This document shows positions 1 to 64,000 of a stretch of 64,000 nt of DNA, one piece after another. Below the pieces are notes generated by a model that ran no database searches, was not told the DNA's origin, and saw only the letters and a program-made list of their open reading frames with translations. This DNA is from Branchiostoma lanceolatum. Its lineage: Eukaryota > Chordata > Leptocardii > Amphioxiformes > Branchiostomatidae. Each line of letters begins with the position of its first letter. Positions within the stretch are counted from its first letter, which is position 1. A program made the position numbers and the translations under genes. The stretch lies in NCBI RefSeq assembly GCF_035083965.1, contig NC_089722.1, forward strand, positions 38,859,958 through 38,923,957, written 5' to 3'.

Positions 1-71
1 TGTCGTTTAAGAGCGCTTATCCAAACATATTTAAAACTCCATTGTCATTGATTTATCCTCAATATTTACAG

Positions 72-308
72 AGTAGTCATCTTCGGTCGCACTGACTGTT
101 GTCATGAACGACTCAATCCCTTCAACATCCACATCGGGGATTCCGAGGACGTCAGCGCGAACCCCAAGTGTGGGGGTGATCATCAAATCCACGAGTATCA
201 GCCGTCTGTTTCCATCTCCTGTCAGGGGATGCGGGGACGGTACGTCGGCGTTCGTCTCCCCGGATCCGGCCGAATACTGACCCTGTGCGAGGTCCAAGTA
301 TTTGAGTG
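72..308 (+). CDS. F-type lectin (fucolectin) domain, internal or penultimate coding exon (gene partial, enters from left edge)
   Basis: The plus strand read in the frame starting at base 73 gives an F-type lectin (F5/8 type C-like, FTP) domain half. It shows RTDCCHER near the start, which fits the family's fucose-contact motif R-x-D-x4-R/K, then a GDS...NPKCGG stretch, GRYVGVRLPGSGRILTLCEV and VQVF at the end. F-type lectins bind L-fucose on glycans and act as secreted recognition or agglutinating proteins. The exon opens after a good acceptor (tttacag, ending at 71). The conserved His of the HX24RXD motif would be in an upstream exon outside the window. The 3' end is uncertain: a donor at 298 (after GTC CAA) would be in phase with a possible last exon at 967, and another donor lies at 309. 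A minus-strand frame is also open here (31-339) but has no family features and is the shadow. An old gene fragment rather than an active gene is possible. Confidence 0.72.
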
Positions 309-358
309 GTACGTTTTCCCCTTCGAACTGGGATGGCAAATGAAACCCTATGGTAGCC

Positions 359-588
359 TAGCCTCTTTCGCAGACTTCCTAGAACGACGGCGTACATATT
401 TGGGGAGGGGGGTGACGCATTTCTTACACGAGGCCAAGGTTCTCTAATGCCGACAAGGGAGTGTCGCTGCCGAGAGAGTTATGTCGCATTAAAGAGCCTA
501 GGCCCGTGTAAGAAATAGAGCCCCCCTTCCCTCCTCCACACCTCCAAATATATACGCCGCCGTTCTAGGAAGTCTGCGAAGGAGGCTA
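359..588. mobile_element. MITE, TAGCCTCC...GGAGGCTA family, copy 1
   Basis: The element is 230 bp. Its terminal inverted repeats begin TAGCCTC and end GGAGGCTA, with the conserved inner part CGCAGACTTCCTAGAACG and its reverse complement. It is flanked by a 9-bp target duplication, ATGGTAGCC (350-358 and 589-597). The inner part has G-rich and C-rich runs (about 402-412 and 521-533) that are themselves partly complementary. There is no coding capacity, and an 8-9 bp duplication suggests mobilisation by a hAT-like or similar cut-and-paste transposase. It lies directly after the lectin exon. Other copies are at 2387-2609, 31000-31235 and 31489-31719, with remnants at about 14160-14219 and 24026-24083. 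Confidence 0.88.
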
Positions 589-966
589 ATGGTAGCCAAA
601 CTCGCCTGCCAAGTTATTTTCCCTATAGCCAGCGTCTATGTTCGCCGATTTTACAAATAAAAATAAATTGGACATCCTAGCACTTACAGGAAAAGATACC
701 TGCAGTAAAAGAAGTGAGTGAGTATGCTGTCACAGATAGATAGCTATAGGCATGCCCAGAAGATTGCAGAACCCTGCAGTGCTTGTGGAATTTCAGTGCT
801 GGGCACGTTTTCCCGCAAATGGGAGATACATTTTGACTCTGTAGCAACGTCGTTGTAAGCTGTTTTATCTATGCTGTTTATTTTCACAGAAATAATCAAA
901 CTATTATTTCATGTGAAAACATCATACATGGATTTATTCAAAAGTGTGTTTTTTTTCCTTCAATAG

Positions 967-1062
967 ATCGCTGAGGAAGATGGAATCGGCCTTGCTATGG
1001 AAGCTGACCCTACGAAGAAAGCTTGGAAGTTGAGCGAGATTTTAACTTCAACCATAACGTAG
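967..1062 (+). CDS. Possible terminal coding exon of the F-type lectin gene
   Basis: A pyrimidine-rich acceptor (ttttttttccttcaatag, ending at 966) is followed by an open frame of 31 codons ending in TAG at 1060-1062. The peptide is IAEEDGIGLA...TSTIT. It would join in phase 0 to a donor at 298 of the lectin exon. I do not recognise the peptide as part of the F-type lectin fold, which is complete at the end of the previous exon, so it would be a short C-terminal tail. The support is only the splice signal, phase and stop codon. It could equally be intergenic. Confidence 0.3.
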   Translation: MAEEDGIGLAMEADPTKKAWKLSEILTSTIT

Positions 1063-2309
1063 CGTTACCAGTTATCGTCATCGTGTATTACCAATTATCG
1101 TCTACTTTGGTTCATGTCCACAGGTGTATTTTTCCAAAACCAGTTCTCATGAGTAGTAAAGAACGGCATAACTATGATCCTGAACCACTAACAGTAAGTT
1201 ACCTTGAAGCGTCATGCATGACGTAATTCATATGCAATTTGACACCGCGTACATCATCATGTTTTTCTAACTTACACAGTAGCTAGTATTTTTTAAAAGT
1301 AGCTGACCTTTCTTTGGTATTCAAACTATCAATGGCGATTCGAGAGTTGAAACTCTTACTAGTTTTAGGAAGGTTTGATACAACCCAGCGACCCCCGCAC
1401 TGACGCTACATTTTCGAAAATCAAAACATCATTGCCATGCGTTTATCACGTGAACTTCACGTGCCACCTAGCGTTGTTGAAATGAACTGCCCAACATTAT
1501 GTTATTCAATCGCGTCAAGCAAGCGGCGGGACAAACATAGTGACTTTACTATCATTTGTCTGTGGACAGTTTATGTGCGCTTTTTCTGATCTATGTTCTT
1601 CAATTAAAAGAAGGCGAAAGACTGGAGTGGACGATAATGGGTAACCCTAGCACAATTCTTCATCATATGCCTCATACATGCTCTCATGGTGTTAAACAGG
1701 CAGAGAAAAACTCACAGACCATGCATTTGTCTTGTTAGAAGAGCTGATATTTCTGCCCATGCATGGATTAAACATTTGGCTCTGTCCGCGCGGTTTTAAG
1801 ATAAATGACGTTTTGAATAAATCAGACGATAAATGGTTACGCTACGTTACATATGTACTATTTTATTGTCTTCGGAGATTTATAGTTTTAAAAAAGCAGA
1901 TTGGTATGTTTTAAAAAAGAAAGAAAGAACCTATTCAGAAGAAAAATCTCGTGTGTTCAGATCTGTCAAATTAATGGAGAAATTAAAAAAAGAGAAATAT
2001 TATGGATTCAGCTTACCGTCGAATTTCTCTCTCTTTTTCATAACACGACCCAGTTAGCTTGGTGTATGGAGCTTTCTATTTACTTCTAGCTGTTCCGTTT
2101 TTTTTAAATTTCTTTCCCTATCAGTTTACCCCATTTACATCTTAGTGTTATTTTTTTCGTGAAAGAGCTGAAGACTATTATCATACTTAAGCCTTTTGAA
2201 TACTGTTTTGTGGTTAAAAGGTCTGATCTTACGAAAACGCGTACCTTGTACAATTGTTGTGCAATAAAGTTATTATTATTATCATGCTATTAGAAACCTC
2301 TGTAAATAG
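1063..2309. other. AT-rich spacer with no supported gene
   Basis: Open frames here are at most about 75 codons, AT-rich, overlapping each other, and without recognisable domains or consistent splice sites. A polyadenylation-like AATAAAG occurs near 2262 and is followed by an ATT repeat. I see no further structure in this stretch, nor in 589-966, which would be intronic if the lectin exons are joined. Confidence 0.5.
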
Positions 2310-2860
2310 TTTCGTCAGGTTGACTAGTCACTGAATCAAAGACTCTTTGTACACAATCAAGCGTTTTATTCAAGCGACGTTTCCCTCAGCCTCCTTCCCA
2401 GACTTCCTAGAACGGCGGCGTATATATTTGGAGGAGGGGGGGGGGTGACGCGATTTCTAGAAAGGCGGTTGTGCCTCGGCGACATAACTCCCTCGGCGGC
2501 AAAAGTCCCTTGCCGGCATTAGAGAACCTTGGCCCGTGTTAGAAATCGCGTCACCCCGCCTCCCCCAAATATATACGCCGCCGTCCTAGGAAGTCTACGA
2601 AGGAGGCTACGTTTCCCTGACCGTTTGTCATCCTGACAATTCTGACTGGTTCACTTTGCACTGCTGCTAAGATCTTGCTTCTTACTTTTACTTTAGGGAC
2701 CACATCTGTAAGCAGTGACACCTTTATCAGCTGCAGCGTAATGTGAACCTGTCAGAATTATCATGAGGGAGGTGACAGACGGTCACCGAAACGTCGGTTT
2801 GAAGGCATCCAGAGCATTTCGTGAGGCTTGAAACTTGAATTTAAAAAACTCCCATTTCTA
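2310..2860. mobile_element. Penelope-like / hammerhead-bearing retroelement remnant interrupted by a MITE
   Basis: A block near 2325-2385 (TCACTGAATCAAAGACTC...TTTTATTCAA) recurs at about 42709-42760 (TCACTGAATAAAAAGACTC...TTTTATTCAA), so it is a dispersed repeat. About 380 bp further on, 2763-2800 contains a GGTGAC/GTCACC stem followed by GAAACGTC, which resembles the stem II plus GAAAC-GUC part of a hammerhead ribozyme. Hammerheads of this minimal type are known in Penelope-like retroelements of metazoans. The first core strand reads TCATGAG instead of CTGATGA, so the ribozyme is degenerate. The sequence following it (CCAGAGCATTTCGTGAGGC, 2812-2830) recurs inverted at about 3320-3350. Assignment to Penelope-like elements is inference. 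Confidence 0.45.
2387..2609. mobile_element. MITE, TAGCCTCC...GGAGGCTA family, copy 2
   Basis: A 223-bp copy of the same family as 359-588, inserted into the Penelope-like remnant. The 9-bp target duplication is CGTTTCCCT (2378-2386 and 2610-2618). Both ends carry the CAGACTTCCTAGAACGGCGG-type terminal sequence, and the inner part has an 11-G run near 2440 and an internal inverted repeat around GGCATTAGAGAACCTTGG. It is non-coding. Confidence 0.88.
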
Positions 2861-2880
2861 GTCATCCCTACACATAATAA

Positions 2881-4895
2881 GTTTCGATTACACTATACCT
2901 TTACATATCGACATTAAAGGGGCAAAAATACGATGTTCTTGTGTTGTGAGAACTGATAGAAAATACAAGCCCTAATAGACTGATCCTGACTGTCCATCAC
3001 AATTAGCGGTTCGACCAATGAGAGAGTGACTTCATGCCTACCTGCCTACGTGCTCAGGCCAGAAACTGGCCCCTTGCTCTCCAGGAGGAAAATATTTGCA
3101 TCTTTATGTTTTAATTTTGCATTTCTACGTTTTGACGGAGGTGGGCGGGGCTATGGTATCGGTCTATTTACACTAGGCGCGTGAAACTAAAAATCGCCAT
3201 GCAGCTTATTTTTGTGCCGCTTTTGAGCACTTTTGATAAGAAATCCGCACGCAAATGTGGTAAACAGCGACATTAAATGTCAAATTCATAACGATTACAG
3301 CAACTAGAATATTTCCAGTTTTCAAGCCTCATAAAATGCTCTGGTGCCTTTAGCAAAACACTTAGTCGTGTCTTCTTATTCCTACAAACCTGTTTTGTCT
3401 GCTCATCTTATGATTAAGTCATTTTCCTACTGCACTGCTTTCTAATCATGAAGTGTTATAATTGTTAAATTGCGTTTTGTTTATGCATTTTCCTTGGTTG
3501 ATTCTATGTCTCGCAAACTAATTAGTCTTTGAGCATCATTTAGAGAAATAACTTTTACTCAGACGAAAGAAATGCAGGATGTTGGCACACATTCCTTCAG
3601 GTATGCACATGCTATCTCCTGTGATCACTCAAACCCATGCGATCATTTCAGTAATAAATGTAGCTACTAGTTTTATTGTTTCTTAAATTCAAGTACATAG
3701 ATATAGAACCAAGATGTCTATTTAGCGAAACGCTGGCAACGCTTGGCTTGAGCAATTGCCAAAAGCTTAGGATAGAAATAGTGGACTGGAATAGTGATTC
3801 TGAATTGAAGTAGAAGTAATGCCAGTAGAATTTCACATAAGAGCATCTGTTAGAGATAGTTTGCTCAGACTATGGAAAGGTAGGATGTCGACCAACATTA
3901 TCTTAGATATACACTCGCAGGTTTTGCAATTACTTATTATCGACCTATTCTAACCATTTTACATCACCGTTATATGTTTATCACTTTTTATGATAAAGTA
4001 TATATAGATACAGGCACACAATGTCCTTCTGGTGATAGAATCCAAATCAACTTCATTTGGTGAATTTTTGACAAGACTCGGGTTGAGTAGATTTCTAAGA
4101 TTGGGAGAGTGAACTTGAATTGTGATTTTAACATTAGAAGTAGACGCTGTGCCATTAGAAAAACAGATAATTGTTATTCTATATAATTTAAGTCGTTGGA
4201 CTCTGCATGGATCATAAAGCATGTTCGACTCTTTTAGAAAATGCGAGTATAACTTGAAAAACTTTTTTAGGCTAAAGGCACTGGCGGATAGATCAGCCGT
4301 TAGCCAGATTGATAAATGTGCAGTTGAATACACTTGACTGTGCAACAGTGATGACATTGCATTGATTCATAACCCCATGCTATTCTTTTTCAATTATCCT
4401 AACATGTTAAAAATTACTGGATTTGGCAACTCAACAGACAAATACTGATTAGGAATATCCAGATGTCAAGATCCTTGGCAGGAAAAAATATTAAAATCAG
4501 CAGCATTGAAACATGCAAGAGTGGCATATGAAGAGCAGAATTTAGACAGATCTAGTTGCCTTAAGACAATTGGCATTGTCTATCTTACAAGACGGATTCT
4601 ACTCACCACATGTCTCATAGCACGTGTATAATTCACAACCTTCAGATGATTAAGTGATGTTCATCATTGAGACCCAATTTAACATTATAGCTTTTATACG
4701 AAAAATGTAACAATAGGAAACGATAAGTTAAAGTTACACCCCAGGATCTGTACAGATAAGGAAGAACAGTTACCTGATTTTAACATATACTATGATCTTT
4801 AGATCATTTCAACACCTATATATTACTAACGCCAAGGTATTGTGTAACGCCTGCGCGTTGTAATCTACAGTTCGAATCAAAGATGTTGATCTTGT
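2881..4895. other. Spacer; inverted partner of the upstream repeat, otherwise nothing recognised
   Basis: About 3318-3352 holds the reverse complement of the repeat at 2805-2835 (GCCTCATAAAATGCTCTGG), so 2.8-3.35 kb is bounded by inverted copies of one retroelement end. The rest is AT-rich. Frames of up to 132 codons on the minus strand (about 3959-4357) have no recognisable domain and their composition matches the surrounding non-coding DNA. Confidence 0.45.
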
Positions 4896-5169
4896 GCAGT
4901 AGTAGTGGGCAACCTCAAGCCAACCGTACACACTCACGCCGTATCGTCGGAGAAGACGCTGTAGCCGCATAGTCCCTGTTTAGAACTTTATTATTTTGCC
5001 TTGGTGTGGTGTGGTGTGGTATACCATCGAGAAAACCACGTGCACACAAAGGCGAAATTAGTCTGGATCTTGAATAAAGTCTTAAACAGGGACTATGCGG
5101 CTATAGCGTCTTTTCTGAAGATACGGCGTGAGTGTGTACGGTTGGCTTGAGGTTGCCCACTACTACTGC
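4896..5169. mobile_element. Foldback element with long inverted arms and about 17-bp flanking repeats
   Basis: GCAGTAGTAGTGGGCAACC at the left end is the reverse complement of the right end. The arms stay complementary for about 90 bp with few mismatches (for example CAGGGACTATGCGGCT against AGCCGCATAGTCCCTG). The centre has a GGTGT repeat near 5000-5020. Flanking direct repeats AAAGATGTTGATCTTGT (left) and AAAGATGATGATCTTGT (right) look like a 17-bp target duplication, longer than usual for cut-and-paste elements. It is non-coding. Confidence 0.72.
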
Positions 5170-6509
5170 AAAAGATGATGATCTTGTTATCACTGAAGGT
5201 GTATGACTGACGGAATTTTCTTGACAAGAACTTGTGACATGATAAAAATGCAAACTAATATATTGTTGTTTTTGCGAGGTCTGTGAGTAACAACGAAGAA
5301 TTTTCCATTGTATTAATATCTGTCATAGAGACTGGCGATATAAACTAAATGTTCATGATTTTTTTTCTGTTTGCTTTTGTGGCATTAAATATACATTGTG
5401 ATGGATTATTATGATTCTGTAATTTTTTTCATTACGTGGATCAGGATGGTTGGATGTGTATACATTACACAAAAATATAAACACCGGGGTTATCGGGATG
5501 AACCGTTACCGTATATGTCAATTAGTCAACATTATGTGCAACCCGATGAGATATGAAAAATCAAATAGGTATTTCATTTCTATTTCATAAGTCTTTAGGG
5601 CGTTGTCTATAGTTAACTGAATAACTAATTTCCAAGTGAGCCCTTACAAAATCATAACAAATCAGGATACAAAAAAGGATAACTCAACACAAACTGACAG
5701 AATAATGCATTCACAATATTTATTTATTTCGTCACAAAGACAGGACAGGTGGAACACGCAATGTCCAGAGATCCCAGGGTGGGACCCAGCTCTTGTTGTA
5801 AGGGATTGCATTCGTCATTTCGGATGGTGACGTAATGCTGGCGGCCCCGTGCATGAAGGATCTTCAGGCGTAAACCTCAAGCGTTAAACCTAAGCACGTA
5901 AAAGAACACAACACACTGAACATAAAACAGCTGAAATTAGCCCAAGAAGCCGTAGAAACCCGTCAGCCACCAAGCCTGGAAACCATACCCTCAGTGGCTC
6001 CCCGATATCTCTACGGCGCTGGGAGTGACCCCCGCCCGCCCAGACAGCTTAGCCCGCTCGGGGTGTTGGTTTACGACCTTGGATTAAATTAGCTCGCCAC
6101 CTACATGTAGGGCGAAAGTAGGGTGGCAGCGGAAGTAGAAAGTCTGTCAGAAATGGTTCAATAAAGCAGATTGGGCACGGTAAAACACCCCTAAGCTGAC
6201 CCCTAGAGACTGGGACCAGTCTAGGTAAAACCACACCCCTAAGCCGACTCCTAGAGACTGGGACCAGGCTATCAGCCACCAGAAGGTCTGCGCAGGAGGC
6301 TACATGTCCCTGCCTCGAGCCTTTTACGTTAAACTTTGGATACTAACGTTATGAACACAAACAGTTTCTCCACATACTGCTCGAGAGCCTCTGTCCTCTG
6401 ACCAGACTGTTGCTCACTCAGAGTCTAACTCAGGGGGCTGTGGTAAAATTTCATTGGGGGAATGTTGACCCTGTAGCCGAGTAGCTAGCCTGTGTAGGCC
6501 CTGAACAAC
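5170..6509. other. Repeat-derived spacer
   Basis: No gene is supported. About 6180-6275 contains two tandem copies of a roughly 55-bp unit (CCTAGAGACTGGGACCAG is the shared core). About 5740-5910 is GC-richer than its surroundings and looks like part of a dispersed repeat, but I cannot define its ends. Confidence 0.4.
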
Positions 6510-6646
6510 ACTCTCCAAGCAGAGGTTGAATGGGCAGATCGTCACCGTTTTATCATATGCCGTCATTCAGAATGGGCTAGCGACAAAAAATGACGGCATA
6601 TGATAAAACGGTGACGATCTGCCCATTCAACCTCTGCTTGGAGAGT
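6510..6646. mobile_element. Perfect hairpin MITE (CTCCAAGCAGA ends)
   Basis: Two arms of 58 bp are perfect reverse complements, from ACTCTCCAAGCAGAGG at the left to CCTCTGCTTGGAGAGT at the right, around a loop of about 21 bp. The flanks AGGCCCTGAACAAC (6496-6509) and AGGCCCTGAAAAC (6647-6659) look like a 13-14 bp target duplication. Perfect arms imply recent origin or arm-to-arm homogenisation. The terminal CTCCAAGCAGA motif also ends elements at 27982, 32191 and, degenerately, 33203. Confidence 0.85.
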
Positions 6647-6849
6647 AGGCCCTGAAAACAGTCTGGCGTCCGGGCTAAGGTCTGTCCTCTTATCTGTTAT
6701 GCTAGAACAATGGACCACGCCTCGGTAAACATGGCACATAGGAGCGGGTAAACATTAGGGGCGGGTACGGAGTGGAGACGGCTATTGTAAGCACATAGAT
6801 CCGGGCAAAATGCCGGTAAAGCCCGGATTACCATGGTCATACTATAATA

Positions 6850-6950
6850 CAATTTCTTTGTCTTTCTTTCTTTCTTTCCGCTTTCTTTCTTTCTTTCTTC
6901 CTTCCTTTCCGCTTTTTTCTTTCCGCTTTCTTTCTTTCTCTAGCCTTTCT
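6850..6950 (+). repeat. Pyrimidine (CTTT)n microsatellite
   Basis: An imperfect TTTC/CTTT repeat with a recurring TTTCCGCTTTC interruption. The long plus-strand frame through it is a consequence of low complexity, not a gene. Confidence 0.9.
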
Positions 6951-7607
6951 TTGTTCATTTCTCTTTTTCCTTCCAATCTTATTATTTATTCGTTTGTGTT
7001 TGTTTTGCTTCTTGCATTCTGTTTTAGCTTGGGTCTCTCTCTTACTTCAACCTCGAGTTTTTTTCGTATTTTTGGTTGCTTTTCTCTTTGACTTGGTGCT
7101 TTCTTCCCTATAATCATATTGAGTAGATTAACCCTTGATTAACCAGACCCAAGTTTCACCTTTTTGGTTCACACCTCTATTAGAACTCTTTTCATCTGGT
7201 GCAAGGTGCCACACCTCTGTTTTATAACGCTATGAGAAATGCTGAAAAATTGTTTTCTAACCTGAAAATTTCTGACAAATTTTCCCAGCACATGAACTAC
7301 AAAGCAGGCAGCCGGCATGAATTGTCATCGTTCATATGGTTACAAATATTATTGTATTTCTTTTGGTGAATCAGGGATTTTTGCGGGGTCTAAATTCTAA
7401 AACAATTCCTTGTCGTTTTTAGTCTTTCGTAGACCACCAACAAGGTAAGAAAGGTAGATAAAGTTACATTTTAGCCCCTTTTTAACACCGAGTACAACTA
7501 AAACTGGTCACCATCCCAGGTGTGTCGCATCACACAATGGCACAAACAAAAAACATGGTGTGTGTATTCACTCGGGTCTACCGCATTTATCAAAGGATTA
7601 ATCCAAC

Positions 7608-7646
7608 CAAGGAGGTTATCCTTGATCCTACCAAGGAACCTCCTTG
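7608..7646. mobile_element. 39-bp palindromic micro-element (CAAGGAGGTT...AACCTCCTTG)
   Basis: The insert starts CAAGGAGGTTATCCTTG and ends AAGGAACCTCCTTG. It is flanked by ATCCAAC (7601-7607) and ATCCTAC (7647-7653), a 7-bp target duplication with one mismatch. It is one of a set of similar inserts in this window at 7913, 8098, 22461 and 26619. Confidence 0.6.
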
Positions 7647-7912
7647 ATCCTACTTCCCCTCTTCAACAGAGGAGTTAGCCAGCCATATAGTTAACATATG
7701 TGACATGTACTTGGCCTAGTTTGGGCAAAAACCTTGCAAAAACATAGCCTTCACCTGGCCTTCCTACGGGGCGTACGGATCGTAGAATTTGGAAAAAAAA
7801 CTCCTTGAAAAAAAGGAATACTTTGTCAGGACAGTCAGTACGGTAAGGTTAACATTTCGCCAAACTTCCCTGGCAAATCATTTTTCCTATTTGCCAGCGT
7901 AGTCCGTCTGGT

Positions 7913-7950
7913 CAAAGAGGTTTTATCAGGAACTTGATAAAACCTCCATG
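7913..7950. mobile_element. 38-bp palindromic micro-element
   Basis: The ends AGAGGTTTTATCA and TGATAAAACCTCC are inverted repeats around a short centre. The flanks are an exact 7-bp direct repeat, GTCTGGT (7906-7912 and 7951-7957). It has the same terminal sequence family as 7608-7646. Confidence 0.68.
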
Positions 7951-8097
7951 GTCTGGTAGAGATTAGCAAAAATAAAGGTCTACATTTATTCATTGTTCTC
8001 CAATACAAGCTGAAGTACTAGTAAGTATCCTTTTTTCGGCCAATTTTTGTCATATTTTTCATTCAACGGGAAATTCTGGTAGAGAATATACGCAAAA

Positions 8098-8126
8098 CAA
8101 AGGAGGTTTTATATAAAACCTCCTTG
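8098..8126. mobile_element. 29-bp palindromic micro-element
   Basis: AAGGAGGTTTTATATAAAACCTCCTT is a perfect palindrome, bounded by CA and G. The flanks GCAAAA and GCAAGA (8092-8097 and 8127-8132) are an imperfect 6-bp direct repeat, so the duplication evidence is weaker than for its relatives. It lies about 50 bp before the left boundary of the tandem duplication. Confidence 0.5.
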
Positions 8127-8177
8127 GCAAGAGTAGCCTGTGTGCATTGTTTCTCTCAATTAATTGAGCCTACATAC

Positions 8178-9902
8178 AATAATGCATGTTGGTCGAGGCT
8201 TCTGAAAAATAGTACAAGTTGGCCAAAATGGGTCAATATAATTGGCCAGGATGCCCAACCCTTTATACCAAGGTGATTATAAAGACCTCCTTGTTTTACA
8301 CCAACCATTTACCTTTAAGCTTTATCTCTGCTTTTTACAACCGAAAGAGTCTAGTCTATCAGTTCTCAAGACGAAAGAAAAGTTTATGCGGATTTCAATA
8401 CAGCCTCGTTTGGTTGTCAAGAGAAAAACAGGACCTTTTGACCACCGGAACTGACGCAGATCAAATTTCGCAGCAAGTGCTAAAACAACACCACAATTTA
8501 ACATACGCAAACATGAGTCGTGAAATCTGAGGAGTCGGGCAGGTGAAATGAATGAATTAATGATTGTTTTTCTTGATCTAGCGAGGATTGGATGATCCCG
8601 GTCCACTTTTTAATCATCGATTCATGTATTGATAAAACGTCGTTTTTTACATCCGTTTTGTCGACGCTATTATTGTCTTTCGGGAAACTTTGTTTTCTTC
8701 GTGATTTTTTCAGCTACACGGACACGTTTATATTGTTATCCGTGTTCGGAATGATCAACGATTGGTTATCTTTCTATAACATCCTTGGACTGTGTAATGA
8801 CAAATATTTACTGGTAGCTACCGCTATTTCAGCGTACATTTGTTTAGTTCTGATTTTGTTTCGTTAAATCAATCCTTTATAATGTCATTGGTTAAATCAT
8901 TTCTCATTTTCGTCGGACTTTCCTTTTGTGTTTTACAGAAAGGACACTCGTGTGACATCTGTCCATTTTTAACACTCTTGTTATAATCATAAAGTAGCGC
9001 TTAGAAGTTAAATACAAAGCGTGGATTTACAACTCTGCGTGTCGTCACACCTTTCTTTCACCTAGCTTTGTGGAGAAAATTTGCCTACGATTAAAACGCG
9101 ATGTGTGTTTGGAGATCCTCGGCTCACAAATACACAATATGTTTGCGGGTTCATCAATGCGATCCTCGAAGTTCAATACAGTCGGGGACAATGGAACTAC
9201 CTGGAGGTACGTTTATCTCGTTGGACACATAATGGGTGATGTAATTACCTAGTGTGTAGCATACGGGCTCGCCATTCGCGCCTCATCTATATGCATGAAG
9301 GGTCTAGACTTGACCAAACACAAAAGATGTAGCGGGTACTAATCTGTATTCAATTTTTTTCTGTCATTTTTTTTTTCAAAAGTCGATTTCCTGATCGCAA
9401 ATTAGATTGTGGCAGGTTTGAAGACAACTTCTGTGCCGGAATCGTCCCGCCATTTTCCTGCCGTCAAGCGATAGAAATGCAAAACAAACAGTCTCATTTG
9501 CATGGTGTAAAACAATAGGTGGCTCCCGTGAGGGGACGCGTCCATTCTGGTGGCAAGACAACTTCCTTCCCAGCATCCGTGTGTACACAGAAGCACGCAG
9601 ACAAGCTTCAGGAAAGGTCGGTCTGAGGACGCCTTTCTTATTCTTTTTTAACCTTTAAACTAACTTCATTTAGCGTACAGTGACACACAGGGAGAGAGGA
9701 TATCTTGAAGCATATGCCCAAGTCGAACCAACCCGGTGAGCAGCCGACGAATTGGATTATTCACCGAGATAGTAGAAGGGGCGAGACAGAACCCGACGAC
9801 AACCGGGACAGTCGAACAGCGGCCGCAGCCCTTCTCTTCTTCTGGTGTTTCCCACTTCTCGGAATCTTCTTCGTCTACGTTCTGTTCGTTCATCTCAAAG
9901 CC
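8178..9902 (+). promoter_or_regulatory. 5' flank of coiled-coil gene copy A (presumed promoter and 5' UTR)
   Basis: The stretch contains no convincing coding exon. Frames of 60-103 codons occur identically in unit B only because the DNA is identical. An octamer-like ATTTGCAT lies at 9496-9503 and is kept in copy B near 18479, followed by GC-richer sequence towards the start codon. The transcription start cannot be placed from sequence alone, and the promoter role is inferred from position only. Confidence 0.3.
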
Positions 9903-12900
9903 ATGGAGCCGGACCAAGCTAGAAGACCTCCAACGGGAAGCCGCCCTCCTCTAGTCCGTAGCGGGTCTGCTGCGATCAGGCGCCCGGTGGCCCCTCCCCC
10001 CAGCCCGCCGCAGCGGCGCCGACAACGCCACCGGCCCCGACTCGGCTCGACGGGCAGCAGCACCGGAGAGTCCACCTCCAGTAACTCCGGCTCATATGTG
10101 AGCATGCAACTCGGGGAAGAGAGCGACATGTACGATAGGATCATGGCCCTGGAAGATACGGTAAGATAAGTTTGCTTTTTTCCCCTGAAAATCACGACAT
10201 TTGCCGGGAATGTTTTGCGCGTCGGTATGTAGTCTTGTTTGCTTTGCCACGTTTTGGCGGGTTTGCTGCAGAAAGAATGCTTGTTCAGAAATATTGTAGC
10301 TAGTCAAAGTTTTTATAATCTAAAAGTACAACATTTGGACAAAGCTATGCAAAGGAGGCCAATGGTGGCTTTTTAGTTTTCATTATTAAGCAGAAATTTT
10401 CCTGATTTTGCACAAGAAAGGCACGCTGCACCTGTTATCAGCTGGTTCCCATACAGACAACGCGAAGTCCAAAGATCACATACTAAGTATTTCTCACAAA
10501 TTAAGCTATTTCTGTCACTGAGAACTTGAAGTGGTGTTCTCTGTGTTGTTGTTCGAACTTGCTTCTCTTAAAAAAATGCACACCTAAATGAGAAATTTGA
10601 TTTGATTAGTTATTATTTAATCAGGTCAGGTTATGCAGGTCTTACATGTTGTCTTCGTTCTAGTCATTTAGCGCGAACCAAAAGGTGGCGACAAGTACAA
10701 TTTTTATGTTCCAAATGATTTTCACCATGATCTAACAGAAAAGAAAAATTCCCTAAACGACTTTGGTGTATTGAATCAGGATTTATGATCACTTAATGAA
10801 GGTTTTAGTCCCCCATGAGGGTTTGTGAAGGGTGGGGTGCGTCAGTCCTCTATCTAGGGACAGATCTTGAGCCTTTCTGCAATTGTTCAGGGGATTACTG
10901 AGGATAGCGTCATCACGGGACCTGCCGCGTGGCGCGCCATTTTTTCAACCATTCTTTTTATCATCATTACTTTTTCATAGCAAATTACCGAAAAGCGAAG
11001 GCACAGTAATCACAATCAAAAGCTTATTCAGAAAATATACAATCTCATCACGAAATAAAAACGTAAGAACCAATTCTACATAATTATGACACGCCCTTTT
11101 CTGCTCCTGTTCCCAGTTTTATGTACTCTTTGCCAGACTACTGTGTTTGAGTTCTGAAAAAAACAAACAGAAATTGACCAAATCATGAGGCTGAATAATT
11201 TTATAGAAGGTTCCCGGGCCATATGTATACATAGTTTTTATTTATTTTTTCATGCTAACCCAGTCGATGGTTATTACCCTGCTCCTAAAAAGACTTCTTT
11301 TTTCCAACCCAAAGACTCTGTTTCCAGTGGAAACTTGATCAGATTTTCCGCTGGTTTAGTTCTTACTCCGTCTCTTCTGAAGAAACGTTCACGGACAAAA
11401 GAGTTTGTCTGTCCTTGATTGATACACGGCGCGCTGCTGTGCTGATCATCTTCTCACACCTCACCGTCCCGTTTTGTTTGCCGACCGGTTCACGACCGAC
11501 GCCTTTCCCCATCTCACCTGGGCGTCATGCGCTAATCACGCGGCTCGGTGACAGGAGACTGTGCCCTGTGTTTGAAGTTTCAATTAGCGCCTCCGACTTC
11601 AACCTCGCGCGTCTCTAGCGTGCTAAATAGCCTACCTCGCTAGTTTAACATCCGGCGTGTAGACATATTGAAATGCTTTGTGTAGATTACGTATTTTTGG
11701 TCTGGTTACTACTTTTTGTAGAAAAAATGGGAGCCATAAGAATGCAGTACCGATATGAAGCAATAACCAGTAGAACCAGAGAATAGAACGATGTTTTTTT
11801 TAAATGTAGTGAATCCTGCTATAGTGACGCACTTCTGTGGCAAGCTGTTGAATATGGCATAATGGCGACTCACAAAGTTCTCGTCTACACTTCAAATGAC
11901 GCTTGTCCCAAAAACGATGTTCATATCATACCGACGTTAACATCACCTCTTGTTTTCACACCTCTTGATAAAACGGTCTAAGATTTGATTTTCAAATCAG
12001 ATACTAAATACTAGTATACTCCTGAGTATACTGCACGAAGTAGCTAAAAGTAGCTGGTGCTAAAGAGGCCGTAGAAAAATTGATATTGCTAAATAACATA
12101 CTACATGTAGTAAACAAACCTCCCAGCAAAAATATATTTTCTTCTGTTTCTACAGTAACAAAAAAAGCGAGAAGTTGAATTTGTAAAATGTTTGTGTATT
12201 TTTTTGTACTCATTACAATGTATCTTGTTTTGTTGTAACTTGTAATTCGTCCACTGTGTCAAAAATTTGTAATGACGGTCTTTATTCCTTCATTTATCTG
12301 TGGAAAGCGATGAATTCCTGAAGCTTATTGTATAACTCCTTTTACCCACAGGTGACCACACTGACGACCGAACTGAAGCAGGCGCGGACGGTCCACCCCG
12401 CCAAACACATCGTGCTGAGGATGATGAACGAGAAGGCGACGGAGATCGGCCGACTGACGGGGCAGCTCGCCCTCAAGTCCGAGGACAACGTCCTGCTGCT
12501 CGAGGAGAACGAGTCCCTCAAAGTCGAGAACGAGGTGAGCGCTTCTTGTCGTAACAACGAAAGTCGATAGGAGGCGCACATATGACGTGCACATTTGGGA
12601 TCACAAAGTAATCGGCGTAATGACGGGAGGGGGGGGGGGGCGGTTAGAGTTAATAGCCCTCGGTTGAAACCTTGACCAGGTCATACATGTAGGCACCCTT
12701 CAAATCCATCCCGGGTCATACCAAACACTTGGTACATTCTGCTTTGCCTGCTTAACACTCAGCGCTTGTATTATAAGAATTAAGAGCATGGCAGTTGAAC
12801 CACACCACTACCAACGGACAAGAAGTACATGTAGTAGATTGTAGTTGTCTTTGTGGCCCACTTAAAACTTCCTTAAGATTCTCTAGAAATTCCTAAGATG

Positions 12901-13356
12901 TCGTTGAATTTCTTAAAGATTCTTAACGCTGATCTATATATATCTTTACAGGCTCTTAAAGTTCAACTGGTCGCGCTGCGGACAGCTCTAAGCGTCATTC
13001 GGCCATTCCCAGTCCACCGAGGCGATCAGCAGACGGCGGCGGCGCGGAGGGCAGCCTACATCCGATCGCAGAGCGCCCCCTGTCCGGTTGACAGCCACGA
13101 TGACCAACAGACAACAGCAGCGTCTCGAAGGGCGGCATTCGGCCGATCCAAAAGTGCTCCAAGTCCTACAGCCAGTCAAGACGACGTCTTTCTCCCTTCG
13201 GTGTCTGAGATGGACGAGGTCGACTCTGCGGAAACAAGACGGAAGCGTTTCAACAAACAGAACTCTCAAAGGAGGGGTTCCTCCATCAAGAAAATGTTTA
13301 GGAAGTTTCAAAGGATGAGCAGCTACCACGGCAGTGCCACGAGTAAAAATGGTTAA
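9903..13356 (+). CDS. Coiled-coil, Arg/Ser-rich protein of unknown function, copy A (3 exons, 281 aa)
   Basis: Coding exons are 9903-10160, 12352-12534 and 12952-13356, all joined in phase 0 with GT/AG sites; TAA ends the frame. I chose the ATG at 9903 because its context (AAGCCATGG) is strong. Residues 1-75 are Pro/Arg/Ser-rich. About 76-160 form a heptad-type coiled coil running through MALEDTVTTLTTELKQ and LLLEENESLKVENEALKVQL. About 169-219 hold two repeats of the pattern DQQTxAAxRRAAxxRSxSAP. The basic tail has RRGSS, a possible PKA-type site. RSQSAP (185-190) and RSKSAP (212-217) fit the mode-1 14-3-3 consensus R-S-x-pS-x-P. I do not recognise the family. A cytoplasmic phospho-regulated scaffold is an inference only. 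The frame is also open upstream to 9714 with a hydrophobic segment. Copy B differs at three residues. Confidence 0.75.
10161..12351. other. Intron 1 of copy A
   Basis: There is no coding sequence beyond the flanking exons. At 10829-10836 it carries TGCGTCAG, the empty target site of the element inserted in unit B at 19837. The remainder matches intron 1 of copy B with substitutions and small indels. I see no other structure in it. Confidence 0.6.
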
Positions 13357-14159
13357 ACATAGGAAATGTTGGTCAGATATCTAAAAAAAGAATGCATGTT
13401 TGTGTTGTTAAACGACCAATATACTGAATGTATAATCTATAAGCAGATGTTGGGGAGGCTATATCTTTGAGTTTTCCTAGCTGCCCCGTCTGCAGTTTAA
13501 CACAGACAAGGATAGTTGAGAATACGGAACGATTTGGCCTCCCCAACATCTACTTGGGGACCATAATAGGCTGTTAATTATGTAGAATTTCTTGTGGCTA
13601 ACACCTTTCTTTGTAAGCAAACGCTAACGTGCTCTATACGTTACACTATAGCATGCCCTGTAGTATGGTAGTTCAACAGTGTGAATGCTGTGCTTAGACT
13701 TAGAAGAATCACAAAGACCTGCCATTTTTTGACTTATCAAGTTTCAATTATCAAATTCAATTAATAATAATATCTTTTTTTCCAAATTGAAAATTATGAT
13801 TTCGGAAATACGCCGGTGTTGTTGAATTTACAGAGGTTTTATTTTTAAATCGATTCCAATGGATTTGTGTGAACAATTGTCTCGTTAATTATATTTTATG
13901 CACGTGTAATATCAATGCGTAATAACAGCGTAATATCAATGAATTGACTAAAAACGTTATGCAATTTTTCAAATCGGTTTAATGGTTTGAACTTGTTAAT
14001 GGTCCAGCTGTGTTACCTACTTTTCAGGATCACAAATTGGACGAGACCGAGTCATACAAAGTGCGTGTTACTTATATCTTGTTTAAAAATCAATTGTCTG
14101 CTTATCACAACTCGTTGTCTTGGATTTATTGAGTGCCCATTGGAAGTATGGCAGGGAAT

Positions 14160-14219
14160 AGCCCCCCCCCCCCCCCCAATATATACGCCGCCGTTGAAGG
14201 AAGTCTGCGAAGGAGGATA
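14160..14219. mobile_element. Internally deleted TAGCCTCC-family MITE remnant in unit A
   Basis: A 16-C run followed by AATATATACGCCGCCGTT, AGGAAGTCTGCGAAGGAGG is the right half of the MITE family seen at 359-588. GGCAGGGAAT before and GGCAGGGTAT after look like its target duplication, so only the left half was lost. The counterpart at 24026-24083 shows that it predates the duplication. Confidence 0.75.
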
Positions 14220-14234
14220 GGCAGGGTATAGAAT

Positions 14235-14574
14235 TTAAAGGAGTCCTAAACTCCAGAGGGGGGAGTTATTTTCCAATAGATAATGATTTTAGAAAGTACA
14301 AATGAATTCTTATTACAGTATACGATAAAGCACCCACTAGTCCCGTGCGCATCAATTCATGCCCAAACTATCCATGATGAAGGAAGTGAGTATATGTATA
14401 GGGATACATGGGTAGAGTCTGCACGGGTTTAGTGAGTTACATATTATTTTACAAAACACACCTTGTGTAATTCACAACAAGCGGGATTCTGTAAAAAGTC
14501 GGTTGGTTATGTATTATTTGATACATAATCTAGTGGAAAATAACAGTCCCTTCTAGAGTTTAGGACTCCTTTAA
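14235..14574. mobile_element. TTAA-flanked MITE (piggyBac-like), unit A copy
   Basis: Ends are TTAA-AGGAGTCCTAAACTCC and GGAGTTTAGGACTCCT-TTAA (with a small variation inside), giving inverted repeats of about 40 bp around a 260-bp non-coding interior. A TTAA target duplication is the hallmark of piggyBac-mobilised elements. The same insertion is in unit B at 24095-24435, so it was present before duplication. Confidence 0.75.
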
Positions 14575-15767
14575 CAGCAGTCTAGAGATTTACATAGTTC
14601 ACATATCTCCTTGTCTGTAAAAACCAAGCAAAATTTTTAAAAGTTGGCCAAAGAAAAAAACAATTTTCCCAAAATTTTGTGTGGTGGTATAATAAGCTCT
14701 TGGCCCAAACTTACAAAAATGGGAAAGTTTTAGGTCTGTGGTCACCGGTTGCCATGGTAATAGCCATTTTTCAAAATGGCGGATTTTTGCCTGGTGAAGG
14801 CCTTAGTCTAAACCAAAATAGACCGTCTTTGAACTTCTGTAGCTCTCACGAATTAACAGATATTTCATTGATTCTAACACATGTTGTTACCCATGTCCTA
14901 ATAAAAAATGGCATAAAGTTGATCTCAAACAGTTATATTTGTAGTGAGGTACAGCAGAGGTTTAAAGATGACTTGTTTTCGTAAATCTCCAAAATTGACA
15001 AAAAGCCTTTTTTGACCATTTTCAGTGATCAATGGCTCCTTCACCGGCAGATCAATTTGGTTGATTTTTTGTACAGTCGGTGTGAATCTTTATGTGCATC
15101 ATGTTTAAAACGAAGTTTGTGCCCGCAATGGGAAGAACCGCGGTGGCCCCAAGACTAAACCATTGATTCCATTGTAAACGGATTTCAGCCACTGAATCGT
15201 GTGCTAAATGCACATAGCTTGTCCATAGATGAAGACAAATATACTTTTCTTTCATATTCTCAGATAGCAAGCAACCTACCTTGCACGTGCAAATGTAAAT
15301 ATCTGCAGGATTGACGACTGGTTGTCATGGTAACAGCCATTTTCCAAAATAATGGATTTTTACATTGCCATTAGTCTTGCCCCAAATAGACTACATTTGA
15401 CCCTTTTTTACCCCAAAAAGGTAATGAATACTTTTACAGCATACGTCCTTAGCTATATCTCAACAGACAAAATAAAGCCAAATTGTATTCAAAATGATTT
15501 AGTAGAGAAGTGCAAGGGACACTGAAAGATGGCATGCTTTTGTTCATTTTCATCGATGGCCACTTAAGTCTGTTTTCAGCTATCAATAATTCCTTTCGTC
15601 CTTATCAAATACGTTTTAAGACGAAACACTAACCTACATAATACCTGAAAACGACTTTCGGCACACAGATGTATTGACTACAGTGATTACAGAACATTTC
15701 TATTTTCCTTAGAAATTACCTATGTTAGAAACGATAGAATATTAGTTAACTTGTAGGAGTGCCTTTC

Positions 15768-15855
15768 CCAAAGGCACTACGTCGGGCGCAAATTCGATCC
15801 CGGGTCCCATTGATTGACAGCCGCGTGCTCTACCACTTGCGCCACACGACCCCAC
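15768..15855 (-). mobile_element. tRNA-derived SINE head, present in unit A only
   Basis: On the minus strand, TGGCGCAAGTGGTAGAGCA resembles a tRNA A box and GGGATCGAATTT a B box, spaced as in a tRNA of about 73 bases. The arms do not fold into a full cloverleaf and the acceptor strands do not pair, so it is a SINE or tRNA pseudogene rather than a working tRNA. The region has no counterpart in unit B. Confidence 0.6.
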
Positions 15856-17113
15856 TACCTTGTTGATACGGCTTTAAAACTTTAGAATATTCGAAGGCTG
15901 CATTTTAAGTGGCTGATTTGATATGTAGGATTGACGCACTTTGAAAGTCGAGAGGGGGGTCTTTTTCACAAGAATTTACCATATTTGAAAAAGCAACTGA
16001 AAATTGTTCACACTCATTGTAGTACGACTCCCATATAAATTACTCAGTAGTAGATTTAATGTGAATCAGAATTTAGTAACTGTACATTTGCTTTGTGCCA
16101 TTTACTAGATTCACGCATTTACATTGACAATCAATACAAGGATGTCCGTTAAGTGAGAAAAGTGCCTAAGACAGTCAGGAAATATTTGATAGCTATGAAC
16201 TCAGACATCTATTATGATGCTAGGGTAGGGGTGGTGGTTGCAGTTGGTGGCAGCAATGAAGAACTCCACCAAAGCTGGTAAAACAAACCCCCATGAGTAG
16301 CCTTTTGGCCCGGAAAGGGTCGCATGCTAAGGTAGCCCACCACCCCACTAGCCCAGCCAACCTTTTCCGGGAACCCAGTCTACTGTCGGATATGTAACGA
16401 CACAATGTAGGTACCAGGAAGTTCAACTTTGATCTCTGACCTGTTTTAACCCCAGTTTACGATGAAGCGTGCGTACCGTACGCGTGAGCAAGAGACTGTC
16501 ACAGTGTCAGTCCTGTAGGTCGAGTTACTTGTTCGTAAAAATACCTGGCTTCTCGCTTTGAACAACCCCTAGCACGAGATGACACGCGTAAGTAACAGTA
16601 CTGTAAACGATCACTATCAAAATTCCCTTGTTATTTAACTGCCGGCCTTTGTATTCTTTTGGAGCCTGAACCACCATACGACCTAATTCTCAGTTACTAA
16701 CATTTTCACCTGTAATAAAAAAAAAAGTTCTATATCTAATAGTAATACACAGATGTAACGTTATGTCTATGTGTAACTTTGTAGATATGTCTTTCAATTC
16801 AATTTATCAGTGATACGGATACGTGTACAATCAAAGTGACATAATATGTATCTCTACGTTAAATTTGTAGATATGTCTATGACTTAGATTCATTATTGAT
16901 ACGGATATATAAATATACGTCTGCAATCAAAGAAAGATTCTGTACAGGACTTTCATTCATTGCCTTTATACAGCTCGGCCTGCTTTCGCTGCTGGGCGTG
17001 GGTTGAGCCCAGGACCGCTGACCCCGTGACACGACAGGTGGTTAAACAACAGGTTTCACTTCCGCGTAGAGCCGACTGGGTTCATAGCAGGGTCACTCCA
17101 ACGTTTAACGGTC

Positions 17114-17188
17114 ATGGCGGCCACGGGCTCGCACGTACATGGACTGACCCTCCCCTTCGCAATAATGCATGTTGGTCGAGGCTTCTGA
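17114..17188 (+). pseudogene. Truncated exon 1 of the DUF1349 gene at the duplication junction
   Basis: The sequence from about 16955 to 17159 matches the 5' flank and exon 1 start of the DUF1349 gene (26960-27193). It keeps the ATG at 17114 in the same context (GGTCATGG) and codes MAATGSHVHGLTLPFA, against MAALGSHVHGLTLPFA in the intact gene. At 17160 it passes into the start of unit B, reads eight foreign codons and stops at 17186-17188. It could make only a 24-residue peptide. The duplicated promoter region may still be active upstream of unit B. Confidence 0.85.
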
Positions 17189-18885
17189 AAAATAGTACAA
17201 GTTGGCCAAAATGGGTCAATATAATTGGCCAGGATGCCCAACCCTTTATACCAAGGTGATTATAAAGACCTCCTTGTTTTACACCAACCATTTACCTTTA
17301 AGCTTTATCTCTGCTTTTTACAACCGAAAGAGTCTAGTCTATCAGTTCTCAAGACGAAAGAAAAGTTTATGCGGATTTCAATACAGCCTCGTTTGGTTGT
17401 CAAGAGAAAAACAGGACCTTTTGACCACCGGAACTGACGCAGATCAAATTTCGCAGCAAGTGCTAAAACAACACCACAATTTAACATACGCAAACATGAG
17501 TCGTGAAATCTGAGGAGTCGGGCAGGTGAAATGAATGAATTAATGATTGTTTTTCTTGATCTAGCGAGGATTGGATGATCCCGGTCCACTTTTTAATCAT
17601 CGATTCATGTATTGATAAAACGTCGTTTTTTACATCCGTTTTGTCGACGCTATTATTGTCTTTCGGGAAACTTTGTTTTCTTCGTGATTTTTTCAGCTAC
17701 ACGGACACGTTTATATTGTTATCCGTGTTCGGAATGATCAACGATTGGTTATCTTTCTATAACATCCTTGGACTGTGTAATGACAAATATTTACTGGTAG
17801 CTACCGCTATTTCAGCGTACATTTGTTTAGTTCTGATTTTGTTTCGTTAAATCAATCCTTTATAATGTCATTGGTTAAATCATTTCTCATTTTCGTCGGA
17901 CTTTCCTTTTGTGTTTTACAGAAAGGACACTCGTGTGACATCTGTCCATTTTTAACACTCTTGTTATAATCATAAAGTAGCGCTTAGAAGTTAAATACAA
18001 AGCGTGGATTTACAACTCTGCGTGTCGTCACACCTTTCTTTCACCTAGCTTTGTGGAGAAAATTTGCCTACGATTAAAACGCGATGTGTGTTTGGAGATC
18101 CTCGGCTCACAAATACACAATATGTTTGCGGGTTCATCAATGCGATCCTCGAAGTTCAATACAGTCGGGGACAATGGAACTACCTGGAGGTACGTTTATC
18201 TCGTTGGACACATAATGGGTGATGTAATTACCTAGTGTGTAGCATACGGGCTCGCCATTCGCGCCTCATCTATATGCATGAAGGGTCTAGACTTGACCAA
18301 ACACAAAAGATGTAGCGGGTACTAATCTGTATTCAATTTTTTTCTGTCATTTTTTTTTTCAAAAGTCGATTTCCTGATCGCAAATTAGATTGTGGCAGGT
18401 TTGAAGACAACTTCTGTGCCGAAATCGTCCCGCCATTTTCCTGCCGTCCAGCGATAGAAATGCAAAACAAACAGTCTCATTTGCATGGTGTAAAACAATA
18501 GGTGGCTCCCGTGAGGGGACGCGTCCATTCTGGCGGCAAGACAACTTCCTCCCCAGCATCCGTGTGTACACAGAAGCACGCAGACAAGCGTCCGGAAAGG
18601 TCGGTCTGAGGACGCTTTTCTTATTCTTTTTTAACCTCCAAACTAACTTTATTTAGCGTACAGTGACACCCAGGGAGAGAGGATATCTTGAAGCATATGC
18701 CCAAGTCGAACCAACCCGGTGAGCAGCCGACGAATTGGATTATTCCCCGAGATAGTAGAAGGGGCGAGACAGAACCCGACGACAACCGGGACAGTCGAAA
18801 AGCGGCCGCAGCCCTTCTCTTCTTCTGGTGTTTCCCGCTTCTCGGAATCTTCTTCGTCTACGTTCTGTTCGTCCATCTCAAAGCC

Positions 18886-21800
18886 ATGGAGCCGGACCAA
18901 GCCAGAAGACCGCCAACGGGAAGCCGCCCTCCTCTCGTCCGTAGCGGGTCTGCTGCGATCAGACGCCCGGCGGCACCTCCCCCCAGCCCGCCGCAGCGGC
19001 GCCGACAACGCCACCGGCCCCGACTCGGCTCGACAGGCAGCAGCACCGGAGAGTCCACCTCCAGTAACTCCGGCTCATATGTGAGCATGCAACTCGGGGA
19101 AGAGAGCGACATGTACGATAGGATCATGGCCCTGGAAGATACGGTAAGATTAGTTTGCTTTTTTCCCCCTGAAAATCACGACATTTGTCGGGAATGTTTT
19201 GCGCGTCGGTATGTAGTCTTGTTTGCTTTGCCACGTTTTGGCGGGTTTGCTGCTGAAAGAATGCTTGTTCAGAAATATTGTAGCTAGTCAAAGTTTTTAT
19301 AATCTAAAAGTACAACATTTGGACAAAGCTATGCAAAGGAGGCTACTGATTGCTTTTTTAGCTTTCATTATTTGGCAGAAATTTTCATGATTTTGCACAA
19401 GAAAGGCGCGCTGCACCTGTTATCAGCTGGTTCCCATACAGACAACGCGAAGTCCAAAGATCACATTTCTTACAAATTAAGCTCTTTCAATCACTGAGAA
19501 CGTTTGTAAGTGGTGTTCTCTGTGGTGTTGCTTCGACTTGCTTCTCTTAGAACCAAAACTTAATATCTAGATGAGGAGTTAAATGTCGACTGTAAGTTAC
19601 TAGTACTATTTGATCAGGCCAGGTTATGCAAGTCTTCCATGTTGTCTTCGAACTAGTAGCTTGGCGCGAACCAAATGTTGTGACAAAATATATCAAATTT
19701 TCGTCTCAATTTTCAGCATGATCTACAATGAAAGAGGGAATCCCTAAATGGTTTTTGGTGTAGTAAGTCAGATTTATGATCGCTTAATGAAGGTTTTAGT
19801 CCCCCATGAGGGTTTGTGAAGGGTGGGGTGCGTCAGGGTTACTAGACTTTTCGCCCCCTGACCCGTTCGTCCCCGGGTCCTTTCGTCCCCGTCATGGACA
19901 TTTCGTTCTCGGATGACACTTGTCTCACAATTACAAGTTACTCAATTTTCATCATAACATTTCATCAAGCTTCTCAAAAAACCTTCACTGTTGCTTTCTC
20001 ATCAAGTCTTTCACGTTGGAAAACCGACACTAACATGACTAAAGTGACGCGCGAGCGGCGAGGGACATCATGATGTTGCTGCCGCCGTCGCGCCCGCCAT
20101 CTTGGTTGTTTACGCATGTTGCAAATCGCTCGTGGGCGCCTTTTACGGAGTTTGTATGAGTAAATAAGCTGACTGAAATGAAATTTTGACAAGAAAATTG
20201 ACTGTATGGGACTGTATTTTTAAAAACGCTAGGATATTCATGTTGCTAAATTCACCGATGCCCAAGACCGACTGGAAGTGTATCGCGATCGAAGTATGAC
20301 ATGTCTGGAAACGGCAAGTACTTCGCCGGCTAACACTTTAACTGCTGGAAAATACTTTCAAAGTAATATCTAATCACGTATAGAATAATACATGATAAAA
20401 AAACTAGTCATTTAGGGTTTAAATGTTGTTAAATGGGAGGACGAAATGCCCATGATGAGGACGAAAGGACCAGGGGACGAACGGGTCAGGGGGCGAAAAG
20501 ACCTGATCCCTGCGTCAGGCCTCTATCTAGGGGCAGATCTGCAATTGTTCAGGGGATTACCGAGGATAGCGTCATCACGGGACCCGGTTCTGCCGCGTGG
20601 CGCGCCATTTTTTCCAACCATTCATTTTATCATCATTACTTTTTCATAGCAAATTACCGAAAAGCACAGGCACAGGAATCATAGTCAAAAGCTAATTCAG
20701 AAAATCTACAAACTCATCACGAAATAAAAACGTAAGAACCAATTCTACATAATTATGACACGCCCTTTTCTGCTCCCGTTCCCAGTTTTATGTACTCTTT
20801 GCCAGACTACTTTGTTTGAGTTCTGATAAAAGAACGCACACAGAAATTGACCAAATCATGAGGCTAAATAATTTCATAGAAGGTTCCCGGGCCATATATA
20901 TACATAGTTTTTATTTATTTTTTTCATGCTTGTAACCCAGTCGATGGTTACTACCCTGCTACTAAAAAGACTTCTTTTTTCCAACCCAAAGACTCTGTTT
21001 CCAGTGGAAACTTGATCATATTTTCCACGGGTTTAGTTTTTACTCCGTCTCTTCTGAAGAAACGTTCACGGACAAAAGAGTTTGTCTGTCCTTGATTGAT
21101 ACACGGCGCACTGCTGTGTCGATCGTCTTCTCACACCTCACCGTCCCGTTTTGTTTGCCGACCGGTTCACAACCGACGCCTTTCCCTATCTCACCTGGGC
21201 GTCATGCGCTAATCACGCGGCTCGGTGACAGGAGACTGTGCCCTGTGTTTGAAGTTTCCCGACTTCAATATCGCGCGTCTCTAACGTGCTAAATAGCCTA
21301 CGTCGCTAGTTTAACATCCGGCATATTGACATGCTTTGTGCAGATTACGTATTTTTGGTCTGGTTGCTACTTTTTGTAGAAAAATTGGGAGTCATAAGAA
21401 CGCAGTACCGACATGAAGCCATAACCAGTAAAAAAAGACAGAGAAGAAAACGATGTTTTAAAAATGCGATGAAGCCTGCTCTAGAGACGCACCTCTGTTG
21501 CAAGCTGTTGAATATGCTGTTGAATATGGCATAATGGCGACTCACAAAGTTCTCGTCTACACTTCAAATGATGCTTGTCCCGAAAAAGATGTTCATACCG
21601 ATGTTAACATCACCTCTTGTTTTCACACCTCTTGATAAAACGGTCTAAGATTTGATTTTCAAATCAGATACTGAATATACTACATGTAGTAGCTAAAAGT
21701 AGCTGGTGCAAAATAGGCCGTAGAAAAATTGATATTGCTAAATAACATACTACATATGGTAAACAAACAACCCAGCGAAAATATATTTTCTTCTGTTTCT

Positions 21801-23004
21801 ACAGTAACAAAAAAGCGAGAAGTTGAATTTGTAAAATGTTTGTCTATTTTGTATTCATTACAATGTATCTTGTTTTGTTGTGACTTGTAATTCGTCCAAT
21901 CTGTCAAAAATGTGCAATGCGGGTCTTTATTCATTCATTTCTCTGAGGAAAGCGTTGGACCCCGAAGCTAATCGTATAACTCATCTTACCCACAGGTAAC
22001 AACACTGACGACTGAACTGAAGCAGGCGCGGACGGTTCACCCTGCCAAACACATCGTGCTGAGGATGATGAACGAGAAGGCGACTGAGATCGGCCGGCTG
22101 ACCGGGCAACTCGCACTCAAGTCCGAGGACAACGTCCTGCTGCTCGAGGAGAACGAGTCCCTCAAAGTCGAGAACGAGGTGATCGCTTTTTCTCTTAACA
22201 ACGAAAGTCGCTAGGAGGCGCACATATGACCTTTTTTTTTATGATCACAAAGTAATCGGTGTAATGACGGGAGGGGGAGGGGCGGTTAGAGTTAATTGCC
22301 TTCGGTTGAAACCTCGACCGGGTCATACATCCCGGATAATACCAAACACTTGGTACATTCTGCTTTGCCTGCTTAACACTCAGCGCTTGTATTATAAGAA
22401 AGAGCATGACAGTAAGTTGAACCACACCACTACCAACGGACAAGAAGTAGTAGATTGTAGCATATAAAACCTCCTTGATTGTAGTGGTCTCTGTGGCCCA
22501 TTAGGGCTATAAAAACTTCCTTAAGATTCTCTAGAAATTCCTAAAATGTCGTTGATTTTGTTTAAGATTCTTAACGCTGATCTATATATATCTTTACAGG
22601 CTCTTAAAGTTCAACTGGTCGCACTGCGGACAGCTCTAAGCGTCATTCGGCCATTCCCAGTCCACCGAGGCGATCAGCAGACGGCGGCGGCGCGGAGGGC
22701 AGCCTACATCCGATCGCAGAGCGCTCCCTGTCCGGTGGACAGCCACGAGGACCAGCAGACGACAGCAGCGTCTCGAAGGGCGGCATACGGGCGATCAAAA
22801 AGTGCTCCAAGTCCTACAGCCAGTCAAGACGACGTCTTTCTCCCTTCGGTGTCTGAGATGGACGAGGTCGACTCTGCGGAAACAAGACGGAAGCGTTTCA
22901 ACAAACAGAACTCTCAAAGAAGGGGTTCCTCCATCAAGAAAATGTTTAGGAAGTTTCAAAGGATGAGCAGCTACCACGGCAGTGCCACGAGTAAAAATGG
23001 TTAA
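18886..23004 (+). CDS. Coiled-coil, Arg/Ser-rich protein of unknown function, copy B (3 exons, 281 aa)
   Basis: Coding exons are 18886-19143, 21996-22178 and 22600-23004, with the same lengths, phases and splice sites as copy A. The protein differs from copy A by three conservative changes only: V29A, D197E and F210Y. The coiled coil and both RSxSAP motifs are unchanged. Intron 1 carries a 674-bp transposon not present in copy A, intron 2 a 17-bp insert, and the 3' flank a 199-bp hairpin. Near-identical protein despite many intron indels means purifying selection since the copies separated, which holds whether they are paralogues or two alleles placed in tandem. Function is unknown. Confidence 0.75.
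19144..21995. other. Intron 1 of copy B
   Basis: It matches intron 1 of copy A apart from the 674-bp TIR element at 19837-20510 and small indels. No coding sequence is supported. Frames of 60-89 codons are shared with the copy A intron and lack any domain. Confidence 0.6.
19837..20510. mobile_element. hAT-like MITE (674 bp), insertion private to unit B
   Basis: The terminal regions are inverted repeats, with CTTTTCGCCCCCTGACCCG starting 10 bases in and its exact complement near the other end. The complementarity continues for about 70 bp through CTTTCGTCC and CATTTCGT. The 8-bp target duplication is TGCGTCAG (19829-19836 and 20511-20518). Unit A has a single TGCGTCAG at the same place, which is the empty site. 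It has no transposase frame. An 8-bp duplication is typical of hAT transposases, so the source enzyme is inferred. Confidence 0.9.
22461..22477. mobile_element. 17-bp micro-insertion (CATATAAAACCTCCTTG), unit B only
   Basis: It lies between two copies of ATTGTAG (22454-22460 and 22478-22484). Unit A has one ATTGTAG and no insert (near 12838). The inserted bases match the right half of the palindromic micro-elements at 7913 and 8098. It may be a half-deleted element or the remains of imprecise excision. Confidence 0.72.
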
Positions 23005-23162
23005 ACATAGGAAATGTTGGTCAGATATCTAAAAAAAGAATGCATGTTTGTGTTGTTAAACGACCAATATACTGAATGTATAATCTATAAGCAGATGTTG
23101 GGGAGGCTATATCTTTGAGTTTTCCTAGCTGCCCCGTCTGCAGTTTAACACAGACAAGGGTA

Positions 23163-23361
23163 CGCCAAAAATAATTACTCAAGCAACTGGATAAGATTTT
23201 GAAACAGTCAGACGTTTCAGACAGTATCCACTGTCTTTCGTCAGTGACTGACGAAAGACAGTGGATACTGTCTGAAACGTCTGACTGTTTCAAAATCTTA
23301 TCCAGTTGCTTGAGTAATTATTTTTGGCGTATCTTATTACCTGGATGTCTAACCTTCATCA
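23163..23361. mobile_element. 199-bp hairpin retroelement-like insertion with hammerhead-like core, unit B only
   Basis: Two arms of about 85 bp are almost perfect complements meeting near 23236 (CGTCAGTGACTGACG). They are followed by a 30-base single tail ending CTAACCTTCATCA. The 13-bp flanks ACAGACAAGGGTA (23150-23162 and 23362-23374) are a target duplication, and unit A has one copy (ACAGACAAGGATA). Each arm contains CTGACGA, an AGACAG/CTGTCT stem and GAAACGTC, in the order of a hammerhead core. A related half copy is at 56353-56450. The variable-length duplication and tail suggest retroposition, possibly with Penelope-like machinery. Confidence 0.8.
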
Positions 23362-23374
23362 ACAGACAAGGGTA

Positions 23375-26300
23375 GTTGAGAATACGGAACGATTTGGCCT
23401 CCCCAACATCTACTTGGGGACCATAATAGGCTGTTAATTATGTAGAATTTCTTGTGGCTAACACGTGCACCTTTCTTTGTAAGCAAACGCTAACGTGCTC
23501 TATACGTTACACTATAGCATGCCCTGTAGTATGGTAGTTCAACAGTGTGAATGCTGTGCTTAGACTTAGAAGAATCACAAAGACCTGCCATTTTTTGACT
23601 TATCAAGTTTCAATTATCAAATTCAATTAATAATAATATCTTTTTTTCCAAATTGAAAATTATGATTTCGGAAATACGCCGGTGTTGTTGAATTTACAGA
23701 GGTTTATTTTTTAATCGATTCCAATGGATTTGTGTGAACAATTGTCTCGTTAATTATATTTTATGCACGTGTAATATCAATGCGTAATAACAGCGTAATA
23801 TCAATGAATTGACTAAAAACGTAATGCAATTTTTCAAATCGGTTTAATGGTTTGACCTTGTTAATGGTCCAGCTGTGTTACCTATTTTTCAGGATCACAA
23901 ATTGGACGAAACCGTGTCATACAAAGTGCGTGTTACTTATATCTTGTTTGAAAATCAATTGTCTGCTTATCACAACTCGTTGTCTTGGATTTATTGAGTG
24001 CCCATTGGAAGTATGGCAGGGCATGGCCCCCCCCCCCCAATATATACGCCGCCGTTATAGGAAGTCTGCGAAGGAGGCTAGGCAGGGTATAGGATTAAAG
24101 GAGTCCTAAACTCCAGAGGGGGGGAGTTATTTTCCAATAGATAATGATTTTAGAACGTAAAAATGAATACTTATTACAGTATACGATAAAGTACCCACTA
24201 GTCCCGTGCGCATCAATTCATGCCCAAACTATCCATCATGAAGGAAGTGAGTATATGTATAGGGATACATGGGTAGGGTCTGCACGGGTTTAGTGAGTTA
24301 CATATTATTTTACAAAACACACCTTGTGTAATTCACAACAAGCGGGATTCTGTAAAAAGTCGGTTGGTTATGTATTATTTGATACATAATCTAGTGGAAA
24401 ATAACACTCCCTTCTAGAGTTTAGGACTCCTTTAACAGCAGTTTAGAAGATTTACATAGTTCACATATCTCCATGTCTGTAAAAACCAAGCAAAATTTTA
24501 AAAAGTTTGCCAAAGAAAATAATCAATTTTCCCAAAATTTTGTTTGGTGGTATAGTAGGGCCTTGACCCAAACTTACAAAAATGGGAAAGTTTTAGGTCT
24601 GTGGTCACCGGTTGCCATGGTAAAAGCCATTTTTCAAAATGGCGGATTTTTGCCTGGCGAAGGCCTTAGTCGACAGTACAAAATAGACCATCTTTGGACT
24701 TCTGTCACTCCTACTAGTTAACTGATATTATATTGTTTCTAACATATGTTGTTACCCGTCTTAATAAAAGACATGACATAAAGTTAACATGTTTGTAGTA
24801 AGCTAAAGCAGAGGTCTATTAAAAGATGAGTTGTTTTCGTAAATTTCCAAAATTGACAAAAAGCCTTTTTGGCAAATCAATTTGGTTGATTTTTTGTACA
24901 GTTATTGTGTTAAATTCTATATACATGTACATCATATCAAATAAGAGATTTGGGCCCGTATTGGGAAGAACCGTGGTGGCCCCGAGACTAAACTATTGAT
25001 TCCATTGTAAACGGATTTTAGCCACTGAATCGTGTGCTAAAATGCACATAGCTTGTCTATAGAGGAAGACAAATATACTTTTCTTGCATATTCTCAGGTA
25101 GAAATCAACCTACCTTGCACGTCAAATGTAGATGTCTGCAGGATTGACGACGGGTTGCCATGGTAACAGCCATTTTTCAAAATGGTGGATTTTTACATTG
25201 CCATTAGTCTTGCACCAAATATACTATATTTGACCTTCTTTAACCCCGCCAAGTTAATAGATACATCGCCTATAGCCTTAATCCTTAGATATATCTCAAC
25301 AAAAAATAAAACCAAATTGTGTTCAAAATGATTTAGTGTAAGGGACACTGAAAGATGGCATGCTTTAGGTTAACCTCCTTGGTAATTTTCATCGATGGCC
25401 ACTTAAGGCTGTTTTCACTATCAATAATTCCTTTCGTCCATATCAAATACGTTTTAAGACGAAACACTAATCTACATTATACAGTGATTACAGGACATTT
25501 CTATTTTTCTTAGAAATTGCTTCATACAATAATGAGCAATGGCTGCATTGGCATATTTTTCTTTGGAAATGAGAAACTAATTGAAGTTACTAACTAAATA
25601 ATCTGACTAGACTGAAACAATCCAAAGCAGAGTACACTCGAAGGAGCGAAAAGATGATGTGTAAGGAGTTGATACACATGTGCACAACGTACGGCACTTT
25701 GAAAATGTTGATAGGCTACCTGCCATTTGGCCATACTAATTATATTATATGGATGACATCACGCGTGCATCAATTTTCGCCCGTTTCCAAAAAATATGTT
25801 TTCGGCCATGCTGTAAATCATACAAAGCAGCTGCAAACTGAGAAAATATATGCTAAAACGGATACTAATGTCAAAGGAATGTCAATTGGAATGCCAAAGA
25901 AGAAGATGTGAAAGAACAAAAAATGAAGCATCTATTATTCTATATAACATATTCTGTGTGTAAATTTTATTAATCCTTCCTGACCAGGCAGATTTCATAA
26001 TGAAGGGAACTTTTTTTGCAAAACTTTTTTTATTCGCACGCTCGCATCCATTTGGGGTTCTCAGAGCATGTCATCCATTTTATCAGATCAACATGCCTAA
26101 TGGTGAATAAGCTATCGATCTATTACAGCAATATCAACACTCGGCAATAGATATCATGATAATCACCCATCTTTTCCGTCAAGGAAATTCCTTTAGAGAC
26201 CAAACCCCCATGAATAGCCTTGGTGCCCGGAAAGGGTCGCATGCTGAGGTAGCCCACTATAGCCCAGCCTATCTTTTCCGGGAATCCAGTCTACTGTCGG

Positions 26301-26618
26301 ATATGTAACGACACCATGTAAGTACCAGGAACGCCACCCGTAGTTCAACTTTGATCTCTGACCTGTTTGAACCCCAGTTTACGATGAAGCGTACCGTACG
26401 CGTGACCAAGAGACTGTCTGTCCGGACCTGTAGGTCGATTTACTTGTTCGTATCAAAATACACCGCCTTCTCGCCTTGAACAACACCTACATGTAACACG
26501 AGATGACACGCGTAAGTAACAGAATACTGTAAAGGATCATAATCAAAATTCTATTATGCTGAAATTGGACCAACCTGCGTCACTATACGATCCCACATTT
26601 TCACCTAGTACCTGTAAT
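23375..26618. other. 3' flank of coiled-coil gene copy B
   Basis: It matches the 3' flank of copy A up to about 25520 and again from about 26200. The part between is different sequence of unknown origin, AT-rich, with an 85-codon frame at 25654-25911 that has no domain or splice context. A small AACCTCCTTGG insertion near 25371-25384 is absent from copy A and may be another micro-element, but its duplication is unclear. Confidence 0.45.
24026..24435. mobile_element. Unit B counterparts of the MITE remnant and the TTAA MITE
   Basis: A 12-C run at 24027-24038 and GCGAAGGAGGCTA at about 24068-24080 repeat the TAGCCTCC-family remnant. From 24095 to 24435 is the TTAA-AGGAGTCC...GGACTCCT-TTAA element. 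Both correspond to insertions at 14160 and 14235 in unit A, with point differences and a shorter C run. Confidence 0.75.
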
Positions 26619-26732
26619 CAAGGAGGTTAAATATACAAGGTTAAATATACAAGGAGAAAGGACACAATTTGCCTTCTTTCAGGAGAGTGCGTTTCAACAA
26701 CTTCGCGTCAAGATGTATATTTAACCTCCTTG
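26619..26732. mobile_element. 114-bp MITE with CAAGGAGGTT ends, unit B only
   Basis: The ends CAAGGAGGTTAAATATACA and TGTATATTTAACCTCCTTG are perfect inverted repeats of 19 bp. The 7-bp target duplication is CTGTAAT (26612-26618 and 26733-26739), and unit A has a single CTGTAAT at the matching place near 16713. The termini are the same as in the 17-39 bp micro-elements, making this the longest member here. Confidence 0.88.
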
Positions 26733-27147
26733 CTGTAATAAATATGTATGTCTAACGTTATGTTTAACTTTGTAGATATGCCTTTTAAAACAATTCATTA
26801 TTGATACGGATATACGTGTACAATCAAAGTGACATGTTAATTTAACTCTACGTTAATAACTTTGTCGATATTTTCTGGATTCAATTTATTATTAATACGG
26901 ATATACATGTGCAATCAAAAAGGAAGATTCTGTACAGTACTTTCATTCATTGCCTTTTACATTATAAATAACAGCTCGGCCCGCTTTCGCTGCTGGGCGT
27001 GGCCTCAGCCCCTACCGCTGACCTCGTGACATGTGACAGGTGGGTAAACAACAGGTAAAAGTCAGAACGTTTCACTTCCGCGTAGAGCCGACTGGGTTCA
27101 CAGCAGGGTCACTCCAACGTTTAACGTACGGTCCTGAGTTGACGGTC

Positions 27148-30100
27148 ATGGCGGCTCTGGGCTCGCACGTACACGGACTGACCCTCCCCTTCGCCACCAC
27201 GTTCGACACCAGCCAGATGCGACCGGAGCTGAGCTGGCTTCACGAGCCGCAAGACTTCATGCTACGGGCGGACGGAACCAACGGCATCCGCGTCACACCG
27301 GTGAGTTTTAGAAGTTACCTGTTCAGGGTCGAATTACATATAGCGTTACATTGTACGTTACGCCATGCGTGTCACGTCTACAAGGCACTTTCAATTGTTG
27401 CTACGAGTTTTAGATGTTTCTCTTCTATCCTTGGACACATTTTTTATTTCAAGACAGACATCACTAAGGATCATACTTCAGTCATCATAATTTCCTTATG
27501 AGAACCGATTGTCAATAATTCAAACACAAAATGAACGACCAATAGGTCGTGGGGCGGAAGTGTACAAACTTCCGTGTGTCTGTGCGTCCAGACTTTTATT
27601 TTTTCACACGCTCGCATCAGTTGTGAGGGTCTCAGAGGATGTCATCCATATAATCAAATCAACATGGCCTTATTTGTTAACTTATTTAATCACTAAGTTG
27701 TAGTTTTCAGATGACACTTGTGGTTTAAATTATTCATTAGTAATTTTTGTGTTTATTTTTCCTATTTCAGAAAGAGAAGAGTGACTTCTGGAGGAAGTGA
27801 GTACACAAAGTGTAACTAAATTATTTTATTAGCAGAAGTTAGGCAATCTCTATCAAAGTTCCTGGTTCTTGCATTCACTGCTTTTATAAGTCTGATTTCT
27901 AAATCTCATATACATGTATGAGGTTTTAAAGAATTTATCAGGCTACATCATAGTCATGTGATTGTGAGTGCAAACACCTAATCTCCAAGCAGATGTAAGG
28001 ATCTGGCTCATTCTCAGTGTTTTCAACTTTAACTTAAGATACCCCCAAGTGACCCTGCGAGGGGCAAAGTAGGGGGGAGGAGGTCCCAGGCTAAGGCGGG
28101 CAGGCCTCCAGCCTGGCGCGGAGTGACTCAACAGTGGGAGATGTAACAACTGTGCAAGGCAGGGCGTTCCACTGGGGGATAGTGCCGGGGAAGAATGATA
28201 AAGTTATCTTGTATCTTGTATCTAGGTATAAGAGGAGGCAAACTGCAATACCAGTAACTAGTATTTAGTGTTGCAAAAACTGGCATAGAACACTGAGAAT
28301 ACACCATATCCTTACATCTGCTTGGAGTTTTGTATAACAGATAAGGGTGTGGTCACATTCGTTGTACAGTTGTTGTACAATCGCAAACTAAGGGCATCTT
28401 TGCAACAATTGTTCATATATCGTACAAAATTCAGCTGTATTCTTATCGAAAAGACTAAGATTCTTGTTGGCGGTTGGTTCTGCTTAAAAATCCTACAACA
28501 ACAAAATCCTATGAAGACTAACAATGACTTAGCCTGGGTAGCCTCCTCTGTAGCCTGTGTTTACACAAGCTCTCGGCCGGAGGTTACTGACCCCCACCCC
28601 AAGTGGTTACAGGACGGGCCGGACGCTAGGAGCGCGATTTGTCTGGCTACCATCCTCCCTAGTAATACCACTGGCTGGTAAGCAAGCAGAAAGGGAGAGC
28701 CAGCGGTAACCACGAAGGATGGTACCCAGACTAACAAAAATGTTGAAATACTAGAGGCGAGTAGAAACAGACTCCTGGCTCCCGGGGATCGAACCCGGCC
28801 CGCCAGTCCACAGGCCGCACGCCTTAACCACTAGGATAGAAGGTCTAGACCAGCTAGACTGGTCAGTTGGAGGTGCTTGAACCCCACTATAACAATGTGA
28901 CCACGAGTTAATTGTTCCCAACAGAACGTACTACGTGCCGGAGCTGATCGCGGATAACGGTCACCTGCTGTACACGCCCGTCACAGATCCCGACTGCGTC
29001 ATGGAGACCATGTTTGAGGTGTCAGCTGTCAACCAATTTGACCAAGTAAGCTGAAGAATACTGTAGATACATTTATTTTCGTGTGGATTCAATTTCGTAG
29101 TAGGAGTGGAAAGGTTAGCCTCCGTTGCAGGCTTTCAGGCTTTCCCACGGCAATTTTTCAACCTATCGGGGCCAGGTTCTGTATCTGCTTTAGGCCCCGT
29201 ATCACACAGCGGTTACAGGATCACAGCGGTTACAGGACCCCAAGCAGATACGAGGCCTCAAGCAGATACGGCCCCCCAGCCAAAGAACCTGGCCCCAATA
29301 AGTTGAAAAATAGCAGTGGGTTAGCCTGCAACGGAGGCTATGGAAAGGGTGTGTTTTAAGGCAGTGTTTTAGTTTTGCGGTCGAAACAATTATCATTATT
29401 ATGGCAGGGTGTCATGACTCCTGAGGAACCCCTTGCCTGACTTTCACAATACTGTAGCACAAGTACACATATTTGTACCTTATATGTACAAACTGCTATC
29501 AGATAAAAGCAATATTTCAAGATTTACGGTAGACCGCATGCCTAATAGTCAAGTTATATATTGATAAATCCAGTGTGGTGTGCAACTCTATACTACCGGT
29601 AGTATCTACGTATTTTTTTTCATATCACCAAGAAGATGTAAGGATTCTCTACACTGAGAATGAGCCTACAATGTACATCTGCTTGGAGATTAAATTTTTC
29701 CATCCTTCAACACAGGCAGGTCTGATGGTGCGGTACGATCATGAACACTGGCTGAAAACGGTGAGTTTCTCATGCTGTTAAGGTTTGATAACATTCTTTA
29801 TAATAATGATAATGTACTGATGATATAGGATTGACTTCAGCAAGTAAGATACATGCTATCAATCTTTGGTAAGGGCACACCATTTTAATTTCTTGGTTAA
29901 TGGAATTTAAAAAAAAATGCTAGATTGGAAAATCAACATGAAAACAGAATCTCAGAGGAAAGTTTGTACTTTGGCGCACACAGTTTCAGGGGGTGAACAG
30001 GGTCAGGTGCAAGTTTTCACCCCAGCCTTCTGTTTTCGTGTTTTTTTTTCCTAGAATTAAAAAAAAAATTAGTTAACCAAGAATCTAAATTGGTGTGGCG

Positions 30101-32182
30101 TAATGCCTGTTTGCTTTCTGATGTAAAAAAACATTTGTGGGCCCTGAATTTTGAAGGCCTTATTATTAAGAACTTCCAGCTATTTGAAGTGGATCGACAA
30201 GCCCTTTTATTTTTTGCATAGTTAGATTCTATTGACTAGACCCTTGTGGGTAAGTACAGAAAAATGTACTTTCATGACGCTTTATTTTAGTGTATCTTAT
30301 CATGGCTCATTATGGCCTGAACTGACCATGTTGTCTGCCCTCTAGGGTTTGGAGTACGTGGATGGCCACTTCCGGCTGAGCTGTGTGGTCACCAACGTGT
30401 ACAGCGATTGGTCCACGCAGGACTGGCCGTCAGGGAGACTGTCAATCAGGGTGTATCGTCAAGGCAACAGTTATGTGGTGAGGATAAAACAATCAGTTAT
30501 GTAGGCTTTTGAGCTGTACCATGTTAATTCGGCCACACTGACTTGATTTTATGAATAATATCTGCAAATCAATGTTTGCCGTTTGCGCCCTGGGAACTAC
30601 AGGCAAGGATTCATTGCAAATTGTAAAAAAGAAAACAAAACTGTTCTCCTAAAGTTAAGTCATCCTTCAGAATTCAAGTGACAGAGCACCTAGTGAAAAG
30701 TATGAAGAAACCTGTTAGAGTAGATTTATCCTTTTTCTAGCTCTTGCTTCGTTCCTTTGCCAAGAGCACAATATTAATGAGGTCTGTCAGGGATTTGAAC
30801 CCTGAACCTCGGATTGAACAACCCTAGCTAACAACCTGTTAGATTTATACAATTTCTTTTTGTTTTGTTCCTTTCCCAAAGGCACAACACTAATGAGGTT
30901 TGTCAAGGATTTGAACCCAGAATTTTAGATTCTAAATCAACAACCCTAGCTTTCAACCTGTTAGATTTATACAATTTCTTTTTGTTTCGTTCCTTTCCCT
31001 AGCCTCCTTCGCAGACTTCCTATGAACAGCAGTGTTTATATTGGGGGGGGGGGGGGGGGGGGGGGGTCAAGGTTCTCTAAAGGGAGTTGTGTAGCCACGG
31101 GAGTTGTGTAGCCGAGGGACGCTGTTCATATGAACAGCGTCCCTCGGCTACACAACTCCCTTGGCTACACAACTCCCTTTAGAGAATCCCCCCATATAAA
31201 CACCGCTGTTCATAGGAAGTCTGCGAAGGAGGCTACCTTTCCCAAGGGCACAATATTAATGAGGTCTGTCAGGGATTTGAACTCAAAACTTTAGATTCTA
31301 AGTCAACAACCCTAGCTAACAACCTTTTAGATTTATACAATTTCTTTTTATTTCGTTCCTTTCCCAAGGGCACAACATTTATGAGGTATGTCAGGGATTT
31401 GAACCCAGAACCTTTAGATTCTAAGTCAACAACCCTAGCTAACAGCCTGTTAGATTTATACAATTTCTTTTTGTTTCGTTCCTTTCCCTAGCCTCCTTCG
31501 CAGACTTCCTATGAACAGCAGTGTTTATATTGGGGGGGGGGGGGGGGGGGTCAAGGTTCTCTAAAGGGAGTTGTGTAGCCACGGGAGTTGTGTAGCCGAG
31601 GGACGCTGTTCATATGAACAGCGTCCCTCGGCTACACAACTCCCTTGGCTACACAACTCCCTTTAGAGAATCCCCCCATATAAACACCGCTGTTCATAGG
31701 AAGTCTGCGAAGGAGGCTACCTTTCCCAAGGGCACAATATTAATGAGGTCTGTCAGGGATTTGAACTCAAAACTTTAGATTCTAAGTCAACAACCCTAGC
31801 TAACAACCTTTTAGATTTATACAATTTCTTTTTATTTCGTTCCTTTCCCAAGGGCACAACATTTATGAGGTATGTCAGGGATTTGAACCCAGAACCTTTA
31901 GATTCTAAGTCAACAACCCTAGCTAACAGCCTGTTAGATTTATGCAATTTCTTGTTTCGTTCCTCCCCGTGTTTGTTCCAGGTGGAAAACAAGGCCCACG
32001 ACGAAGACAGGTGGGACTTTATCCGAATCCTCCATCTTGAGCCCCCTGCGCCGACCTCTGACCCCCAGGTGGCCATGATGGGGCCAATGGTGTGCGCCCC
32101 AACGGCCAGGGGAGGCAGTGCGCTCTTCCACAAGTTCAACGTGCGACATTCGGACGGCTACCTCCAGTACCATCACAACTAA
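27148..32182 (+). CDS. DUF1349 domain protein (concanavalin A-like beta-sandwich), 6 exons, 225 aa
   Basis: Exons are 27148-27300, 27771-27796, 28925-29045, 29716-29760, 30346-30477 and 31982-32182. All have GT/AG sites, matching phases and a TAA stop. The start ATG at 27148 is in good context (GGTCATGG); the open frame further upstream is not kept in the truncated copy at 17114. The protein shows the family pattern: DFWRKTYY (57-64), DNGHLLYTPVT, DQAGLMVRYDHEHWLKTGLEYVDG spanning exons 3-5, and SDWST. DUF1349 proteins include yeast Ree1, linked to enolase regulation. They are small soluble proteins predicted to have a lectin-like jelly-roll fold. The biochemical role in animals is not known. 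Exon 1 is the point where the upstream tandem duplication broke. A poly(A) signal AATAAA lies at 33011, and the gene converges on RPUSD2. Confidence 0.88.
27982..28328. mobile_element. MITE with CTCCAAGCAGATGTAAGGAT ends, carrying a LINE fragment
   Basis: The left end ATCTCCAAGCAGATGTAAGG and the right end CCTTACATCTGCTTGGAG are inverted repeats that extend about 45 bp with mismatches (TCTCAGTGTTTT against AACACTGAGA). Between them lies a piece of LINE 3' coding sequence on the minus strand. It sits in intron 2 of the DUF1349 gene. Confidence 0.7.
28020..28205 (-). pseudogene. LINE reverse transcriptase C-terminus fragment
   Basis: The minus strand reads FFPGTIPQWNALPCTVV, TSPTVESLRARLEA and a stop, the usual extreme C-terminus of CR1/RTE-type LINE polyproteins (the pattern is WN.LP..VV.SPTVESF..RL). 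A second, more decayed relative is at about 52606-52696. It has no nearby catalytic domain and is a dead 3' fragment. Confidence 0.7.
28637..28738. mobile_element. Short hairpin repeat (GTCTGGNTACCATCCT ends)
   Basis: GTCTGGCTACCATCCTCC at the left and GGATGGTACCCAGAC at the right are inverted repeats with a partly paired interior (CCACTGGCT and AGCCAGCGG). The same end family forms the hairpin at 56690-56785. Confidence 0.6.
28772..28852 (-). mobile_element. tRNA-like SINE head / tRNA pseudogene
   Basis: On the minus strand TAGTGGTTAAGGCGTG resembles an A box and CCGGGTTCGATCCCCGG a perfect T arm with B box. The acceptor strands do not pair, so a functional tRNA is unlikely. It lies in intron 2 of the DUF1349 gene. 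Confidence 0.65.
29115..29340. mobile_element. MITE with TAGCCTCCGTTGCAGGCT ends
   Basis: The ends TAGCCTCCGTTGCAGGCT and AGCCTGCAACGGAGGCTA are inverted repeats. The pairing resumes through TTTTTCAACCTATCGGGGCC and CCCCAATAAGTTGAAAAA and AGGTTCT/AGAACCT. The centre has two tandem CAGCGGTTACAGGA units and repeated AGCAGATACG. It begins 70 bp after exon 3 of the DUF1349 gene and is unrelated inside to the TAGCCTCCTTCGC family despite a similar terminal octamer. Confidence 0.78.
31000..31235. mobile_element. TAGCCTCC-family MITE, copy 3, with 24-G run
   Basis: The ends are TAGCCTCCTTCGCAGACTTC and its complement, with an 8-bp target duplication CCTTTCCC (30992-30999 and 31236-31243). A 24-G run occupies 31043-31066. 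The interior is a long perfect hairpin meeting at GCTGTTCATATGAACAGC. Confidence 0.9.
31489..31719. mobile_element. TAGCCTCC-family MITE, copy 4, with 19-G run
   Basis: This is identical to copy 3 at 31000 apart from the length of the G run (31532-31550, 19 bases). It arose by segmental duplication of the 489-bp block, not by a separate insertion, since the flanks on both sides are duplicated too. Confidence 0.9.
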
Positions 32183-32190
32183 AATATCCT

Positions 32191-32309
32191 TAATCTCCAA
32201 GCAGATGTTGAGGGGCAAAATTGTAATGTTTCTCAAGGTTTCACTGGGCCTGTGTGCTCTGGAAGCTTGAGAAACGTTACACTTTTGCCCCTCATCCGCT
32301 TGGAGATTA
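32191..32309. mobile_element. Hairpin MITE with TAATCTCCAAGC ends
   Basis: The arms run from TAATCTCCAAGCAGATG to CATCCGCTTGGAGATTA and pair for about 47 bp with few mismatches (GGGGCAAAATTGTAA and TTACACTTTTGCCCC). It begins 8 bases after the DUF1349 stop codon and so would be transcribed in its 3' UTR. Confidence 0.8.
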
Positions 32310-33010
32310 AAAATTCTAATCATAATCTCCATTTCTATAGCCCTTGGGCCACTACAGTAGGGGGCTACTCTACTGCTAGTGGTGAGTCCCACTACCTTGG
32401 TCTTTCTCCAAGTGTTGTGTGCTAGGCAGAGAAAGCTACAGTACTACTGTACCAGTACATATGTACTCATGACACATGTACCATCACCACAAGTCTTTGT
32501 TATGACCGCAGTACCACCACTATTAGCATGACCCAAATATGATAAAAATGTCAGGAATTATACGTTTGTTTGCGGAAGCAGTTTGAGCATACTGTCTGGT
32601 AATGACGAGGGAATAATTGTAATCATTTCCCAGAGGCATATAAGTGGAATACGAAATGTCATGTAATTATATCATAAACCAATGAATTGTTTCTTAATAC
32701 ATGTACATGTAGATGGTGTGTACACCTATTTCAATGAAGAAATCTGGGATATTTTAATTGTAAATAGTAATTAAAAGAAAAGATGATTCTATTGTCTTGA
32801 GTCATATGTTTTAATGTCTTTCTGTTTGTCTTCACTGCAGTTTTTACTCTAGAAAATACAATGAACAGGGTTATGCTGTGATTAGGCCTAGAAAAAAAGG
32901 CCTGTGGTGTTTCTGGCTAACTAACCAACCCTGGCAAAATCCTGCCAACTCTAGCCTTTGTTGGGGGCAAATATATTGTGGGTCAACAAAAGACATAGGT
33001 AAACGTTTGC

Positions 33011-33016
33011 AATAAA
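33011..33016 (+). other. Probable polyadenylation signal of the DUF1349 gene
   Basis: AATAAA in GCAATAAAGCTG, about 830 bases after the stop, is the first canonical hexamer I found downstream. The position fits a 3' UTR that contains the hairpin MITE at 32191, but the assignment is by position only. Confidence 0.4.
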
Positions 33017-33202
33017 GCTGCAGAGTTTGACATAAAAAGATTGCTATCAAAACATTACCAAGTTTGCAGCATAAAATTAGTTATTCTTCTTCATTCACCT
33101 CTTCTCTACAATATCTCTCTGAATGGTCCCATCTTACTGTCAAGAAAAACAACAGTATACTACATGTACACTTCTATTTGTTCGCTAATCTTTTCCATGG
33201 AC

Positions 33203-33411
33203 TGCAAGAAGATGCAAGGCTCTGGCTCATTTTCTGTGTTATACTTGTTTTTTGCTAGAATTGTACCTTTTCTAGAGTTGTACTTTTTAAACAGTTTGCC
33301 TCCTTCTACAATACTACTAGTAGAAAAAAGTGTACACCAATGTTACAGAAACAAGCGTAAAAGTAACTAAAACACTGAAAATGAGCCAGATCTTTACGTC
33401 TGCTTTGAGAT
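33203..33411. mobile_element. MITE with degenerate GAAGATGCAAGGCTCTGGCTC ends
   Basis: GCAAGAAGATGCAAGGCTCTG at the left pairs with CCAGATCTTTACGTCTGC at the right, continuing through CTCATTTTCTGTGTT and AACACTGAAAATGAG. It belongs to the CTCCAAGCAGATGTAAGGATCTGG family of 27982. It ends about 20 bases from the RPUSD2 stop codon, so it lies in that gene's 3' UTR. Confidence 0.7.
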
Positions 33412-33431
33412 TGTTTCCTACAGTAACAGGG

Positions 33432-34997
33432 CTAGTCCTCTACCCAGTCTTCACTTGCCCACTTGGGTGGTGGTGTCTCAAAGCTCCACCCCTCCCCCTC
33501 ATAACTCAGAGCATGCAGGTACATTACTAACTCTTTTGGGGTTGGGTCGCGACGGCTGACACGACACTCATCACAGATGGGGTCAACTGAGGACAAATCG
33601 TCAGTACTCTTTGTTACCCCCTGACCTTTCACCTTTGCCCCCTCTTCAGTGTCAAGGTCAGCACTCTGTTCTGAGGGAGTGTGTTCTGATTCAGATGAAC
33701 CAGTCTGTGCACTATTACTATCACCACTTGGACCTGATGATTGTCTCTCAGTCTCCTCCGTGACTAGCTTCCCGAGGATATCGTTCATACTTGTGCTGTC
33801 TATGCCGCCCTTCCCCCTTTTTGATCCCCATGCGGCGCTGTTGTAAAGAGGGTCGTTGATGATTGGATGGCCGAGGTACTGGAGGTGCACGCGAATCTGG
33901 TGCATGCGCCCCGTCTCTGGGAAACACCGCACCACGCTCGACCTCCCGTTGAAGGTCACTCTCTCAAAAGACGTCTTGGCTGACTTTCCTTCTGGGCAAA
34001 CGCGGCAGACGCCCAGCTTGTGTTTCACCGCGAAGATCGGCTTGTCGCATTCCACCTTCTCCGGGAACTCACCCTCGACTCTCGCGAGGTACACCTTTTT
34101 CACCTCCCTGCCTTTAATCTGTGCGTCCAGTCGGTGCTTCGTCGACAAATTCTTGGCGAAGATGAGGATTCCAGACGTGAGGCGGTCCAGGCGATGTATC
34201 GGGTGTAAGTTCTGGAAGCCGTGCTCCTTCCCCAGGACGAAGATGACGGAGTTGTGACGGTAGCCGCCGCAGGGATGGACGGGCATGGACGCAGGTTTGT
34301 TGATCACCACGAGATCGTCCGTCTCCTCTACTATCTGCACGGGGTCTGCAACAACGGGGGGTTCGTGACGGTGCACAGTGTTCTGCATAAAGTCGTTGTC
34401 TTTCAGGACAGTGTCGAGCTTGACACACTCGCCGTTTAACAATAGTCTTCCCATCTTGATCGCCTTTTCGTAGTGCTCGGGAGGGTGGGCTCGAAACTCG
34501 CTGCTGAAAATGTCCATAACCGTCCGGCCGAGCCAACGGCCCTTGGCGAAAGCCTCGAACGTGAAGAAATAGGGCTGTACTTTCCGGAGTCCGTTTTCGA
34601 TGTAGCTGCTTGTCTCGTTAAACATCACCTGGTCAAACCCAACAGTCTTCCTGGTGGGCTCGAAGACTTTGTGTTTGTAGTTGTGGCGACTCTTGTCCTT
34701 GGGAGAGTCCATTCTGGCACGTTTGGAGGGGCCAGCTTGCTCTGTGTAGTTTGAAGGCTGGCGTTTTCCTTTGGTATTTTCTTCTTTACCGGGCGTTTCC
34801 TCCATGGCAACTACAGAACCAAACGAGCGGCTATAACGTTGAGTTATATTCCTCGCTGGTGTGAAAGTCGTTTTACCAGGGCCACGTGAATAGAGGTTAC
34901 CGATGCTAGTCGTCGAAACAGTGCGGCCAAATCCGGGGCGATAGCTACGAGAAACGACCTTCCAGAGAGGACACAAACACGCATAGATCCTACCCAT
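33432..34997 (-). CDS. RPUSD2: RPUSD2-like RNA pseudouridine synthase (RluA family), single exon, 521 aa
   Basis: This is an RluA-family enzyme that isomerises uridine to pseudouridine in RNA; the mammalian homologue modifies mRNA. Residues 1-64 are Arg/Ser/Thr-rich and could be a mitochondrial targeting sequence. A second in-frame ATG at residue 65 (34805) would give a cytosolic or nuclear form. An S4-like RNA-binding stretch spans about 165-205 (EKAIKMGRLLLNGE). The catalytic domain has VVINKPASMPVHP (about 230-242) and the catalytic Asp 271 in HRLDRLTSG, then GRMHQIRVHLQYLGHPI as the C-terminal family motif. After a low-complexity acidic linker, the C-terminus has CDECRVSRRDPTPKELVMYLHALSY-type sequence shared with vertebrate RPUSD2. 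The length is close to that of human RPUSD2. It is divergent from POLR2F and convergent with the DUF1349 gene. Confidence 0.92.
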   Translation of the reverse strand: MGRIYACLCPLWKVVSRSYRPGFGRTVSTTSIGNLYSRGPGKTTFTPARNITQRYSRSFGSVVAMEETPGKEENTKGKRQPSNYTEQAGPSKRARMDSPKDKSRHNYKHKVFEPTRKTVGFDQVMFNETSSYIENGLRKVQPYFFTFEAFAKGRWLGRTVMDIFSSEFRAHPPEHYEKAIKMGRLLLNGECVKLDTVLKDNDFMQNTVHRHEPPVVADPVQIVEETDDLVVINKPASMPVHPCGGYRHNSVIFVLGKEHGFQNLHPIHRLDRLTSGILIFAKNLSTKHRLDAQIKGREVKKVYLARVEGEFPEKVECDKPIFAVKHKLGVCRVCPEGKSAKTSFERVTFNGRSSVVRCFPETGRMHQIRVHLQYLGHPIINDPLYNSAAWGSKRGKGGIDSTSMNDILGKLVTEETERQSSGPSGDSNSAQTGSSESEHTPSEQSADLDTEEGAKVKGQGVTKSTDDLSSVDPICDECRVSRRDPTPKELVMYLHALSYEGEGWSFETPPPKWASEDWVED

Positions 34998-35073
34998 AGA
35001 AGCTCAGATTCCTTCTACCTTGTTAAGAGTCTCCCTGTAGCTCAAGTCTATAAGCTTTGAACTGAAAAATTTG

Positions 35074-38000
35074 TTGTTGTTGTTGTTGTCCTTGTTTAAC
35101 GTCTATTACTTCGTTAGACATGGTCTCTAGGTGCTGTGCTGGTCGCTAGGTTTCAGTTCTAGTAGATTTCTCGCTAGGTTTTTAGCACTTGGTGACTTGA
35201 GGTAGCGTGTTGCTGGATGTGTTTCAGTTGAGCACGTCGAATCTGCGAGTGCTCTCGATGTACTGGGAGAATGTTCTGTACATCTGTGTGTTGATAACGT
35301 CAGTGAGGTCTTCTCTCATTCCAGCAAGAGTGACGATGTCCGTGTGTCTGTTCTCCGCTGGCGTGCCGTAGGTCTCGTATATGCTTTCGATCTCCTGCAG
35401 CATTTGGTGTCTTTCCCTTTCATAGCGGGCGCAGTGGTACAGGAAGTGGTTGGTAGTCTCCGGGGCGTCGCAGTTAGGGCAGTTTGGAGACATCTCAGGG
35501 TTCTTCCAGTTTTGGTAGGCATTGAGTTTTGTGTGGCCACTGACTATTCGGTTGATGTTGATTTGTGTGCGTCTCTTTCCAAGTGCTTTTCCTTTCTTCT
35601 TCATGTTCATGGCTATCTTCTGCATGTATTCGCTTTTTGTGTTCAGCTTTGTTCTTCGGTCCCATCTCATGAGTGCTTGAGTTTCAATGTGTTTCGTGGC
35701 CTGTTGTCTTGTCCATGATGCGTTCATCTGGGTGTTAGCAGCTTCAGCTGCTGCTAACTTTGCCTCTTTGTCTGCAATCTCGTTGCCGGGTATGCCCATG
35801 TGACCGGGACACCATGTGAACTGTATTGTGTGTCCTTGTAGATGGAGGGAGCGTAGCTTGTTTCTGATGCTATGTACAAGGTTGTTGTATGCAGTGACTT
35901 GCTGTATACCTGTGACTGATTCTATTGCAGCCTTGCAGTCACATAGGATGAGGACATGATTAGCGGTAGATGGTCGTCTGGAGAGTGTTTCTATGGCTAG
36001 GTGAAGACCTTCCAGCTCCCCTTCGTAGTTGTTGGATCTGCTTGCCACTGGTTTACGCACTGCAAAGGGTTCAGTGCTTCCCCATTGTTCGTAAATGACA
36101 GCAGCACTGCCGGTGGGGCCTGGATTTCCCAGGGCAGAGCCGTCTGTGAAGACGACTGTTGTCGGTAGTCTGTTGTCTGAGATGTTTTGCAGTATGTGTA
36201 TGATGTCATCTCTTGCTTTGTCCTTTCCACCTGTGGTGTGAGTTGTAGGTGTGAAGGAGCCGGTTATGGTGCCCATGACAAAGGGGGGTAGTCTTCTGTC
36301 GTAATATGGTTCCTTGTCTACTGTGTGTTCCTCTAGCTCTTCCCTCAGCTCGTTGAATCTGGTCTGTAGCAGGTGCAGCTGGGATCCCGTCTGGTTGGCT
36401 GTTTTTTGAGATTTCATGAGTGTGATGGCGTCGTAGATGGGGTTTCCTGTGTGCTTTGTTGCCATTCTCAGGTAGCTCTGGGCTTGCCTGCATGTGAGAT
36501 GTATGTCGATCGGTGGTACCCCTGTGATTGCTTCCAGTGCTTCCGTGCTTGTCCGTTCAAGACACCCAGTAGCAGCTAGGAGTGCTTGTCTTTGGACAGG
36601 TGTGTAGGCTTTTTCAAGTTTGTCCATGGCGGAGACGGTGCATTCTGCTGCGTAGTCTAGGATTGGTCTGACTAGAGTGTTGTACAGGAGAATTTGAGCC
36701 TGTTGGTTTGGGTTGTTCGTCGCATGTGTCACTATGCTTACTGCCTTCAGGGCTTTGAAAGCTTTCGTCTGTGTTGTCTTGATGTGTTTCTCGAAGGTCA
36801 GCTGCTTGTCTAGGGTTACCCCTACCAGTTTGAAGTCGTTGACCACCTGTATGTCTTTGTTGTTGATTTTGAGGTCTGCAGTGTTAGTTCTGTCAGCATG
36901 TGGGGGTGGGAAGATCATCGCCTTAGTTTTGTCGTGTGCGACTTTCATGTTCCACAAAGGGCACCATTCATGGATGACTTTGGACATCCCTTCTTCTACG
37001 CTTTCTCTCACAGCTTTGATGTCATCGCCAGTCTTCCAGGCAGCTGCATCATCTGCGTATTGGAAGTTGTCCAGGTTGTTGTTAGTGTAAGCGTCTGCCG
37101 TGTACAGGTTGCAGAGGGTGGTGGAGAGAACAGCCCCTTGTGGGATGCCGACTTTGCTTTGTTGTGGTTGGGTGGTGATGGAATTTACTCTGAAAGATGT
37201 CTCTCTGTCCCGGAGGAAGGTGTTGAGGTAGCACAGCATCCTTCCTTTGACACCCTTAGTGATGACTTTGTAGAGTAGACCTTCTTGCCAGATCCTGTCA
37301 AAGCATGATTCATAGTCTGCAAAGACAGCCACGGTGGTTTTGTTTTGTTTCCATCCCTCCGTAATGTTTTGAGTGAGCCTCAGTACTCCATGTGATGCAC
37401 ACCTGTTCCTTCGGTAGGCTTCTTGGGTCGGAGCTAAGTGGTTGTTGACATCTGCCCACCATGTGAGTCTGCTGTTGATCATTCTTTCCATTATTTTGCC
37501 GATTACACTGGATAGTGTAATGGGACGGTAGGACTTGATTTGGTTGTAGCTGTCTTTGCCTGGCTTCCGTATGAGTACCTTTGTGTCCTGCTTCATTTGT
37601 TTGGGTAGTTGCCCGTGCTTCCATATGGTTTGCAGCATATGAAGTAGCGCTTGAACTAATGCAGGTCCGCCTTTCTTGATCATGATTGGGTGTATTCCTT
37701 CTATGGGGCTGGGTGCAGAGTTAGTGTTCATTCTGTTAATGGCAGCTTGGACTTCTTCTAGTTCAAGGTCTGCATTCAGGGGGTCTTCTTGTTCTTCATC
37801 GTCGTTGATAGATTGCGATTCGTGTTGGATGATGGCCTGTACTGCGTTGGTGACGTTGTGTTTCCATTTTGTAAGATTTCCGTACATGTCAACCTCGCAG
37901 GGCGCGTAGGTTTCAGTGGCCACTTGTGCAATCTCTTGGTCAGTGACTGCCACTTCTCCATTGGGTAATTTCAAGGGTTGTACAGCTGTTTTAGTGTTCT

Positions 38001-39300
38001 TTTTGAGATGAGACTTGATAGTTTTCCAGAAGGCTTGGGGTTGCTTTGGATCCATACTTTTTAGTTGCTCGTCCCAGTGTTTGCTTAGAGCCTCTTCTTC
38101 CATGTGTGTGAGGGTTTCCTTCTCTTTTAGATACTTGTTCAGGTTGTGGGTATCTCTTCGTCTGTGGAATTTTCTTAGGGCTGTTTTCGTGGTCTTCATT
38201 TGTTCTTCTAGTGCTGGATTCCAGTGTCCTTTGCTGTGGGTGCTTATGGTCTTCTTGTTGATGATGCCATCAGTACATCTGTTGAGGGTGGCCTTGAAGG
38301 TTTCATAAAGTTCATCGATGTGTTCTGATTCTGTGTTGTTGTGTTGTTGGAGCCAATCGCGAAACTGGTTATGGGTGGTTTCCTCCCATTTTTTCCAGTC
38401 CACATTTCTTAGATCCCATCTCTGTACTTTTACGTCTTCTTTCTTAGTTCCTACTTGCATAGTGATAAGGTTGTGGTCTGTCTTCAGTTGCACTTCAGGC
38501 TGCACTCTCCATTTGTCAATCATTTTTGTTGCAAGTCGGTTGGTGATGGTCAGATCGATGATGCTGTTGTCTCTTGTTGGACAGTGGTTGTTCATGATAT
38601 GGAGGCTGTTTGCTAGAAGGAAGTTGTTGAGAATGTGTCCCAATTGGTTGTCTTTATCGTTTCCCCAGGCTGGGTGTCGAGCATTCAAGTCCCCACACAG
38701 TATCACGGGTTTTCTGTTGTCTAGCAGGGGCTTCAGTGTATGTGTAAGCTCATGCATGGCGTCCTTGTTTTCTGGTGGTACGTAGACTGATATCAGTATG
38801 AAGCTAGTGCTGTCGGTGTAGATGTTTGCTGCAGTGATGTCGGCATGTGTGGTTTTGTCTAGTTCTATTTCCATGGTCTTGACATGTTCCTTTGTAGCAA
38901 TGGCTACCCCTCCTCCCCTTTTGTCGGATCTGTTTGTGAGGGTCCAGTTCCATGTTTTCAGGCATGGTGGTTTGTTTGTCTTAGTCCATACTTCTGATAG
39001 ACAAAGTATGTCAATGTTTTGTTTCCTGCACATATGTTCAACGAGTGTAGAGGAGGTGTTGATTGACCGTATGTTGACCTGTGCAATGTTCATCTTGCTT
39101 GTAAAAGTGCTGTCCCGTGTGGAGTTTGCTTGAGTTTCAGAGTCAGATGTTTGATCACATGTGGAGGCTAGTAGTAGGACTACTAGTACAGTCAGGGTGT
39201 CACTGGCTATTTTCATTACTTGCTTTATTGGTGTTGTCTTAGCTGTCTTTCTTGTAGCTTTTGCTTGATGGACTGGAATTCCCGGCACCTTGGATCGTTG
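35074..39300 (-). mobile_element. Near-complete I-group non-LTR retrotransposon (LINE)
   Basis: It carries one long frame with endonuclease, reverse transcriptase and RNase H, described separately. On the minus strand the 3' end finishes in a CAA-type repeat (TTGTTG on the plus strand, about 35071-35090), a simple-repeat tail as in I-type LINEs. The 5' end lies shortly upstream of 39288 and I cannot fix it. No ORF1 is seen. It fills the space between the start of RPUSD2 (34997) and the start of POLR2F (39586). An exact target duplication was not found. Confidence 0.88.
35224..39288 (-). CDS. LINE polyprotein: AP-endonuclease, reverse transcriptase, RNase H, Zn knuckle
   Basis: The frame is open for 1354 codons. 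The first codon is GTG, so translation more likely begins at an internal ATG (Met 26 or the Met of MNIAQVNIRSIN near 66). Endonuclease: NIRS, LSEVW, GDLNARH, IIDLTIT and TDHNL, all catalytic positions kept. Reverse transcriptase: SYRPITLSSVIGKIMERM, FADYESCFD (motif A), GIPQGAVLS (motif B) and QYADDAA (motif C). RNase H: FTDGSALGNPG, YEGELEGL, LCDCKAAIES and NEIADKEAKLAA, giving the D-E-D-D set. The C-terminus has CPNCDAPETTNHFLYHC, a C-x2-C-x7-H-x4-C knuckle. RNase H after reverse transcriptase puts it in the I group (I, Ingi, Nimb and relatives). No stop or frameshift is visible, so the insertion is young. Confidence 0.93.
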   Translation of the reverse strand: MPGIPVHQAKATRKTAKTTPIKQVMKIASDTLTVLVVLLLASTCDQTSDSETQANSTRDSTFTSKMNIAQVNIRSINTSSTLVEHMCRKQNIDILCLSEVWTKTNKPPCLKTWNWTLTNRSDKRGGGVAIATKEHVKTMEIELDKTTHADITAANIYTDSTSFILISVYVPPENKDAMHELTHTLKPLLDNRKPVILCGDLNARHPAWGNDKDNQLGHILNNFLLANSLHIMNNHCPTRDNSIIDLTITNRLATKMIDKWRVQPEVQLKTDHNLITMQVGTKKEDVKVQRWDLRNVDWKKWEETTHNQFRDWLQQHNNTESEHIDELYETFKATLNRCTDGIINKKTISTHSKGHWNPALEEQMKTTKTALRKFHRRRDTHNLNKYLKEKETLTHMEEEALSKHWDEQLKSMDPKQPQAFWKTIKSHLKKNTKTAVQPLKLPNGEVAVTDQEIAQVATETYAPCEVDMYGNLTKWKHNVTNAVQAIIQHESQSINDDEEQEDPLNADLELEEVQAAINRMNTNSAPSPIEGIHPIMIKKGGPALVQALLHMLQTIWKHGQLPKQMKQDTKVLIRKPGKDSYNQIKSYRPITLSSVIGKIMERMINSRLTWWADVNNHLAPTQEAYRRNRCASHGVLRLTQNITEGWKQNKTTVAVFADYESCFDRIWQEGLLYKVITKGVKGRMLCYLNTFLRDRETSFRVNSITTQPQQSKVGIPQGAVLSTTLCNLYTADAYTNNNLDNFQYADDAAAWKTGDDIKAVRESVEEGMSKVIHEWCPLWNMKVAHDKTKAMIFPPPHADRTNTADLKINNKDIQVVNDFKLVGVTLDKQLTFEKHIKTTQTKAFKALKAVSIVTHATNNPNQQAQILLYNTLVRPILDYAAECTVSAMDKLEKAYTPVQRQALLAATGCLERTSTEALEAITGVPPIDIHLTCRQAQSYLRMATKHTGNPIYDAITLMKSQKTANQTGSQLHLLQTRFNELREELEEHTVDKEPYYDRRLPPFVMGTITGSFTPTTHTTGGKDKARDDIIHILQNISDNRLPTTVVFTDGSALGNPGPTGSAAVIYEQWGSTEPFAVRKPVASRSNNYEGELEGLHLAIETLSRRPSTANHVLILCDCKAAIESVTGIQQVTAYNNLVHSIRNKLRSLHLQGHTIQFTWCPGHMGIPGNEIADKEAKLAAAEAANTQMNASWTRQQATKHIETQALMRWDRRTKLNTKSEYMQKIAMNMKKKGKALGKRRTQININRIVSGHTKLNAYQNWKNPEMSPNCPNCDAPETTNHFLYHCARYERERHQMLQEIESIYETYGTPAENRHTDIVTLAGMREDLTDVINTQMYRTFSQYIESTRRFDVLN

Positions 39301-39585
39301 GCAGAGTGTCTACCAATATCAATGAACATTTGCACCTTGCGATTTTGCTCCCAGGTCTGCCATTTTGATGTGCTCGTCTTATGATGACGTCATTTTCTGG
39401 CAACAAAATATCTGAAGAAAAGTTTTAGAAGCAGCTGTGTCCATATTATTCGGTAAAATTTGTGATTTAGTCCACTTTGAATTAATCAGCTACACAATAA
39501 ACACCGTTGCGACCAGTTTTTGTTAATTTTTTTATTCGATTTCCACATACACATAAACTGATGACATCACTACACGTGTGTAATC

Positions 39586-42500
39586 ATGGCGGACGATTTC
39601 GACGATGGGGATCAGTAAGTTCAAACTTTTGCTGTTTTTACCGACTAAGTTTGAGGTTTGTGGACTAGGACTTTACACCTTCGTGTCTCAGTTGTGGTAG
39701 ATACTAGAGAGACCAAGAAAGAGTCTTGTACAGGGCGGATATTTGTAAAATTTGGCGTTTAGCGTGTCGAACGTGTTGCTCTTTGTGCATGTGTAAATGT
39801 GGGGAGGGGGGCAAGTGTTTATGAAGAAGCAGAAGACTTGCAAACAGTTACATATTACCTGGTGACAGTGGTTATATGAAAAATCACGAGGAACTGAGGT
39901 TGAAATGTCAACAATTTAATTTTGTTCTCATTTCTTTTCAATTTCAATGAATTAAGTAATGAATGTGCCATGGCCATGCACAAATTGATTTTCTTACATG
40001 TTTGCATCATTTATTTGCACCAAGAATTATCTCTTGTTTTCCATGAAGGTTTGACGATGTTGGAGACGACTTGGATGATGAGGAGCCCCTAGATGAGCTG
40101 GACAATGTGGGGGTAATGGTGCCATTCTCATCCTAATGATTGACTCTAAATAAATCCAAACATTATGTAGTCTTGTAGAAATTGTTGTTCACATAATTGA
40201 ATTAATTTTGTTGAAATAGGATAAATTGAAGTTTGGCACGTAGATTAAGAGGAAGACTGGTAGAAATGAAAGATAGTAATGTCCATGAAGGTTAGACATT
40301 CAGGTTGAACATATGATACAAGCTTAAGACAAATCAGCCGGAATGATAAATGAGTCAGACATTTCTGTGAAAGACTCAAAAGAGCAACTTTGACAGTTCT
40401 GGGGTGGTAAATATAAATGCCTGCTGTGATTTTATTTCGTGGTAAAGAGGACATGTGTTCGCTGTGGAGTTTGCAATAGCGCTATAGTCACACACTAAGT
40501 GTAACAGCAAGGAAAACACCAGTGAAATGTTTTTCTTTCCTGTTTCGTTGTAGCAAGAAGGGGATGAGAACATTGATGTACTTCCAGCAGGAGGTAAGTT
40601 TCTAGTAACAACAGGATTCAGAATTTCTTGTAAAATCATCATGATTTCTGTAAAATAATGATAAAGAATCTTCAAAAAAGAAGTCAAACCCAACCATAGT
40701 CAACCTTAGTTAGCATAGAACTTTCACAGTAGACTAGAAAACTATGTCGATTCCCATGTATATCCATGTACTTGTCTGTCTGCAATTAGCCTTCGGGCAT
40801 GAACTTGCAATAAAGTTATTAAGAGTACGTGAAAAATGATGTATGTTTGATCAAGGGCATTTGATAGTTTGATAGACCATCAGTTAAGAAATTCTAGTAT
40901 CGAAAAAAGTGCTACTTTGTCAATCACATGTACAATAATAGCCTTAATTGTACATTCATGCTCAATTGCGCTACGCACAGTCATGCAAAGACAAAAGTAG
41001 TAACAAACTACATAAAGCGACATGTCTTCTACTTCTAATACTAATCAGAAATATGCATGGGGTCTATATATAAGCTACAAAGCTTAACCTTCAGCTTACT
41101 AAGGTAGCAATTTGGCACCAAATTTGTAGATTGGTTATGTGGTTAGGTAGCAGGGAGAAGGTTAAACATAGGCTTCTCTTTAACTGTTTGTGATGTAGAA
41201 AAGTGAAACACTGACTGTGATTTAACATACTCCTTTTTTAAATTTCTTTCTGAAAGCTAATATGTATAATATGGATTTTTCCTTCTTCCCAGATGGAGAC
41301 CAGCCCCAACAACTGCAGAAAATCACCACACCTTACATGACGAAGTATGAACGAGCCAGAGTGCTGGGCACCAGGGCTTTACAGATAGCGTAAGTGCCAC
41401 ATCTACAGTGCATTCATATACTAGTACAGTCAAACCTGCCTATAGCGGTCACTCAAGGGACTGGCCAAAATCGACCGCAATGGACAGGTGGCCGCTCTAT
41501 AGAAACGGTTGATTGACCATGACCAATAAGTGGCACATGTTTTCTGTACCCACTGAGAAACATTTATTCACATACATGTACAGTCAAACTTGGTCTACCG
41601 ACCACTTCCACAAGACGACCATCGGCTCAAGATGACTGCTTTCGGTAGGTCCGGATTTTTCCACAAGCAAATTAAGTCCAAGTCGATCCATCGATCCACC
41701 ACCAATCCGGAGCACATGCGACTTAAAATGTTGCCGAAGACAACCGTGTCATTTTCAATTGCGCGGCGACATCATTTATCAGCAAATAAATGTGGAATTT
41801 CACGGTAAAATCAGCCTGTTTGGGTCGGATTTTTTGCCGGGAGAAAAAACAACAGCTGCAAGATGGCGCCTGTGAGGTCATACTCATACCGGTAGGGTCA
41901 TTGGGATAGTCTACTGCAATGTGGGTGCAGCTGCAATGTGTGAGTTATGATTTTACTCTACATTAAATAGTACAAAATGTAAACTTATTTCGTCAAAGAA
42001 GTTCTTTGAATGAAGAGAATAGAATATATAAAGAATGGATGACTTCATAACCTTTTTTTCTTAGGATAAAAGGCGTGTTTTTAACAAACTGCTCGCCCAT
42101 GGTACTACTAGTGAAGTAACCCAAGTAAACAAAGGGTCCCGCTAGGACCGCGCGCAAGACTGGCTCTGTTTGTCTGCAAATGTCTGGCGTCTTAGCGGTC
42201 TTGGAAATGCAAAACCAACACCAGGAGCAAAATAAAACCATGCACAACATTTTCATGGGTAACACTGCAGCTATAGTGATATTTTTTTCTGCCGAGATTT
42301 GAAAGAAGGTTCCCGAATCTTGCGGGGACCATGCGCCGTGACCGTTATCGGCAGTGTTTCCAGACCCGCGGGACCGAAAATCGTGTGGCCGCGACCGCGT
42401 TGGACAGGTGGCCGCTATAGCCTACTAGTAATACTTAATGCTTATGTCAATGGGAAAAATCCAAGGGACCGACGAAAAGTGACCACTATGGGCAGGTGGC

Positions 42501-45073
42501 CGCTATGCAAAGGTGACCGCTAATACAGGTTTGCATTCTTTAGGGAGATCCCTGTCTGTCTGTATTATGTATTTTTCAGTAGCTTGCCTCTGGCCCTGTT
42601 CAAATTCCAAATTAGGTACTAGTAGTAGTAGCCACTCTCTCTCTCTTTGATCCCCATCTTTCAAATTGGACCTGAATATTTTAAGGTATCAAGTCATCCG
42701 GTTGGTATTAGTCACTGAATAAAAAGACTCTTTTTACACAACCAAGTGTTTTATTCAACCTGAATACTATCATCATCATCAATGCTGCATGCCAGTGTAT
42801 AACACTTAGGTGGGCCATCATTGTCCAGAGTTTAAAAAGTCTTCACTCTGTTGCCCTTTCTTGATTTATGCTTTTTATTGACTGATCAGGGCTAGAAAAA
42901 CTGGGTGCATGTGCACTTTGGAGCACCCACTGTGCATATAGAATACAACACGGGGTGTTCCGTATCACCCGAGGTACCAGCCCGACCGCTACGGCCGTCG
43001 GGCGATCCAACCTGCGGGAGGGCTGGAACCGAGGGTGATGCGGAATACAACGTGTTGCATTTTATTTATGTCATACCCACCCGAGAAAGCACACATTTCA
43101 ATGTGCAATGCGCCAGAAGTTGAGGGAGTTTTGTGTCCTCGAACACAAAACTGTTACAACATGTTAACACAGATTCCAACCTCCGAATCCGGTATTCAAA
43201 TTTTCGACAGCGGCGCAACCGGCGCACTCAAAATGCATTCTAAATATTCTATGGAAACCCGTGTGATACAACTCCCGAACCCTATGTGATTGATTGATTT
43301 ATTGCACAATTGTACAACAATTGCATCAGTGACAATGTATTGCAAATTACAGACAACATCGGTAACAATCTAGTTCTATACATGTATAAGAATATACTAC
43401 TTACTATAATACTATATCCAGTGTGATCTATGGCCATTGCAACATGGAACTAATTCAGACTAAGGGTTGTTTTTCTAGGCTAATTGTAATCTAAGGAAAT
43501 TTCTAATTACTATAACGCTACATCAAATGCAATCTACTTTAATTACAACGTGGAGCTATATCTAAATTACAGACATTGTGTTGCATGTTTCTAGTCTAAT
43601 TTGCGACTTTACATTTGTCAATTCTCATTCAGGAATGGTACAGTTTCGTTTTTGCATAGCGTGGTAGATATATTGGCCTAGGTGGATAGATATGGAATCT
43701 GGACATGACATAAGTACATTAAATGTATCGCTATCTGTGTAAGGTAGGGTAATATTTGACTTACATGTAATTGATTGCATAAGCACTTGTCTTTCAGCAT
43801 TATATGTAGGACATGTTATAAGAAAGTGGTACTCGTCTTCAATACTATCTTGGCATGAAGGACAACGTCTCTGGTCTGCCGATATATTGCGATGGCGACC
43901 TTTTTCAATTTCTTTTTCAATTTGATACGGATAGTTATCACACGGTCCGAAACACCCGTATCAGGCCCAGGCATGACATAAACCTAATTATTGACTGGGT
44001 GCACCATTGCACCTGATATATTTCTAAACTATAGGGTAAAGGTACAATCATATTCTTGAAAGAAAAAGCAATATAACCTTTGTTGTACTGTATTACTTGT
44101 TTAAAAGTTTATAGTATTATAAATTGAAGTTCTTGAGAGAGGCAGTGGTGTTAGTAATTATGTTTTGCTGACATTCTTCTTTATTTCATGTTGTGCACCC
44201 AAAATTTGTCTGAATTTTTAGGTTAGGTGCACCTGTTCAAAAAAATGAATTTCAAGCCCTAGTATGATTTGTGCACTTTTCGCCATAGTAAAACAAGTCA
44301 ATTTTTTCCAGCATGGGGGCACCAGTTATGGTGGAGTTGGAAGGAGAAACAGACCCGCTGCACATTGCCATGAAGGAGCTCAAGTAAGCACAAAATGATA
44401 TCATCTTTTGGAAGGAACCTAAGCTATATTTATTTTGATAAATACTGTAGGTTTATTGACACAGATAGACACAGTAAAAGAATATTGCAGCTAAATAATA
44501 CAATGGTTAAACTGGCTGAAGCACAGCTTGAAAATGATATTGATACAAGTATGAGGTGGCCTGTACATATAGGAAATGCTAGAATTATCATACAAAAATA
44601 CATCCTTGCTGAGTTAATAGTCTAACAAATACCAAAAGTAGATAGACTAGAAAGAATCTAGCAAAAGGTATACTAAGCTTACCCCTCCCCTTTAACTAGT
44701 ATCTAAGTAGATTTACATCTCTAAGTAGATGTATTTGTAGCAAGGCAGTTTCAAACCAGTATCCAACCGCCAGTGGCCTTTTGCATACTGGTCGGCCCTT
44801 TTCATACTGCCTTGCCACCGCTAGATCGGCTTGGTGATTTGTTGTAGACTTCAATATGAGTGGAAGCAGCCAGCATCGAAATGTATTTGAATGTAAATGT
44901 TGAGTACATTTCGTTATGTTATGTATGTGAAAACAAAGTTTATTGCCTACAGTTACACTTCATACTTGGTCTATCTTTTCAGAGTCAGAAAGATTCCCAT
45001 CATCATCAGAAGATACCTGCCAGACGGGAGCTTTGAAGACTGGGGCATCGACGAGCTCATCATCTTAGATTAG
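39586..45073 (+). CDS. POLR2F: RNA polymerases I, II and III subunit RPB6 / RPABC2, 6 exons, 130 aa
   Basis: Exons are 39586-39614, 40049-40112, 40554-40593, 41293-41389, 44312-44383 and 44983-45073. They total 393 bases in frame with TAG at 45071. The protein begins [20 protein letters not shown], an acidic N-terminal region as in other RPB6 proteins, and then has [41 protein letters not shown] and [19 protein letters not shown], ending GIDELIILD. The last two blocks are near-invariant in eukaryotes. RPB6 is a shared core subunit of nuclear RNA polymerases I, II and III that stabilises the clamp region. Human RPB6 has 127 residues. Intron 4 (2.9 kb) is swollen by several nested repeats. The start codon is about 290 bases from the LINE. 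Confidence 0.96.
40385..40510. mobile_element. Fragment of the TACTGTAAATGC / GCGGTGGTTTTA repeat family (POLR2F intron 2)
   Basis: GTGATTTTATTTCGTGGTAAAGAGGACATGTGTTCGCTGTGG and GCTATAGTCACACACTAAG follow the internal order of better copies at 59280, 61150 and 62375, but both ends are lost. It is non-coding. Confidence 0.55.
41427..42534. mobile_element. TIR element with CAAACCTG...TAGCGGTCAC ends, with a second element nested inside
   Basis: The left end CAAACCTGCCTATAGCGGTC and the right end GTGACCGCTAATACAGGTTTG are inverted repeats. Further pairs (ACAGGTGGCCGCT-type) recur near both ends. Near 41580 a second start, CAGTCAAACTTGGTCTACCG, suggests a different element nested inside. No transposase frame is visible. 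It is in intron 4 of POLR2F. Confidence 0.6.
42887..44266. repeat. Composite repeat block in POLR2F intron 4
   Basis: CAGGGCTAGAAAAACTGGGTGCA at the left and GGTGCAC...TTTCAAGCCCTAG at the right look like the two ends of one repeat (inverted CAGGGCT-GAAA plus GGTGCA). It is interrupted by a palindrome at about 42940-43050 (GTTCCGTATCACCC against GGGTGATGCGGAAT) and by a LINE 3' end at about 43280-43930. The nested order is read from the ends only. Confidence 0.5.
43635..43935 (-). pseudogene. LINE C-terminal Zn-binding fragment
   Basis: The minus strand reads [17 protein letters not shown], then [18 protein letters not shown], the C-x2-C...H...C zinc-binding tail found after the reverse transcriptase of many LINEs (pattern C..C....EDE.HFLL.CP.Y..R). 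The frame stays open for nearly 100 codons to a stop near 43638. A simple 3' end with GATTGATTGATT lies near 43290. No catalytic domain remains, so it is a 5'-truncated copy. Confidence 0.75.
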
Positions 45074-45432
45074 CAACTGTATTTTTTTTTTTTTTTTACA
45101 GATATGACAGAAAGTATTTTCAGCTATGTATGTTATTGTTCTTTGTCATCGTGCATTTAGAATGTAAGAAGTGTCAACGTTTTCAATGAAACCAAGGTCT
45201 ATTTTTTAACATCCTTGATGAAACATTCAGTTGTATCTTTATTATATCTGATTGTGAGAAAACTATTACGACACTGATGTTTGTACTACTAGTATATATG
45301 TATGTCATGTCAGTTATATGGAGTAAACTTTGTCAAATTCATGTAGTTTCCTTTGCTCACTGAAACTATAAAGGGTTTGCATCTGACTACTAGGCCTACT
45401 AGTAGGTACATTCCAAATTGTAGACAAGTCTT

Positions 45433-46021
45433 TTAAAGGGAAGCTAAAATTAAAATTGAGAAGTTTACTATACTTTGCTAAATATACCCCAAAGTCAAGT
45501 CCTCACTTGTTTTACATAAGTCAGCCATAGTTCAGGGCTCTTCTGTCATTTGTAACTTGGGCCGTTCTGACGGCTACTCGCCTGATGATTGAATCAAGCA
45601 ATTGTAAGGTTACAATATGTGACGTCAGGTCTCAGCATTTCCCATTCAGTATGAACAAGGATTTTGGATCTGGCTTTCATGAGAACGGATTTAAAGGAAT
45701 TTTCCGAATTCAAAGCTCACACTATCTCGTTGATTCCTACGAGTTGGTCGGAAAACTCCTCTAAATCCATCCCCAGGAAAGCCAGATTGAAAAGAAAGCC
45801 CTATTCACTTTGGTTCGGAAATGGTGAGACCTGACGTCACACATTGTGACCTTACAATTGCTTAATTCAATCATCAGGCGAGTAGCCATCAGAATGGCCT
45901 AAGTTACAAATCAGAGGCCTGAACTATGGTGGGCTTATGTAAAACAAGTGAGGAGTTGACTTTGAGTTATATTTAGGGAAGTATAGAAGACATTTTGATT
46001 TTAAGTTTAGCTTCCCTTTAA
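45433..46021. mobile_element. TTAA-flanked foldback MITE (589 bp)
   Basis: TTAA-AGGGAAGCTAAAATT at the left and AGTTTAGCTTCCCT-TTAA at the right are the ends of inverted repeats about 270 bp long, so most of the element is arm. Matching inner pairs include GTGACGTCAGGTCTCA against TGAGACCTGACGTCAC and CTCGCCTGATGATTGAA against TTCAATCATCAGGCGAG. The TTAA duplication suggests a piggyBac-type transposase. It lies between POLR2F and MYCBP. Confidence 0.85.
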
Positions 46022-47891
46022 ACTTCCATAGCATGTGGCATTCTTTTACCAAAGCCATGTAAACCATAATGTCAAATGTTAGAGTATTTTAACCTTTATC
46101 ACACTGCAGCTCTCGCTGTTTTGCACCCAAGTCATTATTTGTTAGAGTTAAGCAACAGGAAGCAGGTTAAACTTTGTAAAACAGGTGGCACTCTTTAACC
46201 AAAGCCACCTAAACCAAGGGGGTAAAACTGTCAAAAAATCTGGTAACTTCAGGTATATTCAGGAAATAAACTTTTTAGATCCACCCACAAAAATTCAGCC
46301 CCTCCTTGCTAAAACAAAGTTTAAAATGATGTAATATAAATTGATTTAAGTTTGATGGGGCTTGATTACGCAGTAAGCGAGGAAAAGAGACGTTCTCTGT
46401 GTTTTAAGTTTGCTTATGAAACAACCTTAACGGTGCATTGTAAAACAGAGTGCATGCTTGCTATGTGATGAGTTTGCGGTGAGAGATTAATAGGCAACCT
46501 AAACAATATTAGGGCGTCGTAAATTGTATTTTCAAAATGAATTTTTTGTGATTTCTATCCATAGTAAGTTTAAATAACACTATCCCATTGCGTATTGACC
46601 ATCATGGAGCAAAGATGCGATGTCGTTGTGTGGTGTGAACTCATTGAAAATCTGAGCACTTGGAGGCCAGCCATTAGTTCAAATCTTCTGAACATACGTG
46701 ATTCTGACTGATAAGTCCCGAACGCTTCCGAAGAATTAATCACATGGTCATGGCTCAATGTGCTCGGGCATTGTGACGTCACGTGGCCGGAAGTTACCGA
46801 AAATTGTTGACAGAAAACGGTTACAGCTGAATTCTGGGTTGATTATTGGGTGGTACCAATAAATAAAATACTCCTTTTGCAGCTTGTTTCTGCACTCTTT
46901 TCAAACGCCCAAAGTATGAAATAATGATGCAGATGTGCTAATAAGTAAATGTCATTTTCATATTTCCCTATCCAGAATACTTCCAATTTGACCCCCCGAA
47001 AATGCTTAGGGCACCTTTAAAAACCAATGAATTGAACAGGATTTTTCAATGGTTTACCGTAACGCTCTCAAATTACATGTAAATTAAAAGTACTATCACA
47101 TTCTCACAAGTCAATGAAAAAACCTCATAAAAGAATGGAGTCAGGAATGTAGAATATCCTTTTATTGAAGAGAACTTGAAGGCAACTTCCAATTCTTCCA
47201 ACAATACTTCTTCCAACAGTACATGCATAACCACCACTAGCATCTCCCAAGTTCTTCCAAACGTCTAACAAGAATTCTTCATCATTAATAGAATTGCCCG
47301 ACCCTACCTTATTAAAATCTAAATTAAAAACTTGAAATTTCAAATCCAAAATAAATTTCTATCAGCAGAGATATTATATATACAACTTGCACTCAAGACC
47401 ACCCTGAAATCAACAAGTGAAAATCACGGCAACAGAATTCTGTTGACTGAAACTGTGTAGAATTCAGAAAATTAAGATTAGGGGAGGAAAGTGCGTAAAT
47501 CACTGCATATGTGGTGAACAGAACATTCTGGAATGTTGTGGACCAGTTGAAGATAACAAATAACTAGAATTCTCACATTTTTACCAACTCTGCTGCTACT
47601 AGCTTCAGGCATTACTATTAACTATCATATACTAGTAACAACTGACAACACCTATGTTGTTTTCCCTACATATCAGAGAAATGTAAAGGCTAACAATCGG
47701 CCATTGCTTAAACTTTAAGGAGCACAAAAACTGTCAGAGTCAATCTGGACAGTTTCCAACGAGAAAGATGAACAAATGTAAAGAATTGCTTGAGAGTGAC
47801 GGATGTGATGGACACCTGTCACCCGGATAACGAAATGTAACAGACTGAAGGCAGCTCTTGTGCTGGAGGTGTCGTCATGGCAACGTGGTGA
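46022..47891. other. POLR2F-MYCBP convergent intergenic spacer and MYCBP 3' UTR
   Basis: No gene is supported. Plus-strand TTTATT at 47161-47166 is AATAAA on the minus strand and is a candidate poly(A) signal for MYCBP, 730 bases after its stop. The rest is AT-rich with no repeat that I can define. Confidence 0.45.
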
Positions 47892-50800
47892 TCAGGAGTC
47901 GGCTGGATGGTCCTCTGCTGGGGGCTCGTACTGAGCAAGCTGGACAAAAAACAATGGTTGAAAGTTCAATCATCCCTTCCTGACTTATTCTGTTTCAAAG
48001 TACCCATCTGAAACCCCCTGCGCTACCAGAGAAATCTGCTAGAGGGCCCAAACTCATTCTTTTAGACTGCAAGAGCTATAAAGCCCCCATAGCAGAAAAA
48101 AATTAATCAAGGACCCATAGAACGAGTTACAACGACAATCCTGTCAGAAAACTGGCAACCAACTGCAAAATCAAGCTTGTGTGTCAAACTTCAGCTGTAT
48201 TACTTGTGCTGGGGGAAATACTCAGCTGGATTTGAAGCAATAAAAGGCCCCTCCTTATTTTTCCATCATGTCCATTTTTTGTGTACACGAAAAATGTACA
48301 CAGGAAAATGGATACAACGTTGGGAATGTAACGATGTTGATATTATCATGCTGATCTAAACAGAAAAAAATGGAAAACAGGTACAATATTGGAAAACTAA
48401 GGAAGTATAATATAACTCTGTTACCCGAGCAAAGTTTGGAAAGTGTGTCAAGTACATATACATCAAAGTGTGCAGCCTCACCAGCGTGGACCCACTGAAC
48501 AGGGCCACCTGGAAATGCGGTGTGAAGACCCACCTCGTGTCAGAAACCCCTGCAGCAGTTTATATCAAATACATGTACTGAATACTACCACTAACCTTAG
48601 CCTTGAGTTCAGCGTTCTCCTCTGTCAGCTGTTCCACCTTCTGCCTGGCCTCGGACAGCTCCAGTCTCAGCCCCTCCACGTCGGCTGTCTCAGGGCTGCT
48701 GGCACCCAGGTGCTGTCTCAGGAAACTACAGGGGACAACAGCAGCGTACTGTGAATTCTTTCATTTCTAGAGCTTACAAAAGTCGCTGCACTTTTGTTGT
48801 GTCAATTAAGATTTCTGTTCTGAAAGTTGTGTTGATATGGACTTTTCATATTTCATTTGTCAACATGAGTACTGTTTGATTTCAATGTTCTGTAATCTTT
48901 GGTTGATATTGATTTTCTTTTAATCATTTGCCAATGATACTGTTATCTTTATTTTTATGGACATTACTTATATCTACACAGTAGCTCATTTCTGTTTCCA
49001 ACTTTACTTATTGTTTTGGATCCTTGGCTTATGTTGTATTCCTGTACTTTTTTTTGCGTTTCGGCGCATGCGCGCCGGAACGCATTGTCCTGGCTTTTAC
49101 CTTCAAGGAAGGAACCAGGGAAGCTTGGTTCAACACTGTGTCGCACACGATAAGACCTTATATGGCAATACGTTCTCAAATCCTTGTATAGCCGTTGCCT
49201 TATATGGCAAGAGAGCACGAAAAGGCAGGCAGGCTAGATTTGCATGTGACACAGGACGGCGACCGCATGTAACTGCTACAACTGTTCGGAAATATCATTG
49301 CATTGTGGTTTCGGACTTTGATATCCTGAAAAATGACCATATTACATCTATTCCACAAGATTGCAGAAGAAAAAAAACGATTTCGTCAAGAAAACGACCA
49401 AAAATCGGCATAAATGATAGCATATAGTGAGGTTATAGCATTACGTTCAGAGTGACTAGTTACGTACCGCAGCTTGGCCGATCTGGCAACGCGAAGCACT
49501 TCGGACCCAGAAGATGCGGGTTCGTGTCCGTGCATGGTTTTTTTTGTGTTCTTTTTAGATATTGAATATCAAAAATATATATTGATATTATATTAATCTA
49601 TCAATATCATATTTATGAATATCATTTTTTTCATTAATAAATAAAGAAATGTTTTATATTTGTTATTTTTAAATATTCATTTAATATGTACAAGGCCTTT
49701 GTCTTATGAACAGGACTTCATAGATTCCAAACCCGGCATTCGAATTTTTCTGTTCATTGTAATGGAAAATACCGTGCAGCGGCTCCTATGCGCGGTAAGA
49801 TGATTCTTGCAAAACACTCGCCACTAATTATAAACTTCTATCCCCGATGTAAACAGAGGCTCTTGATGTTGTTTGCAAAACAGCGATTCTTTGTTACAGT
49901 AGCAAATGCTCCATTGTTCAGTATCGACTTCATTCAGACAACACGGACGTGGAAAGTGGCGCCCCTCGGCACAAAACTATGGGAATTTTCATGAATTTTA
50001 GCAAAATTACCCAGGAAAATAAGGAAGAAATGTTGTAAATGCGGAAACCAGAATAATACGGATGAGGTAGCTGTTGATTTGTTTGACATTTGGTAGTCAT
50101 TTTAGATAGAACCTTAGCTGTTATGAACTTCTATTTCACTTAATTACCATAGTGCTGATGATTCAATGGTGCTTTTTCAAATTTTATGTTTTATTGCGTG
50201 CCATGTACATAATTACATTGATAGCTTTTATAATGAGCCTATTATACATTTTACAAATAAGTACAAGTTGTAGGCCAAGACCAGCTTTTTCAAAAGCACT
50301 TAAGTTAAGTGACGTAACTTCAAAATTGCTTTCCCCAATCTGCCTTTCTCTATTAAAACAGTACTCATTTCCCCAAATGACAATTTTTCTTATAGACTGA
50401 ACAGCCCTTGAGTGACTTCCTCTGGCAGATTTTACTTCAAGTAAAGGGAAAAGACAATTTACACTTATAAACGTAGCCGTAACGCCAGCTTTTTTTTAAA
50501 AGCTCTTGTTTCTCTTGTTTTCTATTATGTGTTGTTTCATTTTGCTAAATGCAATAAAAAAAATAAAGATTTCCATATTTATTCTTGCAGTAGAAGGGGA
50601 AAAGAGGTTTTCTAATCTAAGTATTTGATTTGAAGTTTGTGGTTGAAACAGTCCTGTAGCACAAACATTGTTTTTGGATCCACAATTATATCAGTTAGCT
50701 ATTCTTCCTATGTGATTTACAGTATTGTACCATATATCATGTACATGTCACAGTGCAGATTGGACTTCAGGATAATCTGGAATTGTCCTAGGACAGATTG

Positions 50801-53290
50801 GAATTCTACTTCCAAATAGGAATTCCAATCTGTCCCAGGACAATTGATCCAAGATTCTTTATATGCTCAACTGGTGAGTGTAGGCTTACCTGTGCTGAAA
50901 TTAATTGAAATTTCAGGTGTGAAATGATTTAGTCTATTTCCAAAATGTTTTGATGATAGTGTAGAATTGGAGATTGTCCTGGTAGAATTCCCATTTGTTC
51001 TAGGACAGACTGGAATCCCAATCTGAGCCTAGAACAGTTTCATATCGTCCTGAATTCCAATCTCTACCATGAAACATATACAATCATACAAAATGGGCAG
51101 GAATGCCACTGCACAAAATGCTGGAAGCCTAATATAGGTCTAAAGTCTGTCAAAAGACAAAGTCAATTAAACCATACACAGGTGCCTCAAACAGAATCTT
51201 TGTGAGTACCCGGTACCCAATGAAACAGGTAATATTGATTAAAAACACAAGAGTGAAGAGTCTATCAGCTAATTGCAATGTAAAATTAACTATGCTACTT
51301 ACTCCAAGGCATTGTTTGGCTTGTCAGGTTCCTCATACAGACCAACAAGCACTGAAAAACACAAACACACAAGGTAAATAACAGGAGAAACAACAAACAA
51401 AAAAAACTGAATGTTTTCCCTTGTAGCGTACTGACTGTCCTGGTCATTAAATCATTCACCCAATTTTTTAATTCTACCATTCATTACCCCTTAGAAATGC
51501 CTGGTAGAGGCTACGAGTAGCCTTCTGGCACCAATTTTGTATTGTGCACAAGGTTTGGTGATACTGAGATGGTTAATCCGCGGGTGTAAGATCTGACCTT
51601 TGGTGAGCGCATCCAAGACTCCAGCCTTCTCCAGATACTTCCTGAACTCCTCACGCTTGGAATCTGCTGCCTGCAAGTACAAGGGAAAATTCAGTATAAC
51701 TATAAATTATAATAGCAATTTGGTTGTTTCTTCTTCATTACTATGAGGGCTATATCTTAGTATAAGCATGGTACGCAAGGTACACAGGCAGTATGGTTTC
51801 ATCCACTTACAGTATACCGGAAAGGACTCCTACTGTTATGACCTCTTACTATCAATATGGGTGGTGGGTTGTTAAACGTGCTTGAGGGGTGGCTCTTCTA
51901 AAACACGGAATCTCCTTTAATTTGAACTTCCTATCCAAGAACATCCCTAGCCAAAGTTCAACTGTTGGGTACATGTACCCATTCTAACCTGAGTAAAGTG
52001 AGGAAATTTGTGCACAGTGGCTTTCCCGCTGGCACAACATTGGAGCTTAAGAGGATTCGAACCCAGGCCCTAACATGCTTTTAAGGATAACGCCACACAA
52101 TACTACATTTCAATATTTATATTCTCAAGATATTGTTTCTGCCTGTGTCCTTACAAGTAATAATAGGCCAATTGTGAGGACCTTGCTACAACATTGCGTA
52201 ATCGACGGTAAGTGATGTGCTTATTCAATCACATTTCAAGTGACGTACTCTATCTGTAACTAAAAGGTTACACCATTCCCACCAAGCCATCCTGAAACCA
52301 TTTATTGTCATCGTCTAGCAACTTTAGTTTTATACAGTCGCAGGATTTTGTCCATCTTTTAAATCATATTAATAATGCACAAGCATGTAGCGTTTCAGAC
52401 AAACCATACTAAAGCGACTGCTTAGCTAGAACTAGTACCTACACTCGAAAGTATGTACTCGAAAGTACACACCTATTATCGAAAGGATTATACATGAAAT
52501 TGTGTTTATTCCGAGTGAATAGACAATTAAACATGTATGACATCACATTTACGTCATTAAGTTAACCATGCATACATATCTCACACATAAGTCAAGTCAG
52601 GCATCTCATTCCAGAGTGGAACCGGGCCAACAGCGGGCGTATTGTCTCCCACGGTTGAGACGTTCCAGGCCAGGCTGGAGGCCTACCTGCCCTAGTCTGG
52701 GGCCTCGACCCCCGACCGCTATGCCCTGATGGGGTCATTTGGGGGTGTTTCTAAAGTTGAACATGTAGGCTGAAGTTCATGAAAGACTTGGTCAAACTCA
52801 AAGGGAAGAACACTTGATAAGCTGGCATATTGGAATTTCTGAGGAAAGAAAACTTACGAACTGTGTGATAAGTAACACACATTTCCTTTAGTATGAAGCT
52901 AATAGAAAACACCTGTTGTTTTTGTTATTAATGAATCATGTAACGTGCCAAATTTCAATCATATTTTTGCACCCCTTTTGGGGAACTCTGGTTTACTAAT
53001 TTCATATGAGCAAATTACTACTTCAAACCTATGTAGCTTTAAGTGCCATGTGTTGAACATACCACAACACACAACCACAGATTTACAAAAGTTACCAGTA
53101 TTTCAAGTTGCTTAAGAGGGATTTAGACTAATTGAAATGGAAATCGTACAACAGGTGTACAAATATTTTCTGCACAACAAACTCAGTAGTCGGCACAAGG
53201 GGAAACGAACGAGTATTTTGAGCCAAACAAAGCATTAAAGAAACAGAATTTTCAGTGACAACATTCTAGACTTACCCTATACGAAGTCAT
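47892..53290 (-). CDS. MYCBP: MYC-binding protein (AMY-1), 5 exons, 104 aa
   Basis: Minus-strand exons in order are 53290-53276, 51670-51598, 51351-51303, 48725-48596 and 47939-47892. They total 315 bases in phase with TGA at 47894-47892. The protein runs MTSYRAADSKREEFRKYLEK, AGVLDALTKVLVGLYEEPDK, PNNALDFLRQHLGA, then a heptad coiled coil (GLRLELSEARQKVEQL, EENAELKAKLAQYE) and an acidic tail. This matches human MYCBP (103 aa) end to end. MYCBP binds the MYC N-terminus and A-kinase anchoring proteins and is found in cytoplasm, nucleus, mitochondria and at cilia. The gene is head-to-head with ATM (start codons 2.1 kb apart). Introns contain a LINE fragment, a tRNA-like SINE and small hairpins. 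Confidence 0.95.
49455..49545 (+). mobile_element. tRNA-Arg-like SINE head (MYCBP intron 3)
   Basis: TTGGCCGATCTGGCAACGCG resembles an A box, followed by an ACTTCGGACCCAG anticodon-arm-like part with TCG in the loop and GCGGGTTCGTGTCC as B box. The order matches tRNA-Arg, but the acceptor strands and T arm do not pair well. T-rich and AT-rich sequence follows. It is a SINE or tRNA pseudogene. Confidence 0.6.
50785..50850. repeat. Small hairpin in MYCBP intron 3
   Basis: AATTGTCCTAGGACAGATTG and CAATCTGTCCCAGGACAATT are inverted repeats around a centre of about 25 bp. Related pieces (TTCTAGGACAGACTGGAAT, AATTCCAATCT) recur at 50990-51065 in a looser arrangement, so this is a local repeat cluster. 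Confidence 0.65.
52606..52765 (+). pseudogene. Decayed LINE C-terminus fragment (MYCBP intron 1)
   Basis: The plus strand reads VLSPTVETFQARLEAYLP and a stop, the same C-terminal motif as the fragment at 28020-28205. IPEWNR precedes it in another frame, so a frameshift has occurred. No other LINE domain is nearby. Confidence 0.6.
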
Positions 53291-55398
53291 GGTGTTGATA
53301 GTTCCTAAAATGTACCAAAATTGTCTGGAAATTGCAGAAATTCAATCTCGACACAAACTTCTCTCCGAGTGTTTGCGAAACAAAAATGGCGGAAGGTTGC
53401 TAGATGCGCAGAATACCTGCGCAGTAGCCAAGAATTGTTTTAGACGAATTCACTAGGGAATTATTTTAAGGGGTGTTCATAAATTACCAAACAATTTGAA
53501 ATAGCAATAAAATCATAATATCCTACTTTCAACTCATCATAATAAAAAACAAACAATGTGAAAATTGATATTAAATCTCTAAATCTAACTGTAATGCTAA
53601 AAACTCTTATCAAGGATAAAAACATACTTTGATCTATTGGTTCAGACCGTCTGGGTCATAGGTCAGCTTTCTGGTGAAAGTTACCGCCATCTTCAAACTT
53701 TCGGACTGCCAAGATCTGTGTCCAAAATCTGCTGTGAAGTCGCTCTAAACGGTTTTGTTACGTTGGCATCTGTAGGGTCTTGTCTTAAGGTACGTCTGGC
53801 GATCTTCGATTGTCTTAGGGCCAAAGGAAATCTTAGATTTTGTTAGCATTTGTGATGTGGCCATGCATGATGAAAATTATGAATAATATCAGGTGTATTT
53901 GCAGCCAGTGCCACAGGCAGGTACCCAATGTGTAGGGTAATGAGGCTGTTTAACGTGTTCGAGGCACCTCCTCGAGCACGGGACCCCCGTTTTACGTCCC
54001 TCCCGGAAGACGATTTCGTGGAAAGCTTCGTGAGGCTACAGCAATCCGGACGTCCTTGGTTGGTCTCCCATCCAAGCACTGTCCGGACCGCGCGTTGCTT
54101 AACTTCCGAGATCGAGGGATCGGGTGTATCCAACGCGCCACGCGGCCGTAACAAATAACACATGATAACTTATAACACATGATGATTATGCACTCTATTC
54201 AAATTATTTTCGATCGGTCAGTTTCATTGTTTACCGATTGTAGTTGTATAATAGCTTGAATGGGCTTTGATACTAAGCAAATTGGGTACTGAGCATAATT
54301 ACTTCCTGTCCAAACTTTGCATAGTTTTGCGTTTTGAGTGTTTTTCTGAAGTTGCAAATTTATTTAAGTGATGATGATGATAAGTAACAAATTAACATGT
54401 AAAGTACGTCATCCACTGAAAGTGAAAGTTATGTCGAACCAGTTTGGCTCACAGTAGCTTCCCCCTTGCTGTGACTTGTGGGAGGGACGATATTTTGTAG
54501 CCCTTCAGTTGTCCTCCCAATAACTTGAATAAGGTAAATAGTAGCAGAACACAGTTTCCGGCCAATGGGGCCATGGGAATTTCTATTGTTAAGGACCACA
54601 GAGTGACCGACATTGTTGTGGATGAAATTATAGTAGGGTGCAAATTATGCAATAGAAAATCATGACAAACAAATATGAGGGTACGATCTACAAAATAATT
54701 GAAGCAACAAAAAAAAGTTGTGTTTTTGAAACATTTTGACGGCCACTTTGATATGGGGTGATGCAGGGTCATACGGAACTGCAGCCGACTCACCCCGGCA
54801 GGCAGCTGTAAAGGTCACGCGCATTTATACGCCGGATGGGCAAACTTCAGAATCTCATTCGTACGATCTAAAAGCCCACTTATTATACTACCATACAGTC
54901 AAGTTTGTGCCTAACTGGCTTTCACGTTAAAGGTTTTACATACGGTTCAAGGTTTAGGGCGCACTAGCTTTTTACCGCTACATCATAGACTCCGGGCCGG
55001 GGGTAAAGTTACCAGACATTTTTTTAAGCCTCAAAGGAAAGATGCATAATTTGAAATGTCTCGTGTAGTATCATATACTGATATGCCCTGTTCATGATGG
55101 AATGCATTAGACATCCTGTCTCACAGTGTTAGTATAAGATCACTACTGGTACATCATGTATTCACTGATAAAAATGTGTAAGTTCAAAACATACCATTTT
55201 AGAAATTATATGAAGAACCGACTTGCAAATTTGAACTTGAATCAGAAAAACTCAGGTATAAACTCCTTTGAAAAGACATTCACATTGCTTTTTCAGAAAA
55301 CATCTATCAGTGCCTTCCAGTCTATGTTGATATGAGGAAAGTGTGTGAGGTGACGAGGCTGAGTTAGATGCTTCACACACCATAGTGGGTCCTTGAGC
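53291..55398. promoter_or_regulatory. MYCBP-ATM divergent intergenic region
   Basis: The two genes point away from each other, so promoters of both should lie here. Sequence next to the MYCBP start is GC-richer (CTGCGCAG near 53420, TGGCGGAAG near 53390). The middle holds the 5S-like sequence at 54034-54152. No TATA box or clear initiator could be assigned for either gene. Confidence 0.35.
54034..54152 (-). rRNA. 5S rRNA-like sequence (pseudogene or 5S-derived SINE)
   Basis: Read on the minus strand it has the length of 5S rRNA (119 bases) and its landmarks in order: TACGGCC near the 5' end, CCCGATC..CGATCTCGGAAGTTAAGCA, the internal promoter part GCTTGGATGGGAGACC, and CTGTAGCC at the 3' end. 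The end strands (GTTAC and GTAGC) can pair. Many other positions differ from animal 5S, and there is no T-run terminator directly after it. A single diverged copy outside an array suggests a pseudogene or the head of a SINE3-type element. Confidence 0.72.
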
Positions 55399-58300
55399 AT
55401 GACTGACCTTCTCACACATGACCTGAGGGACTGCTGTTGTCACCTGGAGTCAGACAAGGTCACAGAAAGGAAGGTGGGTTCAAACTCACAGTGTAAGTCA
55501 CCAAGAGCTAAATACCAAGTGAAACCCAGCACCAAGAGACCACGTCTAGTGATTAGAAATAGACATTAAACAGGGATAACAACAACAATGTCTTTATCAT
55601 TGTCATTTTCAGTAACTTCATGTGATTAGATGGGTCATTATTGTTCTCCATTGTGTCTTTAATTTTTTTCCGTCCCTCTCATTGTTTGGGAGCCCACGTT
55701 GTTGATTTTTGTTGTTAAATCTAGAAGTCAAGCTTAAGAAAAAATTATTTGGTCGATTTCAATGAAATTGACGAAAAGCTATTTGTGTATTATTGAATTT
55801 GAAATGATAAATGATAACTGATCATATCATGTCATAAAGATCAGGACAAGGCTTAATTTTTGTCTGCCCAAACAAGCAAATTTCAGGGCTGGGACAGAGG
55901 GACTGGTTTTGGAGACAGCTTTGATCTCGTCTGTCTATAGCCATTGTGCGACAGTTATTCTTAATGCATATTCATTCCTGTCAGAAAATTGTAGAGAAAG
56001 TTTACATGCCATCTGAAAGGACACCCCTCACTTAGACATGTAGTACATTTGTGCTCGTAAGTTACCAAAGCTAGGTACTCATTTTCACATGAGTTAAGTG
56101 AGGGCACAACACACTGGTACTAGATGGGATCCAACCCCCAAACCTTTATATCCTAAGTTAACCCTAACCATAAGACCACCTTGCCATCTTTTCATGTCAG
56201 AAAAATGCGGAGAAACTGCGGTCCCTCCTGTCCAAGCCAGCTCTGGTCGCCCTGCTGGACAAGAACTCCGACAGCAGAAAGAGCGGGCGTGGCCTGACCT
56301 GGGACGGCATCTTCAAGGTCATTCGGGGTCACATCCAGAAGGTGTGTGGATGTATTTGACTCAGTCAATGACTAAAGACAGTGGATGCTGTCTGAAACGT
56401 CTCACTGTTCAAAGCTTCAAAACTTATCCTGTTTCTTGAGTAACTTTTGTATTGAATATGTGGCAATTGAACTGCAACATTGATCACGAATGTTTTCCTT
56501 TCAGAAATTTTTCAAAAATGGTTTGGAAAAATACAACTGATCTGATGATTCGATGCATTTCATGAATAATTTCAACAGGTTGGTAATGCATAGATGTGAT
56601 AAAGTTGTCTAAACTTTAATACACAAACCAGAGGAGTTAATCTAGAAATATTTTTCAGAAGTCCTCATGCAACCTAGCCTGGGTACCATCCTAGATTACT
56701 ACCGGGGCTCCTGCGTTTGCTACCCTGAAAAAATATTTTTCAGGGTAGCGAACGGTAGTAATCTAGGATGGCATCCAGGCTACATGCAAGCAGGGCAAGG
56801 TATTTATTGAAAGACACAGATTACATAAAGTCCTAATAAATCTCACCTTCCCGAAAGCAGAGCCCCTATCGCTCGATTCGTTAGCTCGTTCGCATAGGGG
56901 CCCTGCTCTTTAGCCCCGGTAGACACGGTTCTGGCGATGTTACTGACAGTTGCTCGTGAATGATTAATGAGCTAAATTGCTCTAGATGAGGTTTAGCAAA
57001 CCCTCTGATTGGCTGAAGCTGTTTTGGTGGCGACGGCGCCAGAACCCTGTCTACCGGGGCTAAAGAGCAGGGCCCCTTCGCGAGCGAGCTAACGAATCGA
57101 GTGATAGGGGCTCTGCTTTCAGGAGGGTGAATGAATCTACAAATATGGAGTAGAATCCATACACATACATGTACATAGTGTCACAGAAACACATAACAGG
57201 GAGAAAGTCGTTAGGCCGTGTTCTCTGCAGCTGGTTATTTCTGTTACTGTCCTGTGACAACCAGTGGAATATTAGATTTTCAGAAAGATTTTCCGAGAGA
57301 TTGTGTTCATGTAAGTCCCAAAACTTTAATTTCCATTTCAGGAGGTTGAAAGCCTGAGGAATGCCAAGTCTGCGGTGTCAGCCTCAGCTCAGGCCAGCAG
57401 AGACAAGAAGAAACAGGAGGCCAGCATGCTCTTCAAGTTTTTCGTCAGGGTAGCAAACAAACGTCAGTAGCCCCACTTTGCACTTTTCACATCCCAGCTC
57501 TTCTTGTCCCATGAAATTATCATTGTTAGTTAATTCCCTAAGGTCAGAAGTACCATATAACTGCATTTATCAAGTACATGTACTGTAATTTTTTTATTTG
57601 TTAATGGTGACTTAATTTTAGCTACTAAATAGTCACTAGTCAACCGCTTAAATTGCAAATATTTGATCACTAACGTTTCAGAAAGTGATGTTTGTTCCCA
57701 CCGTTAAAATCAAATGTAATAAACTACTCCCTTTCCTCCAAAACTGCTCAAATTACCAAATGCAATATCATCATTAGATGGATATTAAGTACTTGTATGA
57801 CCTTTTTTACTTTTAGGCCTTTGGTTATGCAAATTGTTTTATCTTCTCTTTTACTTCACCCCAATGGAGTAAAATATCAGTTTGGTTTATCTGTCTGTCA
57901 TGTGTACCTCTACACTGCAGTTTGTACTTGTTCTGTTAGAGGGAGCAGTGAAGTTTCTATATTTTCTGCCAGAGGGGGTGAAATGTGCTATTTCTGAATG
58001 CTGTGTTGTCCAGGTTTTTTTGGAGGTAAAAATTGCCACAAAAAATTGCCACATTTGACCTAGTAGCATTCCTGGCCAATCTGAATTTCATGCTTGTCAG
58101 AGAATCCGCTACCTGAGTAAGAGGGGCACGGTTAGGCCCAATTTAGACACAGTTTTTCCCGACATCTCCTAAATCAGCTGACATCTGGGCAGAGATGTTG
58201 AGACGCATTTATACACACCGACAGGAAGAACTGCAGGACACCGGTGAAGTTGGAATGCAGTGGTGATACATCGTAATCAATTTTGTTTCAAGCTAAAAGT

Positions 58301-61300
58301 CTGCTTCCAATAGTAACACACCGTAAAATTGCTTAAACTCCCTGGGAAGTTTTAATAAATCCCCTTACTAGAAACAAAATTGGTCAATTGATCTCCACAA
58401 GTCTACTAAATAGCCTGAAACCTGTTTTCCAGATGTAGGGGACCGACACATTTTGTTTATACCTGCGCTGAAGCTGTCGGGGACTCCCGCTAAGTTTTCG
58501 GGCAAACACTTTGGATATGTCGGCTGCAATTTTCCGGACACCTGGAAAAATCCTCATTAAGACCTTAAAATTCCTGTTTAGATGCAGAAAAAAGCTGTCG
58601 CCTGCCCGATAGCTGCACTCCCGACATCTAGAAAACCTGTATCTAAATTGGGCCTTAGATTATGGTGGCACAGTACTAGTGCCCCTCCCCTTGTTAAACT
58701 AAAGAAACCCTGTTGTCTGCTAACTTTCAGGGCCAATTTTTAAAAACTCCAGGTACATTTTTTTCAGTTCAAACCTTTCTCCTGGTTCACTGTCCTTCAT
58801 TGTCTGTTCACTACTGTAAGGACACCCGTTTTATGTTTTCTAGGTGGTCCCAGATTGAAGTGTGTTGAGGTCATCCACCACATCCAGACTATAATGGACG
58901 ATCCCTTCACAGCCAAGGCCCTGGGGATGGACCATTGTACCGTCCTGATGAAGGACATCCTGTCGGTCAGGACGTACTGGTCAGACATTGACCACAAGCT
59001 GTGGCGTGGTCAGTCTTCATTTTATCTTCTTTAATCTATCATACATGTGCTGCCTCGAGAGTCAGTGTAGTGTACTGTGACATTTGAAAATTAAAATTGA
59101 ATAAATACATGTAAGTCTTAGAAACGTCACTTGGAAACAATAAGCAACCCTGAACTCCATTAACTGTAAACATATTTAAGTTTGTGTGTTACTGAACTAC
59201 TGACTGTGTTGTTTATGTTGTTGGATGGAAAATGAATAAAAAAAATTAAAAAAATAAAAATAAAAAAAGTTTGACATGTGTGGTTTTATTTTGCGCTTAG
59301 GCAAAAATTGAGTACAGTGGTTTTAAGTTTGCGGCAGTGCTACAGTCACATACTGCTACAGTACGAGTAAAGGACAAAAATGTTTGCGGTGGTTTCAAGT
59401 TCGCAGTGAAACAGTTGTCACGAAAACCGCAAACATAAAACCACAGCAAACATTTCTGCATTTACATTATGTCATACCTGGGCCGTGATAATGTTTGATA
59501 TGAAGGTGTTCGGGGCTGGTCTGTAATTTACATTTTATCACTGGCTTCCATAGAATAATTTCGAACCTCTTCCTCATGCATCATGTGCACTGCTGTAGAA
59601 AATTCCAATACCAGAGTCCGATGTTGAAATACATGTAGATGTTCCTCCTATTTTTTCTTTGAGGACACCACATTTTCTTCTGGTGCCTTTTGCAATTGGA
59701 CTGTCTGTTTTCTCGGGTGGGTATGACAAGGACAATAGTATACAATCATGTAGGTATCCTCATTAGATTCTATAGCTTTAAGTAACACCTGGAGTTAGGC
59801 TTGCAAAAGTTAAAAGTGAGAGGTCATTCAATGTATTCACTAGCCGCCTTATTCCTGTGAGGGTGATGCGTTTCATCAAAGTCAAACTATTATTTTAGTA
59901 ATATCGTAATCCAACTCCTACAGACTCAAAACTGACGTATTCCTTTACCATTCACCACAGTTTCAGCCTCGCTAACGCGCACAGAAGAAAAACTTGGGTC
60001 AAGCAATGTGACGCACTACTTTATACCCGAACTACTATTGGGGATGGGGATAGCCCATAAATACTGTGTTCTGCGACCTTAATGACATGATGTTTTGTTG
60101 CAGAACTGCTACTGCTGTACTGTCGAACCCTGCTGTGCCCTCCTGATCAGTTTGACCGCACCCTCCTAGCTCGTACCCTCCACACCCTGATGCTGGGGGC
60201 CTCCGTACAATGTAACATCAGGGGGAAGAACCTGTTCAGATTCTTCACCGAGGTCATGAAGAATGCCAGGTTTGTACTGCACTTAGTCTACATGCAATGT
60301 CTCGAAAGTTAAACAAGACCAAAGATTTTTTTAAAAACTCCTGTTTATTTTTCTTTTACGTAAACAGATAGTAGACTATCTCAAGACAAGAGAACTCCAA
60401 GATGAGATCTGACTTCACTCGGTTGATGAAGAGACAAAGTTCGTCTTGAATTAGCTCCCCATAGTAGCAATTTACTCTTTTGTTGTGTGTTGTGTTTACA
60501 TGTTTGTCAATAGTAAGATATTGGTTAGTTTTCCAGTTATGATTGGCTTAAAATTTGAAAAGTCTGTTAGATTGTCAATGTAGATAGTTCAAGTAACAAT
60601 GTCATGTCAATGATAGTAACAATCCCTTATGAGTACATTTCAAACCAATGTTAAACCAAATTGGTTTTAGTTCTCCTTATTAGGACATAATATGGAAGAA
60701 AGCTTAAATTTCAGGAAAATAAACTAAATAGTACTAGTACTTTCCTAACCATACATTTCTGTTCCAGACAGGAGATGAATGGTAACTTTTAGCATTCTTC
60801 TTTTATGAACCAGTGAAAGAATATCCCTCTTAAAACCAAACTAGCTACAATATCTATATATTTCTGTTACAGACAAGAGAAGAACCTGGCAGTGCTGGAG
60901 CCCCTGGTTTCTGCCATGAACGTGTTCTGTAAGACCATGTCTGCAGACTGCAGGGGTCAGATCTGTAAGTTGGGGGAAGCCACAACCCTGGGACTGCTGT
61001 ATGTGTGGAACAACAGGCCGCCAGCACAGCTCAAGGTACTGTTTGTTTGTTTGTTTGTTTGTTTCACCAGGGGAAAATCATATCGCAAGCTGACGATTTT
61101 CTATGAGCCCTAGGGGGAAATACAGAATACCTATGTTAGGGCTCGAAATGCTGTAGATGCGTTTAAATTTGCGTGGTTTTTATTTCGCGGTAGGCAGAAA
61201 ATGACGTGTTCGCCATAGTTTAAGTTTGTGTTTGAGTAGTGCTACAGTCATAGGTGGGCAAAAAGTTTAGCGATGGTTTTAAGTTTTTACAGTACTAGTA

Positions 61301-62312
61301 CCGGGTCTGGGTGCATAATGCACTTTCGTGCACCCAAAATTGCAGCTGTGCACCTTATTTCTGACTGTGATTGCCAAATTTTCTACCTACGGCTTTCTTC
61401 GGCAATTGATCTTCTATGGTATGATCTTAGAAACAGTAGAAGGCAAAAGGTTCTTGGAGGTTTGTACCACCCTCGTTTTGGTTGAGTGAAGGTAGATTAG
61501 CCCCAGTGTAGATGGTATCCTTCACTCTACTAAAGCCTGTGTCACACAGCACGAAAATTGATTGACCGACGAGTGTGAGCTATTGACAGTAGTACACCCA
61601 GCGTTCTCTGCATTATCGCACATTTTTTATGGTTCAGCCAGCAGATATGATTATATGATTATGATAGGGTCGACTTATTGACAAAAAAGTATGCACAGCC
61701 CTCTGTCGATTTTAAAATCGGGAAACCTTGTGGCACTCGACAAATACGGCCAAAGCTTGTCAACTGTGTGACAAGTGTGTAATACTACATAACCTGATTT
61801 AATGTTTGCAGTTTTTGCAGTGATCTCGTCACAGCGGACTTAAAACCACCATGAAAATGCTTGATCTGTTTTCTGCCCACCTGCCCTTTGTTTAAACCAC
61901 CTGGAACTAAAACAGGATGACACTCGGGCTACCTAAGACCATCGCAAACACTCCCTTTTCTCCCTACTGTGAAATTAAATCCCTGCGAAGGCATTTACAC
62001 TATCTCAACTTAATCCAGGCCAATGTCACAATTTGAATTGTTCACCCGATGCAACCTCCGTTTTTACAGGAGGAGGTGATAGAGTTCTTCGGAATACAGA
62101 TGTGCGTGCACCACCCCATGGGGGCGACATGTGAAGGGGAGGGGGAGTACGCCCACGACCACGCCGTCTGGAAGAACCACCTGAAGAAACTTTACGACGC
62201 CATCTACAACGACCTTGAACACGTTGGAGGTCGCAGCAGGTTCACCTCAGTGACCAAAGATTCGGCCCTCAGTCCTGGGTTTGTGGACCTGGCAGCTGAT
62301 GTGTTTCACCAG
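55399..62312 (+). CDS. ATM: ATM serine/threonine kinase, first seven coding exons (358 codons; gene continues)
   Basis: Exons are 55399-55473, 56201-56341, 57342-57462, 58844-59008, 60104-60269, 60873-61035 and 62070-62312, all in phase. The start MTDLLTHDLRDCC, then LESDKVTERK, fits the N-terminus of ATM (human LEHDRATERK at the same place). Later matches to human ATM include SASAQASRDKKKQE, PRLKCVEVIHHI, LKDILSVRTYW, LARTLHTLMLGA, CELG-like CKLGEATTLGLLYVW, QMCVHHPMGA and VDLAADVFHQ at the last donor. ATM is the PI3K-like kinase that starts the response to DNA double-strand breaks; this N-terminal part is the HEAT-repeat solenoid that binds partners such as NBS1. The FAT and kinase domains would be outside the window. 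I found no exon 8 before 64000. In mammals ATM pairs head-to-head with NPAT; here the divergent neighbour is MYCBP. Confidence 0.93.
56353..56450 (+). mobile_element. Half copy of the hammerhead-like hairpin element (ATM intron 2)
   Basis: TGACTAAAGACAGTGGATGC, CTGTCTGAAACGTCTCACTG and CTTGAGTAACTTTT follow the right arm of the element at 23163-23361 with scattered differences. Only one arm is present. It begins 12 bases after the exon 2 donor. Confidence 0.72.
56690..56788. mobile_element. Hairpin repeat (CCTGGGTACCATCCTAGATTAC ends)
   Basis: GCCTGGGTACCATCCTAG and CTAGGATGGCATCCAGGC are inverted repeats, with inner pairs ATTACTACCG/CGGTAGTAAT and ACCCTGAAAAA/TTTTTCAGGGT, so the whole 99 bp can fold. 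It shares ends with 28637-28738. Confidence 0.7.
56844..57129. mobile_element. hAT-like MITE with CACCTTCC...GGAGGGTG ends (ATM intron 2)
   Basis: Inverted arms of about 90 bp pair AGCAGAGCCCCTATCG with CGATAGGGG-type sequence, CGATTCGTTAGCTCG with CGAGCTAACGAATCG, and GGGGCCCTGCTCTTTAGCCC with its complement. Flanking AATAAATCT (56835-56843) and AATGAATCT (57130-57138) look like a 9-bp target duplication with one change. It is non-coding. Confidence 0.8.
58132..58657. mobile_element. MITE with TTAGGCCCAATTTAGA ends (ATM intron 3)
   Basis: TTAGGCCCAATTTAGACACAG and CTGTATCTAAATTGGGCCTTA are inverted repeats, followed inward by CCCGACATCT and AGATGTCGGG-type pairs. The interior of about 400 bp is non-coding. 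It ends about 190 bases before exon 4. The target duplication is not clear. Confidence 0.75.
59230..59470. mobile_element. A-rich tract plus TACTGTAAATGC-family repeat (ATM intron 4)
   Basis: About 59230-59270 is A-rich (AAAAAAATTAAAAAAAT). It is followed by GTGGTTTTATTTTGCGC, GTTTGCGGCAGTGCTACAGTCACATACTG and GCAAACATTTCTGCATTTAC, whose halves are inverted repeats (TTTGCGGTGG against CCACAGCAAA). Relatives are at 61150-61290 and 62375-62536. Confidence 0.65.
61145..61300. mobile_element. TACTGTAAATGC-family repeat, partial (ATM intron 6)
   Basis: GCTGTAGATGCGTTTAAATTTGCGTGG, TTATTTCGCGGTA, TAGTGCTACAGTCATA and GCGATGGTTTTAAG follow the order of the copy at 62375. The right end is missing. 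Confidence 0.6.
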
Positions 62313-62374
62313 GTAGGGTTAAAGGTCAACTGGCCGTAGCTAGTCTTCCTAGTTGTTTATGTTTCGCTGTAATA

Positions 62375-62536
62375 TACTGTAAATGCATTTAAGTTTGTGT
62401 TGTTTTTATTTCGCGCTAAGGGGAAAATAGATGTTCGCTGTGGTTTTAATTTCGCGGCAGTGTTATAGTCACATACTGGTACAGTATTGAACAAAAATGA
62501 ATGTAAAACCACCGCAAACATTTCTGCATTTACAGC
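62375..62536. mobile_element. TACTGTAAATGC-family MITE, best copy (downstream of ATM exon 7)
   Basis: The left end TACTGTAAATGCATTTAAG and the right end CATTTCTGCATTTACAG are inverted repeats, with TTTGTGTTG and ACCACCGCAAAC forming a weaker inner pair. The interior has TTATTTCGCG and TTATAGTCACATACTGGTACAG. It is non-coding. Confidence 0.7.
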
Positions 62537-63393
62537 ACTGTATCGGTTTACATGTAGCCGGTATAACCGCCCTTTAGCATAGCACACCAACCTCGCAGGA
62601 AAGCAGCATGGTTATATAACACTGTCACAACTATTGATGACTATTGTGTAATCACAATAAGAATTAATTGCATGTATCAAGAATATGGTATCGAAGTGGC
62701 AGGATGTTGAAGGGCCTTGGCCAATCATCATTTATGAGTTAGGTTCCAGCTTCATAGAACCTGTCTGTACTAATCAACAACACAGCCTGTACTGAATTGA
62801 ACTCTATTGAAGGTTTCCACAGGGCAAGTTTTCTTTACAAAAGGCCTTCTCCATTCTGAATCTGTATCAGATCTGTTTAGCCAGTATAACCACCCTTTGG
62901 TGTAATATGCCAACTTACATGTATTGTGTAGTCACAATAGGCATTAATTGCAAGTATCAAGAAAGTGCTTTTCACAAATAGAAGTATTCTTTAAATGAAA
63001 ATTACAAATACAGGAAAAAAGCGTACTATTATTTACTTATAATAATAATGATTTATCACACAATATTAAACATAATGGATATATTAGACAAAAATCAACT
63101 GACAATGTCACCTACTCATATGAAGCACATTTCTAATAACAGTAACAGTCTTTTGATGAGTCCAAGAAATTATGCATTTTTCATTTACAACACCACACTG
63201 CAACACAATCATGAAACAGACATGTAAAAACTATGTACTTGCCCTGGTTGTCCTTGATGGTAAGCAATACAATTTGTTTCTGTCCTTTGAAATTCTTGGT
63301 AGCTTATCGCAGACTATCGTAACATGTCTTTGGTTAGCATATGTTGGCCACTGGAAGATTATCACTCTTCACAAGAGACTCTTTCTGGCCCTG
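62537..63393. other. Spacer between ATM exon 7 and the GPCR
   Basis: No ATM exon 8 candidate (the region after the HQ|VF junction of the human protein) was found on the plus strand. The minus strand next to 63394 should be the GPCR 3' UTR. GCCAGTATAACCACCCTTTG near 62880 repeats GCCGGTATAACCGCCCTTTA near 62558, and TGTGTAGTCACAATAGGCATTAATTGCA-type pieces repeat too. A local duplication of about 320 bp has therefore occurred. Confidence 0.45.
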
Positions 63394-64000
63394 TCATGGA
63401 CAGGTTGGCTGATCTGCTGGTGTGTTTTGCTCTGCTTCACGTGTGGAACTTCCTGTAACGTTTTGGATCGTTGTGATTTTGTTGGCACATTTGAGTTCAT
63501 CCTGTGAATGCACACGGTTGCTCCGTATCATGGGGACAAGTGCAGTTAGTACCCGATAGATAGCTGTCATGTTTTGCCAGATTCCCCTCCTCAAATCTGG
63601 TGTACCGATGATACTAACAATCGGGTTGATTGCTGAGTTCAATGTCAACATCACGGCTATCCTCGCTGTCCCATTTGGAAGCGGGCAGGTCCCTGCATTC
63701 TCGAGACACGCTAGAAAGAACACAATGGGAACAAGCCAGAAGACGAACGCCATCACCACATGGATCAGAACAGTCTTTGCCTTCTGTGCACTCTTTTTGA
63801 ATTTCGAGTCTGTCTCATTCTGTGCGGGGTCATTGGGTTGAAGTGGCTGGGCCCCCCTTGGCTGCCCATGCCTGTTCTTCTGCCGCTGTCTGATATATAC
63901 GAATACGCTAATGTTTGTGAAGATCATGACACCGTACAGGACGAGGAGTAACGTGACTATGACTCCAACATATTCACGGGGGAAAAGATGAAAACACTTT
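63394..64000 (-). CDS. Class A G protein-coupled receptor, C-terminal part (TM5 to C-tail), runs off right edge
   Basis: The minus-strand frame is open from 64000 to TGA at 63396-63394, about 200 codons. From the edge inward: PREYVGVIVTLLLVLYG and FTNISVFVYI form TM5. A basic, Gln/Pro-rich third cytoplasmic loop follows. AKTVLIHVVMAFVFWLVPIV is TM6 with FWLVP in place of CWxP. A short loop with two Cys leads to IAVMLTLNSAINPIVSIIG as TM7. TPDLRRGIW is helix 8 and the tail has TSSTREAEQN-like sequence. The NSAINP motif and KT before TM6 recall the lysophospholipid/cannabinoid/melanocortin group, but the ligand cannot be named. The NPxxY Tyr is replaced by Ser (NPIVS). The visible part has no intron. 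Its strand is opposite to ATM. Confidence 0.85.
   Translation of the reverse strand, partial: KCFHLFPREYVGVIVTLLLVLYGVMIFTNISVFVYIRQRQKNRHGQPRGAQPLQPNDPAQNETDSKFKKSAQKAKTVLIHVVMAFVFWLVPIVFFLACLENAGTCPLPNGTARIAVMLTLNSAINPIVSIIGTPDLRRGIWQNMTAIYRVLTALVPMIRSNRVHSQDELKCANKITTIQNVTGSSTREAEQNTPADQPTCP

Follow-up and report, generated by a model that had tools for sequence, protein, structure and literature searches.

The stretch of Branchiostoma lanceolatum DNA analysed here, called the window throughout, is 64,000 nucleotides long (contig NC_089722.1, positions 38,859,958 to 38,923,957, forward strand) and holds a tandem duplication together with a group of short inserts that have related ends; features are numbered by window position and carry no strand assignment. 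Unit A of the duplication occupies 8177..17159 and is the empty-site reference, while unit B occupies 17160..27200, with an approximate right edge. The two units are 89.9% identical over 8770 aligned bases. The initial annotation had ascribed the same termini to five inserts and had described the tiny ones as palindromic. We found inverted CAAGGAGGTT-like ends at four of these sites, 7608-7646 (39 bp), 7913-7950, 8099-8126 and 26619-26732, whereas the insert at 22461 has neither two ends nor a palindrome.

Ends and flanks of the inserts

The segment at 7608-7646 had been taken for a single 39-bp insert, but it is better divided in two around a third target copy. Read in this way, the putative compound scar at 7601..7653 consists of ATCCAAC (7601-7607), a 17-bp insert (7608-7624), ATCCTAC (7625-7631), a 15-bp insert (7632-7646) and ATCCTAC (7647-7653), and the flanks agree at 6/7 positions for the first insert and 7/7 for the second. 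At 7906..7957, a 38-bp insert (7913-7950) lies between two copies of GTCTGGT (7/7); each of its 10-bp ends has one mismatch, its tips match in inverted orientation over 16 bases when two mismatches are allowed, and a few bases of filler separate them at the center. The candidate scar at 8092..8133 contains a 28-bp palindrome (8099-8126) between GCAAAAC and GCAAGAG, which begins at 8099 and not at 8098 as first given; its left tip is changed from C to A, and its flanks agree at 5/7 positions only. The one-ended candidate at 22454..22484 has ATTGTAG on both sides (7/7) of a 17-bp insert, 22461-22477 (CATATAAAACCTCCTTG), in which the right end alone is present. The largest member of the group (26612..26739) is a 114-bp insert (26619-26732) with CTGTAAT on both sides (7/7), perfect inverted ends of 19 bp and, inside, a 14-bp tandem copy of the left end; it may represent a small non-autonomous element, or alternatively a scar whose filler is long. 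Flanking duplications of 7 bp with at most one mismatch were counted at four sites (7608, 7913, 22461 and 26619), one more than had been claimed.

The empty sites proposed in unit A for two of the inserts were both located. The 22461 insert is absent from unit A, which has a single ATTGTAG at about 12838-12844, and the 26619 insert is replaced there by uninterrupted TTTTCACCTGTAATAA at about 16710-16716, a site judged by eye, the automatic alignment being poor at that point.

The five tiny inserts measure 15, 17, 17, 28 and 38 bp, and the inner junction differs in each. Compared with a 17-base end consensus, itself derived in part from these inserts, the end bases kept are 12+6 and 6+10 in the compound scar (each with a one-base overlap), 17+14 at 7913, 16+16 with an overlap of 4 (ATAT) at 8099 and 2+17 at 22461. 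Apart from this outer sequence, the tips of the element, the tiny inserts have nothing in common.

Paired ends of this kind were searched for across the window, tolerating no more than one mismatch in each 10-bp end and a length of up to 130 bp and requiring flanks that agree at 5/7 positions or better, with dinucleotide shuffles as the control. Four paired inverted ends with target flanks were found in the window and none in 60/60 shuffles, and a separate run of 30 shuffles likewise gave no such pair. When two mismatches per end were allowed, with flanks of at least 6/7 and a spacing of up to 20 kb, the window yielded only the 7608, 7913 and 114-bp pairs. A generic scan for short inserts with six inverted terminal bases and exact flanks returned one insert at a flank size of 7 bp (7632-7646; mean 0.03), two at 6 bp (0.13) and one at 5 bp (0.87), and the window therefore holds no large stock of further such inserts. 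Scars of 4-7 bp would escape detection, since the search required long ends.

Proposed excision and competing origins

The initial annotation had left the choice between end-only derivatives that are still mobile and leftovers of excision; the varied junctions and the single-ended insert lend better support to the leftovers, and mobile derivatives fit less well. Because the junctions and lengths differ and one end stands alone, rejoined and trimmed ends are favored over copies of one moving mini-element. We consider it probable that the tiny inserts are excision scars, and fairly likely that the source was a cut-and-paste transposon that begins with CAAGGAGGTTWWAT and duplicates 7 bp on insertion. 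Its transposase would cut one strand at the edge of the element and its partner strand some 17 nt further in, and excision would then leave a single-stranded tail of element end on each side of the donor site. The tails could have been joined through a short match at 8099, where the ATAT overlap lies, and with the addition of a few bases at 7913. At 22461, one tail may have been trimmed off before joining, leaving one end of 17 bases, and the tandem arrangement at 7608 could reflect two neighboring excisions or a template switch between copies of the target repeat. The 17-base limit on the end bases is weak evidence, as the count stopped at 17 and inverted matching was confined to one half of the insert; the limit is partly built in, because there is scarcely room for longer ends in inserts of 15-38 bp. 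The inverted match of the 114-bp member runs to 19 bases, two past 17. No full-length element was seen at any of the insert sites.

The target duplications and empty sites would suit insertion equally well as an excision scar, and the tiny inserts could each have come to their site as end-only mini-elements mobilized by a transposase. This is very unlikely: all five junctions differ, one insert is single-ended, and a length of 15-38 bp would give little space for two synapsed ends, P elements having inner transposase-binding sites as well (PMC7776569, in excerpt). We find it more doubtful still that the 28-38 bp palindromes with two ends are mobile DNA units smaller than any other known, still moved by a transposase that binds the fused pair of ends, the one-ended 17-mer having been derived from them later. 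Miniature inverted-repeat elements (MITEs) resemble the inserts in having inverted ends and a target duplication, and the 114-bp member could be one; many copies alike in length and inner sequence are the mark of a MITE, while the tiny inserts of this one window share no inner sequence past their tips. Alternatively, the inserts could be internally deleted copies, in which abortive gap repair in place left the ends of a longer element with no deep inner cut by a transposase, inefficient gap repair being one source named for structural variation in Galileo (PMC4168063, in excerpt). Such an origin could apply to the 114-bp member and perhaps to 46215-46308, but end lengths should then vary widely, and in this small sample there are five inserts of at most 38 bp and one well-supported longer pair (114 bp) up to 20 kb. 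We therefore regard internal deletion as unlikely, if less so than mobile mini-elements. Fold-back or templated insertion at ordinary double-strand breaks would dispense with a transposon altogether; short inverted insertions do occur at yeast breaks, most of them about 5-34 bp in the available part of PMC11724301, but the same 10-bp end recurring at unrelated sites with 7-bp duplications makes this origin scarcely credible.

The P superfamily and other candidate sources

If the tiny inserts are excision scars, the P superfamily is their likeliest source, because of its deep inner cut and because its member Galileo makes a 7-bp duplication. To our knowledge, it is the one superfamily with so deep an inner cut. 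We put the chance that a P-type element left the tiny inserts as its excision scars at about even. Members of this superfamily duplicate 7 or 8 bp of target, and here the length is 7 bp, with exact copies at 7913, 22461 and 26619, 6/7 at 7608 and 5/7 at 8099. P cleavage leaves tails of 17 nt (PMC7776569 and PMC2895639, both as excerpted). In the accessible text of PMC2895639, excision of the Drosophila element P{wa} gives junctions in which two target copies enclose as much as 17 nt from each element end, with microhomology or filler where the two ends meet. By our reading of Table 1 in that text, 63/66 isolates kept both target copies, and the scars were 4-44 bp long (median 30), with 20/63 of only 4-7 bp and 4/63 of 15-17 bp. 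The tiny inserts are like these scars in keeping both target copies and in their types of junction, and the P{wa} size range spans all five; the distributions differ, as 3/5 tiny inserts are 15-17 bp against 4/63 for P{wa}, of which about a third are 4-7 bp. According to the same excerpt, P{wa} also has an 8-bp target and another end sequence, and the isolates came from Rad51-deficient (spn-A) laboratory flies.

Galileo, a Drosophila member of the superfamily, duplicates 7 bp of target (PMC2775673 and PMC4168063, in the portions available), as do the inserts, which may also resemble it in a palindromic target preference, a point with weak support. Agreement between the five target 7-mers and the Galileo consensus GTANTAC extends to 14/30 scored positions, a score reached by 1.0% of random window sets in a comparison of n=5 that was picked post hoc. 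Galileo differs in having long inverted repeats and a known transposase. The ends of Pdre2, a P-like element of a vertebrate, the zebrafish, start with CA like those of the inserts, but Pdre2, as P itself, duplicates 8 bp, its 13-bp inverted repeats are of another sequence, and zebrafish THAP9 in fly cells causes larger flank deletions upon excision.

The scars could also stem from another superfamily with a 7-bp duplication, whether Mutator-like, hAT or Dada, which we think improbable, although Dada duplications are 6-7 bp and no transposase was found here that would discriminate. Many Dada families target RNA genes, though some copies lie elsewhere, and no tRNA was detected in the window (ARAGORN, bacterial code). 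The scars of hAT elements consist of a few bases. For Mutator-like Muta1 in yeast, the excerpted text of PMC5225508 reports mostly precise excision when target copies are present (for example 25/29) and chiefly deletions of 1-4 bp when they are not. The transposase expected of a P-superfamily source has a THAP domain and an RNase H-like catalytic domain of the P type. No parent element was found within the window, and no Pfam match to THAP or a P transposase (E 0.01) was obtained in the 20/26 of its open reading frames of at least 130 aa that were scanned.

If the inserts are indeed scars of a P-like transposon, they record its excision in a natural animal genome much as an excision assay would in the laboratory. 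A genome-wide census could then reveal, with sequence as its only input, whether the unusual 17-nt inner cut known for Drosophila P extends beyond flies and which joining pathway mended the breaks. A small palindromic indel with a target duplication can be a scar, in which case annotating it as a mini-element would be wrong.

Weaker candidates and look-ups

Among the literature matches listed for lancelet MITEs or P elements, none names an element with these ends, which may nonetheless have been described elsewhere. LanceletTn-2 is named in the available part of PMC5802833. When the end sequences were searched for as text in papers, no animal transposon appeared by title among the matches listed; one match, by its title, concerns bacterial conjugative and retrotransposable elements. 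Three stretches with paired ends in viral contigs were discounted as probable chance matches or sequence of bacterial type.

Three further candidates in the window are weak. A possible 25-bp scar at 8269..8293 has flanks TTTATAC and TTTTACA (3/7, ungapped) and must, if genuine, predate the duplication, since it has a counterpart in unit B at 17252-17276. A possible one-ended scar at 25367..25381, AGGTT followed by AACCTCCTTG, occurs in unit B only and has flanks of 4/7 with no target duplication. A possible old 94-bp member at 46215..46308 runs from CAAGGGGGTA to CCCCTCCTTG between CCTAAAC and CTAAAAC (5/7). A match at 7799-7807, inside an A run, was excluded for its low-complexity flanks.

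The pair at 14495-14613, present also at 24356-24475, has exact TCTGTAA flanks and was left out of the family; its repeat extends to 10 bp (TCTGTAAAAA) and its left end is mismatched. Against a simple rejection, a search that required 7/7 flanks and tolerated three mismatches in each end returned five rows, two of them being these copies, versus 0 in 60 shuffles, and looser flanks gave six rows versus a shuffle mean of 0.13 at 6/7 and eight versus 1.95 at 5/7. The pair may belong to another family or be an old relative. The word TACATGTA, which we take to mark lancelets, occurs 22 times versus 1.7 expected.

Inserts with shared ends and flanking repeats

The family of very small inserts proposed in the initial annotation was upheld as such, while several of its details required correction. 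Close inverted copies of CAAGGAGGTT, with at most one mismatch each, are located at 7608-7646, 7913-7950, 8099-8126, and 26619-26732, and a lone copy (22468-22477) lies within the 17-bp insert 22461-22477. The flanking 7-mers agree at 7/7 positions for 7913, 22461, and 26619, at 6/7 for 7608, and at 5/7 for 8099. When pairs were sought that span up to 130 bp, have no more than one mismatch in either 10-bp end, and have flanks agreeing at 5/7 positions or more, the window contained four pairs, while 60/60 dinucleotide shuffles contained none. With two mismatches per end there were five (the added pair being 46215-46308) versus 0 in 60 shuffles. With three, the window had eight pairs with 5/7 flanks (shuffle mean 1.95), six with 6/7 flanks (mean 0.13), and five with 7/7 flanks (0 in shuffles), namely 7632-7646, 7913, 26619, and both copies of 14495-14613. 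The last two were rejected as members despite their 7/7 flanks; this stretch of 119-120 bp is present in both units of a tandem duplication (14495-14613 and 24356-24475) and is flanked by the 10-bp repeat TCTGTAAAAA, and in its middle it shows ~80% likeness to 14235-14300 in reverse complement.

The two units of the duplication, A at 8177-17159 and B from 17160 to ~27200, are 89.9% identical across 8770 aligned bases. As initially reported, unit A holds the empty sites of two inserts: the 22461 insert and an additional ATTGTAG are restricted to unit B, unit A reading AGTAGATTGTAGTTGTC, and the 26619 insert is likewise absent from unit A, which reads TTTTCACCTGTAATAA at that site (by eye, the automatic alignment being poor there). 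The comparison covers these two, as inserts 7608, 7913, and 8099 fall outside the duplication. A degenerate 25-bp candidate scar (8269-8293) was found in both units (unit B copy, 17252-17276); if it is a scar, activity would have occurred both before the duplication and after it. Also seen in unit B only was a 212-bp fold-back insertion (23150-23361) with 85-bp perfect arms and 1 bp between them, adjoining a ACAGACAAGGGTA repeat. Each unit carries one copy of a 159-aa frame (12877-13356 and 22525-23004) with no Pfam match at E 0.01.

Composition of the inserts

The five tiny inserts differ in their middles. What had been described as a single 39-bp insert at 7608 has the inverted ends but is probably two, 7608-7624 (CAAGGAGGTTAT+CCTTG) and 7632-7646 (CAAGG+AACCTCCTTG), because a third target copy (7625-7631) lies between them. 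Insert 22461-22477 is a single 17-base end, whose first two bases, CA, could also come from the opposite tip. In 8099-8126, two 16-base ends share an ATAT overlap; in 7913-7950, six bases separate two ends whose match reaches 16 bases inward when two mismatches are allowed. Limited to half of the insert length, the inverted tip match is 6, 6, 2, 14, and 16 bases for the tiny inserts, compared with 19 for the 114-bp member. No side has more than 17 end bases; this agrees with a 17-nt cut without testing it sharply, since the inserts are so short.

The 114-bp member (26619-26732) has perfect 19-base inverted ends, an inner 14-bp tandem copy of its left end, and exact CTGTAAT on both flanks. Apart from its own ends matching each other, it gave only chance-level matches in the window (E ~0.8). 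Candidate readings are a short non-autonomous element and a scar containing long templated filler; because the 19-base match extends two bases beyond a 17-nt tail, a true element is slightly favoured, or else a cut reaching slightly further in than 17.

Probable excision scars and their possible source

The tiny inserts had been read either as self-moving mini-elements or as excision leftovers, and the latter fit better. The Drosophila P element is cleaved on one strand at its edge and on the other 17 nt inside (PMC7776569), and P{wa} excision leaves 17-nt 3' tails on the donor ends (PMC2895639). The 66 joined isolates in Table 1 of the latter, from spn-A flies, have junctions formed by microhomology, blunt joining, or 1-15-base inserts; by our reading, 63/66 retained both target copies, and by our count the size between them was 4-44 bp (median 30, n=63; 4-7 bp in 20, 16-27 bp in 10, and 30-44 bp in 33). 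The window's inserts (15, 17, 17, 28, and 38 bp) are within this range and have the same junction kinds, with 15-17-bp sizes commoner here than in the fly, in a search unable to detect 4-7-bp scars. In contrast, excision of the Mutator-like Muta1 in yeast is described as mostly precise when its target duplication is present (PMC5225508). Based on the P{wa} sizes and junctions and the contrast with Muta1, we interpret the tiny inserts as putative scars, with element tips rejoined between target copies, left by the excision of an element whose inner cut lies deep. By analogy, polymerase theta may have carried out the joining, as was shown for part of the fly events (PMC2895639). Such scars are already known from the laboratory and are no new kind of element; several natural ones inside 20 kb are a useful lead.

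For the source, Galileo of the P superfamily has a 7-bp duplication with consensus GTANTAC or GTATTAC (PMC2775673 and PMC4168063). Scored against GTANTAC, the five target 7-mers agree at 14/30 positions; of 200,000 random sets of five window 7-mers, 1.0% score at least as high. The likeness is weak, because the consensus was picked after reading. The fly P end starts with CA (CATGATG; PMC2895639). So does that of zebrafish Pdre2 (CATACCTG), as do the window inserts. A CA start is common to many other elements. The 8-bp duplications of fly P and Pdre2 and the larger flank deletions after excision by zebrafish THAP9 in fly cells count against a P-type source, and 20/26 window ORFs of at least 130 aa yielded neither a THAP domain nor a P-type transposase.

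Other features of the window

A LINE at 35224-39309 (-), with an unbroken 1361-aa frame containing endonuclease, reverse transcriptase, and RNase H domains, may be young. The 523-aa frame at 33432-35003 (-), with an RNA pseudouridylate synthase domain, is probably a host gene, and a frame at 52-447 (+) matches a galactose-binding (F5/8 type C-like) domain barely past the cut-off. The window also holds an imperfect palindrome of ~590 bp (45432-46022, 80%) and a tandem array (30754-31964) with periods of 484 bp and 123 bp and inverted copies within.
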